A DNA stretch of 64,000 bases from Pseudomonas baltica. GTDB lineage: Bacteria > Pseudomonadota > Gammaproteobacteria > Pseudomonadales > Pseudomonadaceae. Both the position numbers and the translations under genes were made by a program. This document shows, piece after piece, positions 1-64,000 of this stretch. The DNA is taken from assembly GCF_031880315.1 (NCBI RefSeq), contig NZ_CP134771.1, positions 2,046,001 through 2,110,000 on the forward strand, written 5' to 3'. The notes under the pieces were generated by a model. It ran no database searches. It saw nothing but the letters and a program-made list of their open reading frames with translations, and was not told where the DNA came from. Position 1 is the stretch's first letter, and the number at the start of each line of letters is the position of its first letter.

Positions 1-1215
1 AACAACCTGGTCGGGCTCAAGGCCACCAAGGGCCTGATCTCCACAGCAGGCGTGCTGCCGGCGTGCCGCACGCTCGATTGCGTGACCACCTTCACCGCCA
101 CTTGCAGCGAGGCCAGCCAACTGCTCGCCCTGACCGGCGGCCTCGACCCGCGTGACGAGTACAGCCGCGCCAACCCGCTGTGGAACGATGCGTCGGCGTT
201 CGGCAGCGTGCGCCCGTTCCACTTCGGTGTGCCCACCCAGCTGGAGTTTTTCGGCTGCGCTGAAGGCCCGGCCTTGTTCGCCGATGCCGTGGCGCGCTTG
301 CAGGCATTGGGTGGCCAGCCAGTGCCGTTCGACCTGGCGCCCTTCCTCGAAGTGGCCCGTCTGCTTTACGAAGGCCCTTGGGTGGCAGAACGCTACAGCG
401 TGGTCGGCGAGCTGATCGAAACCCAGCCCGCAGCGGTGTTGCCGGTGATCCGCGACGTACTTGCCAAAGCGCCTGGCGTGACCGGCGTGCAGACCTTCCG
501 AGCGCAGTACCGCCTGCAGGTGCTCAAAGCCCAATGTGATCAGATCCTCGCCGGGCTGGACTGCATGCTCACCCCCACCATCGGCCGCCCCGTGACCCTC
601 GCCGAACTGACCGAAGAACCGGTGCTGCGCAACTCCGAGCTGGGTTACTACACCAACTTCATGAACCTGCTCGATTATGCCGCCGTCGCGGTGCCGACCG
701 GCTTCATGGCCAACGGGTTGCCGTGGGGCGTGACCTTGTTCGGCCGCGCCTTTACCGATCAATACTTGCTCAGCGTGGCCAGCGCCTTGCACGGTGGCGA
801 ACAGGCGCCGAGCACTGCGGCGCGCAACGACAAAGCACGGTTAGTGGTGTGCGGCGCGCATCTGGACGGCCTGGCCCTCAACTGGCAGCTCAAGCGGCGC
901 GGCGCGCGGCTGCTGGAAACCACCCAGAGCTCGGCGGATTACCGTTTGTACGCACTGGCTGGCGGCCCACCGTTGCGCCCCGGCATGCTGCGCGTCGCCG
1001 AAGGGGGCGTGGCCATCGAGGTGGAAGTCTGGGAGTTGCCGAGCAGCGAATTGGGTTCGTTCCTCACCGGGATACCCGCGCCATTGGGGCTGGGCAAAGT
1101 GCAGCTTGCCGATGGCCGCTGGGAGAGTGGGTTCATCTGCGAGCCTTATGGCCTGGACGGCGCTGAAGACATCAGCCACCTGGGTGGCTGGCGCGCGTGG
1201 CTGGCCAGCCGGTGA
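1..1215 (+). CDS. atzF: Allophanate hydrolase, 5'-truncated by the window edge
   Basis: The reading frame is open from base 1, so about the first third of the protein is missing. The visible part starts inside the amidase-signature domain (GLISTAGVLPACRTLDCV, typical of the region after the catalytic serines) and ends with the separate C-terminal domain of AtzF-type enzymes (from about LVVCGAHLDGLALNWQL to the end). Allophanate hydrolase splits allophanate to ammonia and CO2 as the second step of ATP-dependent urea degradation, usually beside urea carboxylase, which would lie upstream of the window. The Ser-cisSer-Lys catalytic residues are outside the window. GC-rich core-genome codon use. 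The amidase family is certain; the specific enzyme is inferred from the C-terminal domain. Confidence 0.85.
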   Translation, partial: NNLVGLKATKGLISTAGVLPACRTLDCVTTFTATCSEASQLLALTGGLDPRDEYSRANPLWNDASAFGSVRPFHFGVPTQLEFFGCAEGPALFADAVARLQALGGQPVPFDLAPFLEVARLLYEGPWVAERYSVVGELIETQPAAVLPVIRDVLAKAPGVTGVQTFRAQYRLQVLKAQCDQILAGLDCMLTPTIGRPVTLAELTEEPVLRNSELGYYTNFMNLLDYAAVAVPTGFMANGLPWGVTLFGRAFTDQYLLSVASALHGGEQAPSTAARNDKARLVVCGAHLDGLALNWQLKRRGARLLETTQSSADYRLYALAGGPPLRPGMLRVAEGGVAIEVEVWELPSSELGSFLTGIPAPLGLGKVQLADGRWESGFICEPYGLDGAEDISHLGGWRAWLASR

Positions 1216-1474
1216 GCATCTGCAGGCTATAACGGCCCCTTCGCGGACTAAGACTGCTTGCACAGGTGCAGGCCACGTATCGGCTTGCGGTGGTGGGAGG
1301 GTCCAGGGTTCTGGGCAAGCTGCATCTGCCTTTTCGCGGGCAAGCCTTGCTCAGGTGTGACTCAGATTCGGCCAGCTGTGGGCGCATAGCTGGCTCGCGA
1401 AGAGGCCGGTACAGGGTGCACAAAACCTGACCCATCTGAGTGATAATGCCCCTCTACCCCATCAGCCGGCCATC

Positions 1475-1693
1475 ATGCGCGATCACACCCTCTGCCCCGC
1501 CTGCGGCGCCAGCAACGCTTGCACCCTGGCCAATCCCGCCACTGCCGACCAGCCCTGCTGGTGCTTCACCGTGAACATCGATCCCGCCATCCTCGAAGCC
1601 CTGCCCACCGAGCTGCGCAATCAAGCCTGCCTGTGCCCACGCTGCGCCCAGGTCGATGCACAGCTCAAGGCCGACGCCGGGATAATCCGCTAA
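1475..1693 (+). CDS. Cysteine-rich CWC family protein
   Basis: A 72-aa protein with three paired-cysteine motifs: CPACG at the N-terminus, a CWC-type motif (QPCWCF) around residue 28, and CLCPRCA near the C-terminus. This is the pattern of the small cysteine-rich CWC family, presumed zinc-binding, of unknown function. It lies 33 bp upstream of the RsuA-type gene on the same strand, and the two genes are commonly adjacent in pseudomonads, so they are probably co-transcribed. Confidence 0.85.
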   Translation: MRDHTLCPACGASNACTLANPATADQPCWCFTVNIDPAILEALPTELRNQACLCPRCAQVDAQLKADAGIIR

Positions 1694-1726
1694 CATAGCC
1701 ACCCCTCCTCCTGCTGTTTTGCCCCT

Positions 1727-2419
1727 ATGCGCGTCGACCGTTTCCTCAGCAACCTGCCCCGCTTCAACCGCCAGCAAGTGCGCCTGCTGCTGGTCCAGGG
1801 TCGTGTGCAGATCGATAGCCAACCGGCGCGAGACGGCCATCACCCGGTCAACGAATTCAGCCAGGTGGTGGTCGATGGCGAGGTGCTGCAAGCCGGCCGC
1901 CCGCCACGCTACTTCATGCTGCACAAACCCATGGGCTACGTCAGCGCCACCAGCGATCCCCAGCACCCCACCGTGCTCGACCTGCTCGACGAGCCGGACA
2001 AACACCGGCTGCACATTGCCGGGCGCCTGGACTTCAATACCTCCGGCCTGCTGCTCATCACCGACGATGGCCAGTGGTCGCGGCGTCTGACCCAGCCCGG
2101 CAGCAAAATGCCCAAGGTCTATCATGTGCAAACCGAGCAGCCGATCGGCGCGCATTACGCCGAGACCTTCGCCAACGGCATCTACTTTGCCTTCGAAGAC
2201 CTCACCACCCTACCCGCGCAACTTACCTTGCTCGACAGCCACAGCGCCCACCTGACACTGATCGAAGGCCGCTACCATCAGGTCAAACGCATGTTCGGTT
2301 TTTTCCAGAACAAAGTGCTGCGTTTGCACCGCGAGCGCATCGGCGAAATCGTCCTCGACCCAGCCTTGGCAGCGGGCCAGTACCGGCCCCTGACCGCTGA
2401 AGAGATTCAGCCAATCTGA
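1727..2419 (+). CDS. rsuA: 16S rRNA pseudouridine synthase, RsuA subfamily
   Basis: 230 aa. An N-terminal S4 RNA-binding domain (residues 1-45, MRVDRFLSNLPRFNRQQVRLLL) is followed by the catalytic domain with the RsuA/RluB/E/F signature GRLDFNTSGLLL, where the Asp is the nucleophile, and by the C-terminal motif EGRYHQVKRMF. RsuA makes pseudouridine at position 516 of 16S rRNA in the small subunit. Length is normal for the subfamily. The start ATG follows the CWC gene closely. RsuA is preferred over RluE/RluF by the S4 domain plus size, but the exact target position is inferred. Confidence 0.85.
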   Translation: MRVDRFLSNLPRFNRQQVRLLLVQGRVQIDSQPARDGHHPVNEFSQVVVDGEVLQAGRPPRYFMLHKPMGYVSATSDPQHPTVLDLLDEPDKHRLHIAGRLDFNTSGLLLITDDGQWSRRLTQPGSKMPKVYHVQTEQPIGAHYAETFANGIYFAFEDLTTLPAQLTLLDSHSAHLTLIEGRYHQVKRMFGFFQNKVLRLHRERIGEIVLDPALAAGQYRPLTAEEIQPI

Positions 2420-2727
2420 CCCGCCGACCGCTCAGCCGAAAAGGCTCGAACAGGGTCTCGACGGTACTTGCAGGTTCCGGGTTTCACTGCTTGAATCCAA
2501 GAGCCGGTCCTGACGTGACCCGGTAGTCGCTTGCATTGTCTCAACGAAATTTTTGCCGTCCATCGCCGCCTCGAAGCGCGCGAGCACGGCATGCCCGCCT
2601 ATAACAACAGCCGTCGACCATCCCTCGGATCGACCAGGGCCCCCTTCCAGGCGTATGCCTACCTGTCATAAACAACGCGCACGCTGGTTGCGCGAATACT
2701 CGTTCTTGTTTGCCAGGAGTCGACGAC
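2420..2727. other. Intergenic region upstream of phaG
   Basis: About 300 bp between the rRNA-modification gene and phaG. I see no convincing ORF. Just before phaG a good ribosome binding site (AGGAG, 2715-2719) sits 8 bp before the ATG at 2728 and decides that start. No clear sigma-70 promoter was identified; phaG promoters in pseudomonads respond to nitrogen limitation, which is known biology and not visible here. Confidence 0.4.
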
Positions 2728-3618
2728 ATGAGGCCAGAAATCGCTGTGCTGGATTTACAGGGTCAGTATCGGGTTTACACGGAGTTCTATCGCGCAGAGG
2801 CCGCCACCAAGACGATCATCCTGGTGAACGGCTCATTGGCCACGACCGCTTCCTTCGCCCAGACCGTTCGTAATCTTCATCCCCAATTCAACGTCGTACT
2901 CTTCGACCAGCCCTACGCGGGCAAGTCCAAACCGCACAACGCCAACGAGCGCTCGCTGACCAAAGAGGAAGAAGGCCACATCCTGCTCGAGCTCATCGAC
3001 CACTTCGCCGCCGAGCAAGTCATGTCCTTCAGCTGGGGTGGCGCCTGCGCCCTGATCGCCCTGTCGCAGCGGCCTCGCACCCTGGAGCGTGCGGTCATCA
3101 GCTCGTTCTCGCCGATCATCAACGTGCACATGAACGACTACCTGACCCGCGGCATCGAGTATCTCGGCGCCTGCGAGCGCTACAAGGTCGGCGAGCTGAT
3201 CAACGACACCATCGGCAAGCACCTGCCCTCATTATTCAAGCGCTTCAACTACAAACACGTCAGCACCCTGGCTGAGCACGAATACGCGCAGATGCACTTT
3301 CACGTCAGCGAGGTGCTGCAAAGCAACCTCGGTGGCGCACTCGAAGCCGCGACCAACATCAACGTGCCGGTGCTGTTCATGAACGGCGAATGGGACGAAT
3401 ACACCACCCCGCTCGACGCCCGCCTGTTCGGCAAACACATCCCGCAGAGCCATTTCGTGACCATTCAAAGCGCCGGCCACTTCCTCGACATGGAACACAA
3501 AGCCGCCTGCCGCGACAGCCGCCAGGCACTGATCGACTTCCTGAGCGCCACCCCCGCCGAGAAACGCGTGCGTTTTCATCCACGCCCAGCGCAGGATCAA
3601 CATGCCATTGCCATTTGA
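2728..3618 (+). CDS. phaG: (R)-3-hydroxydecanoyl-ACP:CoA transacylase/thioesterase PhaG
   Basis: 296 aa, alpha/beta-hydrolase fold, beginning MRPEIAVLDLQGQYRVYTEFYRAE, which I recognise as the PhaG N-terminus of P. putida-type pseudomonads. The nucleophile elbow is in MSFSWGGAC (about residue 105), followed by NGEWDEYT with the acid and AGHFLDME with the catalytic His. PhaG diverts 3-hydroxyacyl groups from fatty-acid synthesis into medium-chain polyhydroxyalkanoate production from sugars; RhlA is its paralogue. The start is ATG 2728, supported by AGGAG 8 bp upstream. Monocistronic, followed by a strong hairpin. It marks the core chromosome left of the island. Confidence 0.92.
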   Translation: MRPEIAVLDLQGQYRVYTEFYRAEAATKTIILVNGSLATTASFAQTVRNLHPQFNVVLFDQPYAGKSKPHNANERSLTKEEEGHILLELIDHFAAEQVMSFSWGGACALIALSQRPRTLERAVISSFSPIINVHMNDYLTRGIEYLGACERYKVGELINDTIGKHLPSLFKRFNYKHVSTLAEHEYAQMHFHVSEVLQSNLGGALEAATNINVPVLFMNGEWDEYTTPLDARLFGKHIPQSHFVTIQSAGHFLDMEHKAACRDSRQALIDFLSATPAEKRVRFHPRPAQDQHAIAI

Positions 3619-3630
3619 CCGTCGAACGCG

Positions 3631-3671
3631 CCTGTAGCGCTGCTGCCTTGTGTGAGAAGCAGTGCTACAGG
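3631..3671 (+). terminator. Hairpin downstream of phaG
   Basis: Imperfect inverted repeat: CCTGTAGC (3631-3638) pairs with GCTACAGG (3664-3671), and the inner CTGCT pairs with AGCAG after one mismatch, leaving a 12-nt loop. It lies 13 bp past the phaG stop. There is no T-tract, so it may be a REP-like element or an RNA-stabilising hairpin and not a classical intrinsic terminator. Confidence 0.5.
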
Positions 3672-3827
3672 GGTGATCTGACTGATTGCGCAGTAAAAGC
3701 TTCAAATCGGGGAAGAGTTCTGGTACAAAGTCAGCCGCAATGAGCGGGTGTCGTAACAGACAGTGCGCCAGCTTCCCAAGTCGACTCGGGATACGTGCTG
3801 AGCCACCGCATTTTGTAGGCAGTAATT

Positions 3828-3897
3828 GCGGGTATAGTTTAGTGGCAAAACGAAAGCTTCCCAAGCTTTAGTTGAGGGTTCTTATTGGACACCCCTC
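3828..3897 (+). pseudogene. tRNA-Gly(CCC) pseudogene, truncated in the T-arm
   Basis: The first 50 or so bases form good tRNA-Gly D and anticodon arms (anticodon loop TTCCCAA, anticodon CCC, stem AAAGC/GCTTT). The sequence then follows the functional tRNA as far as GAGGGTTC and diverges. No 3' acceptor strand complementary to GCGGGTA and no CCA end follow. The break falls at the same place as the att core of the intact neighbour. It could be the scar of an older integration or excision at a duplicated tRNA gene. Confidence 0.7.
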
Positions 3898-3923
3898 TTT
3901 GGTGCACGGTTAAGGCAAGAAAT

Positions 3924-3997
3924 GCGGGTATAGTTGAATGGTACAACTATAGCTTCCCAAGCTATCGGTGAGGGTTCGATTCCCTCTACCCGCTCCA
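3924..3997 (+). tRNA. tRNA-Gly(CCC)
   Basis: A complete 74-nt cloverleaf: acceptor GCGGGTA/TACCCGC, D-stem GTTG/CAAC, anticodon stem ATAGC/GCTAT with loop TTCCCAA (anticodon CCC), T-stem GAGGG/CCCTC with loop TTCGATT, discriminator T and an encoded CCA. Its 3' 27 bases are part of the direct repeat that bounds the island, so the tRNA is the integration site and stays functional after integration. Confidence 0.95.
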
Positions 3998-3999
3998 CC
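3971..3999 (+). repeat. attL: left direct repeat of the island (tRNA-Gly 3' end)
   Basis: 29 bp starting AGGGTTCGATTCCC inside the T-arm and ending CTCCACC just past the tRNA. It is identical to 48979-49007. Tyrosine recombinases commonly use the 3' end of a tRNA as crossover site. Similarity between the two ends continues, less exactly, for some 130-200 bp to the right of each copy. Confidence 0.88.
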
Positions 4000-4349
4000 T
4001 TACAGCCAATGATTCCGGGCATCCCAGACAAATTTGCCCTAGCGCCTAAGCCCGTCAAGACCTTCTCACATCCCCACCACCAGATCTCCCGGAAGCCCCA
4101 AAAATTTGGTGCACCGTCGGCCCCCTCTACACGGCGTCTCTTCCGACCCGCGCTTCCATTTCGATCATCCAATAAATCCGTAAAGACTCACTCTGCACAC
4201 ATGCCAGCAGAGCGTGAACGGTGCACACCCACCCATCCTGAAAAACCAGATCATGCAGAGGGAGTGAACGGACTGGCCTTTTCGCTCCCCACCCAACCCA
4301 CCTGACGGCATCAGAAACCTAAAACATCGACCGAAGCCCAAGCTGAGCT
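4000..4349. other. Non-coding left end of island 1
   Basis: 350 bp with no convincing gene. It shares blocks with the sequence right of the second att copy (49008-49160): a CAGCCAATGATT block directly after the repeat, TTGCCCTAGCGCCTA, TTCTCACA, and AAAAATTTGG(T/C)GCACCGTCG. Both islands therefore seem to have a conserved terminal segment, perhaps recombinase arm-binding or accessory sites. Confidence 0.5.
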
Positions 4350-5468
4350 TCAGACGTCCGCTGCTCGACTTGCTGCCTTCTCGCGCTCGCGCTGGCGGAA
4401 CCGCTTCACAAAGCTGCTATCGATCAGCTCTTGGACTTCTAATTCAAGTGCACAGTTGACCAGAGATGCCATCGCGCTATCGGACAGTGAAAAGTTATTC
4501 GGAATACTTCCGTGCCGCCTCACTCGGTTCATAGCAAGATTGGCCTCAAAAGCTTTCAAGAAGTCCGCAAGTCCAGGACGACGACCTTCAGTTGCTGCAA
4601 GCGCGATTAAGTCGTTAGCAACTGTAACCGCCTTACCTGCATCGGCACCAACTGCAGACACGAACTCGCCAATTGAAGGCCAGTACTTCAGATCATACTT
4701 GTAGGTCAGCTTATCCAACTCTTTCTTAATGCGGGACTCAAACAGACCATTGCCTCGACCAGCGTCGAGCACAACGTCAACAACATGGTAATAAGTATCA
4801 CTTCTAAAACTCGACTTCTCCTGAACTTCGGTACGATGCGAAATCAAATCGCCTAACAATTTTGAAGCATCTGCAATCCGAACATTCAGATCAGTTAAAA
4901 CCTCTCTCGCTTCACGGGCCTCTTTTATCCGCTCAGGGTTCCAGGAATGCACCGTGTTATTGAGTACATCGAAGAATGAGGTCAGCGCGTTGGGATTATC
5001 GGCCAATGACCCGTATAGCTCAACGTAGGCGTCCGAAAGCTCATGAGTGCGAGTTAGAAGCCGCAGGATTCGCTCATTGATGGTAGGCAAAATCTCATTC
5101 TCCACGTTATACCGATAGTCCTCGCGAAGAACGCCCTCACACGACTCGATTGCAACAGCGCGGTTTTTGACATTCATTCTGTTTACCTGAAGTATGGAAT
5201 GAGTAAAGGATAAGGTCTCAAACACTCTGAGTCGGTACCTATCTGAGAAAAATTTCGCAGTCCACAGGTACTCACTCCGAGCAACCCTCATAGACCGCCG
5301 CTGCATCAACACCTCGGCAGGCACAGATAGACTTGTGTCCAAATAATCCCGCGATAACTTATCGCCTACCCACCCCACAAAGCACAGTGATTCTTTACAG
5401 TAAAGTAAAGTAAAGTAAAGTGGATCAGGCAAAACATGGGTGGCGGATCGCATCTCTTTCAGTAACAC
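4350..5468 (-). CDS. Hypothetical protein with pentanucleotide repeat near its start
   Basis: 372 aa, mostly helical, no family recognised. The C-terminal third is rich in Arg, Lys, Glu and Ala. The sequence around codons 16-24 is encoded by a 5-bp tandem repeat (5399-5421), so a change in copy number would shift the frame. If translation starts at 5468 the gene is on in this copy. It lies head-to-head with the TetR gene at 5497, sharing a short intergenic region, and the two may be regulated together. First gene of the island on the tRNA side. Confidence 0.6.
   Translation of the reverse strand: MLLKEMRSATHVLPDPLYFTLLYCKESLCFVGWVGDKLSRDYLDTSLSVPAEVLMQRRSMRVARSEYLWTAKFFSDRYRLRVFETLSFTHSILQVNRMNVKNRAVAIESCEGVLREDYRYNVENEILPTINERILRLLTRTHELSDAYVELYGSLADNPNALTSFFDVLNNTVHSWNPERIKEAREAREVLTDLNVRIADASKLLGDLISHRTEVQEKSSFRSDTYYHVVDVVLDAGRGNGLFESRIKKELDKLTYKYDLKYWPSIGEFVSAVGADAGKAVTVANDLIALAATEGRRPGLADFLKAFEANLAMNRVRRHGSIPNNFSLSDSAMASLVNCALELEVQELIDSSFVKRFRQREREKAASRAADV
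5399..5421 (-). repeat. Pentanucleotide tandem repeat inside a coding start (possible contingency locus)
   Basis: AGTAA repeated 4.6 times on the plus strand (TTACT on the coding strand). It lies roughly 50-70 bp inside the 372-aa ORF. The unit length is not a multiple of three, so slippage would switch the frame. Confidence 0.75.
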
Positions 5469-5496
5469 TTAACCTACTCTGCTACAGGTAAACAAA

Positions 5497-6144
5497 ATGA
5501 ACGTGGCCACCCCCTCTCCCGTCGACGACCTGCTCAACCCTAGCGAGACCGCGTCACGCCCGGTCAGGATTCTTGCAGCAGCAGGGAGGATGTTTATCGA
5601 GCATGGCTACGAGGGCGCGAGCATGGAAGAGATCGCCAAAGCGGCAGCGGTCACCCGCCAGACCCTCTATAACCGCTACCCCGACGGCAAAGAATCGCTA
5701 TTCGTCGCGGTGGCGGAACGCATGTGGAAGGCGTTTCCAATCATGAACGTCGCCAACGATGAGTCGGCATTGGCTGACCCCAGAAACGGACTCCGACAGA
5801 TCGCCATTGAGTTTGCGGGCTTTTGGTCTGGGCCAATGGCCGCTGATTTCCTACGCATGGTGATCCGGGAAGGTCGGCGCTTCCCACTGCTGGCCAGCCG
5901 CTTCGATGAAGTCATACAGGAGCCCGCCATGACCGTTGTAAGCGACTATCTCGGTGGACTGGCGCTGCGGGGTACCCTGGCAGTTCAAGAGCCTGAGATC
6001 GCTGCTCGCGACTTCATGGGCATGATTGACGGTCGAGTCCTGTGGACTCAGGTCAGAGGCAACAGCGAACCCCTCGCTCGCGATGAAATCGAACAGATAG
6101 TAGACCGTACTGTGGACATTTTTTTACGTTCGCTCAGGCACTGA
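5497..6144 (+). CDS. TetR/AcrR family transcriptional regulator
   Basis: 215 aa. The N-terminal HTH reads RILAAAGRMFIEHGYEGASMEEIAKAAAVTRQTLYNRYPDGKESLF (about residues 24-70), the standard TetR_N signature with the recognition helix VTRQTLYNRYP. The C-terminal ligand domain is divergent. It is transcribed away from the 372-aa gene at 4350-5468 with only 28 bp between starts, so it may control that gene and itself. Ligand unknown. Confidence 0.88.
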   Translation: MNVATPSPVDDLLNPSETASRPVRILAAAGRMFIEHGYEGASMEEIAKAAAVTRQTLYNRYPDGKESLFVAVAERMWKAFPIMNVANDESALADPRNGLRQIAIEFAGFWSGPMAADFLRMVIREGRRFPLLASRFDEVIQEPAMTVVSDYLGGLALRGTLAVQEPEIAARDFMGMIDGRVLWTQVRGNSEPLARDEIEQIVDRTVDIFLRSLRH

Positions 6145-6365
6145 GAGGCGCTTCCACCCTCTCGTGCAAGGTAGAACCCCGTGCTCTAGGACTACCAAAA
6201 TCCCTAAAGCCCCTGATACCCCCTCAGCCCCTTACGCCTAACTGCGCCGACAATGCAGGAGGCACAAACGCTGAAAGCCAGACGCCAAGCCAAGTGCCCC
6301 AACAAGCACCTCGGGGCAGGCTAGTAGCACATTCCGCGACGGCCCCAGAGGCCTCTAAAGCAGGC

Positions 6366-6596
6366 TCACCCCTTCGGCGGGTACGGATCGTTACCGTATG
6401 AATCACGATCCCGAATCTTGCCATCCTTGCCGTGTATCAGCACTTCGCTTTTTTGGTTCTGCGCGATCCCCCGAGCCGCATCAGCAGCCTCTTGCTGAGT
6501 TCGATGATGAGATGTGTCCTTGGAATTGCCCTCCCCTCGGACTGCCCACCCATCATCACGCTTCACAACGTGTTGGTTTTTGCCTTTACCTGCCAT
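6366..6596 (-). CDS. DUF2188 domain protein
   Basis: 76 aa, basic and hydrophilic: KNQHVVKRDDGWAVRGEGNSKDTSHHRTQQEAADAARGIAQNQKSEVLIHGKDGKIRDRDSYGNDPYPPKG. The pattern (H-V-V-..-W-V..., T-Q-.-E-A-...-A, G-.-I-R-..-.-S-Y-G-.-D-P-.-P) is that of the small DUF2188 family, of unknown function and often found near mobile elements. Apparently monocistronic. Confidence 0.8.
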   Translation of the reverse strand: MAGKGKNQHVVKRDDGWAVRGEGNSKDTSHHRTQQEAADAARGIAQNQKSEVLIHGKDGKIRDRDSYGNDPYPPKG

Positions 6597-6758
6597 GTGA
6601 CACCTCGCTGAATAAGGTTACTTAAAATCTAGCAGCGCGGCGCCAAAACACAATATGTAGTGACAAAAAAATACAACCAACACGCTATGTAGTGAATTCG
6701 GAGGCAGCGCACCCAATTGAACCAACCAGCTTGGCGAAGGCGGAGACCCGTCGGAAGA

Positions 6759-7283
6759 TCAGAAGTCAGCATTTTCGAATTGCTTTCGCGAATCTTCAGA
6801 CAAGCGCTCATCATCCGTTTCGTACTTCACCTTGCTGATTGAGTGATAGACGAGGCTGTCGCTCACATATTCGATGCAAGGCCCATCAGACTGCTTCGAG
6901 CCCAAGATCATATAGCCGTTCCGGATACGCCCCACGGTGGATGTCGCCGCACACGCTACGTGGGAAAACAGCACGATATTGCTACCTGCGCTTTCCTGTA
7001 CCGACTTGAAAATCACACCATCAATACGGGGCTTGCAGTGAGTAGCACGGTACTCGGCGATGACCTGCGTAGTCAGGTAATCCCGTTCTGATCCAGGCAG
7101 CACGGGCACAGTGATCTCATCGTGCAGGTACTTCAGGAAATCCCGCCGCCCTGCCTTAGAGTTGTATTTGGAGTCAAAGAAACTTGGCGCAAGCCCAAGA
7201 TCTGCGTTCTCGAAACGCCCGAAATCCAATACCTTGACCGTCCTGGTCAACCTGAACCTACCGCTCACAACCTTGCTACCCAC
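6759..7283 (-). pseudogene. RES-domain toxin fragment, N-terminally truncated
   Basis: 174 aa. The segment DYLTTQVIAEYRATHCKPRIDGVIFKSVQESAGSNIVLF matches the C-terminal half of RES domains, which in RES-Xre toxin-antitoxin systems degrade NAD+. The N-terminal part of the domain, with the first catalytic Arg and Glu, is missing. The frame opens at a GTG at 7283 and no upstream sequence completes it; no antitoxin gene is adjacent. I read it as a decayed remnant. Alternatively it is a diverged short RES protein. Confidence 0.55.
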
Positions 7284-7385
7284 CGGAGCCTGCAGACGAG
7301 TTCAACCAGAGCCATCCGTTAGCGCTGACGGCTCAAGTGCAGGAGCGACGGAGTACCCGCCCGAAGCGTATCTGATTGATCGCCG

Positions 7386-8174
7386 TTATTTTTCAGCGAA
7401 GAACGGATTATCCAGGCCCAAGAAATCAGCCATCCAAGCCTTTTCCTCTGCACTTGGCTCATAGGAATATGCCGTTTTACCCTCCACTTGTTCTTCCAGT
7501 TCGCGCCAATACCTCGGATGACCAACTGCATCCAGAAAAACAAGCTCGCAGGACACATAGCACATCCAGATTCCCGAGGTCAGGAACTGAATGTTTAACT
7601 GCAGCGACTCCTCAGAGCCTGTGTACTCACGAATGGGAGTCAGTTGCTTATGCAAAGAGCCGATGTGAGTGAACTCTCGACTCAGCAAACCATACATTTG
7701 GCCAAAAGGAGGAAAGACACGCTTTGCGCTGGAGATTGCACGCGTGGAATCAAACTTGTGCTCTCGATGTTTTTCAAGATCATCCGAAAACTGCATGAGG
7801 TGAAGTGCCACTGCCATGGACTCGATGGCCGAGCGGACGACCGGCCCGGGCTGCAGAACGAACCCGCCGCGAAGCATGTAGGTTGCGGCAACCATTGAGT
7901 TCAGTGAGTTATAAAGCAGCTCGGCACAAGCCATTCGAAGATCATCTTCTTCGCGCTCCGCTTTTATTAAGCCGGATGCCAAGATTGCCGAGCAGTGGGC
8001 AAACAGCGCGCTCATTTTTTCAAGATCAGCACTGTGCAGCGCATCGAAGCTTTGAGCGATTTTTTCCGCGTCACGACTGATCTGATTGATGAGCATTGTT
8101 TTTCGAAATTCAAGTACACGTTGAGTGACAGGGTCGAAAACCAATGCGCACGTGTCCGGGTGTTTCTCCTTCAT
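7386..8174 (-). CDS. Hypothetical helical protein
   Basis: 262 aa from ATG 8174 (MKEKHPDTCALVFDPV), chosen because AAAGGAC lies just upstream. A longer reading to 8489 adds an unlikely N-terminus. The protein is helical throughout (AELLYNSLNSMVAATYMLRGGF, VVRSAIESMAVALHLMQF) and recalls HEPN/DUF5677-like proteins, but I cannot confirm a family. It lies 102 bp upstream of the RES fragment on the same strand. Confidence 0.65.
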   Translation of the reverse strand: MKEKHPDTCALVFDPVTQRVLEFRKTMLINQISRDAEKIAQSFDALHSADLEKMSALFAHCSAILASGLIKAEREEDDLRMACAELLYNSLNSMVAATYMLRGGFVLQPGPVVRSAIESMAVALHLMQFSDDLEKHREHKFDSTRAISSAKRVFPPFGQMYGLLSREFTHIGSLHKQLTPIREYTGSEESLQLNIQFLTSGIWMCYVSCELVFLDAVGHPRYWRELEEQVEGKTAYSYEPSAEEKAWMADFLGLDNPFFAEK

Positions 8175-8641
8175 ATGCCAGTCCTTTTGCAAACAAATTC
8201 CCACCAGTGGTATCAGTATGCTTTGACTCACTCCCCCCATGAAAGAGGGCTGGATGAAACGACGAATGGCTGCGCCCAACACGCTGCTCAAACGCAGCTC
8301 GCCAGCCGAACGAGCGGTACAAGCGCTTTTCCCTGAGCGCCTATAGTCCAAACCACTGTCGCACCTCACAGCCCGCGTCGCCATGGTGGTGCGAATTGTG
8401 CCTCCGAAAGCAGGCATCCTCCAGGGCGCTACCCCTGACTTCTCATGCCCCCAGACACAGGGTTGAACGCGTGCTTTCATAGCTCGCATTTTTTGAATAA
8501 ATTGGCGGACTACCTTGGTCGTCAGCCAGGAGCATGGCCAACAAAGCCGATCTGCTCAACCTTCCAACTTGTTGACGGTAGCGCCTTACTTTCGCTTGCC
8601 GATGACGCCTCCAGTTTTCGAATCAATCGGGTCACTTCTAC
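8175..8641. other. Intergenic region between divergent genes
   Basis: About 470 bp between the divergent genes starting at 8174 (minus) and 8642 (plus). No ORF with good coding character. It must hold both promoters, but I could not place them. Confidence 0.35.
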
Positions 8642-9961
8642 ATGGCAGTTAAGCTTGAATTTGTAACCACCGATCCAGACGAGATCGAGCTGGCCCATCG
8701 TTACTGGGCTATGAGCGAGGGAGGAGAATTCCTAGAGGTCTTGAAGGATCTACTCCCGTTTCGAGAGCTCAAGCAACCTGCGCAGCTGAAGAAGTACGTG
8801 GGTCAGTTCTGCATTGCTTACGATCTCAACCACATGTGCAGCTGCGGCGAGCCCATCCGCGCAAGCGGGCGAACAGCGTTGAGGAAATTTCCCGGTCAAT
8901 CCAACCGTGCCTGTGATCAATGCCAGCGTACTCAACGAGAAGAACAGGAAGCGAAAGAAGCAGCGGAGAAGGCAGAAATCGAGGCCAAGCTTGCTTCCCA
9001 TCGCGACTGGATGACGCGCAAGACCATTGACTACGACGCTCTACCGGACGACGCAGTGCTGGTGTTGCGCGCGTTGTACGCTTCGGTGGGGCCTCGCCTA
9101 TGGGCTGGCCGCTTCAAACATGACCACTGCCGTGACCTGTCACCGTACGCTGGCAATGACTTCGTAGACCGGCTGTATAACCAAAGCCATCTGGGCGACG
9201 ATCCAGAAGGGGCGTGGCGTGGCACGTACTATTTAAGGGACGGAAAGCTCTGCATCCGATTGGAATATGCCCACCTCTTTCTCCCACCGGATGAGAATTT
9301 TGGAAGTGGGGAAGAGGCGTTCAGCCTCTTGCGTAACCGGGTTTTCGCTGACGGCGAAGCGCTGAGCAAGCTATGGCTGGATTACGCCTGTGATGATGTT
9401 ACCTGGTACTTGATTGACCAGTGCGATCTGCACAACCAAGAAATTTACCCTGAGGAATTCGTCAAAATCCAAGACGTGATCCGCGATGGGTTGAACACCT
9501 ACAGCGTTGCGCAGATGTGGTTCATCATGTGGAAGGTAACCAGAGATGCTGCGGCATTGTCCCGGCGCAGCTACTACAGCCAGCAAAGCGCAACGGCGAC
9601 GATCCGCACCAAAATCCGCAAGCAATTGGAGCTAGCCGACGAGAAGGGTGAAGCGCGAGCCTGGAACAGATCCAGTACGCATATCGCTGGCACACTGGGC
9701 AAGATGTTCAACGATCTGTTCGCTATCGACGAGCACTCAAGCGGCGCAGCCGTTCTTGCCATGTTTGAGCGATTGTCTAAGTCGAAGGAGCCTGCGAACG
9801 AACTCGATGAGCTAGCAACGGCCTTCATGCGAGACACCGTCGACTCTAACAACTCGCTGGCCGCTCTTGAAGCGTTCGCCGAGATGGTCAGGACAGGCCT
9901 GACGACGGAAGACGCATTGATCGAGACGATTCAGCGCAACTCTCATCTCTTCACGCCCTAA
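8642..9961 (+). CDS. Hypothetical protein with zinc-ribbon-like cysteines
   Basis: 439 aa. Two CxxC-type pairs (CSCGEP around residue 66 and CDQC around residue 90) could form a zinc ribbon. A charged coiled-coil stretch follows (REEQEAKEAAEKAEIEAKLASHRD, about residues 97-120), then a long mixed region. No family recognised and no nuclease or ATPase motif seen. Stands alone between non-coding segments. Confidence 0.65.
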   Translation: MAVKLEFVTTDPDEIELAHRYWAMSEGGEFLEVLKDLLPFRELKQPAQLKKYVGQFCIAYDLNHMCSCGEPIRASGRTALRKFPGQSNRACDQCQRTQREEQEAKEAAEKAEIEAKLASHRDWMTRKTIDYDALPDDAVLVLRALYASVGPRLWAGRFKHDHCRDLSPYAGNDFVDRLYNQSHLGDDPEGAWRGTYYLRDGKLCIRLEYAHLFLPPDENFGSGEEAFSLLRNRVFADGEALSKLWLDYACDDVTWYLIDQCDLHNQEIYPEEFVKIQDVIRDGLNTYSVAQMWFIMWKVTRDAAALSRRSYYSQQSATATIRTKIRKQLELADEKGEARAWNRSSTHIAGTLGKMFNDLFAIDEHSSGAAVLAMFERLSKSKEPANELDELATAFMRDTVDSNNSLAALEAFAEMVRTGLTTEDALIETIQRNSHLFTP

Positions 9962-10255
9962 CCAAGCATGAAGCGGTCGTGCATCGAACGCTTGAACCTC
10001 AACTAATATGCATGCTGAAGCGCTGATGATCGCCGCTTCAGCGGCAGATCTCAACGACTGCCCAACCATCCCTTGGCCGCAATACCATTGGGTTGATCAG
10101 CTTTCCAGGCGGTGTTAACGTGAGCCATCCGATTTATCTGGATCGGGCGGTCGGCCTGCAAAGCCTTTGCGCACCAGATGCTTCTCCTCTTTCTTCGCAC
10201 GCATTTCGACAATAGTCAGCGGGCAGCCGACACCGCGACGTATTGGAGATTTGCC

Positions 10256-11209
10256 ATGCGCGTCCCGATCTATCCGAACGATCTTCTTCCTAAAGCTGCC
10301 TTCAAGAGGATCGCAAAAAGCATCCAGAAGAAATGGCCAGGCCGTTCCCCCATCCCCCTATCACTTGCTTTTGATGCGTTATCGAGAGGACTAGGATATG
10401 CCAACTACCATCAAGCCAGGAGCGTATCCCTCACTTGTTCGTTAGATGCGCGCACGCCTTCCAGGGGAGCTGTAATCGCAGGAGTGGCAGTTGAGTTGTC
10501 CTCGCTTCTTCAAGCATCCAATGACAGCTCTGTGACGTCCGACGCATTGGTAGCCTTCATTGCAGCTCTCCCTCTGGAAACCTTATCAACGTTCAAAATG
10601 GCAGCCCCCCTCTCAGCTCCGTTGCTACGAGACCATACCTCACGTCCCACCGGTTCGATTCCTCACGTCAGCCCGACCTTCGCACCCCGCCCCACGAAGA
10701 CGATGTCAGCATCAACTGGCCCTTTGATTAGTGAAAAAAAAACCAAGACTCTCGAAAACCCTTTGAAACTGATGAGTGATCAAGAGATCGGGGCAATCCG
10801 CACGGCTGTTGAACGCTCAGGAAGTCTGCGTGACCTTAGCCTGTTTGCCCTATTGGAGTCGGGTCTTCGTGGGCACCACTTTCTTAGGGCAAAGGTTTCT
10901 CAAATCATCGAAATCGACACCGATGCGTGGCCGAGCTCCGCAACCGCAGTGGGTGAGCGATCTGCTGTTTTGAAGGTAGACGTGATCCGAAAATACATAG
11001 AGTCAGAGGGGCGGGCTCCGGAAGATTACCTTTTTCCGTCAAAGGAAAACTCGAATCAGCCAATGCCCTCCCACGAGTTTCTACAGATTTTGAGATCTTG
11101 GGAGAGGGCTGCTCGCCTGCAAACCGGACAGGTAACTCCCCGAATTATTGGCAATGTTGTTGCTGATCAATCCATGCCAACACCTCCAGGCCGACGATCA
11201 GATAGCTAG
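10256..11209 (+). pseudogene. Tyrosine-recombinase-like protein, C-terminally truncated paralogue
   Basis: 317 aa starting MRVPIYPNDLLPKAAFKRIAKS. It is a clear paralogue of 13842-14903 over its whole length and in the 150 bp before the start. It keeps the first catalytic-Arg box (LLESGLRGHHFL) but stops after RSWERAARLQTGQVTPRIIGN, before the C-terminal Arg, His and Tyr boxes that the other copy retains. GGAG lies 6 bp before ATG 10256. Probably inactive as a recombinase. It and its paralogue flank the RloC-like gene. Confidence 0.65.
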
Positions 11210-11376
11210 AGCACGCTGCTGGCGTAGAGAAGGTGACGAGAGCAGTTCCTGGCTGATGATCGGACAGGAGCTGCCCAAAGAGAGACTTTGCTTCCTGAGC
11301 GATCCCATACCGGTGACGGCCTTTCGTCGTACGTCCGTCGGCGACAGACAAGCAACGAACTCTGCAGCGCAACTGA

Positions 11377-13524
11377 CTATCCGACCACTCCCATCATCTT
11401 GTCATAGTGCTCTTCAAACCCTGTCCTCACGAACACCTGCCTGAACCGCTCCACATAGTGAGCCGGCTCAATCTCACCAAAATCCGTGAGGTTGACCGCA
11501 TCGGCGTGAGACTCACGATTAACGTATCGATACAGGGCCTTAAAATCTGCATCCTCATCGGCCAACGCCACGAGCGCCTCGTGAAGCACGTCCTGGCGGT
11601 GCACAAATGTGAAGTAGTACTCCAGGATATTCCGCATCATGTTTGGAATGACGGTCGCAGAGGTACGCCCTGCCTGGGCATCCTTGATGGCCTGCCAGAA
11701 TGATTGGTAGTCATTCTGTACGTCAGTGGCCTTCATGGGCGTGATGACGCTGTGTGCAGCCTTGGTGATCCGGAACAACGAGAACTCGTCCGATTTTTTG
11801 AGGTGCTTGAGCATCTCGTGAAAGAAGAACAGGTTGTGCGTCAGGATGAAGACCTGCTTGAAGCGCTCTTTCGGGCTGAGAACTCGCCGGTGAATCATGG
11901 AGGCGATGTCGTAAATGTAGTTATGAGAAAGGCTTGATATGGGATCGTCGATGACGATGATTCGCTCGCTTTTCAGCTTGGAACCGTTTTCATCGAGCTC
12001 GCCGTTACAGACCTCAAGAAAATAGAGGAAGGAGATCAACGTCTTCTCACCCTCGCTGAGCGTCTTGAACACGCCGGCCTGCTGTTCAGGCCTTTGCAGC
12101 TTGTAACGAGGAAGCTCACCCTCCTCTCTGACAACCAGAAAGCCCTTGAGCCCCAGCACAGCCAACGACGTGTTGATGCTGTCGATGGACTGGTCGATGT
12201 TCGTGATCTTGGCTCTGCTCAGAGCAATGGCATCCCGGTGAACCTGAGCCTTTATGCGGATCTCGTCAGCCAGCTTTCGCTTCTCCTCCTTTTTAACACC
12301 AAGCTCGCTGTGTACCTTTCTCGCGGACGTGATGACCGTGTCGCAGCTCGCCCGAAAGCAGTTCCAGAAACGCGTTTTGATGTTCTCCAGGTGGGTTTTC
12401 TTGTCTTTTACCTTGAGGTTGAAGGCATCAATCTTCTGCTGATCTTCCGCGATCAAGGCGTTGATTTCGCTGAGCAGAGCCTCGGTCGACTCCAGTGTGA
12501 TAACCATGGATGGACTCGCCAATTTGGCAGCCAGCTCTTGAATGTTTTGGGTGAATAATGCGTCCAACCTTGCCAGAAGTGCCTGGTACTCAGGAGCCCG
12601 ATACTCCGCACGCTGGGACTGGCCTCTCAATCGAGCGACACCGCCGTCGTATCGGTTTTTCAGAGCTTTCAGCTGAGAGACCCGCTGCTCGTAGGTTTTG
12701 TCGAACACCTTCCGGATTTCATCGTAGAAACCAGCTGGCAGGGCTTGCTGGCAAAACGGACACTGCTCCCGTTCGTGAAACTCAAGGGCATGCTTGACCC
12801 AGTCCGAGTTACCCAGATCAGTAATCAACGCGGAAAGGTACGAGTCGCCGGATCCGGAAATGACTTCGGAGAGCAGGGGGCTGGCTTCCACCTCGCCTTC
12901 TGCAAATCGGAGAGTAGGTATCGCAGGGAGCTCGGTATCTCCCGCAGACTGCAACTGCTCCGCCTCAGTTGCCAAAGCAGTGAAATCCTCACCCGATGTC
13001 ACAAGCGCAATATCACGTAGCTTGTCGCCGAGGCGCTCTTTGGTATTGGGCCCAACGAGGCAATACCGGAGAGGGCCGGTTTCGAAAGGTTTTTTGAGGG
13101 CCCATAGCTGATCCAGCATGTCCGCTTTGTTGGCTTTCTGAGAGTCGCCAAAAGCGTTCCCTGCCGCCACCTCGGCGTGATGTTCAGTCAACACCTGTTT
13201 GAGGGCCAGCTCGGCAGCCTCCAGCTCTTTCTCTGCCTCGATATTGCCTTCATTGAGCGTGAAGATGCCGGCCTGCGAACTGGCCTGGAAGTTGGCCTCC
13301 ATAAAGATATGGTTGTACACCAACACCTCACGCTCCGCTGAAGCAGGCTGAGTCTGGCATTGGTGATACAGCAAATCAGCAGGGTCTTGGAGGTAGTTCC
13401 CAATGGTGGTTTTGCCCGTGCCATTTTGCCCATAGAACATGTTCACTTTCGTGAGTGGGCCGACCTGGGAGTTGAGCTCAGGCGAGTAGCTCGATACGCC
13501 GCGCAGTATGAGATTCTTGATCAC
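11377..13524 (-). CDS. AAA ATPase, RloC/PrrC-like candidate anticodon nuclease
   Basis: 715 aa. Walker A YGQNGTGKTT (31-40), coiled coils with a CPFC hook motif (255-258), ABC signature LSEGEKTLISF, Walker B IIVIDDPISSLS and a following His-switch (ILTHNLFF). This is the AAA_13 layout. The C-terminus has R631-x3-E635 and H673, matching the Arg-x3-Glu...His triad of the PrrC/RloC anticodon nucleases; the CxxC hook in a coiled coil is characteristic of RloC. These enzymes cleave tRNA anticodon loops when phage damages host DNA or its restriction system. No hsd genes are nearby, as usual for RloC. The ATPase family is sure; nuclease activity is inferred. Confidence 0.72.
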   Translation of the reverse strand: MIKNLILRGVSSYSPELNSQVGPLTKVNMFYGQNGTGKTTIGNYLQDPADLLYHQCQTQPASAEREVLVYNHIFMEANFQASSQAGIFTLNEGNIEAEKELEAAELALKQVLTEHHAEVAAGNAFGDSQKANKADMLDQLWALKKPFETGPLRYCLVGPNTKERLGDKLRDIALVTSGEDFTALATEAEQLQSAGDTELPAIPTLRFAEGEVEASPLLSEVISGSGDSYLSALITDLGNSDWVKHALEFHEREQCPFCQQALPAGFYDEIRKVFDKTYEQRVSQLKALKNRYDGGVARLRGQSQRAEYRAPEYQALLARLDALFTQNIQELAAKLASPSMVITLESTEALLSEINALIAEDQQKIDAFNLKVKDKKTHLENIKTRFWNCFRASCDTVITSARKVHSELGVKKEEKRKLADEIRIKAQVHRDAIALSRAKITNIDQSIDSINTSLAVLGLKGFLVVREEGELPRYKLQRPEQQAGVFKTLSEGEKTLISFLYFLEVCNGELDENGSKLKSERIIVIDDPISSLSHNYIYDIASMIHRRVLSPKERFKQVFILTHNLFFFHEMLKHLKKSDEFSLFRITKAAHSVITPMKATDVQNDYQSFWQAIKDAQAGRTSATVIPNMMRNILEYYFTFVHRQDVLHEALVALADEDADFKALYRYVNRESHADAVNLTDFGEIEPAHYVERFRQVFVRTGFEEHYDKMMGVVG

Positions 13525-13841
13525 GTCGCTGTCCTTAGCTGCCAGAAACTAACACGTCCGTATCCTATTACTGACACGCCCCAGAGGAAAGACCGCTTTC
13601 CTGGCCTCACGCCAAAGCCACTACTGCAAGTAAATGCCTCCCCGTTGCCACAGCATCAGCGCAGTGTCAGATCGGGAGGTTGATGAAGCTTTAGCAGCGT
13701 GATACCGTCGAGCTTCGATTTATCTGAATCGAGCGGTCGGTCAGCGAAGCCTTTGCGCATCAGGTGTTTCTCCCTTCTTTTTGCACGCACTTCGACGATA
13801 GTCAGCGGAAAGCCGACACCCTGACGTATTGGAGAATTGCC

Positions 13842-14903
13842 ATGCGTGTTCCGATCTATGCCCAAGATTTGCTGCCCAATGCAGCCTTCAAGAAGCTCGC
13901 CAAAAGCCTCAAAAACAGGTGGCCAGTCCAGTCCTCGATCCAGCAAACGCTAGCCAACGAAATCCTGTCTAAAGGCTTGGGGTATCTGGACTATTACGAG
14001 CTCAGAAGTTCGTCTTTAAACTGCCCTCCTGAAACGCCGACACCCTCTGAAAGCGACGCGCGCGCCGGGATCGTGGCTGCACTTGCTTCTGCTCTCCAAT
14101 CCGCCAATGAGAAATCCGTCACTCTTAGCGGCCTGGAAGCTTTCGTAGAAACGCTTCCGTTGACAGCCTTGACCGCCTTCAAAATGGCGGCTTCAAGCGC
14201 CACATCATCGCTAACCACCAAGCCGTTAACGCTCGACCCGACACCAGGTCAAGTCTGCCCAGTGAATCTTACCTGCCCAGCAAAGACAACTCCGGTGTAC
14301 ACCGCTCCAATGATAAGAACGGAAATTCCCACCCCTTTCGGGCGCCCGGAGAACTCGATTAGCCAGAAGGAGATTGAGGCACTCAGGCAGGTTGTCAAAC
14401 GCACAAGTAGTCTGCGCGACCAGAGTATTTTTCTTCTGTTGGAGTCAGGGCTGCGAGCAAATGACATTCTCAGCAGTCAGGTACCCCCTGTCCGCAATTT
14501 TGAACCCAGCTCGTACCAGTTCAAGACTTTGAATAGCAAAAGTCGACCAGTCGTAGCGAGAGCAGACGCAATTGGGAAATACATCGACTCGGCGGGACTA
14601 GCTCCGGGGGATTACCTGTTTCCGTCTAAAGAGGATCCCGCGACACCAATGTCTGCCCATGAGCTCTTGCAGATTTTTCGCTCGTGGCAAAAGGATGCTC
14701 AACTCGCGCCCCCGCAGCGCAGCCCACGAAGTCTGAGAAACGCGGCCATCCTCAAGTCAGTGACCGAAGGCTCTGCGCCCTCTTCACCTGAGCAGATCGC
14801 AACGCGGATGGGGCACCGTTACCAGTACACGACAGAGCATTATACGGTTCTGAGTGACACTGATCCTGCGAGCGCCCGCAGCGAGAAAACGCAAAAAAAA
14901 TAA
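13842..14903 (+). CDS. Tyrosine-recombinase-like protein
   Basis: 353 aa starting MRVPIYAQDLLPNAAFKKLAKSL. The C-terminal half looks like a tyrosine recombinase catalytic domain: LLESGLRANDIL (Arg), NSKSRP (Lys hairpin), PRSLRNAAIL (second Arg, but the preceding His replaced), RMGHRYQYTTEHYTVL (His and the likely Tyr nucleophile). GGAG precedes ATG 13842. Paralogue of 10256-11209 with a conserved upstream region. It may act on DNA as a recombinase or only bind it. A good intrinsic terminator follows. Confidence 0.65.
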   Translation: MRVPIYAQDLLPNAAFKKLAKSLKNRWPVQSSIQQTLANEILSKGLGYLDYYELRSSSLNCPPETPTPSESDARAGIVAALASALQSANEKSVTLSGLEAFVETLPLTALTAFKMAASSATSSLTTKPLTLDPTPGQVCPVNLTCPAKTTPVYTAPMIRTEIPTPFGRPENSISQKEIEALRQVVKRTSSLRDQSIFLLLESGLRANDILSSQVPPVRNFEPSSYQFKTLNSKSRPVVARADAIGKYIDSAGLAPGDYLFPSKEDPATPMSAHELLQIFRSWQKDAQLAPPQRSPRSLRNAAILKSVTEGSAPSSPEQIATRMGHRYQYTTEHYTVLSDTDPASARSEKTQKK

Positions 14904-14976
14904 CGAAATTCTTAGGCCACGACTGCATCTGATCACATGGGCCCAGCCCCGGTGCCCAGATGGCTAATGACCCCGC

Positions 14977-15002
14977 AGGGCGTCTCACATAACGCCCTTT
15001 TT
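14977..15002 (+). terminator. Intrinsic terminator
   Basis: Perfect 7-bp stem AGGGCGT (14977-14983) / ACGCCCT (14992-14998), 8-nt loop, followed by a run of T. Located 74 bp after the recombinase-like gene. Confidence 0.75.
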
Positions 15003-15089
15003 CCAATGCGGCGGTACCCAAGTCACATGCCAAAGCCCAAGAGGTAGAAAAGACCTTTGGGGCCCTCACAGCGCGCAGGAGAACAAACC

Positions 15090-15302
15090 ATGAAAGTTCA
15101 GGCAAGTCAGTTTGTAACAACTACTAATGACCGCGTGCTGACCGATGACGGCCAGCAAGGGATGCGTGGCGAGCAGGGTATCGGTTCCTCAACAGAGCGA
15201 CAGCAAGGTCACGTCGCTGCAGCGATCTACGCAATGTGCGGCCAGTTGGATAATCGCCAACTGGATGAGATCATCGAATGGGTTAATCTCTTCAAGAAGT
15301 AA
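15090..15302 (+). CDS. Small hypothetical protein
   Basis: 70 aa, MKVQASQFVTTTNDRVLTDDGQQGMRGEQGIG..., ending AAIYAMCGQLDNRQLDEIIEWVNLFKK. The start is ATG 15090, with AGGAGAA 7 bp upstream. No family recognised. The C-terminal amphipathic helix suggests a protein contact surface. Preceded by a GC-rich leader that resembles the one before the next small gene. Confidence 0.55.
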   Translation: MKVQASQFVTTTNDRVLTDDGQQGMRGEQGIGSSTERQQGHVAAAIYAMCGQLDNRQLDEIIEWVNLFKK

Positions 15303-15422
15303 TCGAAAGCTAAAACAACAACACCACCCCCCGCATAGGCCCCAGCCGTTGTGCCAAGATAGCCGTTGACCCCGCTGGGCGCCTCGCAGAAAGCACCTAA
15401 TCCAGCGCGGCGCCCACCAGCT

Positions 15423-15650
15423 ATGCCTGATCCAAGGTATCCTCCAACCAACAAGGCACTGTTTGCCATCGCCACATGGCCGGTGCTGTTCGCAATTGCC
15501 TGCTGGCAGACCCCTCAAATTGCTGAATTCTTGAGCTCGTACGGGCTTGAGGTAAGCATGCTTCAGGTGTTCCAAGCAGGCCTTGGTGCCTATGCCATCC
15601 TGTTAGCGAATCATCGAGCGCTCAATCGTCGCCACTTCAAGCGGAACTAA
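15423..15650 (+). CDS. Small membrane protein
   Basis: 75 aa from ATG 15423. Hydrophobic segments around residues 11-28 (ALFAIATWPVLFAIACW) and 46-62 (LQVFQAGLGAYAILLAN) suggest one or two membrane helices, with a basic tail NRRHFKRN. Function unknown. The 80-bp leader resembles that at 14938-15020. Confidence 0.5.
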   Translation: MPDPRYPPTNKALFAIATWPVLFAIACWQTPQIAEFLSSYGLEVSMLQVFQAGLGAYAILLANHRALNRRHFKRN

Positions 15651-15695
15651 GCCCACATCGATCGACATCGCCGATTAGTCAGCGTTGAACGGGGT

Positions 15696-15860
15696 ATGGT
15701 GGAGGCTGGTCTGACTGACACGCCTGCCTACACAGCGGTGACTAACGAAAAGGTTCAGTTATGCAAGCGGTTAGGATTCTTGGCAGACGCTGATAATTTC
15801 TATCGTAAGCTGCGAAGTCTGATCCAAGTATTCCAATGGCTGCGCAATAAGCTCAAGTAA
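15696..15860 (+). CDS. Possible small ORF upstream of the retron
   Basis: 54 codons from ATG 15696: begins MVEAGLTDTPAYTAVTNEK and ends QVFQWLRNKLK. The composition is protein-like with a basic amphipathic C-terminus, but the ribosome binding site is poor. It lies 107 bp before the retron effector gene. It may be real or chance. Confidence 0.3.
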   Translation: MVEAGLTDTPAYTAVTNEKVQLCKRLGFLADADNFYRKLRSLIQVFQWLRNKLK

Positions 15861-15967
15861 GCTTGAGCAGGCCGAGAGGGGCGTGCGCGATGCGCTCCTC
15901 TACGTACGACCGGTGGCACAGGCAACCATCGAATTTGACGAATTCGAATTTCCGTACAAGGATCACG

Positions 15968-17230
15968 ATGATGCGACCGCTAAAGGAGCAGGCAAAGACC
16001 AAGCTTTGGCTCAGTCAGTTTGATCACCGGCCCGGCGACCGCCAGCTGGCCGAGAAGCTGCTCAACTCAATCAACTATTGCCCTCTTGACGAATTCAAAA
16101 CCAGCCTGACGACGCTGATCGAGCGGGTGCTTCCTGCGACGGAAACCTCAGGTCTATTCATCGAGCGCGCATTGCAAAAAACGAAAGCCAAGCTTCCACC
16201 CGCCATCTACAAAGAGCGCCGAACCTACAACCCCAAATCAAAGAAGAGACATATGAGGGCGTATGGCGCGGCGATGCAAGCCGTCCAGTCGCTGACCTAC
16301 TCGACTCAGGACGTAGGCAGCGAGGGTCTCGTAACCCTCTTGGCGAACACGCTTTGCCGTTCAAACCCTGCTCGCTTTCTGCTTCAACCTGCGGCGGACA
16401 AGGTCAGAAACTCAAACGTCTGTAATTTCGTCATTTTGACTGATTTCATTGGCAGTGGTGACCGGGCTTATCGGATGCTTGATTCCATGTGGCGTGTGGC
16501 ATCGATTAGAAGCTGGTACTCAGGAAACTTCATCAAGTTTTGGGTGATTGCCTACAGCGGAACCTCCGATGGCATCCAACGTGTCCGGAGTCACAGATTC
16601 GAGCCCCTCGTTCGGGTCGTGACCGAGTGCCCTACCCTCTTCAATAGCTTCGATGAAGACCTGGATGAGATGGTCGAACTATGTGAGGAATATGGAGCTC
16701 ACAGCAAGCACCCGTTGGGTTGGAAAGAAACGGGAGCTCTGCTGGCCTTCGAGCATGGTGCACCGAACAACATGCCGGCAATTTTCGTGTCGGAAAAGAA
16801 TAGAGGCTCAAGAAAGTGGGCTCCGCTCTTCCCTAAGCGCGTGACAGACATTCTCTGGCAGTCCACTGAAGTCAACATGACCAGCACAACGATCAGTGCG
16901 TTGGGTCGGCTCAATCTCTCTGAAATATCGGGCTCACCCCGATTCAAACGCGCCACTGATCAAAACAAATCCGCAATCATCCTTTTGCTTGCTCACTCAC
17001 TGGGCAAGCGACGGCTTGCTGAGCTGCGTCAAGTCCTTCCAGTTTCTTTGGACTCAATCCTCGGTGCAAGACAGCGTGCAGTAACCCGAGGCTGGATCAC
17101 TGAAACGGGGGCATTGACGCTAGCAGGACATAAGGTAATCCGGCTGTTGCGCCGGGAAGGGCGGAAATTTCTTGTAGCCCCCGAGCCAGGCACTTCGTAT
17201 TATCCGCAGCAACTGAGGGCTCCGCAGTAG
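15968..17230 (+). CDS. Retron-associated PRTase-wHTH effector (type III-like)
   Basis: 420 aa from ATG 15968 (AAGGA 6 bp upstream). Residues 155-164, VILTDFIGSG, are a phosphoribosyltransferase PRPP-loop-type motif in an alpha/beta context. The C-terminus (about 340-405, SAIILLLAHSLGKRRLAELRQVLPVSLDSILGARQRAVTRGWI) looks like a winged HTH. A PRTase-like protein with a winged helix, encoded just before a reverse transcriptase, is the arrangement of type III retrons. It would be the toxic effector held inactive by the RT-msDNA complex. The chemistry it performs is unknown. Confidence 0.7.
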   Translation: MMRPLKEQAKTKLWLSQFDHRPGDRQLAEKLLNSINYCPLDEFKTSLTTLIERVLPATETSGLFIERALQKTKAKLPPAIYKERRTYNPKSKKRHMRAYGAAMQAVQSLTYSTQDVGSEGLVTLLANTLCRSNPARFLLQPAADKVRNSNVCNFVILTDFIGSGDRAYRMLDSMWRVASIRSWYSGNFIKFWVIAYSGTSDGIQRVRSHRFEPLVRVVTECPTLFNSFDEDLDEMVELCEEYGAHSKHPLGWKETGALLAFEHGAPNNMPAIFVSEKNRGSRKWAPLFPKRVTDILWQSTEVNMTSTTISALGRLNLSEISGSPRFKRATDQNKSAIILLLAHSLGKRRLAELRQVLPVSLDSILGARQRAVTRGWITETGALTLAGHKVIRLLRREGRKFLVAPEPGTSYYPQQLRAPQ

Positions 17231-17391
17231 CGGAATCTAGCATCCCGCACGTTGTGCGGGCGTTAAGGGAGCAAACTATGCTTGCCGTCGAACGATCTCA
17301 CGCTTCCAGGAGGTATAAGCCTTCTCAGGCTCGCTATCGAAGTCTTGCGGCAAAGAAGGCTTATATCCGCCAGGGCGGAATCTAAAGGTAG
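17228..17391 (+). ncRNA. Candidate retron msr-msd non-coding RNA
   Basis: 162 bp between effector and RT, non-coding but highly structured. Hairpin CCCGCAC-GTT-GTGCGGG (17244-17260), then a perfect 12-bp stem TATAAGCCTTCT (17314-17325) / AGAAGGCTTATA (17354-17365) that could be the msd stem. Each end carries a small hairpin followed by the same GCGGAATCTA (17230-17239 and 17375-17384). Position directly upstream of the RT is right for a retron. I could not identify a convincing complementary a1/a2 pair, so the exact ends are uncertain. Confidence 0.6.
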
Positions 17392-18558
17392 ATGACTCGC
17401 TGGAGCCCTCAGTCCTATTCAAAGGCAGGCCGTGGATTAGGCGTGCCCGAAGATGTCCTGCAAAATGCCGTGAAGACGGCAAAGCAGATGAAGCACGGCT
17501 GCCCTTCTATTCTCACCCTGAACCACCTCGCCCACTTGACCGGCGTCCCCTACCCTTTTCTACACCGCACAATCAGCCGAACCTACAGGAAAGAAGCCTA
17601 CAACGTCTTTACGCTGAGGAAGCCGAACTCGGGACATAGTCCGGATCGGGTCAGGTGGATATGTGCCCCCAGTGAAGATCTGCTTCGATTACAGCGCTGG
17701 ATAAACACCAACATCCTGTCGAAAGTCGAGCCCCATGAAGCCAGCTATGCCTATGACAGCCGCCATGGAGTACGGGAAGCTGCAGAGCTGCATTGCGAGG
17801 CGCAGTGGCTGATCAAACTCGATCTCACCAACTTCTTCGAGTCGATTTTGGAGCCACGCGTCTACGAACTGTTCAGGTCGTTCGGCTATCAGCCGTTGGT
17901 AGCATTCGAACTAGCCAGGCTGTGCACACGAATCCGAGCCAGGCGCAATCCGGATCAGCGGCACGGCAACAAATCGCTGCCGCCAGGACTTCCCTACTCA
18001 AGGGACAGTCGTATTGGTCACCTTCCTCAAGGCGCCGCCACCTCTCCCAAGATCTCGAATCTGGTGATGCAATCGCTGGACGAGACTTTGCAGGCTTACG
18101 CGGAGGACAATGAGCTGGTGTATTCGCGGTATGCCGATGATCTGGTTTTTTCCTCCAGAAAACCATTCGACAGGTCGCAGGCGCTCCAGCACGTCAAGTC
18201 GATCAACCAATGCCTCGTTGAAGAAGGGTTCTGGCTGAATAAGGCTAAAACGAAGGTCATCACCCCGGGAGCGCGAAAGGTTGTCTTAGGTTTGCTGATC
18301 AATGGGAAGAAGCCCCGGCTCATGAAAGCCTACAAAAAATACGTCAGCGACCACTTGTATTTCCTAGCTCATCCTGACATCGACGCCATCACCCATGCAG
18401 AGCATCGAGGGTTCAAATCGCTCCAAGGTCTTATCAACCACATCAGTGGCAAAATTGCCTATGGCTATAGCATCGAGCCGGATTGGGCCAGGGAGCAAGG
18501 CAATCGTCTCAAAGTTATCTGCGCAGCTCATGAGGTAGACCATGTCATTTTCCCCTAG
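17392..18558 (+). CDS. Retron reverse transcriptase
   Basis: 388 aa. RT motifs in order: KLDLTNFFE (142-150, first catalytic Asp), HLPQGAATSPKISNL (210-224), YSRYADDLVFSS (catalytic YADD 247-250), VVLGLLING (thumb side). The size and lack of other domains fit a retron RT, which copies part of the upstream ncRNA into msDNA. The start ATG 17392 is 2 bp past the end of the structured RNA. Forms one unit with the PRTase-wHTH gene and the ncRNA; an intrinsic terminator follows at 18590. Confidence 0.88.
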   Translation: MTRWSPQSYSKAGRGLGVPEDVLQNAVKTAKQMKHGCPSILTLNHLAHLTGVPYPFLHRTISRTYRKEAYNVFTLRKPNSGHSPDRVRWICAPSEDLLRLQRWINTNILSKVEPHEASYAYDSRHGVREAAELHCEAQWLIKLDLTNFFESILEPRVYELFRSFGYQPLVAFELARLCTRIRARRNPDQRHGNKSLPPGLPYSRDSRIGHLPQGAATSPKISNLVMQSLDETLQAYAEDNELVYSRYADDLVFSSRKPFDRSQALQHVKSINQCLVEEGFWLNKAKTKVITPGARKVVLGLLINGKKPRLMKAYKKYVSDHLYFLAHPDIDAITHAEHRGFKSLQGLINHISGKIAYGYSIEPDWAREQGNRLKVICAAHEVDHVIFP

Positions 18559-18589
18559 TTGGGGCTAGGCTGAAAGCGGATACATACCG

Positions 18590-18607
18590 ACGCTACGCAG
18601 CGTTTTT
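18590..18607 (+). terminator. Intrinsic terminator of the retron operon
   Basis: Stem ACGCT/AGCGT with a 4-nt loop followed by five T residues, 31 bp past the RT stop codon. A second hairpin (TGGGCAT-CA-ATGCCCA, 18611-18626) follows and overlaps the end of the convergent TIR gene. Confidence 0.65.
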
Positions 18608-18616
18608 CTATGGGCA

Positions 18617-19612
18617 TCAATGCCCACGCTGAAGAGGCGCGATGACTATGTCCCAGAGCGCCTCAGCGGCGCCTTCTTGAGACAGCTTCTGGTCTCGCTG
18701 GTTGCGGAGCGATGCCATCCCCAAAGTACGCCAATATAGGGCCTGGTCGTCTGATTCAACATGAAGAGCCTCGTTGAAGGATCCGCCACCAAATCCGTCA
18801 CCTTGGCTGTAGTAGATGCCGGCCCCCATCTGGCCTCCGACAAAAACCGAAGCCTTGGCCACATCTCGACCATCCTTGTAGATAGTTGCGGAAAATCGGT
18901 TCGCGTCGACCCGGCGAAAAGCGCCTTGATAACCTGCGTTTCGAGACTGGAGCTCAGCCAGAGAGTTTTCGAAGTAGCGGGCAATGTATTCGAATGTCTC
19001 GAATTGGAACTGATCCTTGTCCAGCTGGGTAAAGGACTTGGCCAGGCGTAAATTGCTAGAACGGGGCCCAGTGATGGTATGAGTGGCTGTAGCAACTGGC
19101 GTAGCGGTCGCGGGGTGCATACTCGGAGGTAACACAGGCTTGTCGTTTCGCCATTTTTCAGCGGCTTTGCGCACTTCTTTGGCTACCTGTAGAAAGGCCT
19201 CATCACGATCGGGCCAGAGGGTTACCGGCTTGCCGTCTTGAGGGGTGCCCATCAGCTTGCCGAAGGGAGCATGGTGCCAATCACAGGCCCGTAGAATGAC
19301 CGGGATGACAGTCGCCAGCTTCGCCTCATGGCGCTCCATTGCGCGCTTCATTTCGATGTCGTAGCAATAGTCGGATGCAATGAAATCGGGACTTACCAAA
19401 AGCAGAATGATTTCATCGGTGTTGATGTGCTCATCAATGGCAGGATTGATCTCCTGACCAGCGTTGATTCGTCGATCATGCCAAGTCTCAATGACCCCTT
19501 GCCGCTTGAGCATGGAAAGCTGTTTTTCGAGCTGGTCTCGCAACGCCTCGTCAGCATGGCAGTAGGAGAAAAATACGTTCGGCAAAATGGTCACTCCATG
19601 CAAATTGGGCAC
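18617..19612 (-). CDS. TIR-domain protein
   Basis: 331 aa. N-terminal TIR domain (11-150): VFFSYCHADEALRDQLEKQL, WHDRRINAGQEI, LLLVSPDFIASDYCYDIEM with the likely catalytic Glu at 87, then VIPVILRACDWHHAPF. Bacterial TIR domains degrade NAD+ or make signalling molecules during phage infection. The C-terminal half (from about 185) is unrecognised and Gly-rich near GGQMGAGIYYSQGDGFGGGS; it may sense the trigger. The gene faces the retron and sits just downstream of the HamB gene on the same strand (164 bp gap), but looks like a stand-alone unit. Confidence 0.82.
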   Translation of the reverse strand: MPNLHGVTILPNVFFSYCHADEALRDQLEKQLSMLKRQGVIETWHDRRINAGQEINPAIDEHINTDEIILLLVSPDFIASDYCYDIEMKRAMERHEAKLATVIPVILRACDWHHAPFGKLMGTPQDGKPVTLWPDRDEAFLQVAKEVRKAAEKWRNDKPVLPPSMHPATATPVATATHTITGPRSSNLRLAKSFTQLDKDQFQFETFEYIARYFENSLAELQSRNAGYQGAFRRVDANRFSATIYKDGRDVAKASVFVGGQMGAGIYYSQGDGFGGGSFNEALHVESDDQALYWRTLGMASLRNQRDQKLSQEGAAEALWDIVIAPLQRGH

Positions 19613-19776
19613 CTTGATCTTACGCCGTAAATGCGATCGGGCTCAAACCAACCGCAGCACCATTCAAACACCGCACCAACGTTATCAAGCGCCGCCTATG
19701 CCCTCATTGCTCAGGAGCCGCAGTCACCGTTCACGGTCTCAGCCTCTACAAGTACACAAACCCTAGACCTATCCCC

Positions 19777-22761
19777 CTATCCCACGCTGCCGACATCTTT
19801 CAGGGTGTTGGAGTAGACGAACTCGCCAAGCGCGTTACGCCATCCATCTGGATAATTTTCAAGTGACCGCAGCGCTACTGCCTTAGCATTCACAGGTTGG
19901 ACGGGAGGGGACAGAGCCAGTATCGCATTACCCAGCGCGACATACGCTTTGCGATGCCGTACCCCACCATTAGCCAACAAGACCCCATAACGCGACGGCG
20001 CGCCAAACTTGAGATGCTCGACGAACGCCAGTACCCCTTCGCTCACTTCAATCCCACGTTCGAGCAACAGCCGGGCTAAAAGCGAAATGCCCTGCTCGAC
20101 CAGCGTCTGCAGTGAGTAGGCGACCACGCGAGTATGGATCCCCAGAATGTCATCGACATCCATCTGCATTGATTGGGCGATCTCTGCGAAGGTTGCACCT
20201 CGAACCCATTGTCGAATGATCTCGATGAGCCTTGTCTTTACCTGTTCAGGATCCTGCCCATCATCCAGCCGGAACGCCACCCGCACATCTGACTTGAGTT
20301 CTGTATCCTGCCAAGCCCACTCCAGAATTGCCGAAAGGAGATCATCCGAAGCAGGATCGACAGGGCTCGCCCAATCTGCCCTGCTCGGCAGAAGAACCTG
20401 CTCGACGAACTCCAGAAGGCGCACCTTAGCTCCAGTATCTTGAAGCCAGGCGATCTTACCCTCTGTCCTGAGAGCAATCAGACGCTGGGCTCGCAGCTCA
20501 AAAACCCTACGCAATGTGACAGCGGAACCGGCAGGAAGCTGATGGGCAGCAAACGTATGATCGGACAGGTCAGCAGCTAATCTTAGGAACTCGGCATCTC
20601 CGATTTCTTCCGCAATCAACTCGATAAGCGTTGCGTCTACTCCATCAATGAGCGGGTGACTGGCAGGCTGGATCTCCAAGAACTGATTGTCGAGCGCGAT
20701 AGCATTGGTTCGCAGGAAGGTGTCAAGGCTTTCAATTAAGGTACGCAGCGAGCCTCTGACAGGCTCTCCTGCCCCTGCAGTGGCGACGGGAAGCACTAAC
20801 CCCCACTGATCAGGGTTCGCGCAGATCACCAAGCCCTTGGTATTGGCGCCGGCGCGACCGGCACGACCAACGAGATTCTTGATGTCACGGGCGAGCATGT
20901 TCTCGGGCCGTCCGCTGCCAACCCGACGCTGTACCGAATACAGAACAAGCGAGCGGATCGGCAGGTTTACCCCTTCAGCGAGCGTGCTGGTACAGATCAC
21001 CAGTTGCACTCGCCGATCCCGCAAAAGTTCCTCCAAAACTTCCCGTGTCTCCTGGGGGATATCACCGTGGTGGAGCACTGCCCCGTTGCTCAGCGACTTC
21101 GCACCTATCCAGCCTGTACCAAATTCAGTTTCGAGGTAATCAACACGCGTGCGCAGCGAGTCGAGATCCGCATAGTCAATAGGGTTGGGTAACTGTAATG
21201 GATACTCCAACTGCTTGATGAGTTCTTCAGCCAAACCGATCGCACCCTGATCGCCTCGCTTATTTGCGGCGAATATTGCTGTAGTGCCCATCGACAAGAC
21301 CTTGCGAGCAGCGGCCACAGCCAGGGTCTTGGTTGTTGAGAAGCTATAGGTATTTGTGCGCCGCGTTCGGGCGTTCACGTATTGAAAGGTGTCCCGATCC
21401 AGAAAGCCATGGATCGAGTATTGCCGTTGCTGAGCGTGGGGGTGCATATCAAGACGGACGGACTTGTTCACCCCACTACCAGCGGATCGGAGAACGGAAA
21501 ACTCAGCGATCGCCGGTCGATACGTGCTCCTTATGACTGTGTGCTCCCCACCACCGAGCCAAGCATTGATTTCCTCGATGTTCGGGATGATGGCAGACAT
21601 GAAAACGAAGCGAATCGGGTTGACTTGGCGGGCCTTCATTCGCGCCAATAGCAGCTCCAGGCCAATCCCTCTACCGGAGCTGTCGAGCAGGTGCCCCTCA
21701 TCGCAAATGACCAGCGATATCCGCTGGGCGAACCCTGGGTCAGCGCTCAGGACTCCTGACAGCGACTCAGGGGTCGCGATCAACGCGTTAATGTGATCGA
21801 GCCCATGCACCTCGTCTCCGGACGGTATTGTTCCGCCATACGCGCAGCGCGCCGCGATCCCCAGACTGTTTAGCTGACGCACAAGAGAATGGCGAAGCTC
21901 CGAAGCCAGCGACCGGTACGGCACGATCATGATCGCGACGTGGGTCGGATTGTGCTTCAGATGCCAGTACAGTAACGTCTCGCATAGCGTGGTTTTGCCG
22001 GCCCCTGTGGGCATTTGCAAGGAATAGCTTTCGGCGTTGCCCAGTAGTCCCCTTTCAATAGCCTGAATCTGTGAGGGGAAGAACTCCCAAGTCGATGGCT
22101 TGCGATCGATAAACGAGTTGATCAAAGGTGTCCAAAAAGCGTTCGCCCCTTCGGGCAGCACAGCCCGAATATTCGACTCCTCGAAGCGAGCCAGTAGTCG
22201 GCTGAGCAAAGCCGCTGCTACCCACTTCTGCGGCCCATCCGCTAACGAGCTTCGCGCCTCGATAGCGCTCGCCTCTACGTTGTTGTTAAGACCTATCAGG
22301 TCACCGCTGCGCAGATGCTCCCGCACCTCGATGGCAGTCTGCGATCCCAAGTTGCTCGGGCGGGCCAGGAAGTCATAGCACGCCGCCCATGGGCTTAGTG
22401 CATCAGCGGGCCGAATCGACTGCCGCATGGCCAGACAGGCCGACGCAGGAAAGTCCCCGAAGTAAAACGCCGCAGCCGCAAATAGTGCTGCTTCATCTTT
22501 CGAGATACCCAGCGCCTCAATCTGCTCCGCTGGGGTCTCCTTCGAAAACTGGAGAAAGGCGTTCCCTAGCTGTGCCCAATCGTCACTAGGGATATTTGGG
22601 GAGTGGATTCCGTCGAACAGCTCTCCCACGAGCGAGATGTAGTAGTCGGCAACGCGATTCCCGATCTGGGCAAGTTCAATGGGCAACGCGGCTACGGAAA
22701 ACTGCCCTAAGTGCCGGGCCATGTCTGCGTCGTTGATCCAAGCTTGGAGGGAGGCTCTCAT
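19777..22761 (-). CDS. hamB: Hachiman-like helicase HamB (system 1)
   Basis: 994 aa from ATG 22761. Superfamily 2 helicase: Walker A QMPTGAGKTTL (about 249-259), DEGH box in LVICDEGHLLD, SAIIPN (motif III), and motifs V/VI in STLAEGVNLPIRSLVLYS...NLVGRAGRAG. The long C-terminal part is helical. Its start lies one base after the stop of the HamA-like gene, so the two are translationally coupled. In Hachiman the helicase senses damaged or phage DNA and releases the HamA nuclease. An alternative start at 22791 overlaps HamA by 29 bp. Confidence 0.75.
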   Translation of the reverse strand: MRASLQAWINDADMARHLGQFSVAALPIELAQIGNRVADYYISLVGELFDGIHSPNIPSDDWAQLGNAFLQFSKETPAEQIEALGISKDEAALFAAAAFYFGDFPASACLAMRQSIRPADALSPWAACYDFLARPSNLGSQTAIEVREHLRSGDLIGLNNNVEASAIEARSSLADGPQKWVAAALLSRLLARFEESNIRAVLPEGANAFWTPLINSFIDRKPSTWEFFPSQIQAIERGLLGNAESYSLQMPTGAGKTTLCETLLYWHLKHNPTHVAIMIVPYRSLASELRHSLVRQLNSLGIAARCAYGGTIPSGDEVHGLDHINALIATPESLSGVLSADPGFAQRISLVICDEGHLLDSSGRGIGLELLLARMKARQVNPIRFVFMSAIIPNIEEINAWLGGGEHTVIRSTYRPAIAEFSVLRSAGSGVNKSVRLDMHPHAQQRQYSIHGFLDRDTFQYVNARTRRTNTYSFSTTKTLAVAAARKVLSMGTTAIFAANKRGDQGAIGLAEELIKQLEYPLQLPNPIDYADLDSLRTRVDYLETEFGTGWIGAKSLSNGAVLHHGDIPQETREVLEELLRDRRVQLVICTSTLAEGVNLPIRSLVLYSVQRRVGSGRPENMLARDIKNLVGRAGRAGANTKGLVICANPDQWGLVLPVATAGAGEPVRGSLRTLIESLDTFLRTNAIALDNQFLEIQPASHPLIDGVDATLIELIAEEIGDAEFLRLAADLSDHTFAAHQLPAGSAVTLRRVFELRAQRLIALRTEGKIAWLQDTGAKVRLLEFVEQVLLPSRADWASPVDPASDDLLSAILEWAWQDTELKSDVRVAFRLDDGQDPEQVKTRLIEIIRQWVRGATFAEIAQSMQMDVDDILGIHTRVVAYSLQTLVEQGISLLARLLLERGIEVSEGVLAFVEHLKFGAPSRYGVLLANGGVRHRKAYVALGNAILALSPPVQPVNAKAVALRSLENYPDGWRNALGEFVYSNTLKDVGSVG

Positions 22762-22762
22762 A

Positions 22763-23557
22763 TCAAAGCACCGACTCCCGTGCAGCTGCAAAAGCTGCGT
22801 TGTAGGTAGTGTGCAAATTCGGCACTGAGATCACCACGAGCGTGTACTCGTCACTGGCCGTGGCGGGTACGTTGCCGAGTTCAGCAGCGACAAAGTTCTC
22901 GCAGATGACGGCGACGGCTCTATATCGCAGAGCAGCGGGCGGATGATCAACTGCGTTGATAAACCGGTTTAGAAGCCCAATGTCTACGTCACCGAGATCC
23001 TCTGTGATGGCGCGCTCACGAAGCCACACCAATGTGCTCGCGAGTCGACTGGTGCGATCTTTTGCGCAGTCTGTGATCGCAGAGCCGATCGGGTCTGAAG
23101 GAGCAGCAGTTGACTTGACCTTAACCTCAGCGCAAAGCACCTGATCATTAACACTGGCGAGTGGCCGTTGGGGCATTATGAAGTGAATGACATCGGACTT
23201 GGGGGCCGGTTTGGTTCTATCCTGCTTGAGCCGCCATTTCTTAGGGCCAATGGCGGTGCCTGGATACTCCATGGCGGACTGGTAGAAGTAACCGAGCACC
23301 TCGCCGAAGTCTCCGGCCATGGTTGCACCGGCATCTGGAAGCTTAGTCGCCAAGACGTCTGAAAGCGCCAGCCCATGCTGATCCGCCGCAGCGTGGAGCA
23401 CATCATCGGTGATGTAGCAGCGACGCAATGGCTCGGCCATGGCCGCCTCCAAAAGCGCCACTTGCTGGGCAGTCATCCTGACCAGCACGTACGGTTGCTC
23501 CTGCTCGTGCGGGAACCATGGTACAGCGTCAGCAAAGTCGAAACCGAGATCATCCAT
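22763..23557 (-). CDS. hamA: Hachiman-like nuclease HamA (system 1)
   Basis: 264 aa. A PD-(D/E)XK-type core is visible: E86 in AGDFGEVLGYF, D122 in KSDVIHF, E144-x-K146 in CAEVKVKS. This is the pattern of HamA (DUF1837) effectors, which degrade DNA when released by HamB. First gene of the pair. The second pair in this window has the same residues in the same order (E76, D109, E124-x-K126) and the same gene junction, though the proteins are otherwise very different, so they belong to different subtypes. Confidence 0.7.
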   Translation of the reverse strand: MDDLGFDFADAVPWFPHEQEQPYVLVRMTAQQVALLEAAMAEPLRRCYITDDVLHAAADQHGLALSDVLATKLPDAGATMAGDFGEVLGYFYQSAMEYPGTAIGPKKWRLKQDRTKPAPKSDVIHFIMPQRPLASVNDQVLCAEVKVKSTAAPSDPIGSAITDCAKDRTSRLASTLVWLRERAITEDLGDVDIGLLNRFINAVDHPPAALRYRAVAVICENFVAAELGNVPATASDEYTLVVISVPNLHTTYNAAFAAARESVL

Positions 23558-24113
23558 GAGTGATGGTCATCCTTAAAAAGCTCGGGAGTCGCCCCCATAG
23601 TCGCCCGAGCGCTGAGATACGTCTAGTAGTGGATGGCCACTACGGTACAGAGTTCGGTGCGGCGAAGCCGCACTGCGCTTATCTCTTTGCCCAGAGCCTG
23701 GCCAACAGCGTGAAGGCGCTATTGCATGCCGACGCAGGGGGTCGGCGAAATCGAGAAAATACTGCCATATCAGTGGATGCTCGCGTGAACGGTGAAAGTG
23801 TATTCGCTGGCGGCTTCAGCGATGCAGACACTCGTACTTACCGTCGGTCGCCAAGACATTCCAGTAAGTATTCGGTAAGAAACGCTTCGGCAACATTTTC
23901 TGCCACCGAGACTAAATCGCTCCCGCAGTGGATACGCAGGCCTAACCTTCCAAGGGAGTCCGATCATCTATTAGCAGGAGCGATGGTGAGCGCGAGAGTT
24001 CTGCTTAAGTCACACTTGGGTTGGGCCACGCCGCTGCCTCGTCATTTCCACAACAGGGTGGCGAGTCTATATGATCCGGAAGGCTCAAGAGATGAGTACT
24101 GCGGCACAACGAG
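23558..24113. other. Segment without a confident gene
   Basis: About 550 bp between hamA (minus) and the next minus-strand gene. A plus-strand frame of 195 codons crosses it (23560-24147), but it has an atypical Arg/Ser-rich composition, no ribosome binding site, and runs into the opposite-strand gene; I do not call it. The segment must contain the hamAB promoter. Confidence 0.4.
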
Positions 24114-24446
24114 CTACATCGACTTGATCGAAACTACCTCAATGTAACGATATTTTTTCCGAGCAACCTTCACGGCTTCTTGCTCTGCTAAAAGCGTACT
24201 CAGAGTGTTCGCCTCATGAATCGTCTCGTACATCTGGCCTTCGTACTCATTACCTACGAGCAACGTAACTTTCAACCTGGGAGTGAACGCCTTTGCCGCT
24301 TTCTTCCTAGCATCAGGCGCCGTCGGCTCCGTAAAGGCGAAGTCTGCGACAGGTTCCGACTTAGGCATCGCAGCCGCCTTCGGGACGGGTTCTACGTCAC
24401 CGAACAGCGCGCGGCGCATCTGTTCTTCATTCAATTCTGGAGTCAT
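24114..24446 (-). CDS. Hypothetical protein
   Basis: 110 aa, beginning MTPELNEEQMRRALFGDVEPVPKAAAMPK. Proline/alanine-rich linker, then a compact C-terminal region (FTPRLKVTLLVGNEYEGQMYETIHEANTLSTLLAEQEAVKVARKKYRYIEVVSI). No family recognised. Its ATG overlaps the stop of the next upstream gene (ATGA at 24443-24446), so the two are co-translated. Confidence 0.6.
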   Translation of the reverse strand: MTPELNEEQMRRALFGDVEPVPKAAAMPKSEPVADFAFTEPTAPDARKKAAKAFTPRLKVTLLVGNEYEGQMYETIHEANTLSTLLAEQEAVKVARKKYRYIEVVSIKSM

Positions 24447-24649
24447 GTGATTGCCTCTGGGGAGGCTGTATCCGAGCAGCCAAATTTTAACAAGATGATG
24501 GGCGTTTTATAAGTGGAGAAGGCGTCGCGCCACAACTGGACATTGCTCCCATACTCTCGCGCCATTAACGCATGCTCACGGTTAGCAGCCGCCGACGCGC
24601 AAAGTGCCGAATCGTCCGCATAAGCCGAGACAAGGTAAGCATGCAACAA
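24443..24649 (-). CDS. Small hypothetical protein
   Basis: 68 aa, MLHAYLVSAYADDSALCASAAANREHALMAREYGSNVQLWRDAFSTY.... Overlaps the following 110-aa gene by four bases (ATGA), which supports it as a real gene. No domain recognised. Confidence 0.45.
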   Translation of the reverse strand: MLHAYLVSAYADDSALCASAAANREHALMAREYGSNVQLWRDAFSTYKTPIILLKFGCSDTASPEAIT

Positions 24650-24849
24650 ACTTACCTGGTCGATTTTCGAGTCGAAACAAGGTCAGCGCTGGAGGTGCTG
24701 TGCTTCGGGAAAATGTGCAAAATTGGCACATTGCCTATGTCATCCGGACATCATGCCATGAGTTTCGTTGGCGGAATCTGACTATCCCCATCAGGCCGGC
24801 CTCCGTAAATAAAGTGATGCTGCAGAGACCTTAGCATGGCCTTCGCCCT

Positions 24850-25062
24850 TCAAGTTTTGCGAGGTCTTAACTTCAACTGACTGAGCATCCAATCACCCGC
24901 CTCGTCGCTCTGGCGCATCATTTCTTGAAACTCAGCTGTCGTGAGTGAACGCGGGATTTCGGTTTGCAGGGGGGCGGGAAGAATCACCCGCGCTACTGGC
25001 TGACTGTCAGCCCCTGCTGCCCAGCTCTCATTTCCAACACAGACCTCAAGATCATTCTTCAT
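24850..25062 (-). CDS. Small hypothetical protein downstream of HAD gene
   Basis: 70 aa, MKNDLEVCVGNESWAAGADSQPVARVILPAPLQTEIPRSLTTAEFQEMMRQSDEAGDWMLSQLKLRPRKT. The ATG overlaps the HAD gene stop in an ATGA junction, so it is the second gene of a two-gene operon. It may be a partner of the HAD protein. No family recognised. Confidence 0.6.
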   Translation of the reverse strand: MKNDLEVCVGNESWAAGADSQPVARVILPAPLQTEIPRSLTTAEFQEMMRQSDEAGDWMLSQLKLRPRKT

Positions 25063-25715
25063 CTGTTGCCCAGACGCTCAGCTCGATTACGATCAAGTAC
25101 TAGCTGCACGAACTGGTTGAGATCAGTAATTCGCCCGTGGCCTACGCGTTGCAAAAGATGCCCCATGATTCCAACAGCCCTCGGCCCGTCGCGATCACAC
25201 TTTGGCGAGTCACCAATCATCAATACCTGGCCTTTCTCCGGATCAAAGCAGTAGCCGGGGTCGACCCCCATTTGCCCGCAAATGAACCGGTAGATATGAG
25301 GATCTGGCTTGGTCACACCGAGCTCAAAACTGAACGCGTGGTATTCGATATGCGGGAGCAGCCCTTTGATCACAGGGCCGTATGGCTGAGCTAGGTTCGA
25401 ACAAACCGCTACCAGGATGCCTGACTCTTGGAGCTCAGCGATCGCCCGGGCAGAGTCAGGGTACAGCTCAATCGAGGAAAGCTCCTTCTCCAACGCCTCG
25501 CTTAGCGCCATGCGTTTGGAAGCGGAGAGAGCAATCCCCAAGTGGTCTGCGATCCCGGCAAACGGAAGGTTTGCGGTCATCGCGAAATGTGTACTTTCAG
25601 GTGTGATAGACAAGCCCTGCCGGCGCCCTTCCCTCATCAATTGCAGGTAGGGATTGGTGCGCCGCCGGATACGGACAATCGTACCGAAAGCGTCGAACAA
25701 GACCGCCGAAATCAT
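25059..25715 (-). CDS. HAD-superfamily hydrolase
   Basis: 218 aa. HAD motifs: I, FDAFGTI (7-13; the first Asp is the nucleophile and the second is replaced by the usual AFGT form); II, AVCSNLAQP; III, the Lys of GVTKPDPHIY; IV, MIGDSPKCDRDG. Haloacid-dehalogenase-like phosphatase of unknown substrate. HAD phosphatases occur in accessory and defence modules as nucleotide phosphatases; a defence role here is only a possibility. Co-translated with the 70-aa gene. Confidence 0.85.
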   Translation of the reverse strand: MISAVLFDAFGTIVRIRRRTNPYLQLMREGRRQGLSITPESTHFAMTANLPFAGIADHLGIALSASKRMALSEALEKELSSIELYPDSARAIAELQESGILVAVCSNLAQPYGPVIKGLLPHIEYHAFSFELGVTKPDPHIYRFICGQMGVDPGYCFDPEKGQVLMIGDSPKCDRDGPRAVGIMGHLLQRVGHGRITDLNQFVQLVLDRNRAERLGNR

Positions 25716-25749
25716 TCCACACCCTCCCCATTTTGATCATTGAAAAGCG

Positions 25750-26163
25750 TCAGTAGCCATCGCGTTCACTAGAAAACAGTCGCAGAACAGTGGAGAGCGG
25801 GATCGTATTTTTTCGACCTGGCCCCATCAGCACATAGAGGGTGTATTGCGTTCGAAAAAACATGTCGTCAGTAAATGCCACCAGCGGCGTAGTACGTAGC
25901 CACTCGCCGGGACGGCAAGCGCCCGAACTGCTGAACAGGACATCAAACGCGAGCAGCATCACGGGCCGCTGGCCCTGCGCGGCCATCTGTTCAATGACCT
26001 GCGTAGGAGCCTGCAAATCGATCCAGAACCAGTTGCCGACGACGCAAATACTTTGATGAGGAAATTGATCCCTCGTCAGTGCTATGACTTCCTCCAGAAC
26101 TAAGCTGGATCCGAACATTATCTCGCCTGGGCCAAACATTCGGCTTACTTGATGATCCTGCAT
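25750..26163 (-). CDS. Hypothetical protein
   Basis: 137 aa from ATG 26163, with AAGGA 5 bp upstream. Contains FPHQSICVVGNWFWIDLQAP in the middle. Such small proteins are frequent in Pseudomonas islands (similar to DUF6957-type proteins, not certain). Same strand as, and 34 bp upstream of, the HAD gene. Confidence 0.55.
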   Translation of the reverse strand: MQDHQVSRMFGPGEIMFGSSLVLEEVIALTRDQFPHQSICVVGNWFWIDLQAPTQVIEQMAAQGQRPVMLLAFDVLFSSSGACRPGEWLRTTPLVAFTDDMFFRTQYTLYVLMGPGRKNTIPLSTVLRLFSSERDGY

Positions 26164-26266
26164 GAGTGTCCTTACCACCTGTACTGAATCTGAGATAAAC
26201 CATTACGCCGAGGCATATCCCCTACCGTGGCCGCGCATCCCAGGCCAGCGATGTAAACCGAAAAGC

Positions 26267-26297
26267 TGACCCGTAAACCATGGTGGTTTACAGGTCA
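26267..26297. repeat. Near-perfect palindrome with GGTTTACAGGTCA motif
   Basis: Arms TGACCCGTAAACCA and TGGTTTACAGGTCA (one mismatch) around a 3-bp loop. It lies in the gap between two minus-strand genes. The right arm and the next 23 bp recur at 33399-33434. Confidence 0.65.
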
Positions 26298-26350
26298 ACA
26301 AAGAGGTTTGCATCCCCTGGTCGCACTCCCGAACCAAGTCGTTCTGGCCG

Positions 26351-26665
26351 TCAGTTACAGCCAGGAAACCCAAACTGCTTTTCCAAAAGCCCTGTGACGT
26401 CCGGGCCGGTGGCGGAAACCAAAACGTAGCGACTGCCTGATGAAGTCTGAGCTATCTGATAGCCCTGATCCTCGTGGAACTCAACCACAGTGGACGTCCT
26501 GATTAAGCGACCGTCAGCGAATCTCTTCCGCAGGTCGCTGTACACTCGTCCTATAAGAGAGAAGCCCTCCAACTCAGGGAGGTACAGAATCCCAGTTGTC
26601 GGCAGATCAAACAAAATGGATGCCACCTGCACCACGGCAAGTGGCGGCTTGTTATGAACAGACAT
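26351..26665 (-). CDS. Hypothetical protein, paralogue of next gene
   Basis: 104 aa from ATG 26665 (MSVHNKPPLAVVQVASILF). It shares a pattern with the 105-aa protein encoded immediately upstream: G-x-x-Y-..., DGxxxxT, QG(Y/F), S-...-YV. Its start overlaps the end of that gene by 14 bp. Tandem duplicated small proteins, function unknown. Confidence 0.5.
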   Translation of the reverse strand: MSVHNKPPLAVVQVASILFDLPTTGILYLPELEGFSLIGRVYSDLRKRFADGRLIRTSTVVEFHEDQGYQIAQTSSGSRYVLVSATGPDVTGLLEKQFGFPGCN

Positions 26666-26969
26666 GCAGGCGTTCACTGTCGACGAGCCAGTTTGTGATG
26701 ACGTAAAAGTCGTTGCCGCATAACGACTGGAGCAATACGAAACCCTGTCTCTCCTCAACGGCTTTGACCTCAGGGGTGGCGACTGTCGTTCCATCGGCAA
26801 TCAGTCCTGCACGATCCAAAAACACGCTGGCAGCATACCGAGTACCTACTCGCGCAGCTTGGGTGAGATAGGCATCGATAAGCACGTCCCATTGGACTTG
26901 CTGCGCCTCCAAAACCTCTGCAGGGATTGCTACTGCTTCGAACGCAGGACACCTTTCAACTCTTGACAC
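26652..26969 (-). CDS. Hypothetical protein, paralogue of previous gene
   Basis: 105 aa, MSRVERCPAFEAVAIPAEVLEAQQVQWDVLIDAYLTQAARVG.... C-terminal half aligns by eye with the 104-aa protein encoded downstream. It follows the phosphoesterase gene by a single base, so it is in its operon. Confidence 0.55.
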   Translation of the reverse strand: MSRVERCPAFEAVAIPAEVLEAQQVQWDVLIDAYLTQAARVGTRYAASVFLDRAGLIADGTTVATPEVKAVEERQGFVLLQSLCGNDFYVITNWLVDSERLHVCS

Positions 26970-26970
26970 G

Positions 26971-27699
26971 TCAGATCTCCAAAATCATGCAAGCATCAAA
27001 TCCGGTCTGCTCCGAAGGGTATCCCTTGGGGTTTGATATCATCCGGCAGCCACCTATTTCGACGTCGATGGCATGGTGTGTGTGTCCAAAGATCCAGACA
27101 TCAGCCTGCATCACCAGTGAGGGCCAATTGTTGCAGTAAGCAGCTGTGAGGTGCCCTGCGTGTTCATGACCGCCCACCTCAACCAGCGGCGAGTGGTGGG
27201 TGATCACGACCGTGCGACCGGTAAACGGCTTTGCCAACTCGATGGCAAGCCAGTCCTTGGCCAGGCGACTGCGGGCAGCGACATCATCTGTGCGCAGCCG
27301 GCGGTAATTCGTTCCTGCTCGGATGACTTTGAAATCATTCATTGAGTCCCTTGCGAGCGCACTAGCAGCTGTCGCGTCACCCGTGGCAGCGAAGTCTGTC
27401 CATCCTGTGCAACCAAGGAAACGAACGCCATCTTGGATGAATACGTCCTGTTCCATCACATGGACATGACTCGCTGCCAACTGCTTGGACTTTTCCAGAG
27501 CCCGGTCAAAATGGCCGCTATAGAATTCGTGATTGCCCAAGACGTACAAGACATTGGCCGCGAAGGCTTCATTCGCCCATTTCACGCCGCGCTCTTTGGT
27601 ATGGATGTCGCCTGCCAATACAACAAGATCAGCATCCCGTAAGGTCGGCTCGAAACTCTCAAATTCGAGATGCAGATCGGACAAGACGCACACCTTCAT
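26971..27699 (-). CDS. Metallophosphoesterase
   Basis: 242 aa. Calcineurin-like motifs: SDLHLE (D8, H10), LAGDIH (29-33), LGNHEFY, VITHHSPL and FGHTHHAID. These give a complete two-metal site, so it should be an active phosphatase or nuclease. First gene of the minus-strand cluster that runs down to 24114 and probably co-transcribed with the two paralogous small proteins. Substrate unknown. Confidence 0.88.
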   Translation of the reverse strand: MKVCVLSDLHLEFESFEPTLRDADLVVLAGDIHTKERGVKWANEAFAANVLYVLGNHEFYSGHFDRALEKSKQLAASHVHVMEQDVFIQDGVRFLGCTGWTDFAATGDATAASALARDSMNDFKVIRAGTNYRRLRTDDVAARSRLAKDWLAIELAKPFTGRTVVITHHSPLVEVGGHEHAGHLTAAYCNNWPSLVMQADVWIFGHTHHAIDVEIGGCRMISNPKGYPSEQTGFDACMILEI

Positions 27700-27824
27700 G
27701 AACCAACCTCATTTTCTCGATTTAGCGGTAAATTGAAACTTCCACGCCCGTAAATGCGAGGCCTGGCCCGGTCATCCGGCTGAAATGAGATCGAGGGATG
27801 AACCTCCAGCGGACACATCTTAGC

Positions 27825-27840
27825 CTATTATGAATAATAG
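27825..27840. promoter_or_regulatory. Palindromic operator upstream of an HTH gene
   Basis: Perfect 16-bp palindrome CTATTATGAATAATAG, 62 bp before the regulator start and 125 bp before the divergent phosphoesterase start. Size and position fit an XRE-type operator; TATTAT also resembles a -10 box, so binding could block a promoter. Confidence 0.55.
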
Positions 27841-27902
27841 TGTCAGCATACCCTGTTTATTGGTCGATACGGCTGTGGCTCTATTCTCGCTTTTGGACGC
27901 CT

Positions 27903-28382
27903 ATGTCACTCAAGAACGAGATAGCGGCAACGCTCCGAGCCGTTCGCCAGCAGAAGCAGGTCAGCTATGAGAATCTAGGTGGTGGCTCAATGCGCACGAC
28001 GATTGGCTATCTTGAGCGAGCAGAAGCCGGCGTTACCCTTGATAAGCTGGCGGACATTGCGCGCGCCTTGGATTTCAATTTGGTCACGCTGATCGCACTT
28101 TGCGTCGCCAGCCAGGAGAGACTGCAGGCGGAAACCATTCTCCAAGACGCGACACTCGAACTGCAGAGCTTTCTAGCAGCAGGCGGGGCCGAGCTCATTC
28201 AAAGCCAGTTTGAAGGTGGGAAACTAATCCAACGCGTTGCAGGCAAGCCGCTCAAATCCCAAAACCGTGACGCCGTCCTGGCACTCAAGGCCCAGGGTAA
28301 GACGCCCGCAGAGGTTGTCAAAAATCTGGGCCTGTCCCGTACAACCGTAAACCGATACTGGCAAGCAACCAGCACCGAATAA
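27903..28382 (+). CDS. XRE-family regulator with second HTH
   Basis: 159 aa from ATG 27903. N-terminal HTH_3-like domain (LKNEIAATLRAVRQQKQVSYENLGG...TIGYLERAEAGVTLDKLADIARAL), a helical linker, and a C-terminal HTH of resolvase/Hin type (VLALKAQGKTPAEVVKNLGLSRTTVNRYWQA). Two DNA-binding domains in one small protein are unusual. Divergent from the phosphoesterase cluster, which it may control through the palindrome at 27825-27840. Confidence 0.78.
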   Translation: MSLKNEIAATLRAVRQQKQVSYENLGGGSMRTTIGYLERAEAGVTLDKLADIARALDFNLVTLIALCVASQERLQAETILQDATLELQSFLAAGGAELIQSQFEGGKLIQRVAGKPLKSQNRDAVLALKAQGKTPAEVVKNLGLSRTTVNRYWQATSTE

Positions 28383-28843
28383 CACATTCGCTATGACAGT
28401 GAGAGTAGAGCGGTAGGGGTGAGCCAAACATGGTCTATCGAAAAAGGTTAATCATTGGGGCTGCTCTCAACACCCGTAGCGCAGACAGCAGTCCTTGCAG
28501 GCACATGGAAGTCACCCAAGCTTCTCCTTTCAAGAGACGCACTTGAGCCTGCACAGCGGGGGCACCATGCGCTGAGCGGAAGGTGCAATACTTGATACTG
28601 CGCGATTTTTGTGTAATTGCATTGATTTCACCATCCGTTTGCATTCGACGTGGCGAGGCGCTTGCATTGGACTGACCAGCACGCCGGTGTTTTTGATCGG
28701 CGGAATCGACCAGGAATGATCATTGAGCTACTACAAAGATCTAGGTCGATTCACTAAAATGCAACGGTCGTGGGAGGATTTGGGTTGTTCCATGACTACG
28801 AAGCCCATCGTTGAAAAGCTTTTAAACTGCGCTGGAGATATGG
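28383..28843. other. Segment without a confident gene
   Basis: 460 bp. A minus-strand 69-codon frame (28435-28644) and a plus-strand 36-codon frame starting at about 28760 exist but have no support. The region before 28844 should hold the promoter for the two-gene unit 28844-30594. Confidence 0.3.
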
Positions 28844-29698
28844 ATGTCATTCAACGTAATTGGAACCGGAAGTAAAAGCATTGATGCTGTTGTCAAGGCT
28901 GTTAAACTTGTTCAGACCGCTGGTTATTTAAAGGAACCCGGGCAATGTGCCGGGCGGATCCTCTATGACAACAACGATCTGTTCCTGCGGCGAGCGATGC
29001 ACGGAGACGTGGCATTGATTACTTCAGTTTTCACGATAGCCCGATCAAAATCTGAAAAGGCCGGACTAAAAAAGTACATCGAACTGTTCTATCCGGTGTT
29101 AATCAATTCCGACGGAATAGCAAAACTGCGGCGCACACCACAAGTGGACATAGAGTCTATAGCGACTGTACTAATTGATTACGATCTATTCAAACGCTTC
29201 GGCGGCCTAAACTCCGAAATTACAATTGAACAATTGCATCAAATCAAGCGTGAAGTTTCAACTATTGCGCACGATTGGCGCCGATACCTCATTAGCTTTG
29301 TCAGATGGCCAACGACCGATGCCCCTCCCTCTCTCGCATCTCTGCTTGACTCGGGCTGGGTTAGAGCAGGAATGCTAAGCCACTATGGTTACCACGTGGG
29401 GCAGGACGGTCAGCCAGCGGCAAATCGCCTTAAAACATTAGCCAAGATTTTTAACGCCGAGTTGAATATTGATCTCTTTGAAAAGCGGTATATTGGCGAG
29501 TGGTCAACCCCTTCCAGCTTAGGGCGGCTCATGAAGATGGCGAGAACGATTGCTGCGCTATGCCGCAATGCAAAACGATCACCTCACAATTTCATTCAAG
29601 CGATCAATGATTGGGAGCGGGACTTAGAGTATTTGCGTCGAACCTACTATCACACTTTTTTAAATCTTGAGGCGCTGAGCTGGCCAGAAACTAACTGA
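28844..29698 (+). CDS. Hypothetical protein, first of a two-gene unit
   Basis: 284 aa, MSFNVIGTGSKSIDAVVKAVKLVQTAGYLKEPGQCAGRILYDNN.... Helical, basic, lower GC than its surroundings. No catalytic motif recognised. It is followed 47 bp later by 29746-30594, probably in one operon, within a stretch of defence-type genes. Confidence 0.6.
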   Translation: MSFNVIGTGSKSIDAVVKAVKLVQTAGYLKEPGQCAGRILYDNNDLFLRRAMHGDVALITSVFTIARSKSEKAGLKKYIELFYPVLINSDGIAKLRRTPQVDIESIATVLIDYDLFKRFGGLNSEITIEQLHQIKREVSTIAHDWRRYLISFVRWPTTDAPPSLASLLDSGWVRAGMLSHYGYHVGQDGQPAANRLKTLAKIFNAELNIDLFEKRYIGEWSTPSSLGRLMKMARTIAALCRNAKRSPHNFIQAINDWERDLEYLRRTYYHTFLNLEALSWPETN

Positions 29699-29745
29699 CA
29701 CGCTTGCTGACAAGCCCATTACCAGATTCAAAATGAGGGAAGAAC

Positions 29746-30594
29746 TTGAACGTTTTTAGCATTTTGGAAAAGCCGAGAGTGCCAATCGCGCTAACTGAGA
29801 GTAATTACAACAAGAAGACGAGCCGTACCAAGCCCTATGTTTGGAACAATGGGCAGGAGGTCAAGTCTTACGCTCTCTGCCCAGCCTGCGTAAATCCCGT
29901 CCTTCTTGTGAATCGTCATGTCGCAAAGACCGATGCCAAGATTCTCTACGCCAAGCATGCAGGCCGCTCCATCCCTGGCTTAGCCGACCACGATCAACAA
30001 ACCTACGAAAGTTGCCCATTCCACAACCCGGAACGCTTTGACAGCAAAACTCGCCGAACCAACGAGGTGCGCAACGACGAAATCCGAGACGCCCTAATCA
30101 ACCATATTCACTTGGTGGTCAAGATCTTGGAAACGGCCACAGGCATTGCATACAGCGATGGTCTAGTGGAGGCTATGCTGAGAGACTTCGGCGCAAACCA
30201 GGGACATCAGTACAAAGCGATCAATCTTTATAACCTACCGTTCGGCTTTGCCTACATGACGGAAGCTCAGGACATGTACGGATTGAAGGTGGATAACTAT
30301 CTTGCCGAGCAGATCACTGAGAACTCAGTCGGATTCGAGGTCGGGCAGTATCGTAAAGTGGTGCGCAAGAAAGATACGAAGGGCACAAGTCTGCGCTTCT
30401 ACTTCAATAACCATCGACTGGGGGAGTCGTTTGTAGGGGATGACTCAATCGATCTCGTCGTTGCAGAAATACATAACGCCACTCACACGTCGACGATCGT
30501 TTGCTCGAAGGCCATCGAGTTCAACAGCGAATATTTCTTCAACACGTATATGCGACGTGAGCGGTTACGCCTGCTCGCGCTGCAATACCTGTAA
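29746..30594 (+). CDS. Hypothetical protein with possible zinc site
   Basis: 282 aa from a TTG start at 29746, supported by GAGGGAAG 3-11 bp upstream. CPAC around residue 45 followed by H54 and CPFH around residue 90 could bind zinc. The central part (RNDEIRDALINHIHLVVKILETATGIAYSDGLVEAMLRDFGANQGHQY) is predicted to be helical. No family recognised. Second gene of a two-gene unit. Confidence 0.6.
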   Translation: MNVFSILEKPRVPIALTESNYNKKTSRTKPYVWNNGQEVKSYALCPACVNPVLLVNRHVAKTDAKILYAKHAGRSIPGLADHDQQTYESCPFHNPERFDSKTRRTNEVRNDEIRDALINHIHLVVKILETATGIAYSDGLVEAMLRDFGANQGHQYKAINLYNLPFGFAYMTEAQDMYGLKVDNYLAEQITENSVGFEVGQYRKVVRKKDTKGTSLRFYFNNHRLGESFVGDDSIDLVVAEIHNATHTSTIVCSKAIEFNSEYFFNTYMRRERLRLLALQYL

Positions 30595-30709
30595 GGTGAT
30601 GTCGAGTAGGTAGATTCCCACCTACCGGGCAAGCCGATGGCCAGCTGCAGCCTTGATGGTAGGTGAAGGCCAGTCCAGCCCGCCGAGTGGGTATGGCAGT
30701 TCTCTCTCA

Positions 30710-30733
30710 AACACCCGCCACATGACGGGTGTT
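30710..30733. terminator. Bidirectional hairpin between convergent genes
   Basis: Perfect 8-bp stem AACACCCG/CGGGTGTT with an 8-nt loop, located between the convergent genes ending at 30594 and 30760. No long T-tract on either side. Confidence 0.45.
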
Positions 30734-30759
30734 GTGGTGGGCAGCCCAGAGTCAGAGAA

Positions 30760-31851
30760 TCACGCAGTCAAGAACTCTTTGAGCAGCGCAGCGCAGCGGA
30801 ATGGCGAGTCAACGATGTCCGTACCTGCCACCCTGTATGAGCGTATCCCAACCGCTGCCAGCTTTTCGTCTACGGCTTTGTCTTTTGCTACCTGGGCAGG
30901 AGTTGTGTGATGAGCTTTGGAGTCACAAAATACTGCGACCCCCTCCTTTTCAAAGAAGAAATCTGCTTCAGTGATTGTCTGCGCCAGTTTCTTCGTGCGA
31001 ACACCACCCTCCCACATCGACTGCAAAGATGGGAAAATCGTTCCATCGGGATAGATATGCATCTGGATTTTTGGGTGCAAACCAATTTGACTCATGGCCT
31101 GCAAAAGGAAAAGCTCAATGGGGGAATCGCACCCCCAAATCTTAAAGGGTTCTGAATCAGTAAATTTCTTGAAATAGTTCTTGCACCTGTACTTTTGGTA
31201 GTCTCCAAGAACTCCTTTGGTCTCGCCCAGCAACTCAGTGCACAGACCAGGATCTGTTGCATCTCTCGGAACATGTTTGGAGGCAACAAAATAGGTATTG
31301 TAAACGAAGCCGATAACATCTGAGCATATGGTTTCGTTGACAGGGACTGCCCCAATAGCATACAGGCCAAAAGCATCCGAGAATGGATTAAACCCCATGT
31401 AGTGTGGCCTGCCGTCCAAAACCTTCTCTAAATCAAAATTTTCGATCCAGTCAATGCCCACTGTCTGTGGCGAACCATTTTTCATAGCTGGACGCAGGGA
31501 AACATGGTAAGGCAGTGCGAATAGCTTACCATCACGTCTTTCGAATGAGTGACAGCAGACGACCACATTAACCATCTGGAATGTGTCACCACGCTTTCTG
31601 TAATAGTCAATGGCCTCTTTCGATGGGTTTACACCGACAACTGGTGCCCCTTCGAAGAACCGCTTCGACAGGTCGAAAATAGCCGTTTCAAGGGGCTGAA
31701 CTCCGTCCAAGTCAAAGATATCATTCGCCAAAAATTTCCCAGCAGCGCTGGCCAAATCAATTTGAAAAGACTCATCAGGCAAATGATTGTAGTTGGGCAG
31801 CGTCCACAATTCTTTTGGCCGATTCTCAATATCACCTTGGATGTTAGGCAC
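30760..31851 (-). CDS. Predicted DUF559/Vsr-like endonuclease with large N-terminal domain
   Basis: 363 aa. The C-terminal 120 residues look like a PD-(D/E)XK nuclease of the DUF559/Vsr type: CDSPIELFLLQAM, FPSLQS, EADFFFEKEGVAVFCDSKAHH, then KDKAVDEKLAAVGIRSYRVAG. The first 240 residues are unrecognised and may be a sensor. Single-gene transcription unit, convergent with 29746-30594. A likely stand-alone defence or DNA-repair nuclease, inferred from domain and context. Confidence 0.7.
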   Translation of the reverse strand: MPNIQGDIENRPKELWTLPNYNHLPDESFQIDLASAAGKFLANDIFDLDGVQPLETAIFDLSKRFFEGAPVVGVNPSKEAIDYYRKRGDTFQMVNVVVCCHSFERRDGKLFALPYHVSLRPAMKNGSPQTVGIDWIENFDLEKVLDGRPHYMGFNPFSDAFGLYAIGAVPVNETICSDVIGFVYNTYFVASKHVPRDATDPGLCTELLGETKGVLGDYQKYRCKNYFKKFTDSEPFKIWGCDSPIELFLLQAMSQIGLHPKIQMHIYPDGTIFPSLQSMWEGGVRTKKLAQTITEADFFFEKEGVAVFCDSKAHHTTPAQVAKDKAVDEKLAAVGIRSYRVAGTDIVDSPFRCAALLKEFLTA

Positions 31852-32096
31852 GTGAGCTCCGAATTATAATAACCAAGCTAGCCGAGTATCATGAGCATGA
31901 AGGCTCGCGACTTATACATAGCCAGAAACATTAAACCCAATCGAAATAGAAATATACAACACCTTTACACACTATCCACAACCAGCGCCACCTGATATAT
32001 TTGAAAGTTTTTGGTTGACCCCTTCAGGTGATAGCGCTTGGCATAGATACAAAAATCATAAAAGCGGGGCGAATTTGCATCACCCCTACTAACTCG

Positions 32097-33224
32097 TTAT
32101 TTCAGTGCAATCAGAATATCAAGGTCTTCAGATATCACTTTGAGCTTATTATAATCATCTGCACCTTTCTCCGACCTAGCCAATGCTTTAGCGGTGCATC
32201 TACGGCCTGTTTCGAGCAAATCGGCAATGTAGACGTTATTCCGTAGTTTTTGCACACCTGTTGGACTACTAAATATTTCCATCAACTGAGCATAAAGGGG
32301 TTCTAGGTAGCCGAAATGTTCAGTTTCGATTCCACAGAGATCAAAATAAATTCGCTCCAACATTTCCAAGCCGGGCAAAGGCTTCAAAACCTTAACAATC
32401 TCTGGATATTCTTCTCGCCCCAAAAAATATTTCATCAGAGAGTCATTTGCAGATCGCCCCATCGGAAAAATCAGCCTCTCCGCTTTATCATTCCCGGTGT
32501 AAAACATGAACGAATCGTAAATAGCTGTGGCAACCATAACAAATTCGTCAGCTCCATAGATATTTAATGGCGTTCTTTGCCCTTTAAATTCAAGATCTCC
32601 CTCTGCGACCTCGTTTACCATACGAAGATCTAAGGCTTCACTCAGGTTGATGAGCTTTCCCACAAGCCACCTACCATCATCCTTGCCGCTAGGGCTTTTT
32701 GCATAGTTTCTTAACACGGACAAATGAAGATTCAATGCACCGAGATAATTTTGGGAGCCTGGATCTGTCACAACCTCAGCTTTAAACTCCAAATTGGTCG
32801 GAGTATTTTTCGGGAAGACTTTGTTATACAGAGCGTCTCTATTTTCAAATACAAATGTATTACCGAACATCGATTGCAGCTCATTTAATCGTTCCATGAA
32901 GAAGCGTCGATGATTGACATATTGCTCAAAATTCATCGCCGCAAGCTGCGCGTTAGTGACCCTTTGCTGCTCAATATTTGTCTTCTGGATCTGCTTGTTC
33001 TGATGAGCTAGGAAGAGAAGCGTGGCCACAGTAGCTCCCGTAGAGGCCACCATGAAGAAGCCACTCAACAACGACCCGAAGCTTGACCAAGCTGCGTGCT
33101 CATGTGAAATCGGCCCGAGGTTGATGCCATAGAGCGTAAACAGCACGATCCCGAAGCCGACCACACCAACCCCAATCGTCAACCAGGCACCCCAGATCCA
33201 CCACCTGCCTTCGCTCTTGGCCAC
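32097..33224 (-). CDS. Hypothetical membrane protein with two N-terminal TM helices
   Basis: 375 aa. TM helices at about 9-33 (IWGAWLTIGVGVVGFGIVLFTLYGI) and 45-73 (AWSSFGSLLSGFFMVASTGATVATLLFLA), followed by a coiled coil (QNKQIQKTNIEQQRVTNAQLAAM) and a 280-aa cytoplasmic domain. AT-rich compared with its neighbours. This topology (2TM plus cytoplasmic sensor) occurs in membrane-depolarising defence effectors, but I recognise no family. Confidence 0.65.
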   Translation of the reverse strand: MAKSEGRWWIWGAWLTIGVGVVGFGIVLFTLYGINLGPISHEHAAWSSFGSLLSGFFMVASTGATVATLLFLAHQNKQIQKTNIEQQRVTNAQLAAMNFEQYVNHRRFFMERLNELQSMFGNTFVFENRDALYNKVFPKNTPTNLEFKAEVVTDPGSQNYLGALNLHLSVLRNYAKSPSGKDDGRWLVGKLINLSEALDLRMVNEVAEGDLEFKGQRTPLNIYGADEFVMVATAIYDSFMFYTGNDKAERLIFPMGRSANDSLMKYFLGREEYPEIVKVLKPLPGLEMLERIYFDLCGIETEHFGYLEPLYAQLMEIFSSPTGVQKLRNNVYIADLLETGRRCTAKALARSEKGADDYNKLKVISEDLDILIALK

Positions 33225-33591
33225 TGCTCTAACTCCATGTTTTGATTAGTACTGGCAATCCTACCAGCGGCCTCCGGCCATCAGAACAAAAAGGTTGAGC
33301 GGACGTCATGCACCTGGCGCGGCATGCATGTGGACATGTGGCTAGGAAGCCGACACCTCAAAGCTTGTTAACCATTTTTTTGACGCGTTAACTGAGAAGG
33401 TTTACAGGTCAAAAAAATGGTTTACAACCCCAGGGACGTTAGGCGTACTCAGAATCAACTGAATGCAGGACAGGGCTGTGAAGCCCTACGTGATCGCGAA
33501 GGTACTACCATCCTCCGCAGATGCAGTTACGTGCGCGATCAAGGAAAGTTTCCAGAACGAGCCAGCCCTCCCCTAATCGCTCCCAGCCTGG
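33225..33591. other. Non-coding segment with a large inverted repeat
   Basis: About 370 bp with no confident gene. It contains an approximately 58-bp interrupted palindrome (33368-33425) described separately. Confidence 0.4.
33368..33434. repeat. Interrupted palindrome containing GGTTTACAGGTCA
   Basis: Left arm TTAACCATTTTTTTGACG... and right arm ...GGTCAAAAAAATGGTTTA are complementary over about 25 bases with a short spacer. Bases 33399-33434 match 26285-26320 in most positions (GGTTTACAGGTCAA, then GGTTT, then CCCC-GG). The repetition at two intergenic sites suggests a protein-binding or recombination site. Confidence 0.6.
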
Positions 33592-34278
33592 TTAGCGAAT
33601 CAAGAGGTTCGTCAGCAGTTGCAAGTGCTCATCATCATCCAGAGAAATCGCAACCGACCCCGATCGTGATAGCTCGATCTGCACAGGCGTTGAGTCGTAC
33701 GTGTAGACGATTTTGATCTTGTCGATAGGCGCCGCGCGCCCACCTGTGATCTCCAGCAATTTCGTCATCGCATTACCCGTAGAGGTAATATCCACTCGGT
33801 AGCTGCTTTCGATATCAAACGTCACAGCTCCGGACACGATGCGCTTGGCCATGACCCTTGTAAGCCGCTTGTCAGCCTTCAGTTGCTGGTAGACCCACGA
33901 AATGTCTGGCTTCACGACCTCCAGCGCGAATGTTGTCCCGGCTGCCGCCCGGATGAGCTCCACGAACGGCTTCAGATCCTTGGGCGGCGAACTCATGCAG
34001 ATTGAATAACGATCAACCCCCAGCGATTCGAAGACCATGTCAAAGCTGATGAACGTCGAGTAACTCGACTCGAACGTCTCACCTAGAGGATTCGTAAACG
34101 ACTGGGTGATATCCCGTTGCTCGTGATACCGAAAGGTTGCCTTGCCATCCAGGACTTCAAGAACCTCGACACCGATCCGACTCTCGTCGTTGAACGGCTG
34201 CTGTCGAAGGCCATGAACAAGGGTCTGAAATTCAATGCGAGCGGTCAGAACCCACAGTTTCAGCCGCTTTGACTTCAT
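33592..34278 (-). CDS. Third gene of an unrecognised three-gene module
   Basis: 228 aa, MKSKRLKLWVLTARIEFQTLVHGLRQQPFNDESRIGVEVLEVLDGKATFRY.... Beta-rich first half, no catalytic motif seen. Its ATG overlaps the stop of the interrupted upstream gene (ATGA at 34275-34278), so the three genes form one operon. With an IS now between its promoter and itself, expression is probably lost or reduced. Confidence 0.62.
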   Translation of the reverse strand: MKSKRLKLWVLTARIEFQTLVHGLRQQPFNDESRIGVEVLEVLDGKATFRYHEQRDITQSFTNPLGETFESSYSTFISFDMVFESLGVDRYSICMSSPPKDLKPFVELIRAAAGTTFALEVVKPDISWVYQQLKADKRLTRVMAKRIVSGAVTFDIESSYRVDITSTGNAMTKLLEITGGRAAPIDKIKIVYTYDSTPVQIELSRSGSVAISLDDDEHLQLLTNLLIR

Positions 34279-34463
34279 GCCAATAAACTCCTTTCGATAT
34301 CATCCAGTGTCTTCTGCGCTGCTTCCTCCAAGCGGATTTTGAGCTTCTGCTCAAACACCGGCTCGGCACGCACCAGATTCTTGGCGTATTCCCCCGGTGT
34401 CAGGGTAGTTGTCGTGTCCCCTGCTTTTTAAAAAAGCATTCCGGGGGCGGCAAGAGTATCGTC

Positions 34464-34964
34464 ATGCCTTTCTACTCAGAAGAACGCAAAGCTGCACTGC
34501 TGAAAATGATGTTGCCACCTTTGAGCCTATCGGCGTCGGAGGTTGCGCGCCGCGAAGGTTGCAGCGATATGTCTCTCCATAATTGGCGCAAGCAAGCTGC
34601 TTCCAAAGGAACGCAATTGTCCGACACCAAGCAACCCTCCGAGAGTTGGTCAGCTGAATCCAAGATGGCGATCATCATGGAAACAGCCGCCCTGTCGGAA
34701 CTGGAAATGGGTGAATACTGCCGACGTAAAGGCATTTACCCTGAGCAGATCACCGACTGGCGCAATGCGTTTATTGCCAGCAGCACGAAGCGGTCAACTG
34801 CTAAAAACGTGAGTTCCGGGCAGTCACGGGATGATAAGAATCGTATCCGTGAGCTTGAGCGCGAACTGCGCCGCAAGGATGCCGCATTGGCTGAGACAGC
34901 GGCATTGCTAGTGCTGCGAAAAAAGCTCAACGCCTACTGGGGAAGCGACGACGAGGGCACCTGA
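34464..34964 (+). CDS. IS3-family transposase OrfA
   Basis: 166 aa. HTH segments ERKAALLKMMLPPLSLSASEVARREGCSDMSLHNWRKQA and a second HTH, then a leucine-zipper-like coiled coil (RIRELERELRRKDAALAETAALLVL). A slippery A6G (34919-34925) near the end is the expected -1 frameshift site to produce the OrfAB transposase. Confidence 0.85.
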   Translation: MPFYSEERKAALLKMMLPPLSLSASEVARREGCSDMSLHNWRKQAASKGTQLSDTKQPSESWSAESKMAIIMETAALSELEMGEYCRRKGIYPEQITDWRNAFIASSTKRSTAKNVSSGQSRDDKNRIRELERELRRKDAALAETAALLVLRKKLNAYWGSDDEGT

Positions 34965-34966
34965 CC

Positions 34967-36016
34967 TTGTTGCCAGAACGGCATTTACTCGTTGGTTGGC
35001 TCAATGAAGCCATCAGTGCGGGCGCCCGCAGGGCGCCTGCTTGTCTGGAAGTTGGCATTTCGCTTCGCACGCTACAACGCTGGAGTTTGCCCGAAGAAAT
35101 GCTTGCCGATGGACGTACCACGACAGTCAGGCCGACGCCCATAAACGCACTTAGTGAGTTTGAGCGTCAGGCTATCCTGGCGCTGTGCAACAGTAAGTCA
35201 TACGCGCATCTGCCTCCGAGCCAGATCGTGCCACAGCTGGCTGATGAGGGCCGTTACATAGCGTCTGAAGCGACTTTTTATCGTGTGTTGCATGCCGCAG
35301 GTCAGCAGCATCATCGCTCGCGCGCCAAGCGCCCGCATCGTCATGAGGCACCTACCACCTATGCGGCGAAAGCCGCTAATCAGGTGTGGTCGTGGGACAT
35401 CACCTACCTGCCGTCACCGGTTCGAGGGAAGTTTTACTACCTCTATTTGATCGAGGATATCTACAGCCGCAAGGCTGTGGGTTGGGAAGTTTACGAAGCA
35501 GAAAGTGGTGAAAAGGCTGCTGCGTTACTGCAACGAAGCGTGACTCAGGAGAAGTGCTGGCACCAGCCGCTGGTACTTCACTCGGATAACGGTGCGCCGA
35601 TGAAATCGGTGACGCTGCTGACCAAGATGTACGACCTGGGTATCACGCCCTCTCGTGGCCGACCGCGTGTCAGTAACGACAACCCTTACTCGGAGTCACT
35701 GTTCAGGACGCTGAAATACTGCCCGCAGTGGCCGCAAGATGGATTTAGCAGTCTGGATGATGCGCGTATCTGGGTGCGGGATTTTATGGTCTGGTACAAC
35801 ACCGCGCATCGCCATAGCCAAATCCGCTTCGTGACACCGGCCCAACGTCACGAGGGGAAAGACCGGGAGATCCTGGCTCGGCGCGACGCGGTCTATGAGC
35901 AGGCTAAAGAAAAAAGACCGGAACGATGGACGGGCGAAACACGCAACTGGAACCCGATAGGGACAGTGTATCTGAATCCTGAAAGGGAGCTGACTGTGGT
36001 GGTTAAGGTCGCGTAG
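34967..36016 (+). CDS. IS3-family transposase OrfB (rve integrase core)
   Basis: 349 aa, -1 frame relative to OrfA. DDE residues in VWSWDITYLPSP, LVLHSDNGAPM and NPYSESLFRTLKY, followed by the typical NTAHRHSQIRFVTPAQRH ending. Expected to be made as an OrfAB fusion by frameshifting. Confidence 0.88.
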   Translation: MLPERHLLVGWLNEAISAGARRAPACLEVGISLRTLQRWSLPEEMLADGRTTTVRPTPINALSEFERQAILALCNSKSYAHLPPSQIVPQLADEGRYIASEATFYRVLHAAGQQHHRSRAKRPHRHEAPTTYAAKAANQVWSWDITYLPSPVRGKFYYLYLIEDIYSRKAVGWEVYEAESGEKAAALLQRSVTQEKCWHQPLVLHSDNGAPMKSVTLLTKMYDLGITPSRGRPRVSNDNPYSESLFRTLKYCPQWPQDGFSSLDDARIWVRDFMVWYNTAHRHSQIRFVTPAQRHEGKDREILARRDAVYEQAKEKRPERWTGETRNWNPIGTVYLNPERELTVVVKVA

Positions 36017-37113
36017 CAAGACGGTGGACGCGACAACTACCTTGAAAAACGCCGTATTTCCCATTGTTGTAGTTGTAGACCCCTCTCACGATGTATGAGA
36101 AATCGCAGTACCTGGACTGGTTACCAAACTGAGCCTCGAACTGAACGATCTCTGAACCTACGAGCTTCTCGCGAGCAGTCCACCGAATTTTCCACAGGTA
36201 AAAACCGTGCCCCTCAAGCTCCATCAGCTGCTTGGACTCCAAGACACCTTTGCCCTTCAGTGATGCCTTGTCGATGCGGATGATCTTGTGAACCCTGGCT
36301 TCTGGCTGCAGCCTCGCCAGCTCGGTTTCCGGATCGCCACCCTCGCCCTCATCGTCTGAGTCAAACTCAACCGCATCCTCGATCACCAACGCCTCATCGC
36401 TGAGATCTAGGTCATCATCTTCTCGATCTTTAGGGTTGAATGTGGAGACGTCGACGACATCGACCACCTCCATGCCCTTGAGGTTGCGGATCAAACTGCG
36501 AAGGAAATTCGTCCTGATGCCGGCATCCGGAATTGCCTCCAGAGAGATGGTTCGGGTCGCCACGTCTTTGTCAGTGACTATCTCGATCTGGGAATACAGC
36601 TGATCGGTGATGTCCTTGAATTTTTCGTTCATGGGCCCAGTGATTTTCCAGCCGTTGCCCTGCTTCTCAAGGATTACCTCCGCTGTCTTCTCGACGACTT
36701 GGCGGAACTCCGCCTGGCTCAGATCAAGCTTCTGGTATTTGACGGTGAGCTTGAGCTGATCCCCATGGATAGCTACTTCAGCCTGCTCGTGCTGATCATC
36801 CACAAGCCACTCCTTGACGGAGGTCAGAGCGTCGGTCAGCTGATCTTTTGTAACCGCCGTGGTGACGACCACATTCGTAGTTTTCTCACGACTGTCACGG
36901 CCACCTACCAAGAGAGAAAGATTCCGATAATCGTAGTAATCATGGAACAGGGCACTGAACCGATTGGCCAGGAATTTTTTGTCTGACTCATTGGAGATCA
37001 CGATCCCCCTGGAGAGGAAGACCTTCCGTAGCTCAGCGCTCGTAAGGCTTCGCTGCGTGAGCGCGTCAAAGATCGCTTTGTCGGACGCGAAGTATAGGCT
37101 CCCCATTCTCATG

Positions 37114-38172
37114 TCAGTCTCGCTCCCAGCCGATCGCTTCGGGCTTATAGTTCGGAATCGCGTGATTCATAATGTCTAGTTCGATTGCCTGCAATTTCCG
37201 CTTGCGATTCTCGTCTTCGCCCCACTCAGTGACGTAGCTGTTGATGGCAGCGTTGAAGTTGCTGAGGATGCTGCTGTGATGGTAGCGATTGGCAACCCTG
37301 ATACGGATCTTCAAGTCTTTGTTGGCATTGAGGATTTGGAACCTGGACAGGGCGTCAAAGAGGTACCTGAATTCGATCTCACTGCTGCCATCGCGGCGAT
37401 AGTAGATCAGGTAGCCTTCGCCATACGCTTCTGTCGGCTTCATGGCCTTTTCGCAGTACGAGATCACCTCTTTGTGGTGGATGATCATGTACGGCGAAGC
37501 GATGAGCTCAGCGGTGGCCGCGCGCTCCCAGTATTCGCCACTGGCCTTATGCAGAACGAGGTCAGGATAATAGAAGGTGTAGTTGTCCTTCGGAAATGTC
37601 CCTGCCGCTCTGAGGGCATTCACATCGACCTGCAGCGTCTTCAGGTAATTGATCAGTGAAGGTTCGACGATATGAATCTGCTGAGAATCCTTGATGTGCA
37701 GGTTCTCGCCCTTGTAGTCCTTGAAGTGATCGTAGAAATTCTTGTCGTACTCGTCGTCGTGGTTGTACACGAACAGCATCCCACGAACCTCATACCTCTC
37801 CCGCTTAGCCAAGTGATAGCGCGTCTGCCACTCCGTCGAGGCACGGGCACAGTCGATTGTCTTGCCCAAGGATTTCAAGGCCTTCTTGATCGAGTCCAGC
37901 GTGATTGAGCCCACCGCGTAGCTCTTCAAATCGGTATGAAGGTAGACGGCTTTATTCAGATAAGGGTCTGCGTACTTGAACACCACGTCAGTCGGATGCG
38001 TGTGTTCAGACTTCTTAGAGGGCGCGTGCGTTTCCTTCTTCACACAGGCGAAGTTGAGGTTCGCCGGCCCCTCTTTCTTCCAGCGAAAGAAGCTGAATAT
38101 CTCGCTGGAAACGAGCTCCGCGAGTCTTGCAATTTTTTCCGTTTCGCCGCCTGACATGGTCGTTCCTGTCAC
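37114..38172 (-). CDS. First gene of an unrecognised three-gene module, PD-(D/E)XK-like
   Basis: 352 aa. E24 (LVSSEIFSFF), D62 (HPTDVVFKYAD) and D81-L-K83 (YLHTDLKSYA) follow the order and spacing of a PD-(D/E)XK nuclease core. The rest contains Tyr-rich stretches (YEVRGMLFVYNHDDEYDKNFYDHFKDYKGE) and no other known motif. Heads the operon 38172 to 33592. I propose it is the nuclease effector of a three-component system. A second start at residue 6 is possible. Confidence 0.65.
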   Translation of the reverse strand: MTGTTMSGGETEKIARLAELVSSEIFSFFRWKKEGPANLNFACVKKETHAPSKKSEHTHPTDVVFKYADPYLNKAVYLHTDLKSYAVGSITLDSIKKALKSLGKTIDCARASTEWQTRYHLAKRERYEVRGMLFVYNHDDEYDKNFYDHFKDYKGENLHIKDSQQIHIVEPSLINYLKTLQVDVNALRAAGTFPKDNYTFYYPDLVLHKASGEYWERAATAELIASPYMIIHHKEVISYCEKAMKPTEAYGEGYLIYYRRDGSSEIEFRYLFDALSRFQILNANKDLKIRIRVANRYHHSSILSNFNAAINSYVTEWGEDENRKRKLQAIELDIMNHAIPNYKPEAIGWERD

Positions 38173-38666
38173 GAAATGAATGCGCAGGAACGAGGTCAGC
38201 CAAGGTCGGGGCCTGAGCCGTCTGGGTGCGTCCTGCTATAGATATGGCTTCATGCCAGTACAAAGTATCGCAAAACCTTTGACGTTGCCATGGCGACGGT
38301 AAGGGTTAGAGCACGACTGTGTCGAAATTCATCAAATTTGCGCATGGACGCAGAGCCTTGGCATCACGCGGCGCGTTCCATCAGCACAATCGAGTAGTCA
38401 GCCGGACTGTTGGAAATATTTACCGGCATGGGCATTCAAGCATGCCTCTATAGCCAGCAAGGGATGAACCTATGCATCTATGAGGGGTGGGGAAACGGCG
38501 GGAACGACTGTAGAGGCGCCGGAAAATAGGGGGTTGCAGAGAACATAGGCGAAAAAAGACATAAAAAAGCGCCTTATTAGCACTTTTAGCTATTTCTAAT
38601 TTTACTGTACAGTCAATACCATCCGGTTCGCGAGATTAAATCACCATACCGGAGCCTTGTCAATAT
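38173..38666. other. Intergenic region between the three-gene module and the recombination operon
   Basis: About 490 bp holding divergent promoters. The last 100 bp are AT-rich and contain a short palindrome ACTGTACAGT (38604-38613), 54 bp before the recombinase start, a possible operator. No gene seen. Confidence 0.4.
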
Positions 38667-40121
38667 ATGCGTAACCCGACGATTGCAAAAGATCTGAGCC
38701 CCCCAGCCCCTCGTCGGCAGAAGGGTCAAAAGCAGCCAGGCCCCGGCGGCAGCATGCAAGCGATGAATAGCCTCACGCTAGTCAAGGGCGAGCCTCCCAG
38801 GCTTTACGAGACAGCTACAGGCATACCGTTGGATTTCTACAACGAGTTCACCGAGCACCTCTGGGACGAGATCGGCATCAGCTACGCGCGTAACTCGGTC
38901 ATCACCTTGGAGAGGGGTGGGCGCGCGCTTGCCGAATTTCTCTATGAGACCGGTGCCCTTTCTGGCCGACTTGACCCTGCTACTGCATCGAAAACCATGC
39001 AGCTTTTTCCATCCTATCTCATCGATGGGGCGGACGCCAAAGACCCGATTGTCCGCAAGGCATTCATTCGAACAGGCCGAAAAACGATCTCCCCCAAGTC
39101 TGCGGGCCCATACATCGCAGGCGCCAATCTGATGCTGAGAGTCTGCAGCGCAATCACGTTCGAACAGGCAGAAATGTCCGCCGTCCTAACGGGTCAAGCG
39201 CCTCTAGAGCAAGTGAATGAGTTGCCGGAACTCAGTCCCCGGGTGCGCAGCCCTCAGGAATTGGCTCAGATCCACGCCAACACCCTGCAGGTCAAACCCT
39301 CTCTTGGCAAAGATGCAAAGAAAACCCAAGGAGGCCTGCGCACGCCCAAGAACAAGAAAAAGCGGGAGGCCAAACATATCGGCATCCCTCACATTCTGCC
39401 GATGCTTGAAAACGCCCCGACTCGGCTGGACGGCCTGATCTGGTGCTTTGGACTCGGGAGTTTGAGGGTATCGGAAGCGATGGGGATTCGCCTGGAGGAC
39501 ATAGACGTCCACAAGAGGATCATCCGCGTCGAAGACCCTCAAGGCTTGCGTGACACGACCAACAAGGAAAGCTTCGGCTTCAAGGGCCGCAAGACAGCTG
39601 TTGTGACTATGTTCGAGCCGTTCCAGTCGATATTTTGGGAAAAGCTGGCTGAGTACATGGCTGTGCGCCCTTCTTCTGACAGCCCTTGGCTGCTGCTGTC
39701 GTTGGATGAAGATACTTACGGGGTACCTCTCTGCGAACTCAATGCCAACAGCGTCAACAGGGCGGTCAATCGCAGCATCCAAGCCACGCAGAAGAAACTG
39801 AAGTTCGTAGCGCCTCAAGGAAACTACTCGTCCCACCAATTCCGCCACCTGTACGGCGTGTGGGCACGTAACTATGTGGTGGTGCCAGGCCGACCTAAAC
39901 CTGGCCTCGACCTGCCTGAGATCCAGTTGTTGATGGGCCATGCTGACCTCAAAAGCACTGAGATCTATGCCGCCGACTTGGGTATTTACACCCTTGTGGA
40001 GGTAGATGCTGCAAATGAACTCATCTACCACCGGGGCGCCGGGGAAAGCATTGATTACTACCGTGGCCAAGCCTATGCGCGCCTAAGCGAGCAACTGCTG
40101 CAGCAGGGCCCAGAAGCGTGA
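38667..40121 (+). CDS. Tyrosine recombinase (GmtY-like)
   Basis: 484 aa. Catalytic boxes: LGSLRVSEAMGI (Arg), SSHQFRHLYGVW (His-x-x-Arg-His), LLMGHADLKSTEIYA (His and Tyr nucleophile). The N-terminal 200 residues are a DNA-binding arm. It is the first gene of a co-directional recombination operon at the right end of the island; the next gene starts inside its stop codon (GTGA). The size and order match the recombinase GmtY of gamma-mobile-trio islands (inference). It should integrate and excise the island at tRNA-Gly together with the 732-aa recombinase. Confidence 0.82.
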   Translation: MRNPTIAKDLSPPAPRRQKGQKQPGPGGSMQAMNSLTLVKGEPPRLYETATGIPLDFYNEFTEHLWDEIGISYARNSVITLERGGRALAEFLYETGALSGRLDPATASKTMQLFPSYLIDGADAKDPIVRKAFIRTGRKTISPKSAGPYIAGANLMLRVCSAITFEQAEMSAVLTGQAPLEQVNELPELSPRVRSPQELAQIHANTLQVKPSLGKDAKKTQGGLRTPKNKKKREAKHIGIPHILPMLENAPTRLDGLIWCFGLGSLRVSEAMGIRLEDIDVHKRIIRVEDPQGLRDTTNKESFGFKGRKTAVVTMFEPFQSIFWEKLAEYMAVRPSSDSPWLLLSLDEDTYGVPLCELNANSVNRAVNRSIQATQKKLKFVAPQGNYSSHQFRHLYGVWARNYVVVPGRPKPGLDLPEIQLLMGHADLKSTEIYAADLGIYTLVEVDAANELIYHRGAGESIDYYRGQAYARLSEQLLQQGPEA

Positions 40122-41275
40122 TCAACACCACCGACAACCTTACCGTGCACGGCGACGATGTCCTGCAAAGCGCTCAAGCCATCTTGCAAGAGTTGGCTCA
40201 GAAAGCTATGGAAGCCGAGAATGTCGCGGGGAAAGCAAATCCAGAGCTTCTGAGGGATATGCAGGCCAGACACCGTCTGGCCTTATCCATCTTCTTGCGG
40301 CATCGGAAAGGTCGGGCCCTGACCTACCAAGAGCTCACTAACCTCTACAGCCTATGCCTCGTACCCGACAAACAGCTCGATCTCGCCATGCCCCTTTATG
40401 AGGAGCTCACGGGCGAGTACACGCCAAAGCTGAAAGATGTGAGCAGACTTCGCATCCCTATCCGGGCGATGTTCGTACTCTTGTGGGCGAAGGGACACGT
40501 CACGCTCCCCCATAGCTTCAACCTGAGTGGCATATGGGCCAAGTACCCAGAAATGATAGGCATGTCCGAGGGTTTCATTCACCAGATCGCTGGACTCAAC
40601 GCATCGCATCAGCAGCGCTGCGCTCGCACTTTCCAGTACCGTGTGAACTGGAAAAAGCCTGAAAATATAGTATTTGAAGAGCTGTGGGAGGCAGCGCCTG
40701 CAGTTGTAGACAAACAGCGTGAAATAAAGAGCAAGGCAACAAAGGGCAGTAAAGGTTTGGATTTTTCCTACCTAGCTTGGCTTCACCTGTTCGCCAAACA
40801 ATATCCATCGATTGTAAGCCCTGATCAGGCGCGTCTACTTGAGGGGTATCACGCGCATCTAAGCACGACCAGGATCGAGAAATCGAGTACCGAAATCAAA
40901 AAGTCCTATGCGGAGTTCGCAATGCACTGGGGTTCGATCGACCCCAGCCAGTCAAAAAGCGAAAACCTAAAATGGAGAAGATCCCGTTATGCCGCCGGCC
41001 TTGATGGCCGCAAGAGGAAGAACAAACAAAAAATTGAGGATAAAATCGCCCGAGAAGACGCCCAAAACTGGGAAGCACAGAGCGTACTTTCCCCTGAGGA
41101 GTATGCAGCTCTGCCTGGCCGCAGGCGGCCTACAAAGGGCGACTATGAATGGGTCGAGAGTTACTACAATACCCCAGAGAATCCTCACATTGAGGACAAC
41201 TTAGCCTCTTGGGTAAGAGCTGGGCAACTGCATCTTGAGCATATCGAAGAGCACCAGCCCAAAAGCAGGGCGTAG
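40118..41275 (+). CDS. Unrecognised protein of the recombination operon
   Basis: 385 aa from a GTG that overlaps the upstream stop (GTGA). Helical and basic, with no catalytic Arg-His-Tyr set. SKSENLKWRRSRYAAGLDGRKRKNKQKIEDKIAREDAQNW in the second half is strongly basic and could bind DNA. Encoded between two tyrosine recombinases and translationally coupled to the first, so it is probably an accessory factor for recombination. Confidence 0.65.
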   Translation: MINTTDNLTVHGDDVLQSAQAILQELAQKAMEAENVAGKANPELLRDMQARHRLALSIFLRHRKGRALTYQELTNLYSLCLVPDKQLDLAMPLYEELTGEYTPKLKDVSRLRIPIRAMFVLLWAKGHVTLPHSFNLSGIWAKYPEMIGMSEGFIHQIAGLNASHQQRCARTFQYRVNWKKPENIVFEELWEAAPAVVDKQREIKSKATKGSKGLDFSYLAWLHLFAKQYPSIVSPDQARLLEGYHAHLSTTRIEKSSTEIKKSYAEFAMHWGSIDPSQSKSENLKWRRSRYAAGLDGRKRKNKQKIEDKIAREDAQNWEAQSVLSPEEYAALPGRRRPTKGDYEWVESYYNTPENPHIEDNLASWVRAGQLHLEHIEEHQPKSRA

Positions 41276-41299
41276 GAAGTTGGCTACATTCACATCCTG

Positions 41300-43498
41300 A
41301 TGGACTACTTGGGCAGGTATTTGCCCGCTTGGCTGAGAAAACACCCGGACAGCGGCGTTGAATTCCCGACTAACATCGAGGAATTCCACCGATCCATATT
41401 TTGGCATCGCACAAAAAAATACACCAAGATCAAAAACCTCAAGGATAGCTCGCACCTCGACCTGCCTCTCACACTGATGCAGTTCTACGATCTTAAACGC
41501 AGTATCAAAACAAAGTCGCATTTCATTTTTTCGGTATGGCGGTTCTTTGAGGTCGCGATAGCGAAAAGTAAAGAATTGCTGCCAGATGGCAGAGCACTGG
41601 TCAGTAGCCCCTACACAAATCCGGTTCATCCAAAACTGGACTCACCTGGAAGTGGCCCAGCGGGGAAAAGTGACAAAATCCCCTTGCCCATCGGCTCCAT
41701 GATTATGGTCGAGGCATACATGCTGGCACTCGATGCGATTGGGGTTGAACTTCAAAACAAGTTCCTGACAGGCTTACTGAGCTTCCAAGACTCTCTGGAT
41801 CTGAAAAACAGCGTTTGGATTGATCTTGAAAAATACGGAGTTTCATACTCCCTCAAGCTGTGGAACCCCGACGACATCTCTGAAACCTTGGAGGTGCCTC
41901 TCAAAAAAATCATCAACGCTTATTCGTGGAAAAGTGAGAATTATAAATACGCTGGCCGTGAAATTTACGTCCCATGGCTATCACAGTTGAGAATGCTCAC
42001 CACAGCCATGTTTTCTGGGCTACGGCTTCAAAACTGCCAATGGCTGGATGTTCGCAGCTTTGACAAATATTATGATGCATCTCTGCGGGGTAGCCTTAGC
42101 AGCTGCATTCTCTACGTCAACACCGATAAAAGCGGCAATAGCCGCCCCGTGTCGCTCCCTTACAAGGTTATGGACGTACTGCTCCAAGAGCGCCACTTTC
42201 AGACTAAGCAGTACGGCAAAAGATACAAAGGTGTCTATTACGAAAACGATATCAGCAATGCGAAGAAGTACGGAAAAATCCAACCTCTCTTCCGGAGCCC
42301 ATGGCTCGATAGCGGCTTGCCGTTTTCTGATCCCTCTTACGCAGCTAAGTGGACGTTGATTCTTCGTGGCTTTCAAGAAATGTACAACAGTTTCGTGCCA
42401 CCTGAAAGTCGCCATCAATTCGTGGAACAGACGGCCAGTGGAGATTGGTCGACAGTACATACACCCCATGCGCTGCGTGCAACTTGGATTACCCACCGCC
42501 GTATTTATGCATTTCTCGATTACGCCATCATCGGAGGGCAAGTAGGCCATGCCCATCGGTACACATCCGCGCATTACGTAGTGCCGACGCGACAAGAAAC
42601 GCTCACCCTAGTTGAATCTGCCAACAAAGCAGTGTCTGCGCATGCATTTGCTGCTCTGACTGGCAGACCTCCCAGCCCGTCATCGCCAGAATCAGCGCTG
42701 GTCAAAGGCTGGCAAAAGCACCGCAAAGATACAGTGCGCGAACAGCACCTGATTTCCGTACTTCCAGGTATTCTGGACATCGAGGAGACGGGTCTGGACT
42801 TGATTGCTAGCACCAAAACTCAGCGCGTAAAATTTCTGGACAATTGCATTTGTGCGTTAGACGGTGATTGCCCTAAAAAATTGATGAATTTTACAAGAAA
42901 AGCTCGCACGTGTGGTATCTGCCCTTATGCAATATTCGGCATCGATCACCTACCCGGTCTGAACGCGAAAGTTCGCGACCTAGTCAACCGCGTTGATCAT
43001 CTTAAACCAAGGCTTCAGCAATTACATAAACATCAACCACACTCGTCCAATACCGAGATAGTCTACGACGAGCTTTCGGTGAGCGCGTTGGAACTGGCCG
43101 GATACCGTCAAGTCGTACAGATTCTTGAGAAAAACTGGCGGGAAGAGAAGTTTCCGAAAGGGTACATCACTCGTCATCGCGACCTTGCTAATGCTGTACG
43201 TCACAGCGTTGATATGGACGACCCGAAACAGCGCGTTCTCTCCATGCTGTTAGACATGTCCCAGTTTCCTGCCTTGGCGTCAGAGCATTACCCGCTAATC
43301 CTTGAAGAGATGGCACGTAACCCCGAGTTATTGATAGTTGTCAACCAACCAGTAGACGAAAGAGAGCGCTACATTGGTCAAATTCTTTCAATTATGAATG
43401 GCGCCGGTCTTTCATTCGGGGATATTGCTGCGTACGCCCTGAGCAAACCTTCTGCCCTCTCACCCAAAGACCAAGCTTCGATGGCGATGGTGCACTGA
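41300..43498 (+). CDS. Large tyrosine recombinase (GmtZ/VPA1269-like)
   Basis: 732 aa. Catalytic boxes: MFSGLRLQNCQWLDV (Arg), NTDKSGNSRPVSLPY (Lys), HTPHALRATWITHR (His-x-x-Arg), GGQVGHAHRYTSAHYVV (His, Tyr). After the catalytic domain there is a cysteine cluster (CICALDGDCP, CGICPY; about residues 515-550), probably zinc-binding, and a helical tail. The large size and the Cys cluster recall the GmtZ/VPA1269 family. Starts 24 bp after the upstream gene. Confidence 0.75.
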   Translation: MDYLGRYLPAWLRKHPDSGVEFPTNIEEFHRSIFWHRTKKYTKIKNLKDSSHLDLPLTLMQFYDLKRSIKTKSHFIFSVWRFFEVAIAKSKELLPDGRALVSSPYTNPVHPKLDSPGSGPAGKSDKIPLPIGSMIMVEAYMLALDAIGVELQNKFLTGLLSFQDSLDLKNSVWIDLEKYGVSYSLKLWNPDDISETLEVPLKKIINAYSWKSENYKYAGREIYVPWLSQLRMLTTAMFSGLRLQNCQWLDVRSFDKYYDASLRGSLSSCILYVNTDKSGNSRPVSLPYKVMDVLLQERHFQTKQYGKRYKGVYYENDISNAKKYGKIQPLFRSPWLDSGLPFSDPSYAAKWTLILRGFQEMYNSFVPPESRHQFVEQTASGDWSTVHTPHALRATWITHRRIYAFLDYAIIGGQVGHAHRYTSAHYVVPTRQETLTLVESANKAVSAHAFAALTGRPPSPSSPESALVKGWQKHRKDTVREQHLISVLPGILDIEETGLDLIASTKTQRVKFLDNCICALDGDCPKKLMNFTRKARTCGICPYAIFGIDHLPGLNAKVRDLVNRVDHLKPRLQQLHKHQPHSSNTEIVYDELSVSALELAGYRQVVQILEKNWREEKFPKGYITRHRDLANAVRHSVDMDDPKQRVLSMLLDMSQFPALASEHYPLILEEMARNPELLIVVNQPVDERERYIGQILSIMNGAGLSFGDIAAYALSKPSALSPKDQASMAMVH

Positions 43499-43537
43499 GA
43501 TGGCCAAGCGAGCTCGTGAGACTGGGCCGAACCGACC

Positions 43538-44161
43538 ATGACAAAGATACCCACCAAAGCAGTGCGAAGAGGAGCGCCTGAAACAGTGAAGGCGCGACGC
43601 GGCGCCGCGCAACTCAATGCGACGATTGCTCGAATCAATGCTGCCTTGGAGGTGCTTCAGGAGAGTGGTGACCCCTTCAAAAATATCAGCCAGTTAGCAA
43701 AGGAAGTAGCCCGCATTTGCGGCATAGATCGCAGCTTGCTGTTAAAGCGTGGGAAGACATACAGGCAGTGTTTGGAGCGCTATCCGGCATTGCTGGGCGA
43801 TGGGAGCAGCGCTCCTACCCCGTACAAGATCGATATCGATCCAATGCATCCGGTCATGATTCGAACTGCGCAGTTGGAGGAGGAGAACGCCAAGCTTCGC
43901 AACATCGTAGACGACCTGTCGAAACGGACTGTCAGGGCTGCACCGTCTTACGGGGTTGCCGCCAAGGCCAGCGTACCTGAGTACCAACGCAAATACGAAG
44001 TGACCTGTCAGCTCGTAGACAGAATCCTCGATCACAAGCCAGCCATTCAGATCGTCGACGACACCCTGACCGACTTCTCGGATGTCAGCGGGATTCCGAA
44101 GCCAGTTGCGGATTCCAAGCTCATCGCCCCCTACCTCAAATGGAAAAATACCCGTGCTTAA
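43538..44161 (+). CDS. Small HTH/coiled-coil protein (GmtX-like)
   Basis: 207 aa. N-terminal helical DNA-binding region (FKNISQLAKEVARICGIDRSLLLKRGKTYRQCLERYPALL), then a coiled coil (RTAQLEEENAKLRNIVDDLSKR). Similar in layout to the third protein of mobile trios. Its end overlaps the start of the next gene. Confidence 0.6.
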   Translation: MTKIPTKAVRRGAPETVKARRGAAQLNATIARINAALEVLQESGDPFKNISQLAKEVARICGIDRSLLLKRGKTYRQCLERYPALLGDGSSAPTPYKIDIDPMHPVMIRTAQLEEENAKLRNIVDDLSKRTVRAAPSYGVAAKASVPEYQRKYEVTCQLVDRILDHKPAIQIVDDTLTDFSDVSGIPKPVADSKLIAPYLKWKNTRA

Positions 44162-44660
44162 GTTGAATGATGGTTGTGGCGGTGGCGCTGATGCTGATGC
44201 TGATGCTGATGCTGAGGACGGTGCTGGGGTTGCTGCTGGCACGGGGGTTGATGTCCAGGGAGGCACGCCGCTTGAGGTACTGCGCGCCATGACGCCGCAA
44301 TTGGAGTCAGCCAGGAAGCTGCGCCTGGTGGTCTTGGAGGTCATCGAATCAGGTAAAGGCGTGCCTATGCGAGCTGGCAAAATAAACCTCGCATGGCTTG
44401 CCGGCACGGTTGGACTCACGAGGCAAGTGTTCTATCCAGGGCGCGGTGGGGAGGAGCTTTCCCAGATTGCTGATCTCTTGCTGGAGCACGTGCGATCCCA
44501 GTCGTCCACCAAGCCACATACGCAGTACGACAAATCGCTGGCCAGTTTGCGAACCGAGATTCAGTTGCTCCGAACCCAACTGCGGGACGCTCAGCGGGCC
44601 CTCCAGTGCGCTGCCTTCCGAGAGGAAATCATTAGATCAGGGAAGATCCTCACGTTCTGA
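44154..44660 (+). CDS. Second HTH/coiled-coil protein with Ala-Asp repeat
   Basis: About 168 aa from a GTG at 44154 that overlaps the upstream gene by 8 bp; a longer frame to 44082 is open but less likely. Layout: an ADADADADAE segment encoded by a hexanucleotide repeat, an HTH-like part (INLAWLAGTVGLTRQVFYPGRGG) and a C-terminal coiled coil (SLASLRTEIQLLRTQLRDAQRAL). The HTH plus coiled-coil plan parallels the preceding protein. Confidence 0.6.
   Translation: MLKLNDGCGGGADADADADAEDGAGVAAGTGVDVQGGTPLEVLRAMTPQLESARKLRLVVLEVIESGKGVPMRAGKINLAWLAGTVGLTRQVFYPGRGGEELSQIADLLLEHVRSQSSTKPHTQYDKSLASLRTEIQLLRTQLRDAQRALQCAAFREEIIRSGKILTF
44187..44216 (+). repeat. Hexanucleotide tandem repeat (GCTGAT)
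   Basis: Four GCTGAT units and one GCTGAG unit. It lies inside the coding region and encodes alternating Ala-Asp; copy changes keep the frame. Confidence 0.8.
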
Positions 44661-44757
44661 CCGCGCTCTTGTTGAGCCGGTTAGACGCCGATCTATTCGC
44701 TCCTTTATAGCCCTTTTTATCCCCTTGTAGCCTTTTCTAACCAATGGTGTACGGCCA

Positions 44758-46740
44758 ATGGAAAATTATTACTTCGTCCGGAAACTCACGCTCACACTGA
44801 GCGGAGAGCGACAATTTCATTTTCTATCTCTGGCCACTGGGAACCCATTCAAAGCGCGGCTCGACCAGACGCTGATGTCCAAACCACTATTCCCTGGAAT
44901 GACCTATCGCGCGTCCATTGCTAAGCGCGGGAGAGGATTGGTCATCGCCTCGGTTGCCCTGGTTGCGCCAGTTGGCTCAGATCCCTCAGTTGCCGCCGTT
45001 TCCACCCGCGCTGACTTGAGGTTCGATGAGTGCAAGGCACTGGCGGGCTTTGTTAGCGCTCAAGGTGCGCTGCCCCTTTACACTGCGCCTTATGGTCTTG
45101 GGAATCTGTTGATCGAGACTGCCTTGGCCGAAGGGCGCCGCGTACGGCAACTGCTTGATCATGAGAACCGATTCATCCTAGGGAAGCATCTTGGCGATGC
45201 CCAAACGGCCCAGCTACAGTTCGCATGGGAGGACAACTTAGCCTTCCAGGCGTCAGTTGCGGGCTATATGCGCCAAGGATTTGACCAAATCGCGGCGGAG
45301 CGGATGACAAAGTGCCTGTCGGTGGACGCTGACTCCATCCTGGCCAACCCCCTTATAGCACTGCCATTTCTTGAGTCCGTTACCGATGTTGTCCCAGCGG
45401 TGCTGTCAGGCTTCGAGTTGAATCCTGGATTGAGGCATGCCTTGGGGCTGCTGAGGTACCTGGAAGCACAGTCCATGGCGGGCGATACCGTTGTGGAGGT
45501 AGGGGCTATTTGTGGATGTGGTGATGCTGGAGGCGTTGGCGGGGTGGATGATGTGCGTCAGGCAGTTCGGGAATGTGAACGCCAAGGGTGGGTTGTCGAG
45601 ACGGAGGGACTGGTTCAGCTTCGAAGCAACTACTGGCTGCAGAACGCAGTGCGCGACCATCTGACCAGAATCTGCGGCCCGTTTCACCCAGTCTACAGCG
45701 AGCGCGAGCTTGAACACGCTTTCAATCGTTTGGGCGCGTTCACTCCCGATCTCTTCGCTCACGACATGCTCGACGAGGTCTCGCTAGCCGTTAACGCTCG
45801 CCTGGTGCTTGTGCGTTATGACGATATCAAAGCATCCAGTGAATTCACCCAGCAGTACTGTGCTGTCTCTGAGCTCCTGACAAATGCCGTTCCAACATTG
45901 GTGACAGCCGCCAAAGCGAGGTGTGTCGCCTATGAGGATGAATTAGGGGTTACCCATGTTCCGTTTTACGAAATAACCGACGGTGTTCACGCGCCGGCTG
46001 TTGTTGTCCAGCAGTTCAATCAGCTGCCGTTGTTCGACATTTTTCAGCTGCTGGCAGGGCTGGGAGACTTGATAAATCTGGTTGTCCTGGTCGATACCAC
46101 GCTGCCGGCGAATGCAGCCGTCGAGCAGATGTCTCGCTATTTCACGACGGTCGATGTCCAAGTGCGCCGACAAGGTGCTCTGCCGTTCCAACAGCACTTG
46201 CGAGGGCTCTCTGAGATTGAGTCGCGGATTGATTCAGAGGACGTACAGCGCATCGCGGTGGTGTGTGATTGCCCAGAAATATCGCTGATGCTTAACCAGC
46301 GATATAGCTCGGTGCCAGGGGAGACGAAAGTGCCCAAAAAGGGTGATCTGATCCGGCTCTCACCTCGCGGCCTGCGGCGCCAGGATGACGCCCTGATCCG
46401 GATCGTGAACGTAAAGCCGGGCGAGCTCTTTGTCCTGCAATCGCAGATGTATCGGACGATCAAAGCCGACGAGTTTGCCGGGTACTCGTGGGCTGCTGGG
46501 TTCGCTATGAGCCCCGGTGAAGCGCTCGGCGTGGCCCTCCCCCCGGTTTTGGTGTTCACTTCAGCTCAAGGCGGATCGGATGAACGTGGCTCTGGTGGGG
46601 AGCTGAAGGGTGCTGCCTTCGTCAGGAACCTGCAGACGCAAGGGGTTCGCGTGATTGAGCACTGCGTGTATAAGATTGAGGGGTTTACGAAGGTTGCGGA
46701 CACTGGGACTTTGCAGAGGATTGTGCCGTTGGTTGAGTGA
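44758..46740 (+). CDS. Large protein of the recombination operon, RecD2-like layout without Walker A
   Basis: 660 aa. The N-terminal part (FVRKLTLTLSGERQFHFLSLATGNPFKARL) is OB-like and the overall domain order recalls the N-terminal half of RecD2/TraA helicases, but there is no GxxGxGK(S/T) loop, so I do not predict ATP hydrolysis. A Gly/Cys stretch (CGCGDAGGVGGVDD) lies near residue 260. It follows the recombinase genes in the same direction and marks the end of the operon. Function unknown. Confidence 0.6.
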   Translation: MENYYFVRKLTLTLSGERQFHFLSLATGNPFKARLDQTLMSKPLFPGMTYRASIAKRGRGLVIASVALVAPVGSDPSVAAVSTRADLRFDECKALAGFVSAQGALPLYTAPYGLGNLLIETALAEGRRVRQLLDHENRFILGKHLGDAQTAQLQFAWEDNLAFQASVAGYMRQGFDQIAAERMTKCLSVDADSILANPLIALPFLESVTDVVPAVLSGFELNPGLRHALGLLRYLEAQSMAGDTVVEVGAICGCGDAGGVGGVDDVRQAVRECERQGWVVETEGLVQLRSNYWLQNAVRDHLTRICGPFHPVYSERELEHAFNRLGAFTPDLFAHDMLDEVSLAVNARLVLVRYDDIKASSEFTQQYCAVSELLTNAVPTLVTAAKARCVAYEDELGVTHVPFYEITDGVHAPAVVVQQFNQLPLFDIFQLLAGLGDLINLVVLVDTTLPANAAVEQMSRYFTTVDVQVRRQGALPFQQHLRGLSEIESRIDSEDVQRIAVVCDCPEISLMLNQRYSSVPGETKVPKKGDLIRLSPRGLRRQDDALIRIVNVKPGELFVLQSQMYRTIKADEFAGYSWAAGFAMSPGEALGVALPPVLVFTSAQGGSDERGSGGELKGAAFVRNLQTQGVRVIEHCVYKIEGFTKVADTGTLQRIVPLVE

Positions 46741-46947
46741 GCCAATTATCCCAGACGATCCCCTCCACGACCGTCGCAATCGCAGATGCGAACATTCCGT
46801 TCTCTGGCATGTTCGCTATTGTGAGCTTGGTTTTACATCATTCTGGGTGGCATACCTGCATCATTCCCCGAAGCACCTGCGACCTGGCAAGGAAAAATCG
46901 GCATACTGATTGAACTTGAACTGAACGCAAACGACGCCGAAGCACTA

Positions 46948-47148
46948 GTGCGGCATTGCGACGCCTTTGAGCCGGGCTCAGGTGACGGTCGAGAAGACTC
47001 TCGCTTGGGGGATATCCTGGAAGCCATAGCCCCTGCAATCAGGGAGGGCATGAGCATGAAGGAGTCGATGGAATGGTTAACCGAGGCGGTTGTACGTCGC
47101 GATCACTCTATTCGGCGACAGCGCACTCGTCCTGAATTGATTGTGTAA
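46948..47148 (+). CDS. Possible small or decayed gene
   Basis: 66 codons from a GTG; the same frame is open back to about 46826 without a standard start and reads protein-like (GKIGILIELELNANDAEALVRHCDAFEPGSG...), ending MSMKESMEWLTEAVVRRDHSIRRQRTRPELIV. It may be a gene with a lost start or a remnant. Confidence 0.35.
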   Translation: MRHCDAFEPGSGDGREDSRLGDILEAIAPAIREGMSMKESMEWLTEAVVRRDHSIRRQRTRPELIV

Positions 47149-47528
47149 GCCCATTCAGACTCTTGGCGGTCGCCAACTGCGCATTCATCTGCTGCTCTAG
47201 ATCAAGCGAATCACAAAATACCTCCTATACGCTAATCCCCCTCTTCCCCAACCATGTTTTAGGAGCAACCAGACGTTGGCTGACCGCTGCCACGCTATCA
47301 GGGAGCTCGTGAACCCTTCAGCCAAATTTTACACACGGAGGAGTTATGCTTTTGTCCCACTAACATACTCAAATCTCGCCCGGTTGCCTAGTGCAAATCA
47401 TCCACCGCCGCCGGGCTCGCAGATCCGCCCATGACAACGGCCAAGATAATTAATTAGAATATTGACCAAGCAAGCAAACACATATATAAATAAACTTACA
47501 ACACTTAAGTAAGAGCGAGACACCAGCC
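47149..47528. other. Non-coding AT-rich segment
   Basis: 380 bp with no gene seen. GC falls sharply towards the DUF2971 gene (from about 47440), marking a change in base composition and probably the DUF2971 gene's own promoter. Confidence 0.35.
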
Positions 47529-48377
47529 TTGAAAGCATACAAATATAGAGATCCATCTAGCAGAACCTTGGAGATACTTTCAAATCGCACAATATATTTC
47601 CCGCTTGCAGCCCAACTTAACGACCCTTTAGATTCACAAATAAATATTGATGCCGAATATCAAAAAGTTGTAGACATGTATCCACCACACCATAGTGAAG
47701 AATATTTAAGAAAATCTTTTTTGATCCATATTTTGAACCAGCACTCATTTATGGATAAGCACGGAAAAGAAATTGGGCTTAATGGGGCTTTGCAGTGGTA
47801 CATGTCTACATTGGGAATTTACTCACTATCTAAAATCCCAACAGATGCACTATTATGGTCACATTATGGAGGATCGCATACAGGCATAGCCATTGAATTT
47901 GACACAAGCTTAATACTAGAAAAAAATATATTTATCCGTGAGGACATGAAATACTCAAAACTTCCACCCTATCAGGATTTGTTTTTGGATCTAGCAAATA
48001 GGCTTGGTGAATTTGTAAAGCCTTGGGAGAGCGACAACCGGTACGAGAACGATTTAGGTGATAGTTTTTATACTAAACAACTATCAGAGCTAATGCACGC
48101 CAATCTTTTTGTTAAATCGGAAAAATGGAAGTACGAAGAGGAGTACCGACTAGTTAGTAGGCGAACCGGAGGACATGAATTCCCTGCTGAAGCATTGAAA
48201 TCGATAACCTTTGGAATCAAGGCAAACTTAGAGTTTATAAAAAGGGTTGAAAAAATACTAAATACTGCCGACTATACACACGTCGATGTGAACTTCGTTC
48301 AGCATAGAACCGGTAGTTTTGAATTTGAGCTAACCAAGACATGCAACACGCTCATGAAGCTGGATAAAATCACTTAG
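47529..48377 (+). CDS. DUF2971 domain protein
   Basis: 282 aa from a TTG start. Family pattern: KYRDPSSRTLEILSNRTIYFPLAAQLNDPLD at the N-terminus, YSLSKIPTDALLWSHYGGSHTGIAIEFD in the middle and FVKSEKWKYEEEYRLVSRR towards the end. DUF2971 proteins are common single-gene cargo in islands, often near defence genes; biochemical role unknown. Very AT-rich relative to all neighbours, which suggests recent acquisition from a low-GC donor. Last gene before the right att site. Confidence 0.85.
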   Translation: MKAYKYRDPSSRTLEILSNRTIYFPLAAQLNDPLDSQINIDAEYQKVVDMYPPHHSEEYLRKSFLIHILNQHSFMDKHGKEIGLNGALQWYMSTLGIYSLSKIPTDALLWSHYGGSHTGIAIEFDTSLILEKNIFIREDMKYSKLPPYQDLFLDLANRLGEFVKPWESDNRYENDLGDSFYTKQLSELMHANLFVKSEKWKYEEEYRLVSRRTGGHEFPAEALKSITFGIKANLEFIKRVEKILNTADYTHVDVNFVQHRTGSFEFELTKTCNTLMKLDKIT

Positions 48378-49384
48378 CTTAAACCATCCTTGTGTCAGGA
48401 TTTGTGTGAACTCCAGAATGAACGTTTGCATCGGTGACGATGCCGCCCTTTTGGACTTTTTCATTTCAGCAAGAAGATAAGTGAGGGCGTAAACTCTGGT
48501 GTCCACCTGTCCCGGGGTCGTATGAACAAATCTTCAGCCAGGAAAAATCCCTTAACCTTTCAATGACTTCTACATGCAAAAGCATCGCGATAGCAACTCT
48601 CCAAGGTAAACGTATGGCGCTTCCGTAGGCTAATTTAGTATGTGCTGATAAGGGCGCTACCTGCTCGATAGCGCCGACCTAGCAAGCGTTTGGCAGGATC
48701 TCCCTAGCCATGTCAACGAATGTGAGATCCAGCCTTTGGAGAATGCTATTTGATGGCGAGCGTACCCAATCGGGAGAGGGGTATGCCCCCCCCCCGCTAG
48801 CCTATGGTTGAGCGGCACAAGGTTCGAGGATAGACCGCATCGAGCATCGCTAGAAGAGTACGAATGCTTCATGCACCACGGTGCACCATGGTGATATCAG
48901 AGAATACTCAGCATATACCGAGGTTCGGACGACTTGAAGACTACACGGATACACGCTTTCAGGCGTTTCTGTCCAATAAGGGTTCGATTCCCTCTACCCG
49001 CTCCACCATTCAGCCAATGATTACGGGCGTTCCAGGCAGTCTTGCCCTAGCGCCTAGGCGGGCCGAGCCCCCTCGCAGCGCCGCCATCAGCCTTCTCACA
49101 AGCCTCAAAAATTTGGCGCACCGTCGATTTCTCTAATACGGCGTCTTGCCTGACCCACTTCTGCCTCAGCTTACTCAATAAACTCCTAAAGTCTGATCTG
49201 TCAGATCCAGGGCGTGAGTTGGTCAACGGGGCTTCGCGCAACCGGCACCGGCCTTATGCTCATGGTCTGACCATGTAGGGAGCACTGGGTCACTCACCCA
49301 GGCCAAGCGGTCGATTGCCTGCTGGAGCCAAGCCCAGAGAGCTCGCCACCACCGGAGCCACGCTGTTAACTCCAGCGGTCACGA
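48378..49384. other. Right end of island 1, junction, and left end of element 2
   Basis: About 1 kb without a gene. It contains a run of C (about ten, near 48787-48797), the right att repeat (48979-49007) and a segment resembling the left end of island 1 (49008-49160). It marks the joint between two elements. Confidence 0.6.
48979..49007 (+). repeat. attR of island 1 / attL of the next element
   Basis: 29 bp identical to 3971-3999. The bases before it (up to TCCAATA) do not continue the tRNA, so this is only the 3' tRNA fragment carried at an element end. Confidence 0.88.
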
Positions 49385-51765
49385 TCAAACTCGGATGCTC
49401 ATTTTCGCCTCAAAGATCATCAGATCGCTGACCTTGTCTCTCATCATTTTTCTGACGATACGCGAGTCGACGTGGACTTCGCCATCCGATCCCACGCTGA
49501 CCATTTCTGCATAATCTGCGAGCATCAGGTCGGCCAGGCCACGGCTGAAGCCGTCCCGAATCAGCTTGATCCTGAGATCATCGTCGGTACCGTATTTGAT
49601 CCGCTTATAGAAGCCAGCCTCCAAAGCACCGACACCGTTGAGCACTTCCACGAACTTGAAGATCCGGTTGTCGAAGAAATCCTCTTCGTCCTTCAAATGC
49701 ACGATAGCCAGGTTGATGCGCTCGGCATCATCTTTCTGAGAGATCCTGACCCAGTTCTCGTACACGCTCTCACCGAAGGTCGAGTCGCCCCATTTGCCCA
49801 CAAAAACGTGGTCGGTGACGCCTTCTTCGGCAAGCTTGTTCCAGTACCGTAGGGTTAGCCGGAGCATTCTCTTGAGGCTGTATCGCTTCAACCTCCAATC
49901 CAGAAGCATGGTGTAGAACTTAAGCGCCGGGAGCTCGTTGAGACGCAGCAAATCGCGGTGCTCTCGGCTCTCTTCGAAGTTTGCGATGAAGAGCTTCTGG
50001 ACAGCCCGCATCAGTCGTGCAACGTCGCTGATTTGCCCAAGCGTCTTGACCGAATTCTTGATCCGTCGATCAATATTTTTTTCATGCTTGAAAACATCGA
50101 GTTCACTGATGCTGTTGGCGATCATCAGCTTTCCAAGCTCGGTCGTCACGTATTGGCAAGGACGATCCCCCAGCAAGCCGGGATGCAAATTTGCCAGACG
50201 TTCAACCGCATCGTTGTACAGTTTCGAAATCTTGCCATCCACGATGGTAGTGGCCTCAAGCATCACATTGCCGACGCTATCCTGGTCAACCTGCGAGACG
50301 TTCACCGCCTTTTGGTAAAAGCTTTGAAGATTTGCCCGCTTACTGGTGAACCCCTCGACTCCGAGCAGATAAATGCTGGACTCCAGCTTCTTCAGTGAAG
50401 CCTGCGCCTCAGGCGCAAAGACCTCGCTGAAGCGATTGACCCGCCCAATCAAGTTCTTGAACTGGGACGACGTGAGATTGCTTTGCCCTTTTGTGTAATC
50501 AAAGATGAACAGCCGCTCGATAGGTAGATTCACCCCCTCCAGCAACGTTGAATTACACACCAGGTATCTCATTTTCTCCGAGGCGCTGAAGAGATTTTCA
50601 AGGTATAAACGGATGGTGTCCGGGATAGAGCCATGGTGATACATGACGCCTTTCCTGAGGCACGAGATCAAGCGATAGCGTTTATCAAAAGCATCCTCCA
50701 GCTCGTCGCATGCACGCGCAATGAGGGGACAATCAACAGGCTTCAGTGTCGCGGCCAAGCCCACCGCGAATGCCTCAATGCTCTTCTTCTTGTTTCCATA
50801 GATGATGTTCTTGTTGAGCGACTCGCGTCGGATCAGCTCGAAGCAATTTTGGTATTTGCCGTCAATATCAAGCCAGACATTGAGGAAATGGTCGTACAGC
50901 TTGAGTTTTCCATCCCCCTTGTTTGGCCTGAAATCTCGCAGGTAAAAGCGCTCTGACTTGATGTACTCATCAATCCTGAATCCCGTAGGGATCATGTCCA
51001 GAAAGCGCACCCTGACGTTGAGCTCGTCACATAGAAAGGGAGTGAGGAACTTGAACGTGGTCTTTTTGTTGCGCGCTCCCAGAATGCACAGCATGGTCGC
51101 CAGCAGTTCGCTTCGTCGATCATTCTGAAGAAGGTTGTGCGCCTCATCGACGAACACCATGTCGAAGCTTAGCAAGGGGTGATCGTTCAGCAGCCGGCTC
51201 AGGCGCTCTTGGGTCAGCACAAATGCTCGATCGTTTCGGCCTTCGACATACATCTCAGGATGGGAGATCACCTTCCCCAAACCTTCAATATCAGCATAAA
51301 TGAGGCGCTTCTTGGTCTGTGCTAGGAGCGCTTTGGAAGGCACCAAGATCAGGATCTTACTGTGAGGGTTATCGTTCACTGACTTGATGATCAGCTCGGA
51401 TTTTCCGTACGACGTCGGGGCGACTACCACGGAAGAGTGCTCGTACTCGGACTGGACAAACGTGCGCAGCGCCTCCTGCTGCTCGGTCAGTACCATGCCC
51501 TGATCGCGGAACGTGTCAACGTAGCTTCCTACAATCTGTCGGATGAAAGAGTCGCTGCGGTAGTCGTCCTCTGGAAAGTTGTTACCGATCACGGCTGATA
51601 CAGGATGCAAGCCGTGGTGGAGCGCGACATCGTAGAGGGCTTCGTATCGGCCAGTGAGGTTTCCGTAAAACAGGATGATCCGATAGCCCAGACGCTTGAT
51701 CTGTAGTGGTCTAATGATTCCGGACACCCATTTAGGTGAGAATGCTCGCCACAGAGAGGTGTCTG

Positions 51766-52928
<1,163 letters not shown>

Positions 52929-53086
52929 CCACTACAATCTCCGGCGTCTGATGGTTAAGCAAGAGCACTGCGATAGCCAGCAGCTTAACGACCTCCGAGT
53001 CTTCCATCTCATCCTTGCTGAGGAGGCGGAAGTACAGGTCTTTGAATTTCGTGTTGGCTAACTTCCTGATTGTCAGCTCTTGCATG

Positions 53087-53884
53087 TCAGTGTCCCGATT
53101 CCGCTTTCAAAAAATCCTCTAGACGCTTCAGCGTGCCCTTGTGCAGAGACAGCACCACCAGCGTTTTGAAGACAGACCCGCTTGCTAGGTCAGTTGTGAA
53201 CTTGGAGATGGTTTTTTCTGCAACGCGCTGGGAGACATCACTGAACAGGGCCGATATCAGAAAGACGTTATTGTCAGCTGCAGTCGCCGATTGCCCCACG
53301 GCCATGTCAGCCTCAAGCTCTAGAATCTCCAGCACGGAGTCCCTGAAATCAGCCTTGGCGTGGATGGAGTTGCGGGCCGCGTTGATCGCGTTCTGCCAAT
53401 GATTCATCTCCTGCTCCGCGAGTCGCCCCTTTAGATCATCGCGGGCCTTGGCGAGCAGATCACGAGTGGCAGTACATGGGGTCTTGCCCACCCTCATCCC
53501 ACCGGATTTCACCTCGGTGATCCAGACCTCTTTGCTTGACGATTCATAGAGCAGCAGATCGAAGCCCTTGCGGATGCTTTTCTCTTCCATGTTGAAAAAT
53601 GGAGAGACAACGTCAAAGCCAGGGAAAAGCTTCAGGATCACAACGTGGGACAGGAGCTCTCCGAGCATTCCTACCTGAGTCTTGCGTGTTTTACCGGAGT
53701 ATCGATCCCAAAACGCACGCAGGGTTGCCGGGTACTTGTACAAAGCTCTGTCACGGCTCGCCTGGTCAACGCCATGGCATATCCGCGTCAGATTTTCCCG
53801 TAGGGCATCCTTGAGCTCATCAGATAGATGCTCGATACAGCACAACGCGTACTGATCAACCTCCTTGAAACTTACGCCATCCAT
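53087..53884 (-). CDS. hamA: Hachiman-like nuclease HamA (system 2)
   Basis: 265 aa. PD-(D/E)XK core residues E76 (VGMLGELLSHV), D109 (KGFDLLLYE), E124-V-K126 (VWITEVKSGG) in the order found in HamA/DUF1837. Followed by a helical region. The stop is one base before the HamB ATG, the same coupling as in system 1. The gene is intact while its partner is interrupted. If HamA is toxic without HamB control, a split partner could matter; if HamA needs HamB to act, the system is off. Confidence 0.72.
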   Translation of the reverse strand: MDGVSFKEVDQYALCCIEHLSDELKDALRENLTRICHGVDQASRDRALYKYPATLRAFWDRYSGKTRKTQVGMLGELLSHVVILKLFPGFDVVSPFFNMEEKSIRKGFDLLLYESSSKEVWITEVKSGGMRVGKTPCTATRDLLAKARDDLKGRLAEQEMNHWQNAINAARNSIHAKADFRDSVLEILELEADMAVGQSATAADNNVFLISALFSDVSQRVAEKTISKFTTDLASGSVFKTLVVLSLHKGTLKRLEDFLKAESGH

Positions 53885-54396
53885 AACCTATCCACGAGGG
53901 TCATCCCTGGTAATTCCCTTGCATGACGATAGCGGCCAAACGCCACCCATCAATGCAAACTATCGTGATTCCGAGGCCGAGGTAAACAGGTAATTGCGTC
54001 CTTGCGAAATTAGCCAGACGTCATCACGTAGACGCCCAGGAGCGACTAGACGATATCACTATCCTAATGCGTGGCTTGCGGATGCACTAGCACCCAGCGA
54101 TGATCGCTTTGCGGGGTCTCAGCCGCCGTCCCATCTGGGTCACATGTGGTACTACGAGGGCTTATTCGTGACACCTGGAATCTGCGCCTGCAAACCCGAG
54201 TTCTTAGCCGATGGTCAGTGCTTGTCGTGCGACGATACCCGAGTCAGAAACCTCAACCGAGAGAAGACGCTGAAGAGCAACCATGCCAGGCGAATTCCTG
54301 GATGGGATGACTACCTCGCCTTTGAGGGGGCGTGAACGAGCCCCATGAAAGACAGGACACCGTTCCCCCCTTAAGATAAGGGATAGGCAAACGGGT

Positions 54397-54789
54397 ATGT
54401 ATATGACTAACAGCAACGATAAGGGTGGCGAGTTGCTCGGCCAGGAACGCCGGCGCCGCTGGAGTACCGAGCAGAAGTTGGCCATGGTTCGCGAGAGCCT
54501 TGAACCCGGACAAAGTGTGTCCGTGGTGGCTCGACGCAACGGCATCAACGCCAACCAGCTGTTCCTGTGGCGCAAGCTGTATCAGGACGGAAGCTTGTCG
54601 GCGGTCAGTGCTGGCGAGGCCGTTGTACCTGCGTCGGAACTGACCGACGCGCTCAAGCAGATCCGCGAATTACAACGGATGCTGGGCAAGAAGACGATGG
54701 AAGCCGAAGTCCTCAAAGAGGCCGTGGAGATCGCCCGGTCGCGAAAATGGATTGCGCACTCACCCTTGTTGCCGGGGGACGACCAGTGA
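54397..54789 (+). CDS. IS2-subgroup transposase OrfA
   Basis: 130 aa (ATG 54397, or 54403). HTH_Tnp_1: [47 protein letters not shown], then a coiled coil ([28 protein letters not shown]). Its stop overlaps the OrfB start (GTGA at 54786-54789). Confidence 0.9.
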
Positions 54790-55622
54790 AACTGGTCAGC
54801 GAATGTCTCGGTGTGTCGCGCTCGCAATTAACGGTTCGGATCAAGCAATCGGTATCGCCCAAAGTACGGCGACGTCGGCTCGTGAACGATACGGAGTTGG
54901 TCGCTGAGGTTAAGCGGCAAGTCAGCGAGTTGCCGAGCTATGGCTACCGTCGTGTTTGGGGGTTGCTGCGCCGCGAGCGTGAAGCCCAGTCACTGGCCCC
55001 GATCAATGTGAAGCGGGTTTACCGCGTCATGCGCGATCACAATCTGCTGCTGGAACGCCGCATCAAACAGCCAGGCGTGCAGCGCCGGCATGAAGGCAGG
55101 ATTGCCGTTACGACCAGCGATACGCGCTGGTGCTCGGACGGCTTCGAGTTTCGCTGCGACGACGGTGCGAAGTTGAGCGTGACTTTTGCCCTGGACTGCT
55201 GTGACCGCGAAGCCATCAGCTGGGTCGCCAGCCCGACGGGCTACAGCGGTGACGACATCCGAGACTTGATGCTGGAAAGCGTGGAGAAGCGATTTGGCGA
55301 TCAACTACCGAGCACGTCCGTCCAATGGTTGAGCGATAACGGTTCGGCCTATATCGCCGAGCAGACGCGTCTGTTTGCTCGCCAGATCGGCTTGCAGCCG
55401 GTGACCACACCGGTACGCAGCCCGCAAAGTAACGGCATGGCAGAGAGCTTCGTGAAGACGATCAAGCGTGATTACGTGGCGCACATGCCCAAGCCGGATC
55501 GAGAAACAGCGCTGCGCAATCTGACGATTGCCTTCGAGCATTACAACGAGCAGCATCCGCACAGCGCTTTGAAATATCGGTCGCCGCGAGAATTTAGGCG
55601 TTTGGCAGCAGCATCAATTTAA
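54786..55622 (+). CDS. IS2-subgroup transposase OrfB (rve integrase core)
   Basis: 278 aa from GTG 54786, overlapping OrfA. The frame is open further upstream (to 54567), as expected where OrfAB fusion occurs. DDE residues: [47 protein letters not shown]. Intact. Confidence 0.9.
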
Positions 55623-56274
55623 CGGGGAGTTGGTGTCCGGTCTGGTAGGGGCAAGTCCAGGGCGCACTGCAGACTCTTGTACGCAAATTTGAGTGACCAA
55701 TGGAGGTGCCCCTCCTGCGATCGGACGAAATTTGAGTTACTCCGCTGGACAATGCTTTTCCCCCACCGACCGGACAAGCGGGAAGGCTGGGCTGCGGGTC
55801 TTCACACTCATCATGATCATGGCACAAATGCTTACGGCATCAAGCCTCAGCCGGGTGAGCTCTGCCGGATCACTAGCTTTGCTCCGATAACCATTTGTGA
55901 GCAGTGCAACAGTGCTGACGGTTCAGCTAAAAGGCACCTGAATCTCCCTAGGCATTTTACTTTTGGGCCTGCGGAGATTCGGGCGTTTGTCCGCCCAACG
56001 CCACACGGCAAGCACCTCATCAAGTACGACGTCGCCAAGACGATATTCGATCAGGTTACCGCTCCCCTCCCGTTTTCCCCCTGGCGATAGCACTCAGTTA
56101 AGTTGCAACCCCCAGTTCCGGGCCCCGGATGCACCCTCTATGGATAGATGATGGCCACTGCTGCTGTTTCGATTAGCTAGGCAGTACCCCTGAATAGTGA
56201 TCCGCCTACCCTGGTACATCGGCTTGAGCTCGATTAGGTCGGCTCATCCAAGCGGAGGCTTGCCAAATGTGACG

Positions 56275-59151
56275 CTAAATGGCCGGCAACTGAGCTGGCA
56301 ATTCCCCTGCTCGCTCACGATCCGCCACGCTCACTATGCAGCGCTCGATAAACTCAAGCTCTTGGGTGAGTTCAGTGGCGCGTTTTTCCAACGCCTTCAA
56401 CCCGGCCCGGTGTTCCTTTTGCACCTCTTCAGGAGCTCTGGCGAGGCCTGCTAGCTTCCTGCGGGCCTTCTCGATCTTTTCATTGACCTCAGCAAGGTAC
56501 CTTTCTCCGAAGTCCTTCTTTTTGTCCATGAAGAGCTGGCATTCCAAGAAACGGATGGCATCGTAGATTTTCAAGACCTCACCACTGGTCTTGGAGTGCA
56601 CGAAGTTCAAGCTTCCTTCATCAAAGGCGTGGTGCTCCTGATTTTGGCCACCCCAGTTCACCAAGTCATTCTTGATGAAATTGAAGTGCGACAGGTCGTA
56701 GTCAATGAACGGTTCCACCAGCTTGAAGGTGTGCTCCAAGCTAACCTGCAGGTACACGCTCTTCTTCAGCTGCGACTTGTTGAAATTAGCGGTGACCTGC
56801 ACGCCGTTCTCAATGCAGAACTCCAGCACCATGGACTCGAACCATATCCGGCAATACAGCAACGCCTGTCGAACGTCGAAAACCGACAGAGCCACGTGCA
56901 CCTTTTTCTGAAAACCACCCGCGTGATCAATGACCACGATGCCTTTGTTCGTATAGCTGAGCACATGGTTTGCGTGCTGGTCGGATTGAGGATGGCGATC
57001 AGCGATGATGCAGAAGCGCTCCCAGAAGAGGCGATCGTGGGTCGTCACCACCATCTGGATCCGGCGCAGGTAGTCATCATTGAAAAACAAGTCGATGATG
57101 TTGGATCGGTGATCCGTATCGATCGCGTTGACGACGTCATCAAAAACGATGAGCGGAAAATTGTTTTTCTCAGCCATCGCCAAGAGAATCGACAAGCCCA
57201 GTGCCCTCAGATGCCCTTCGCTGAGCACAGCAAACGCATCCAACAGAGAGCCGTCAACGTTGGTGATCTTGATCCGGTAGCTCTCCGTAAGCTTTTCAAA
57301 GGCCAGCGTCTCAATCTGCTCATGGTCATCGTCGTGGTTATTGATCGCTCGGTAGTACTCGGCAGCCTTGGCTTCGATCCCTGTAATGCGCGCTTTTTCA
57401 AGCTCCAGCTTGTAGTCCAACAGGTCGCCGTAAAGCGTTCGGTATTCAACCTCAAGATCTTTGAGCAACTGGTTGAAGTGGCTGTTATCCACCGAGTCGT
57501 TGAGCAAAGCCGTTCTCTGCGCTATCAGCGCAAGCATCCTGTCATTGGCGTCTGTGAACCCGGTTAGCGCCTGGGTTTTGAGGTCAAACTGTCGTTTCAG
57601 CGACTCATCGACCTGCTTGAGGTGTTCGATGAGCGCATCCAGACGAGCCGCTTGAACCTCCGCCTGATCAACCTCCCGTTGCCTGCGTTCGCAGGCACGC
57701 AGATAGGCCTCGATCTGGGCTGTACTGTCAGCACAGAGCGCGATGAAAGCATTGAGGACAGACGCCGCCACTGTCGAGCGGTCAGTGGCCGTATGGAACT
57801 CTGTGAGCACCGCTTCCAATACGTCCATCGCCACTGGGCAGGGTACATCGGCATAGGCATTGGCCTTCACGGAACTGACCCCGGTCGCGATCCTTGAAGC
57901 CCAGAGGACAACTTGAGTATCATTTTTCTGTTTGGATTGCTTCAGGGCCTCCAGAGCCCCGAGCGCCTTGATCTGATCACGCGCCCTTTCAAACGGGTTC
58001 ACCGTGACTTGGTCAAGGGGCGTCAAACAGGCGGGACAGGTCTGCTCAGACGGCGGTTCGGTGGCTTCCAAAGCTTCCAAGGCTTCAAAAACAGCGCGAT
58101 AGTTAACGTCACTGGCCCTTTGCAGAAACAGTGTCTCGATCTGCGTTTTGCGGCTGAGCAACCGCTTGGCGATGGCAGACGTACGCGCAACATGCTTGAT
58201 GGGAATGACCACCGGTGCTTTGGCCGCTCGCAGTCGCTCGGCCCCACGGATGTGCATGTCTATCGTCTTGCGCAGCCGCTGTACCTTTGGACGAATTTCG
58301 AAATCCTGATCGGCCCGCAGCCCCAAGAGCTGACAGGTTTGCGAAATCGCAGCGTAGAGATCTGCCCTGTGCTTGCTCCGCACTTGGCCAAGCTCTGTTC
58401 GTGCGCGTTCAAGGTTCGCCAGGGCCTCGGCCTGGTCGGCACGCATGAATGCCTTGAGCGTAAAGCTGTCAGGGCGCACGAATCGGGAAATGACTTCCTG
58501 AAGCTCTTCCAGGCCGAACAAGGTCGCCAAGACATCACTTTCGCCACTACCAGTGTCCTTCGAGCCCAGCAGCGAAAACTCCTGAAGGCGATTGCGATCA
58601 ATGAAGCAGCTCGACCAACTGATACTGGGCGCAATTTTGAGCTTATTCGTTCCCAGGAGAGCGAGCTGGGGCTTGGTTTCTCCTCGTGCAATGTACTGCT
58701 TGACCTTGGTCTTGCGCCTGGCGGCTTCCTTGATGTCCCCAGTGGTGCAAATTTCGATGGCTTCACAGAGCGATGATTTGCCGCCGCCATTGGGCGCGTA
58801 GAAAATGTTTTTCAGCTTACTGAATCGAATGAACGTGCCTTTGTCGTCGGCACCAAACTCGCCAAAGCCCCGGAAATTCCTGACGCGCAGGTGATCTAAT
58901 GCCCCCAAGCCCGAGGGTGGTATCCGATCCAGTTCAGGCCTTTTATCGAGCACTTTCTTGAAGCGAGCAGCGACGCGCTGGTAGTTACGACCCAGCAATT
59001 GATCCGACGCAGTGGTGATGTGTGACTTGATGTGGTCGGAGTAGCGGCCCTTGCTTTGGTTGGCCTGGTACATACACCAGAGAAGCACCAGGTACGCATC
59101 AGTACGCCCCTCAAGGTTCTGCCTGGCAAAACTTAAAAGGTACTGACTCAT
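56275..59151 (-). CDS. SMC/RecF-like AAA ATPase with CxxC hook
   Basis: 958 aa. A 90-residue helical N-terminal extension precedes [14 protein letters not shown] and Walker [12 protein letters not shown] (118-128). CPAC (about 405, [11 protein letters not shown]) sits in the coiled-coil region like a zinc hook. ABC signature-like [13 protein letters not shown], Walker [15 protein letters not shown], then [10 protein letters not shown]. The C-terminal 250 residues are unrecognised. It is of the family used in several defence systems as DNA or damage sensor. Divergent from the DUF4365-TPR gene (277 bp apart), convergent with the HNH gene. Confidence 0.8.
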
Positions 59152-59428
59152 TGCGCCTCCTCCCTGGTACGCATCAGCGTAACCGGACTGGCATCAGGAA
59201 GCCATTATCGAGCGTTGTGGATGGGCCGCTGTCCGGAAAAACTTGGGCGGTCTCATACAACATGGGGGATGCACCCAACCTGACTCGCAGCCCCAGTTAC
59301 AGAGATATTGATCCCATAGTCTGATCCCAAACCCGGTTTGACGCCCGGTATACTCAGGACAAATAGTGCTGCATCAAAACGCCGTTCAAGCCTCCAGCAC
59401 CCATTTTTGATAATACCGAGGAAGCACC

Positions 59429-62400
59429 ATGCCAGTTGACGGGCCTCTACCTGGGACGGGTGATCAGCACGACATCAATGCCGATGCAACACGTTGCCTG
59501 ATGGCTCGACATCCCAAGAATTGGCGAGTGCAAAGCCTGGAAGGGACTGACGACTATGGCTATGACTTCCAAGTGCAGACCACGCCGAATCAACAAGCGA
59601 CGGATATTTTCCGTATCCAGCTTAAGGGCACCCGCTCTCCGAACCTGACGGCGGATGGCGAATACATTTCGGTGTCTCTGAAAGCCACCACTGTCCGCTA
59701 TTACGCCCGAGCCGTAGAACCGGTACTTCTGGTGATCTGCGACCTATCGGTGAACGAAGATTCTGTCGACTGCCCCCTTTACTATGTTTGGCTCAGGGAT
59801 GAGCTGAATCGCATCTCGGTCGACGATCTGTCCGCTGAACGCAAATCCGTCACCCTTCGTGCGCCCACAAAGAACGTACTAAAAATAGCTACGGATCTCT
59901 CGGAGGACATTCGCCACCAGAACGAACTGTCTCGCATGGGGCATATCCTGAGTGAGCGCGCAGAGCAAACACACCCAGGGATGCAAGCAGATGACCGCTT
60001 AACCCTGGTTCAGGGCGTGGTAAAAGGCGTGGCTGCACGAGGCTCCGCACTGATGAACGCCTTGGCAGGCCCAACGGAAGACTACTGGGTCAACCCAGCT
60101 CGCGGCACGCTTGCCTGGAACTTGACTCAGGCCAAGGCAGATCTACAGGTCACCGCGCTGGATCGAGCGAAGATCCAGCTCGATGAGGCAGAGCCAAAAC
60201 TCGAAGGGTCGGCCACCCTTGAGCGCGCAGAATATTGGCGCCTACGTGGCAACTGGCAGGTTCAAACGGGAGATAACAGAGCGGCAGTCTCTTCCTACCA
60301 GAACGCGTATGAGGTAACGCCGTTCCCCAAGTTCCGAGCAGCCCAGGTGGAAGCGGAGATCCGCATCCGATTCGAGAACGATAGCGACTCACTTGCAGAG
60401 CTACATGATTTACTGGAGGGTGCAGATCCAGCCATCATTGCCATTCGCTCCCGGCTGCATGCCGTGCAAGGGCATTACGAGTTGGCCGTTGAGCAGGCGA
60501 ATTTGCTTGCGGAACCTCAACGGTCTTTCGCCAGAGCGTTTGCACATTGGCTGTCTGAAGAACCGGCAAATGCCCTGACGGACTGCGAGGCGGGCATTGA
60601 AGCCTGTGACGCGTCCGATGACATTCGTGAACTGTTGCTGTTGCTTAGGGCCCGAGCCAAATTTTCCCTCGCAGTGGCCACCGCCACTACGCCGCGACGT
60701 GAATCTATCCCACCCGCAGGTCTTCCGGGTGTAGACCTTCAAAAGCTTGAGGAAGCTTGGGTTGCGATTAACGATGCTGTCCTGTCCATAAAGGCATCTG
60801 GCTGGGGCTCCAACATAGAGCAGCTCGTCGACATCTGGGGGGCCACAGCGTCGGCCCTTGGCAAGGCAGAGTCGATACTTGCAGACCTGAAGGATGCAGC
60901 GCAGAAGCGCCCGGACTTGCCCCATATCCATGAGGTCTTGCGGGGCATTGCGGGTCAATTGGCGGACTTCACCCTCGCATTGTCGGCAAATGATCAGTTG
61001 CCCGACTCACCTGACAAGCAGTTCTGGGGCACGCTTCTGCTCTATGAAACCCGTAAATTTCGGGCGTGCTATCAAGGCTTTGGCGCATACGTCGGTGACG
61101 TGGATCGCAGCCACCCCCTGTTTGGGGCGGCTGTCACCGCAGCGTCTATTTCGGCGCACAAATCAGTTCAGACCGGCCTCGTGAACCAGTGGATGGGGCT
61201 GCTCGAAGCAGATCCTGCTCTGGCCCCCGAAGCCGCCCTCGCACAATTTTATCTCCAGTTGGAGATGAGCAGGTTGGCCAAGGATGAGGCGTTGAGGACG
61301 CTGCAGGCCAGGTATGAAGAACTGGATCGGCCCGTCAGTATTGCACTCACCCTCATCCACGAGCTTGACCCTACTGACCCGCAGAGCGCGCAGGCGTGTG
61401 TTCGACTCTCCGAAAGGATCACTGAGCACTATGTCCTCTCGCCTGCGGTGGCTGCGCGGCTTGGGCTGGCCTTGGTGACCTTGAGAGATTGGCAAGGCAT
61501 CGTAGAGCTGTGTCAAAGCAATCGAGTTCGCGTTGAGCCTGGCGATCGAATGGGAGCCTTCGAGGCATTGGCACTTGATCACCTGGGCGAAACGGAAAAG
61601 GCCCGCGATCGGTTGTTGAAAATTGTAGCCACAGGATCTGACGATCCACTGGCACTGAACACCTATGCGACGATTGCCACGCGTTGCGGCTACGTCGATG
61701 ACGCCGTGGAGGCAGCGGAAAGAGCGCTCGAAACTGCGAGATCCAAAGGGGAACAATTGGAGTTCGTTAAGTTACTGTTCTTTCTCATTCAGTTTTCCGA
61801 CCCAACGAGCGAACGGCTACTGGAGCTGGCCCTGCGAGCGGGCGAGCTGGTGGATCAGAGTGTAGAGAGCCAGGAAGGCACCTACTTGATGATGCACCTG
61901 AGCGGCACTCTGGGTGGACGCAGTGACATCGACCTTGCCAGGGATAGAGAGCAGTTCCGCACACGAGCTGATGCATTCTTCAGGAATTTCCCGAATTCCC
62001 GGATGCTCTGGAGAGGCGAAATCCGAGAGGGCGCCTCTGGCACGGAGTTGGTGGAAAGCCTGAAAGCACTGACTGGAATGACGCCCGACAGAGAGGCCTT
62101 CCAGAAGCGGCTAGAGCGCTCCCTACAGCAGGGATTGAATACCGTTCCTTTCTCGTGGCGTCCACGACTGGTGCTGTCTTACGTTTGCGATATCGTGCAC
62201 CTGTGGGAAATTGCCAAGGTGTCCAGCCGGGATGATCGCCAGTATCACTTGGCAATGGTCAACGATACAGGTTGGCAGCCGACCAGTGCCGATGACCTGC
62301 GCAAGCGAGTGCCTTTGCTGGATTGGACAGCACTGTTAGTCCTTAACGACTTGGGGCTGATCGACGCCGTCATCACTTTCTTCGGTCAAATTGCGGTGGC

Positions 62401-63394
62401 CAAGGCCACGATGGAGGAGCTTGCCGAGTTCACGAACCCCGTGTTTGGAAGCCCAAAGCGAAGCAAATGCTTGGAGCTACAGAACGCTTTGAAACCCCAT
62501 CTCGCCTCGATCCTTCAGCCCTCCCCTCCAGAGGTGGCAAGCGAGGCATCGCCCGCCAGAGTCATTGGGCGCAGCAACAGTGAAATCGTGGAGATACTTG
62601 GCAAAGAGCCGGAACGGTACCGGCTCTATTCTGATGACGAATCGCTGCGGATATTTTGTGCTGCAGGTTCCGAGGTCGACGGTTTCTGCACGCTTGATGT
62701 CCTGACCGCAATGACAGAGGTTGGGCAGCTCTCCCCTATTGAAAAAGCCGGCAAAATTGCGCAGCTGTGCGAATGGCGGGTCGGGGTAATCGTACAGCTA
62801 TCCGAAATTGTCCGGCTGCTCCCCCCGGCTGCCTATACTGCACGAACCGTACGTCAAGCCGTAGAAATCCTCGACGCTGAACCTAGGCTCATTTCAGTGA
62901 TCTCGGCGCTCTGGGATTATCGAGTGCCCTTTGAAAAATCGCTGGGGCATGCAGCATCGGCGTTGCATGCACTAGTGGAGCAGGCTCAGCTTCCTGAGAC
63001 TGGACTAGCTGCGCTGATGCGACACTGGCATGTCAAAGCAGCTATGAAAAATGATGCCCCTGATCAGGCCCTTGAGACCATAGTCCTTTTGATCATCACC
63101 GCCGCACTCATGGGTCATTTGCCGAAGGCTTGTGCCAAACGACTCTGGGCGGTTTACAGGCTGTTGGTCGAGTCTCACCATGGAGACCAAATGGACGAGC
63201 GTCTTGAGAAGGTTTCCATCCGGTTGCTAGGTTCGAAATGTGCTCAGTTGGAATCTGTAGCGGCTGGCGAAGGGTTGCGAATCTTCACCGAGCTCAATGA
63301 GAGCCTAACGGAGGGCACGATTGACCAGTCAGAGTTCGCCAACGCTTACACCACAGCACGAATAGCGGCGCAAAGCCCCAAATTCGGGCGATGA
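59429..63394 (+). CDS. DUF4365-TPR giant protein
   Basis: 1321 aa. The N-terminal 150 residues match DUF4365: INADATRCLMARHPKNWRVQSLEGTDDYGYDFQVQ and FRIQLKGT (D46 and Q64-x-K66 of a PD-(D/E)XK-like core), SLKATTVRYYARAVEPVLLVICD. The following 1100 residues are helical with TPR-like repeats (AEYWRLRGNWQVQTGDNRAAVSSYQNAYEV, ALAQFYLQLEMSRLAKDEALRTLQARYEEL, NTYATIATRCGYVDDAVEAAERAL), a scaffold for binding other proteins. DUF4365 nucleases fused to repeat scaffolds occur in defence islands. Its partner may be the divergent ATPase. Confidence 0.78.
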   Translation: MPVDGPLPGTGDQHDINADATRCLMARHPKNWRVQSLEGTDDYGYDFQVQTTPNQQATDIFRIQLKGTRSPNLTADGEYISVSLKATTVRYYARAVEPVLLVICDLSVNEDSVDCPLYYVWLRDELNRISVDDLSAERKSVTLRAPTKNVLKIATDLSEDIRHQNELSRMGHILSERAEQTHPGMQADDRLTLVQGVVKGVAARGSALMNALAGPTEDYWVNPARGTLAWNLTQAKADLQVTALDRAKIQLDEAEPKLEGSATLERAEYWRLRGNWQVQTGDNRAAVSSYQNAYEVTPFPKFRAAQVEAEIRIRFENDSDSLAELHDLLEGADPAIIAIRSRLHAVQGHYELAVEQANLLAEPQRSFARAFAHWLSEEPANALTDCEAGIEACDASDDIRELLLLLRARAKFSLAVATATTPRRESIPPAGLPGVDLQKLEEAWVAINDAVLSIKASGWGSNIEQLVDIWGATASALGKAESILADLKDAAQKRPDLPHIHEVLRGIAGQLADFTLALSANDQLPDSPDKQFWGTLLLYETRKFRACYQGFGAYVGDVDRSHPLFGAAVTAASISAHKSVQTGLVNQWMGLLEADPALAPEAALAQFYLQLEMSRLAKDEALRTLQARYEELDRPVSIALTLIHELDPTDPQSAQACVRLSERITEHYVLSPAVAARLGLALVTLRDWQGIVELCQSNRVRVEPGDRMGAFEALALDHLGETEKARDRLLKIVATGSDDPLALNTYATIATRCGYVDDAVEAAERALETARSKGEQLEFVKLLFFLIQFSDPTSERLLELALRAGELVDQSVESQEGTYLMMHLSGTLGGRSDIDLARDREQFRTRADAFFRNFPNSRMLWRGEIREGASGTELVESLKALTGMTPDREAFQKRLERSLQQGLNTVPFSWRPRLVLSYVCDIVHLWEIAKVSSRDDRQYHLAMVNDTGWQPTSADDLRKRVPLLDWTALLVLNDLGLIDAVITFFGQIAVAKATMEELAEFTNPVFGSPKRSKCLELQNALKPHLASILQPSPPEVASEASPARVIGRSNSEIVEILGKEPERYRLYSDDESLRIFCAAGSEVDGFCTLDVLTAMTEVGQLSPIEKAGKIAQLCEWRVGVIVQLSEIVRLLPPAAYTARTVRQAVEILDAEPRLISVISALWDYRVPFEKSLGHAASALHALVEQAQLPETGLAALMRHWHVKAAMKNDAPDQALETIVLLIITAALMGHLPKACAKRLWAVYRLLVESHHGDQMDERLEKVSIRLLGSKCAQLESVAAGEGLRIFTELNESLTEGTIDQSEFANAYTTARIAAQSPKFGR

Positions 63395-63687
63395 GTGCAG
63401 GCCGCAGGCGCTGGACGCAGCGCGATGTGGCCTAAGTATGGTCGACGCTGGACGCGTCGCAGTTAGGGTTGGAGCAGATACCCTCACGCGCTTCTCGAAA
63501 CGCTCTCTTGACCGCCGGAGCGAAATCATCCGCATGACGGGCCGACGAGCCCCCCCCCCGCTCAACATCCGCTAGTTGGCGCGAATCAACCTTGTGATAG
63601 AAACGGCCACCGATGCTTTTCGGCCTGCTCAGTTTCTGGCCGGGAGTGGTTATCATCGTAACCACAACACGACAGGGCAACGAGCTC

Positions 63688-64000
63688 ATGACCTACGCAC
63701 TTTTAGACAATGCCACCCTCACAGCTGTCCAGCGTGCCACTGGAGCTGTCACGGTACAAAACACCGACACGATCAATGGAGACCTGTGCGCTGTAGAGAA
63801 CTTCCTCCAGGGCATTCTTTTCTATGATGACCTGTTGTGCATCGACAACTACAAGCCTCAGCACCGGGAAGCGCGGAAAAAGCAGTTCCCGTACCTGCGC
63901 TTCGTTGACCCAACCCAGTTCGAACTGCAGACGGTCGACGAGGTTGCACAACGGGAAGCCGCTCTGATCCGCCCCGAGATTCGCGGAGGTAAGTTCGTCG
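63688..64000 (+). CDS. Hypothetical protein, cut by the window end
   Basis: Frame open from ATG 63688 to the last base (104 codons): MTYALLDNATLTAVQRATGAVTVQNTDTINGDLCAVENFLQGILFYDDLLCIDNYKPQHREARKKQFPYLRFVDPTQFELQTVDEVAQREAALI.... Protein-like composition; no family recognised from this part. Confidence 0.65.
   Translation, partial: MTYALLDNATLTAVQRATGAVTVQNTDTINGDLCAVENFLQGILFYDDLLCIDNYKPQHREARKKQFPYLRFVDPTQFELQTVDEVAQREAALIRPEIRGGKFV

What the first reader, a model, noticed from the sequence alone, without database searches (positions are those of the whole stretch)
33592..38172. Unrecognised three-gene operon with a PD-(D/E)XK-like first protein, split by an IS
Seen: three tightly coupled genes (TGA-N-ATG and ATGA junctions), the first with E24...D62...D81-x-K83, the second with a winged-helix-like start and a long acidic linker, the third unknown. 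None resembles a system I can name. The IS cuts the second gene 40 codons before its end. This is the best candidate in the window for an undescribed system.
Basis: partly seen in the sequence, partly recalled or inferred. Interest (0 to 1): 0.75.

Follow-up and report, generated by a model that had tools for sequence, protein, structure and literature searches.

The report
IS-broken 3HP anti-phage defence operon
This is a damaged copy of a known but mechanistically unexplained three-gene bacterial anti-virus system called 3HP; its first protein looks like a DNA-cutting enzyme and the other two are predicted to fold like DNA-gripping proteins, which makes the system's mechanism testable.

Summary
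In detail: three tightly coupled minus-strand genes, the second cut by an IS3-family element (34391-36054, 4-bp target duplication, about 36 codons before its end). The 'unrecognised system' reading does not. The genes are Hp1-Hp2-Hp3 of Rst_3HP; a three-gene system of this kind from P2-like phages was reported to protect E. coli against P1. PADLOC matches: Hp1 E=1e-66, Hp2 E=3.4e-38; gene 3 is Hp3 (E=1.8e-28 with 41 Hp3s outside its clade). All three genes stand in order in 11 of 11 genome-contig loci, 10 of 10 fetched phage/plasmid records and 71 of 80 viral contigs; the other nine loci end within 280 bases of Hp1 or at/inside Hp2. Proposed: an Hp2-Hp3 DNA clamp licenses the Hp1 nuclease. 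This copy is probably inactive.

The parts
37114..38157 (-). Gene 1 = Hp1 (347 aa from ATG 38157; the ORF also opens at GTG 38172), PD-(D/E)XK-like nuclease, intact
   Evidence: PADLOC Hp1 E=1e-66 over 8-351; E10/D62/D81/K83 (numbered from the GTG) invariant in 40 of 40; profile homologue of GapS4a. The ATG start is inferred from alignment to distant members.
36055..37112 (-). Gene 2 = Hp2, 5' part (352 codons), interrupted by the IS; the open frame runs on to 36003 with IS-derived residues
   Evidence: PADLOC Hp2 E=3.4e-38 (query 36042-37112); uninterrupted in L007-L017
34275..34390 (-). Gene 2 = Hp2, 3' remnant: last ~36 codons (predicted C-terminal helix) and stop
   Evidence: tblastn to the end of Hp2 in relatives, 87-95% identity; helix 365-391 in the model of the L007 Hp2
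34391..36054 (+). IS3-family insertion sequence (orfA 34464-34964, orfB 34967-36016), antisense to the operon; TSD TATT at 34387-34390 and 36055-36058
   Evidence: NCBIfam transpos_IS3 E=1.2e-54 for orfB; two further identical copies in the genome; borders from flank comparison; inverted repeats near the ends
33592..34278 (-). Gene 3 = Hp3 (228 aa), predicted tandem TBP-like / RdgC-like fold, intact
38667..44161 (+). Neighbouring recombinase module (484, 385, 732, 207 aa), gamma-mobile-trio-like; context, not part of the system
   Evidence: NCBIfam GmtY E=4e-5 for the first and GmtZ E=9e-9 for the third gene, both far below cut-off; no match for the second and fourth; homologous module beside 3HP in 6 of 11 Pseudomonas loci

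Best explanation
The feature is an Rst_3HP anti-phage operon (Hp1-Hp2-Hp3) in a Pseudomonas defence island, probably inactivated by an IS in Hp2. Shown: identity, gene order, conservation, catalytic residues, homology of Hp1 and Hp2 to GapS4a and GapS4b. Predicted: the folds of Hp2 and Hp3. Inferred mechanism: Hp2 (N-terminal helical domain plus two TBP-like repeats) and Hp3 (two TBP-like repeats) form an RdgC- or CENP-N:CENP-L-like heterodimeric clamp on DNA, which recognises a feature of incoming phage DNA (an end, a replication intermediate or a circularising genome such as P1). The clamp then positions or licenses the Hp1 PD-(D/E)XK nuclease to cut that DNA. In GAPS4, which has no Hp3 in the loci seen, GapS4b would do the clamp's job alone, as a homodimer.
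Confidence: 0.55

Rival explanations
1. Abortive-infection reading: Hp2 and Hp3 are sensor and inhibitor that hold the Hp1 nuclease silent; infection releases it and it degrades host DNA, killing the cell. Same parts, opposite logic.
Against: The RnlA resemblance covers one common domain only; the best long matches are DNA-binding RdgC and Iml3. I saw no data on cell fate for 3HP.
Confidence: 0.3
2. An undescribed system.
For: No Pfam family at E<=1 for any of the three proteins; no credible solved relative by sequence.
Against: PADLOC Hp1 and Hp2, Hp3 profile, depositors' Rst_3HP notes.
Confidence: 0.02
3. The trio serves the life cycle of its mobile elements (integration, replication or satellite-phage functions) rather than host defence.
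For: It sits beside homologous recombinases in 6 of 11 Pseudomonas loci and on P2-like, filamentous and other phage genomes.
Against: It also occurs on plasmids and beside other integrases; in 5 of 11 Pseudomonas loci no homologue of the module was found in the stored stretch (L015 holds only 1.85 kb upstream); a three-gene system from the P2 hotspot was reported to protect against P1.
Confidence: 0.06
4. The copy in this window is still active: the truncated Hp2 lacks only its last helix, and Hp3 is still made.
For: Hp1 and Hp3 are intact; a viral contig (L051) has another IS at the same place in Hp2, which might hint that this end is dispensable. E376 and A379 of the helix are over 90% conserved in the 11-sequence alignment but not listed as such in the 42-sequence one.
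Against: The C-terminal helix is predicted with high confidence (block means 88-95) as the last element of the second TBP-like repeat; the IS also separates Hp3 from the upstream genes. Of 18 same-genus genomes with Hp1, 16 have Hp2 in one full-length frame.
Confidence: 0.15

Closest known systems
Rst_3HP (Hp1-Hp2-Hp3; Rousset et al. 2022, PMC9122126, abstract and passages seen)
   Same: Same three genes, order, strand, similar lengths and tight junctions; each protein homologous to its counterpart
   Different: The window copy belongs to a chromosomal Pseudomonas clade (Hp1 38% identical to the E. coli/Klebsiella P2-phage one), its Hp3 escapes the PADLOC Hp3 model, and its Hp2 is broken by an IS
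GAPS4 (GapS4a-GapS4b, gamma-mobile-trio islands; the system is recalled, sequences)
   Same: Hp1 is homologous to GapS4a and Hp2 to GapS4b by profile comparison; same gene order; GMT-like recombinases nearby in the window
   Different: No third gene of the Hp3 kind in 4 of 4 distinct GAPS4 loci; Hp1 matches no GapS4a model and Hp2 stays far below the GapS4b cut-off
RdgC (E. coli recombination-associated DNA-ring protein; PDB 2owl, 2owy)
   Different: No sequence-profile relation; Pfam RdgC not hit; RdgC is a single-gene homodimer without a nuclease partner (recalled)
CENP-N/Chl4 and CENP-L/Iml3 of the inner kinetochore
   Different: Eukaryotic, no nuclease partner known to me, no credible sequence similarity, low TM-scores for Hp2 (about 0.2)
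Hachiman (HamAB), present in the same window at 19777-23557
   Same: Another defence operon of the island; HamA is a PD-(D/E)XK-type protein (recalled)
   Different: Different genes, with a helicase partner

Membership tests
Rst_3HP | Hp1 present | tested here: met
   PADLOC PDLC03004 E=1e-66, 8-351 of 352; profile of 38 sequences outside the closest clade E=2.2e-121
Rst_3HP | Hp2 present | tested here: met
   PADLOC PDLC03005 E=3.4e-38 on the 5' piece; profile of 40 sequences outside the clade E=2.3e-92
Rst_3HP | Hp3 present | tested here: met
   PADLOC PDLC03006 does not hit the window's own protein but hits 8 of 12 aligned members; profile of 41 Hp3s outside the clade hits it at E=1.8e-28, the only hit among 432 ORFs
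Rst_3HP | Three genes adjacent, same strand, in order | tested here: met
   elsewhere 95 of 106 loci with an Hp1 hit show all three on one strand. The 11 others: L002 (the window's own, Hp3 beyond the stretch), L006 (half an Hp1 only) and 9 viral loci that end at or inside Hp1 or Hp2 or within 280 bases
Rst_3HP | All three genes intact | tested here: not met
   Hp2 interrupted by an IS at 34391-36054; the copy is a disrupted member
Rst_3HP | Protects against phage P1 | not testable with these tools
   reported for the E. coli phage system (passage)
PD-(D/E)XK nuclease superfamily (Hp1) | D...(D/E)xK motif with an upstream acid, conserved | tested here: met
   E10, D62, D81, K83 in 40 of 40
PD-(D/E)XK nuclease superfamily (Hp1) | PD-(D/E)XK core fold | not tested
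GAPS4 | GapS4a and GapS4b models matched over curated cut-offs | tested here: not met
   No NCBIfam or Pfam match for Hp1 at E<=1; Hp2 reaches GapS4b only at E 0.0077, 15 of 300 bits, best of 11 relatives 6.8e-6
GAPS4 | Homology of both proteins, same order | tested here: met
   with controls
RdgC family (Hp3, Hp2) | Match to the RdgC sequence family | tested here: not met
   no Pfam hit at E<=1; hhalign prob 0.2 and 2.0 against 19 RdgC sequences
RdgC family (Hp3, Hp2) | RdgC-like fold | tested here: met
CENP-L / CENP-N | CLN-HD fold and heterodimer | tested here: inconclusive

The most novel reading that the evidence does not exclude
Hp2-Hp3 is a bacterial and phage-borne counterpart of the CENP-N:CENP-L (Chl4:Iml3) heterodimer: an asymmetric TBP-like DNA clamp with a helical N-terminal reader domain, here coupled to a nuclease for anti-phage defence. 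GAPS4 would be its simpler, single-clamp-protein sister, and the inner-kinetochore DNA clamp and RdgC would share ancestry with defence clamps.
Probability: 0.15. Interest if true: 0.85.

Novelty: new member of a known kind. Interest (0 to 1): 0.5.

Why it matters
3HP was reported as three genes with no clear predicted domain (passage), and I saw no mechanism for it: the name Rst_3HP occurs once in each of four papers of the library (listing), of which I read one passage. Uniting it with GAPS4 and giving each protein a testable role (nuclease plus an RdgC-like DNA clamp of two proteins) turns an anonymous entry in defence catalogues into a concrete biochemical hypothesis. It also suggests that RdgC-like folds, known from recombination and, in eukaryotes, from kinetochores, are used in phage defence.

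Tried and rejected
Curated scans gave no family at E<=1 for the window's Hp1 or Hp3 and only a weak GapS4b hit for Hp2; scans of their relatives gave only scattered single-member hits (best 0.0084 for Hp1 relatives in Pfam; 0.065 for Hp3 relatives in NCBIfam). Sequence search of the PDB with the three alignments gave nothing credible. A first RdgC profile contained wrong ORFs and was dropped; the clean repeat with 19 RdgC proteins is negative, so RdgC kinship is claimed for the fold only. The PDB fold lists also hold many single-domain or unrelated beta-rich matches (KA1, RnlA, phosphomannomutase and others); I read them as the common beta-alpha-beta4-alpha arrangement or noise. tblastn of the window's Hp3 finds nothing in the phage collection at E<=1e-5. 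The class sample found Hp1 only in the window's own genome (1 of 369), the genus sample in 18 of 298 and the relatives sample in 5 of 95, own genome included each time. Considered and set aside: an R-M system (no methylase or specificity subunit within the trio, though 4 of 10 fetched records have a methyltransferase a few kb away) and Hachiman (separate genes in this window). Paper searches for the GAPS4 link and for an RdgC/CENP link in defence (listings) showed no such statement, but the library lacks most subscription papers and the GMT/GAPS paper I looked for was not held. More GAPS4 loci were sought and few were found, so 'no Hp3 in GAPS4' rests on 4 distinct loci.

Full report
What is there. 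On the minus strand lie gene 1 (37114-38157, also open from GTG 38172), gene 2 (from 37112) and gene 3 (33592-34278), joined by TGA-C-ATG and ATGA junctions. An IS3-family element (orfB over the curated cut-off) interrupts gene 2. The genome (one contig of 6.63 Mb) holds three identical copies of the element; comparing their flanks gives borders 34391-36054 and a 4-bp duplication TATT in this copy. Five uninterrupted relatives align to the two flanks and meet there. Gene 2 loses its last ~36 codons (compare L007). Gene 1, the 5' part of gene 2 and gene 3 show dN/dS of 0.03-0.11 against four relatives (L007, L009, L014, L016).

What it is. PADLOC names gene 1 Hp1 (E=1e-66) and gene 2 Hp2 (E=3.4e-38); gene 3 has no hit of its own. 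However, 8 of 12 members of the alignment of gene 3 with third genes from elsewhere match PADLOC Hp3, and a profile of 41 Hp3 proteins outside the window's clade finds gene 3 at E=1.8e-28 as the only hit among 432 window ORFs. A Vibrio phage record carries the depositors' notes Rst_3HP__Hp1, Hp2, Hp3 on the homologous trio. In a Klebsiella P2-like phage and an E. coli phage-like plasmid the trio lies between the portal and the replication endonuclease. Rousset et al. [quoted passage not shown] DefenseFinder's paper lists Rst_3HP among systems mostly on prophages (PMC9090908, passage). That the DefenseFinder and PADLOC labels refer to exactly this published system is my reading of the names plus the hotspot position; that gpQ is the portal and gpA the endonuclease is recalled.

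Distribution. Three genes in order on one strand: 11 of 11 loci from genome contigs, 10 of 10 fetched phage and plasmid records (fetched: 10 of the 29 records that matched), 71 of 80 viral contigs (the best 80 of 91; redundant). In the nine viral exceptions the stored locus ends inside or at the end of Hp1 or Hp2 (L084 154 bases after Hp1 with a partial Hp2, L077 280 bases after Hp1 with no Hp2 seen). Of all 106 loci with an Hp1 hit, 95 show all three. Hp1 is in 18 of 298 same-genus genomes sampled, own included; of these 18, 16 have Hp2 in one full-length frame, the window's is cut by the IS, and L136 has Hp2 in two frames. The fetched records include filamentous Pseudomonas phages, a P2-like phage, a Vibrio phage and plasmids of Vibrio, E. 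coli, Aliarcobacter, Pseudomonas, Azospirillum and Enterobacter. Of 5,426 complete E. coli genomes 18 hold a close copy, 17 of them over at least 80% of the query.

Context. The operon diverges from a four-gene recombinase module (38667-44161) with weak, sub-cut-off matches to gamma-mobile-trio GmtY (first gene) and GmtZ (third gene) and none for the other two; homologues of the module stand beside 3HP in 6 of 11 Pseudomonas loci (L007-L011, L013). The window also holds HamA with a helicase (Hachiman-like, 19777-23557) and a PRTase-CE protein, so this looks like a defence island. A C-terminal GapS4b fragment lies at 2111294-2111506 of the genome, 1.3 kb beyond the window, with no GapS4a hit in the genome.

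Hp1. In 40 of 40 sequences E10, D62, D81 and K83 (numbering from the GTG) are invariant (E5, D57, D76, K78 in the alignment numbered from the ATG). This is the PD-(D/E)XK signature; the fold itself was not modelled.

Link to GAPS4. The weak GapS4b hit (best 6.8e-6 and 3 of 11 relatives) led to GapS4a and GapS4b families collected. For the profiles I aligned 32 of the 120 listed GapS4a proteins (169 found) and 27 of the 59 GapS4b proteins. hhalign gives Hp1-GapS4a prob 97.4, E=1.1e-11 over 228 columns and Hp2-GapS4b prob 96.0, E=4.5e-9 over 335 columns. Unrelated pairings: Hp2-GapS4a 0.3, Hp1-GapS4b 1.2, Hp3-GapS4b 0.2 (the last 0.3 with the sides swapped), Hp3-GapS4a 3.4 and Hp3-Hp1 0.2. A caveat: the Hp1-GapS4a alignment sets the first aspartate on D56 of GapS4a but not the D-x-K motif on GapS4a's invariant S-V-K, which has no acid at that place. 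Four distinct GAPS4 loci (L111/L116, L113, L114, L115) have both genes and no Hp3 match at E<=1. So 3HP and GAPS4 are related nuclease systems, distinguished by Hp3 in what I saw. I found no statement of this in the searches named under Tried and rejected.

Mechanism. Shown: conserved trio, conserved nuclease signature, GAPS4 homology. Predicted: the folds. Inferred: Hp2 and Hp3 pair into a clamp around or across DNA and license Hp1 to cut. What the clamp recognises is not shown. The main rival with the same parts is abortive infection by a released nuclease.

Verdict. The value lies in the mechanistic hypothesis and the union with GAPS4.

Noticed in passing
L051:8036-9272 (IMG/VR contig) compared with window 34391-36054: A second, different IS (two ORFs that look IS3-like by eye, not scanned) interrupts Hp2 at the same aligned place near its C-terminus, also antisense to the operon; a 98.5-98.6% identical relative (L049) is uninterrupted. 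Both insertions seen fall at one site; chance or target preference is not settled, and the searches favour loci with an intact Hp1.
   Followed up: partly
G000:C1:2111294-2111506, 1.3 kb beyond the right end of the window (L112): A C-terminal fragment of GapS4b (profile positions 285-355, E=1.8e-12) without a GapS4a hit in the genome: remnant of a GAPS4-like system in the same region.
   Followed up: partly
window 19777-23557: HamA (Pfam HamA E=1.3e-8, over cut-off) with a DEAD-box helicase: Hachiman-like operon.
   Followed up: no
window 15863-17230: PRTase-CE protein with its associated wHTH domain (Pfam over cut-off).
   Followed up: no
window 30760-33224: A protein with a weak MTES_1575-like REase match (below cut-off) and a membrane-like protein (by eye); both are 96-98% identical next to 3HP in L007.
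   Followed up: partly
window 59429-63394: A 1321-aa protein with DUF4365 and TPR matches and a weak PIN-TPR-GreABC match, beside an SMC-like ATPase gene (56275-59151).
   Followed up: no
L018, L020 (Pseudomonas phages 99-2 and 54-4): Filamentous phages of about 13 kb carry the complete 3HP trio near one end of the deposited record.
   Followed up: no
L136 (a genome of the same genus): Hp2 is split into two overlapping frames, another apparent lesion in Hp2.
   Followed up: no
window 38667-44161: Recombinase module resembling the gamma-mobile-trio, but far below all curated cut-offs: possibly a diverged sister family.
   Followed up: partly
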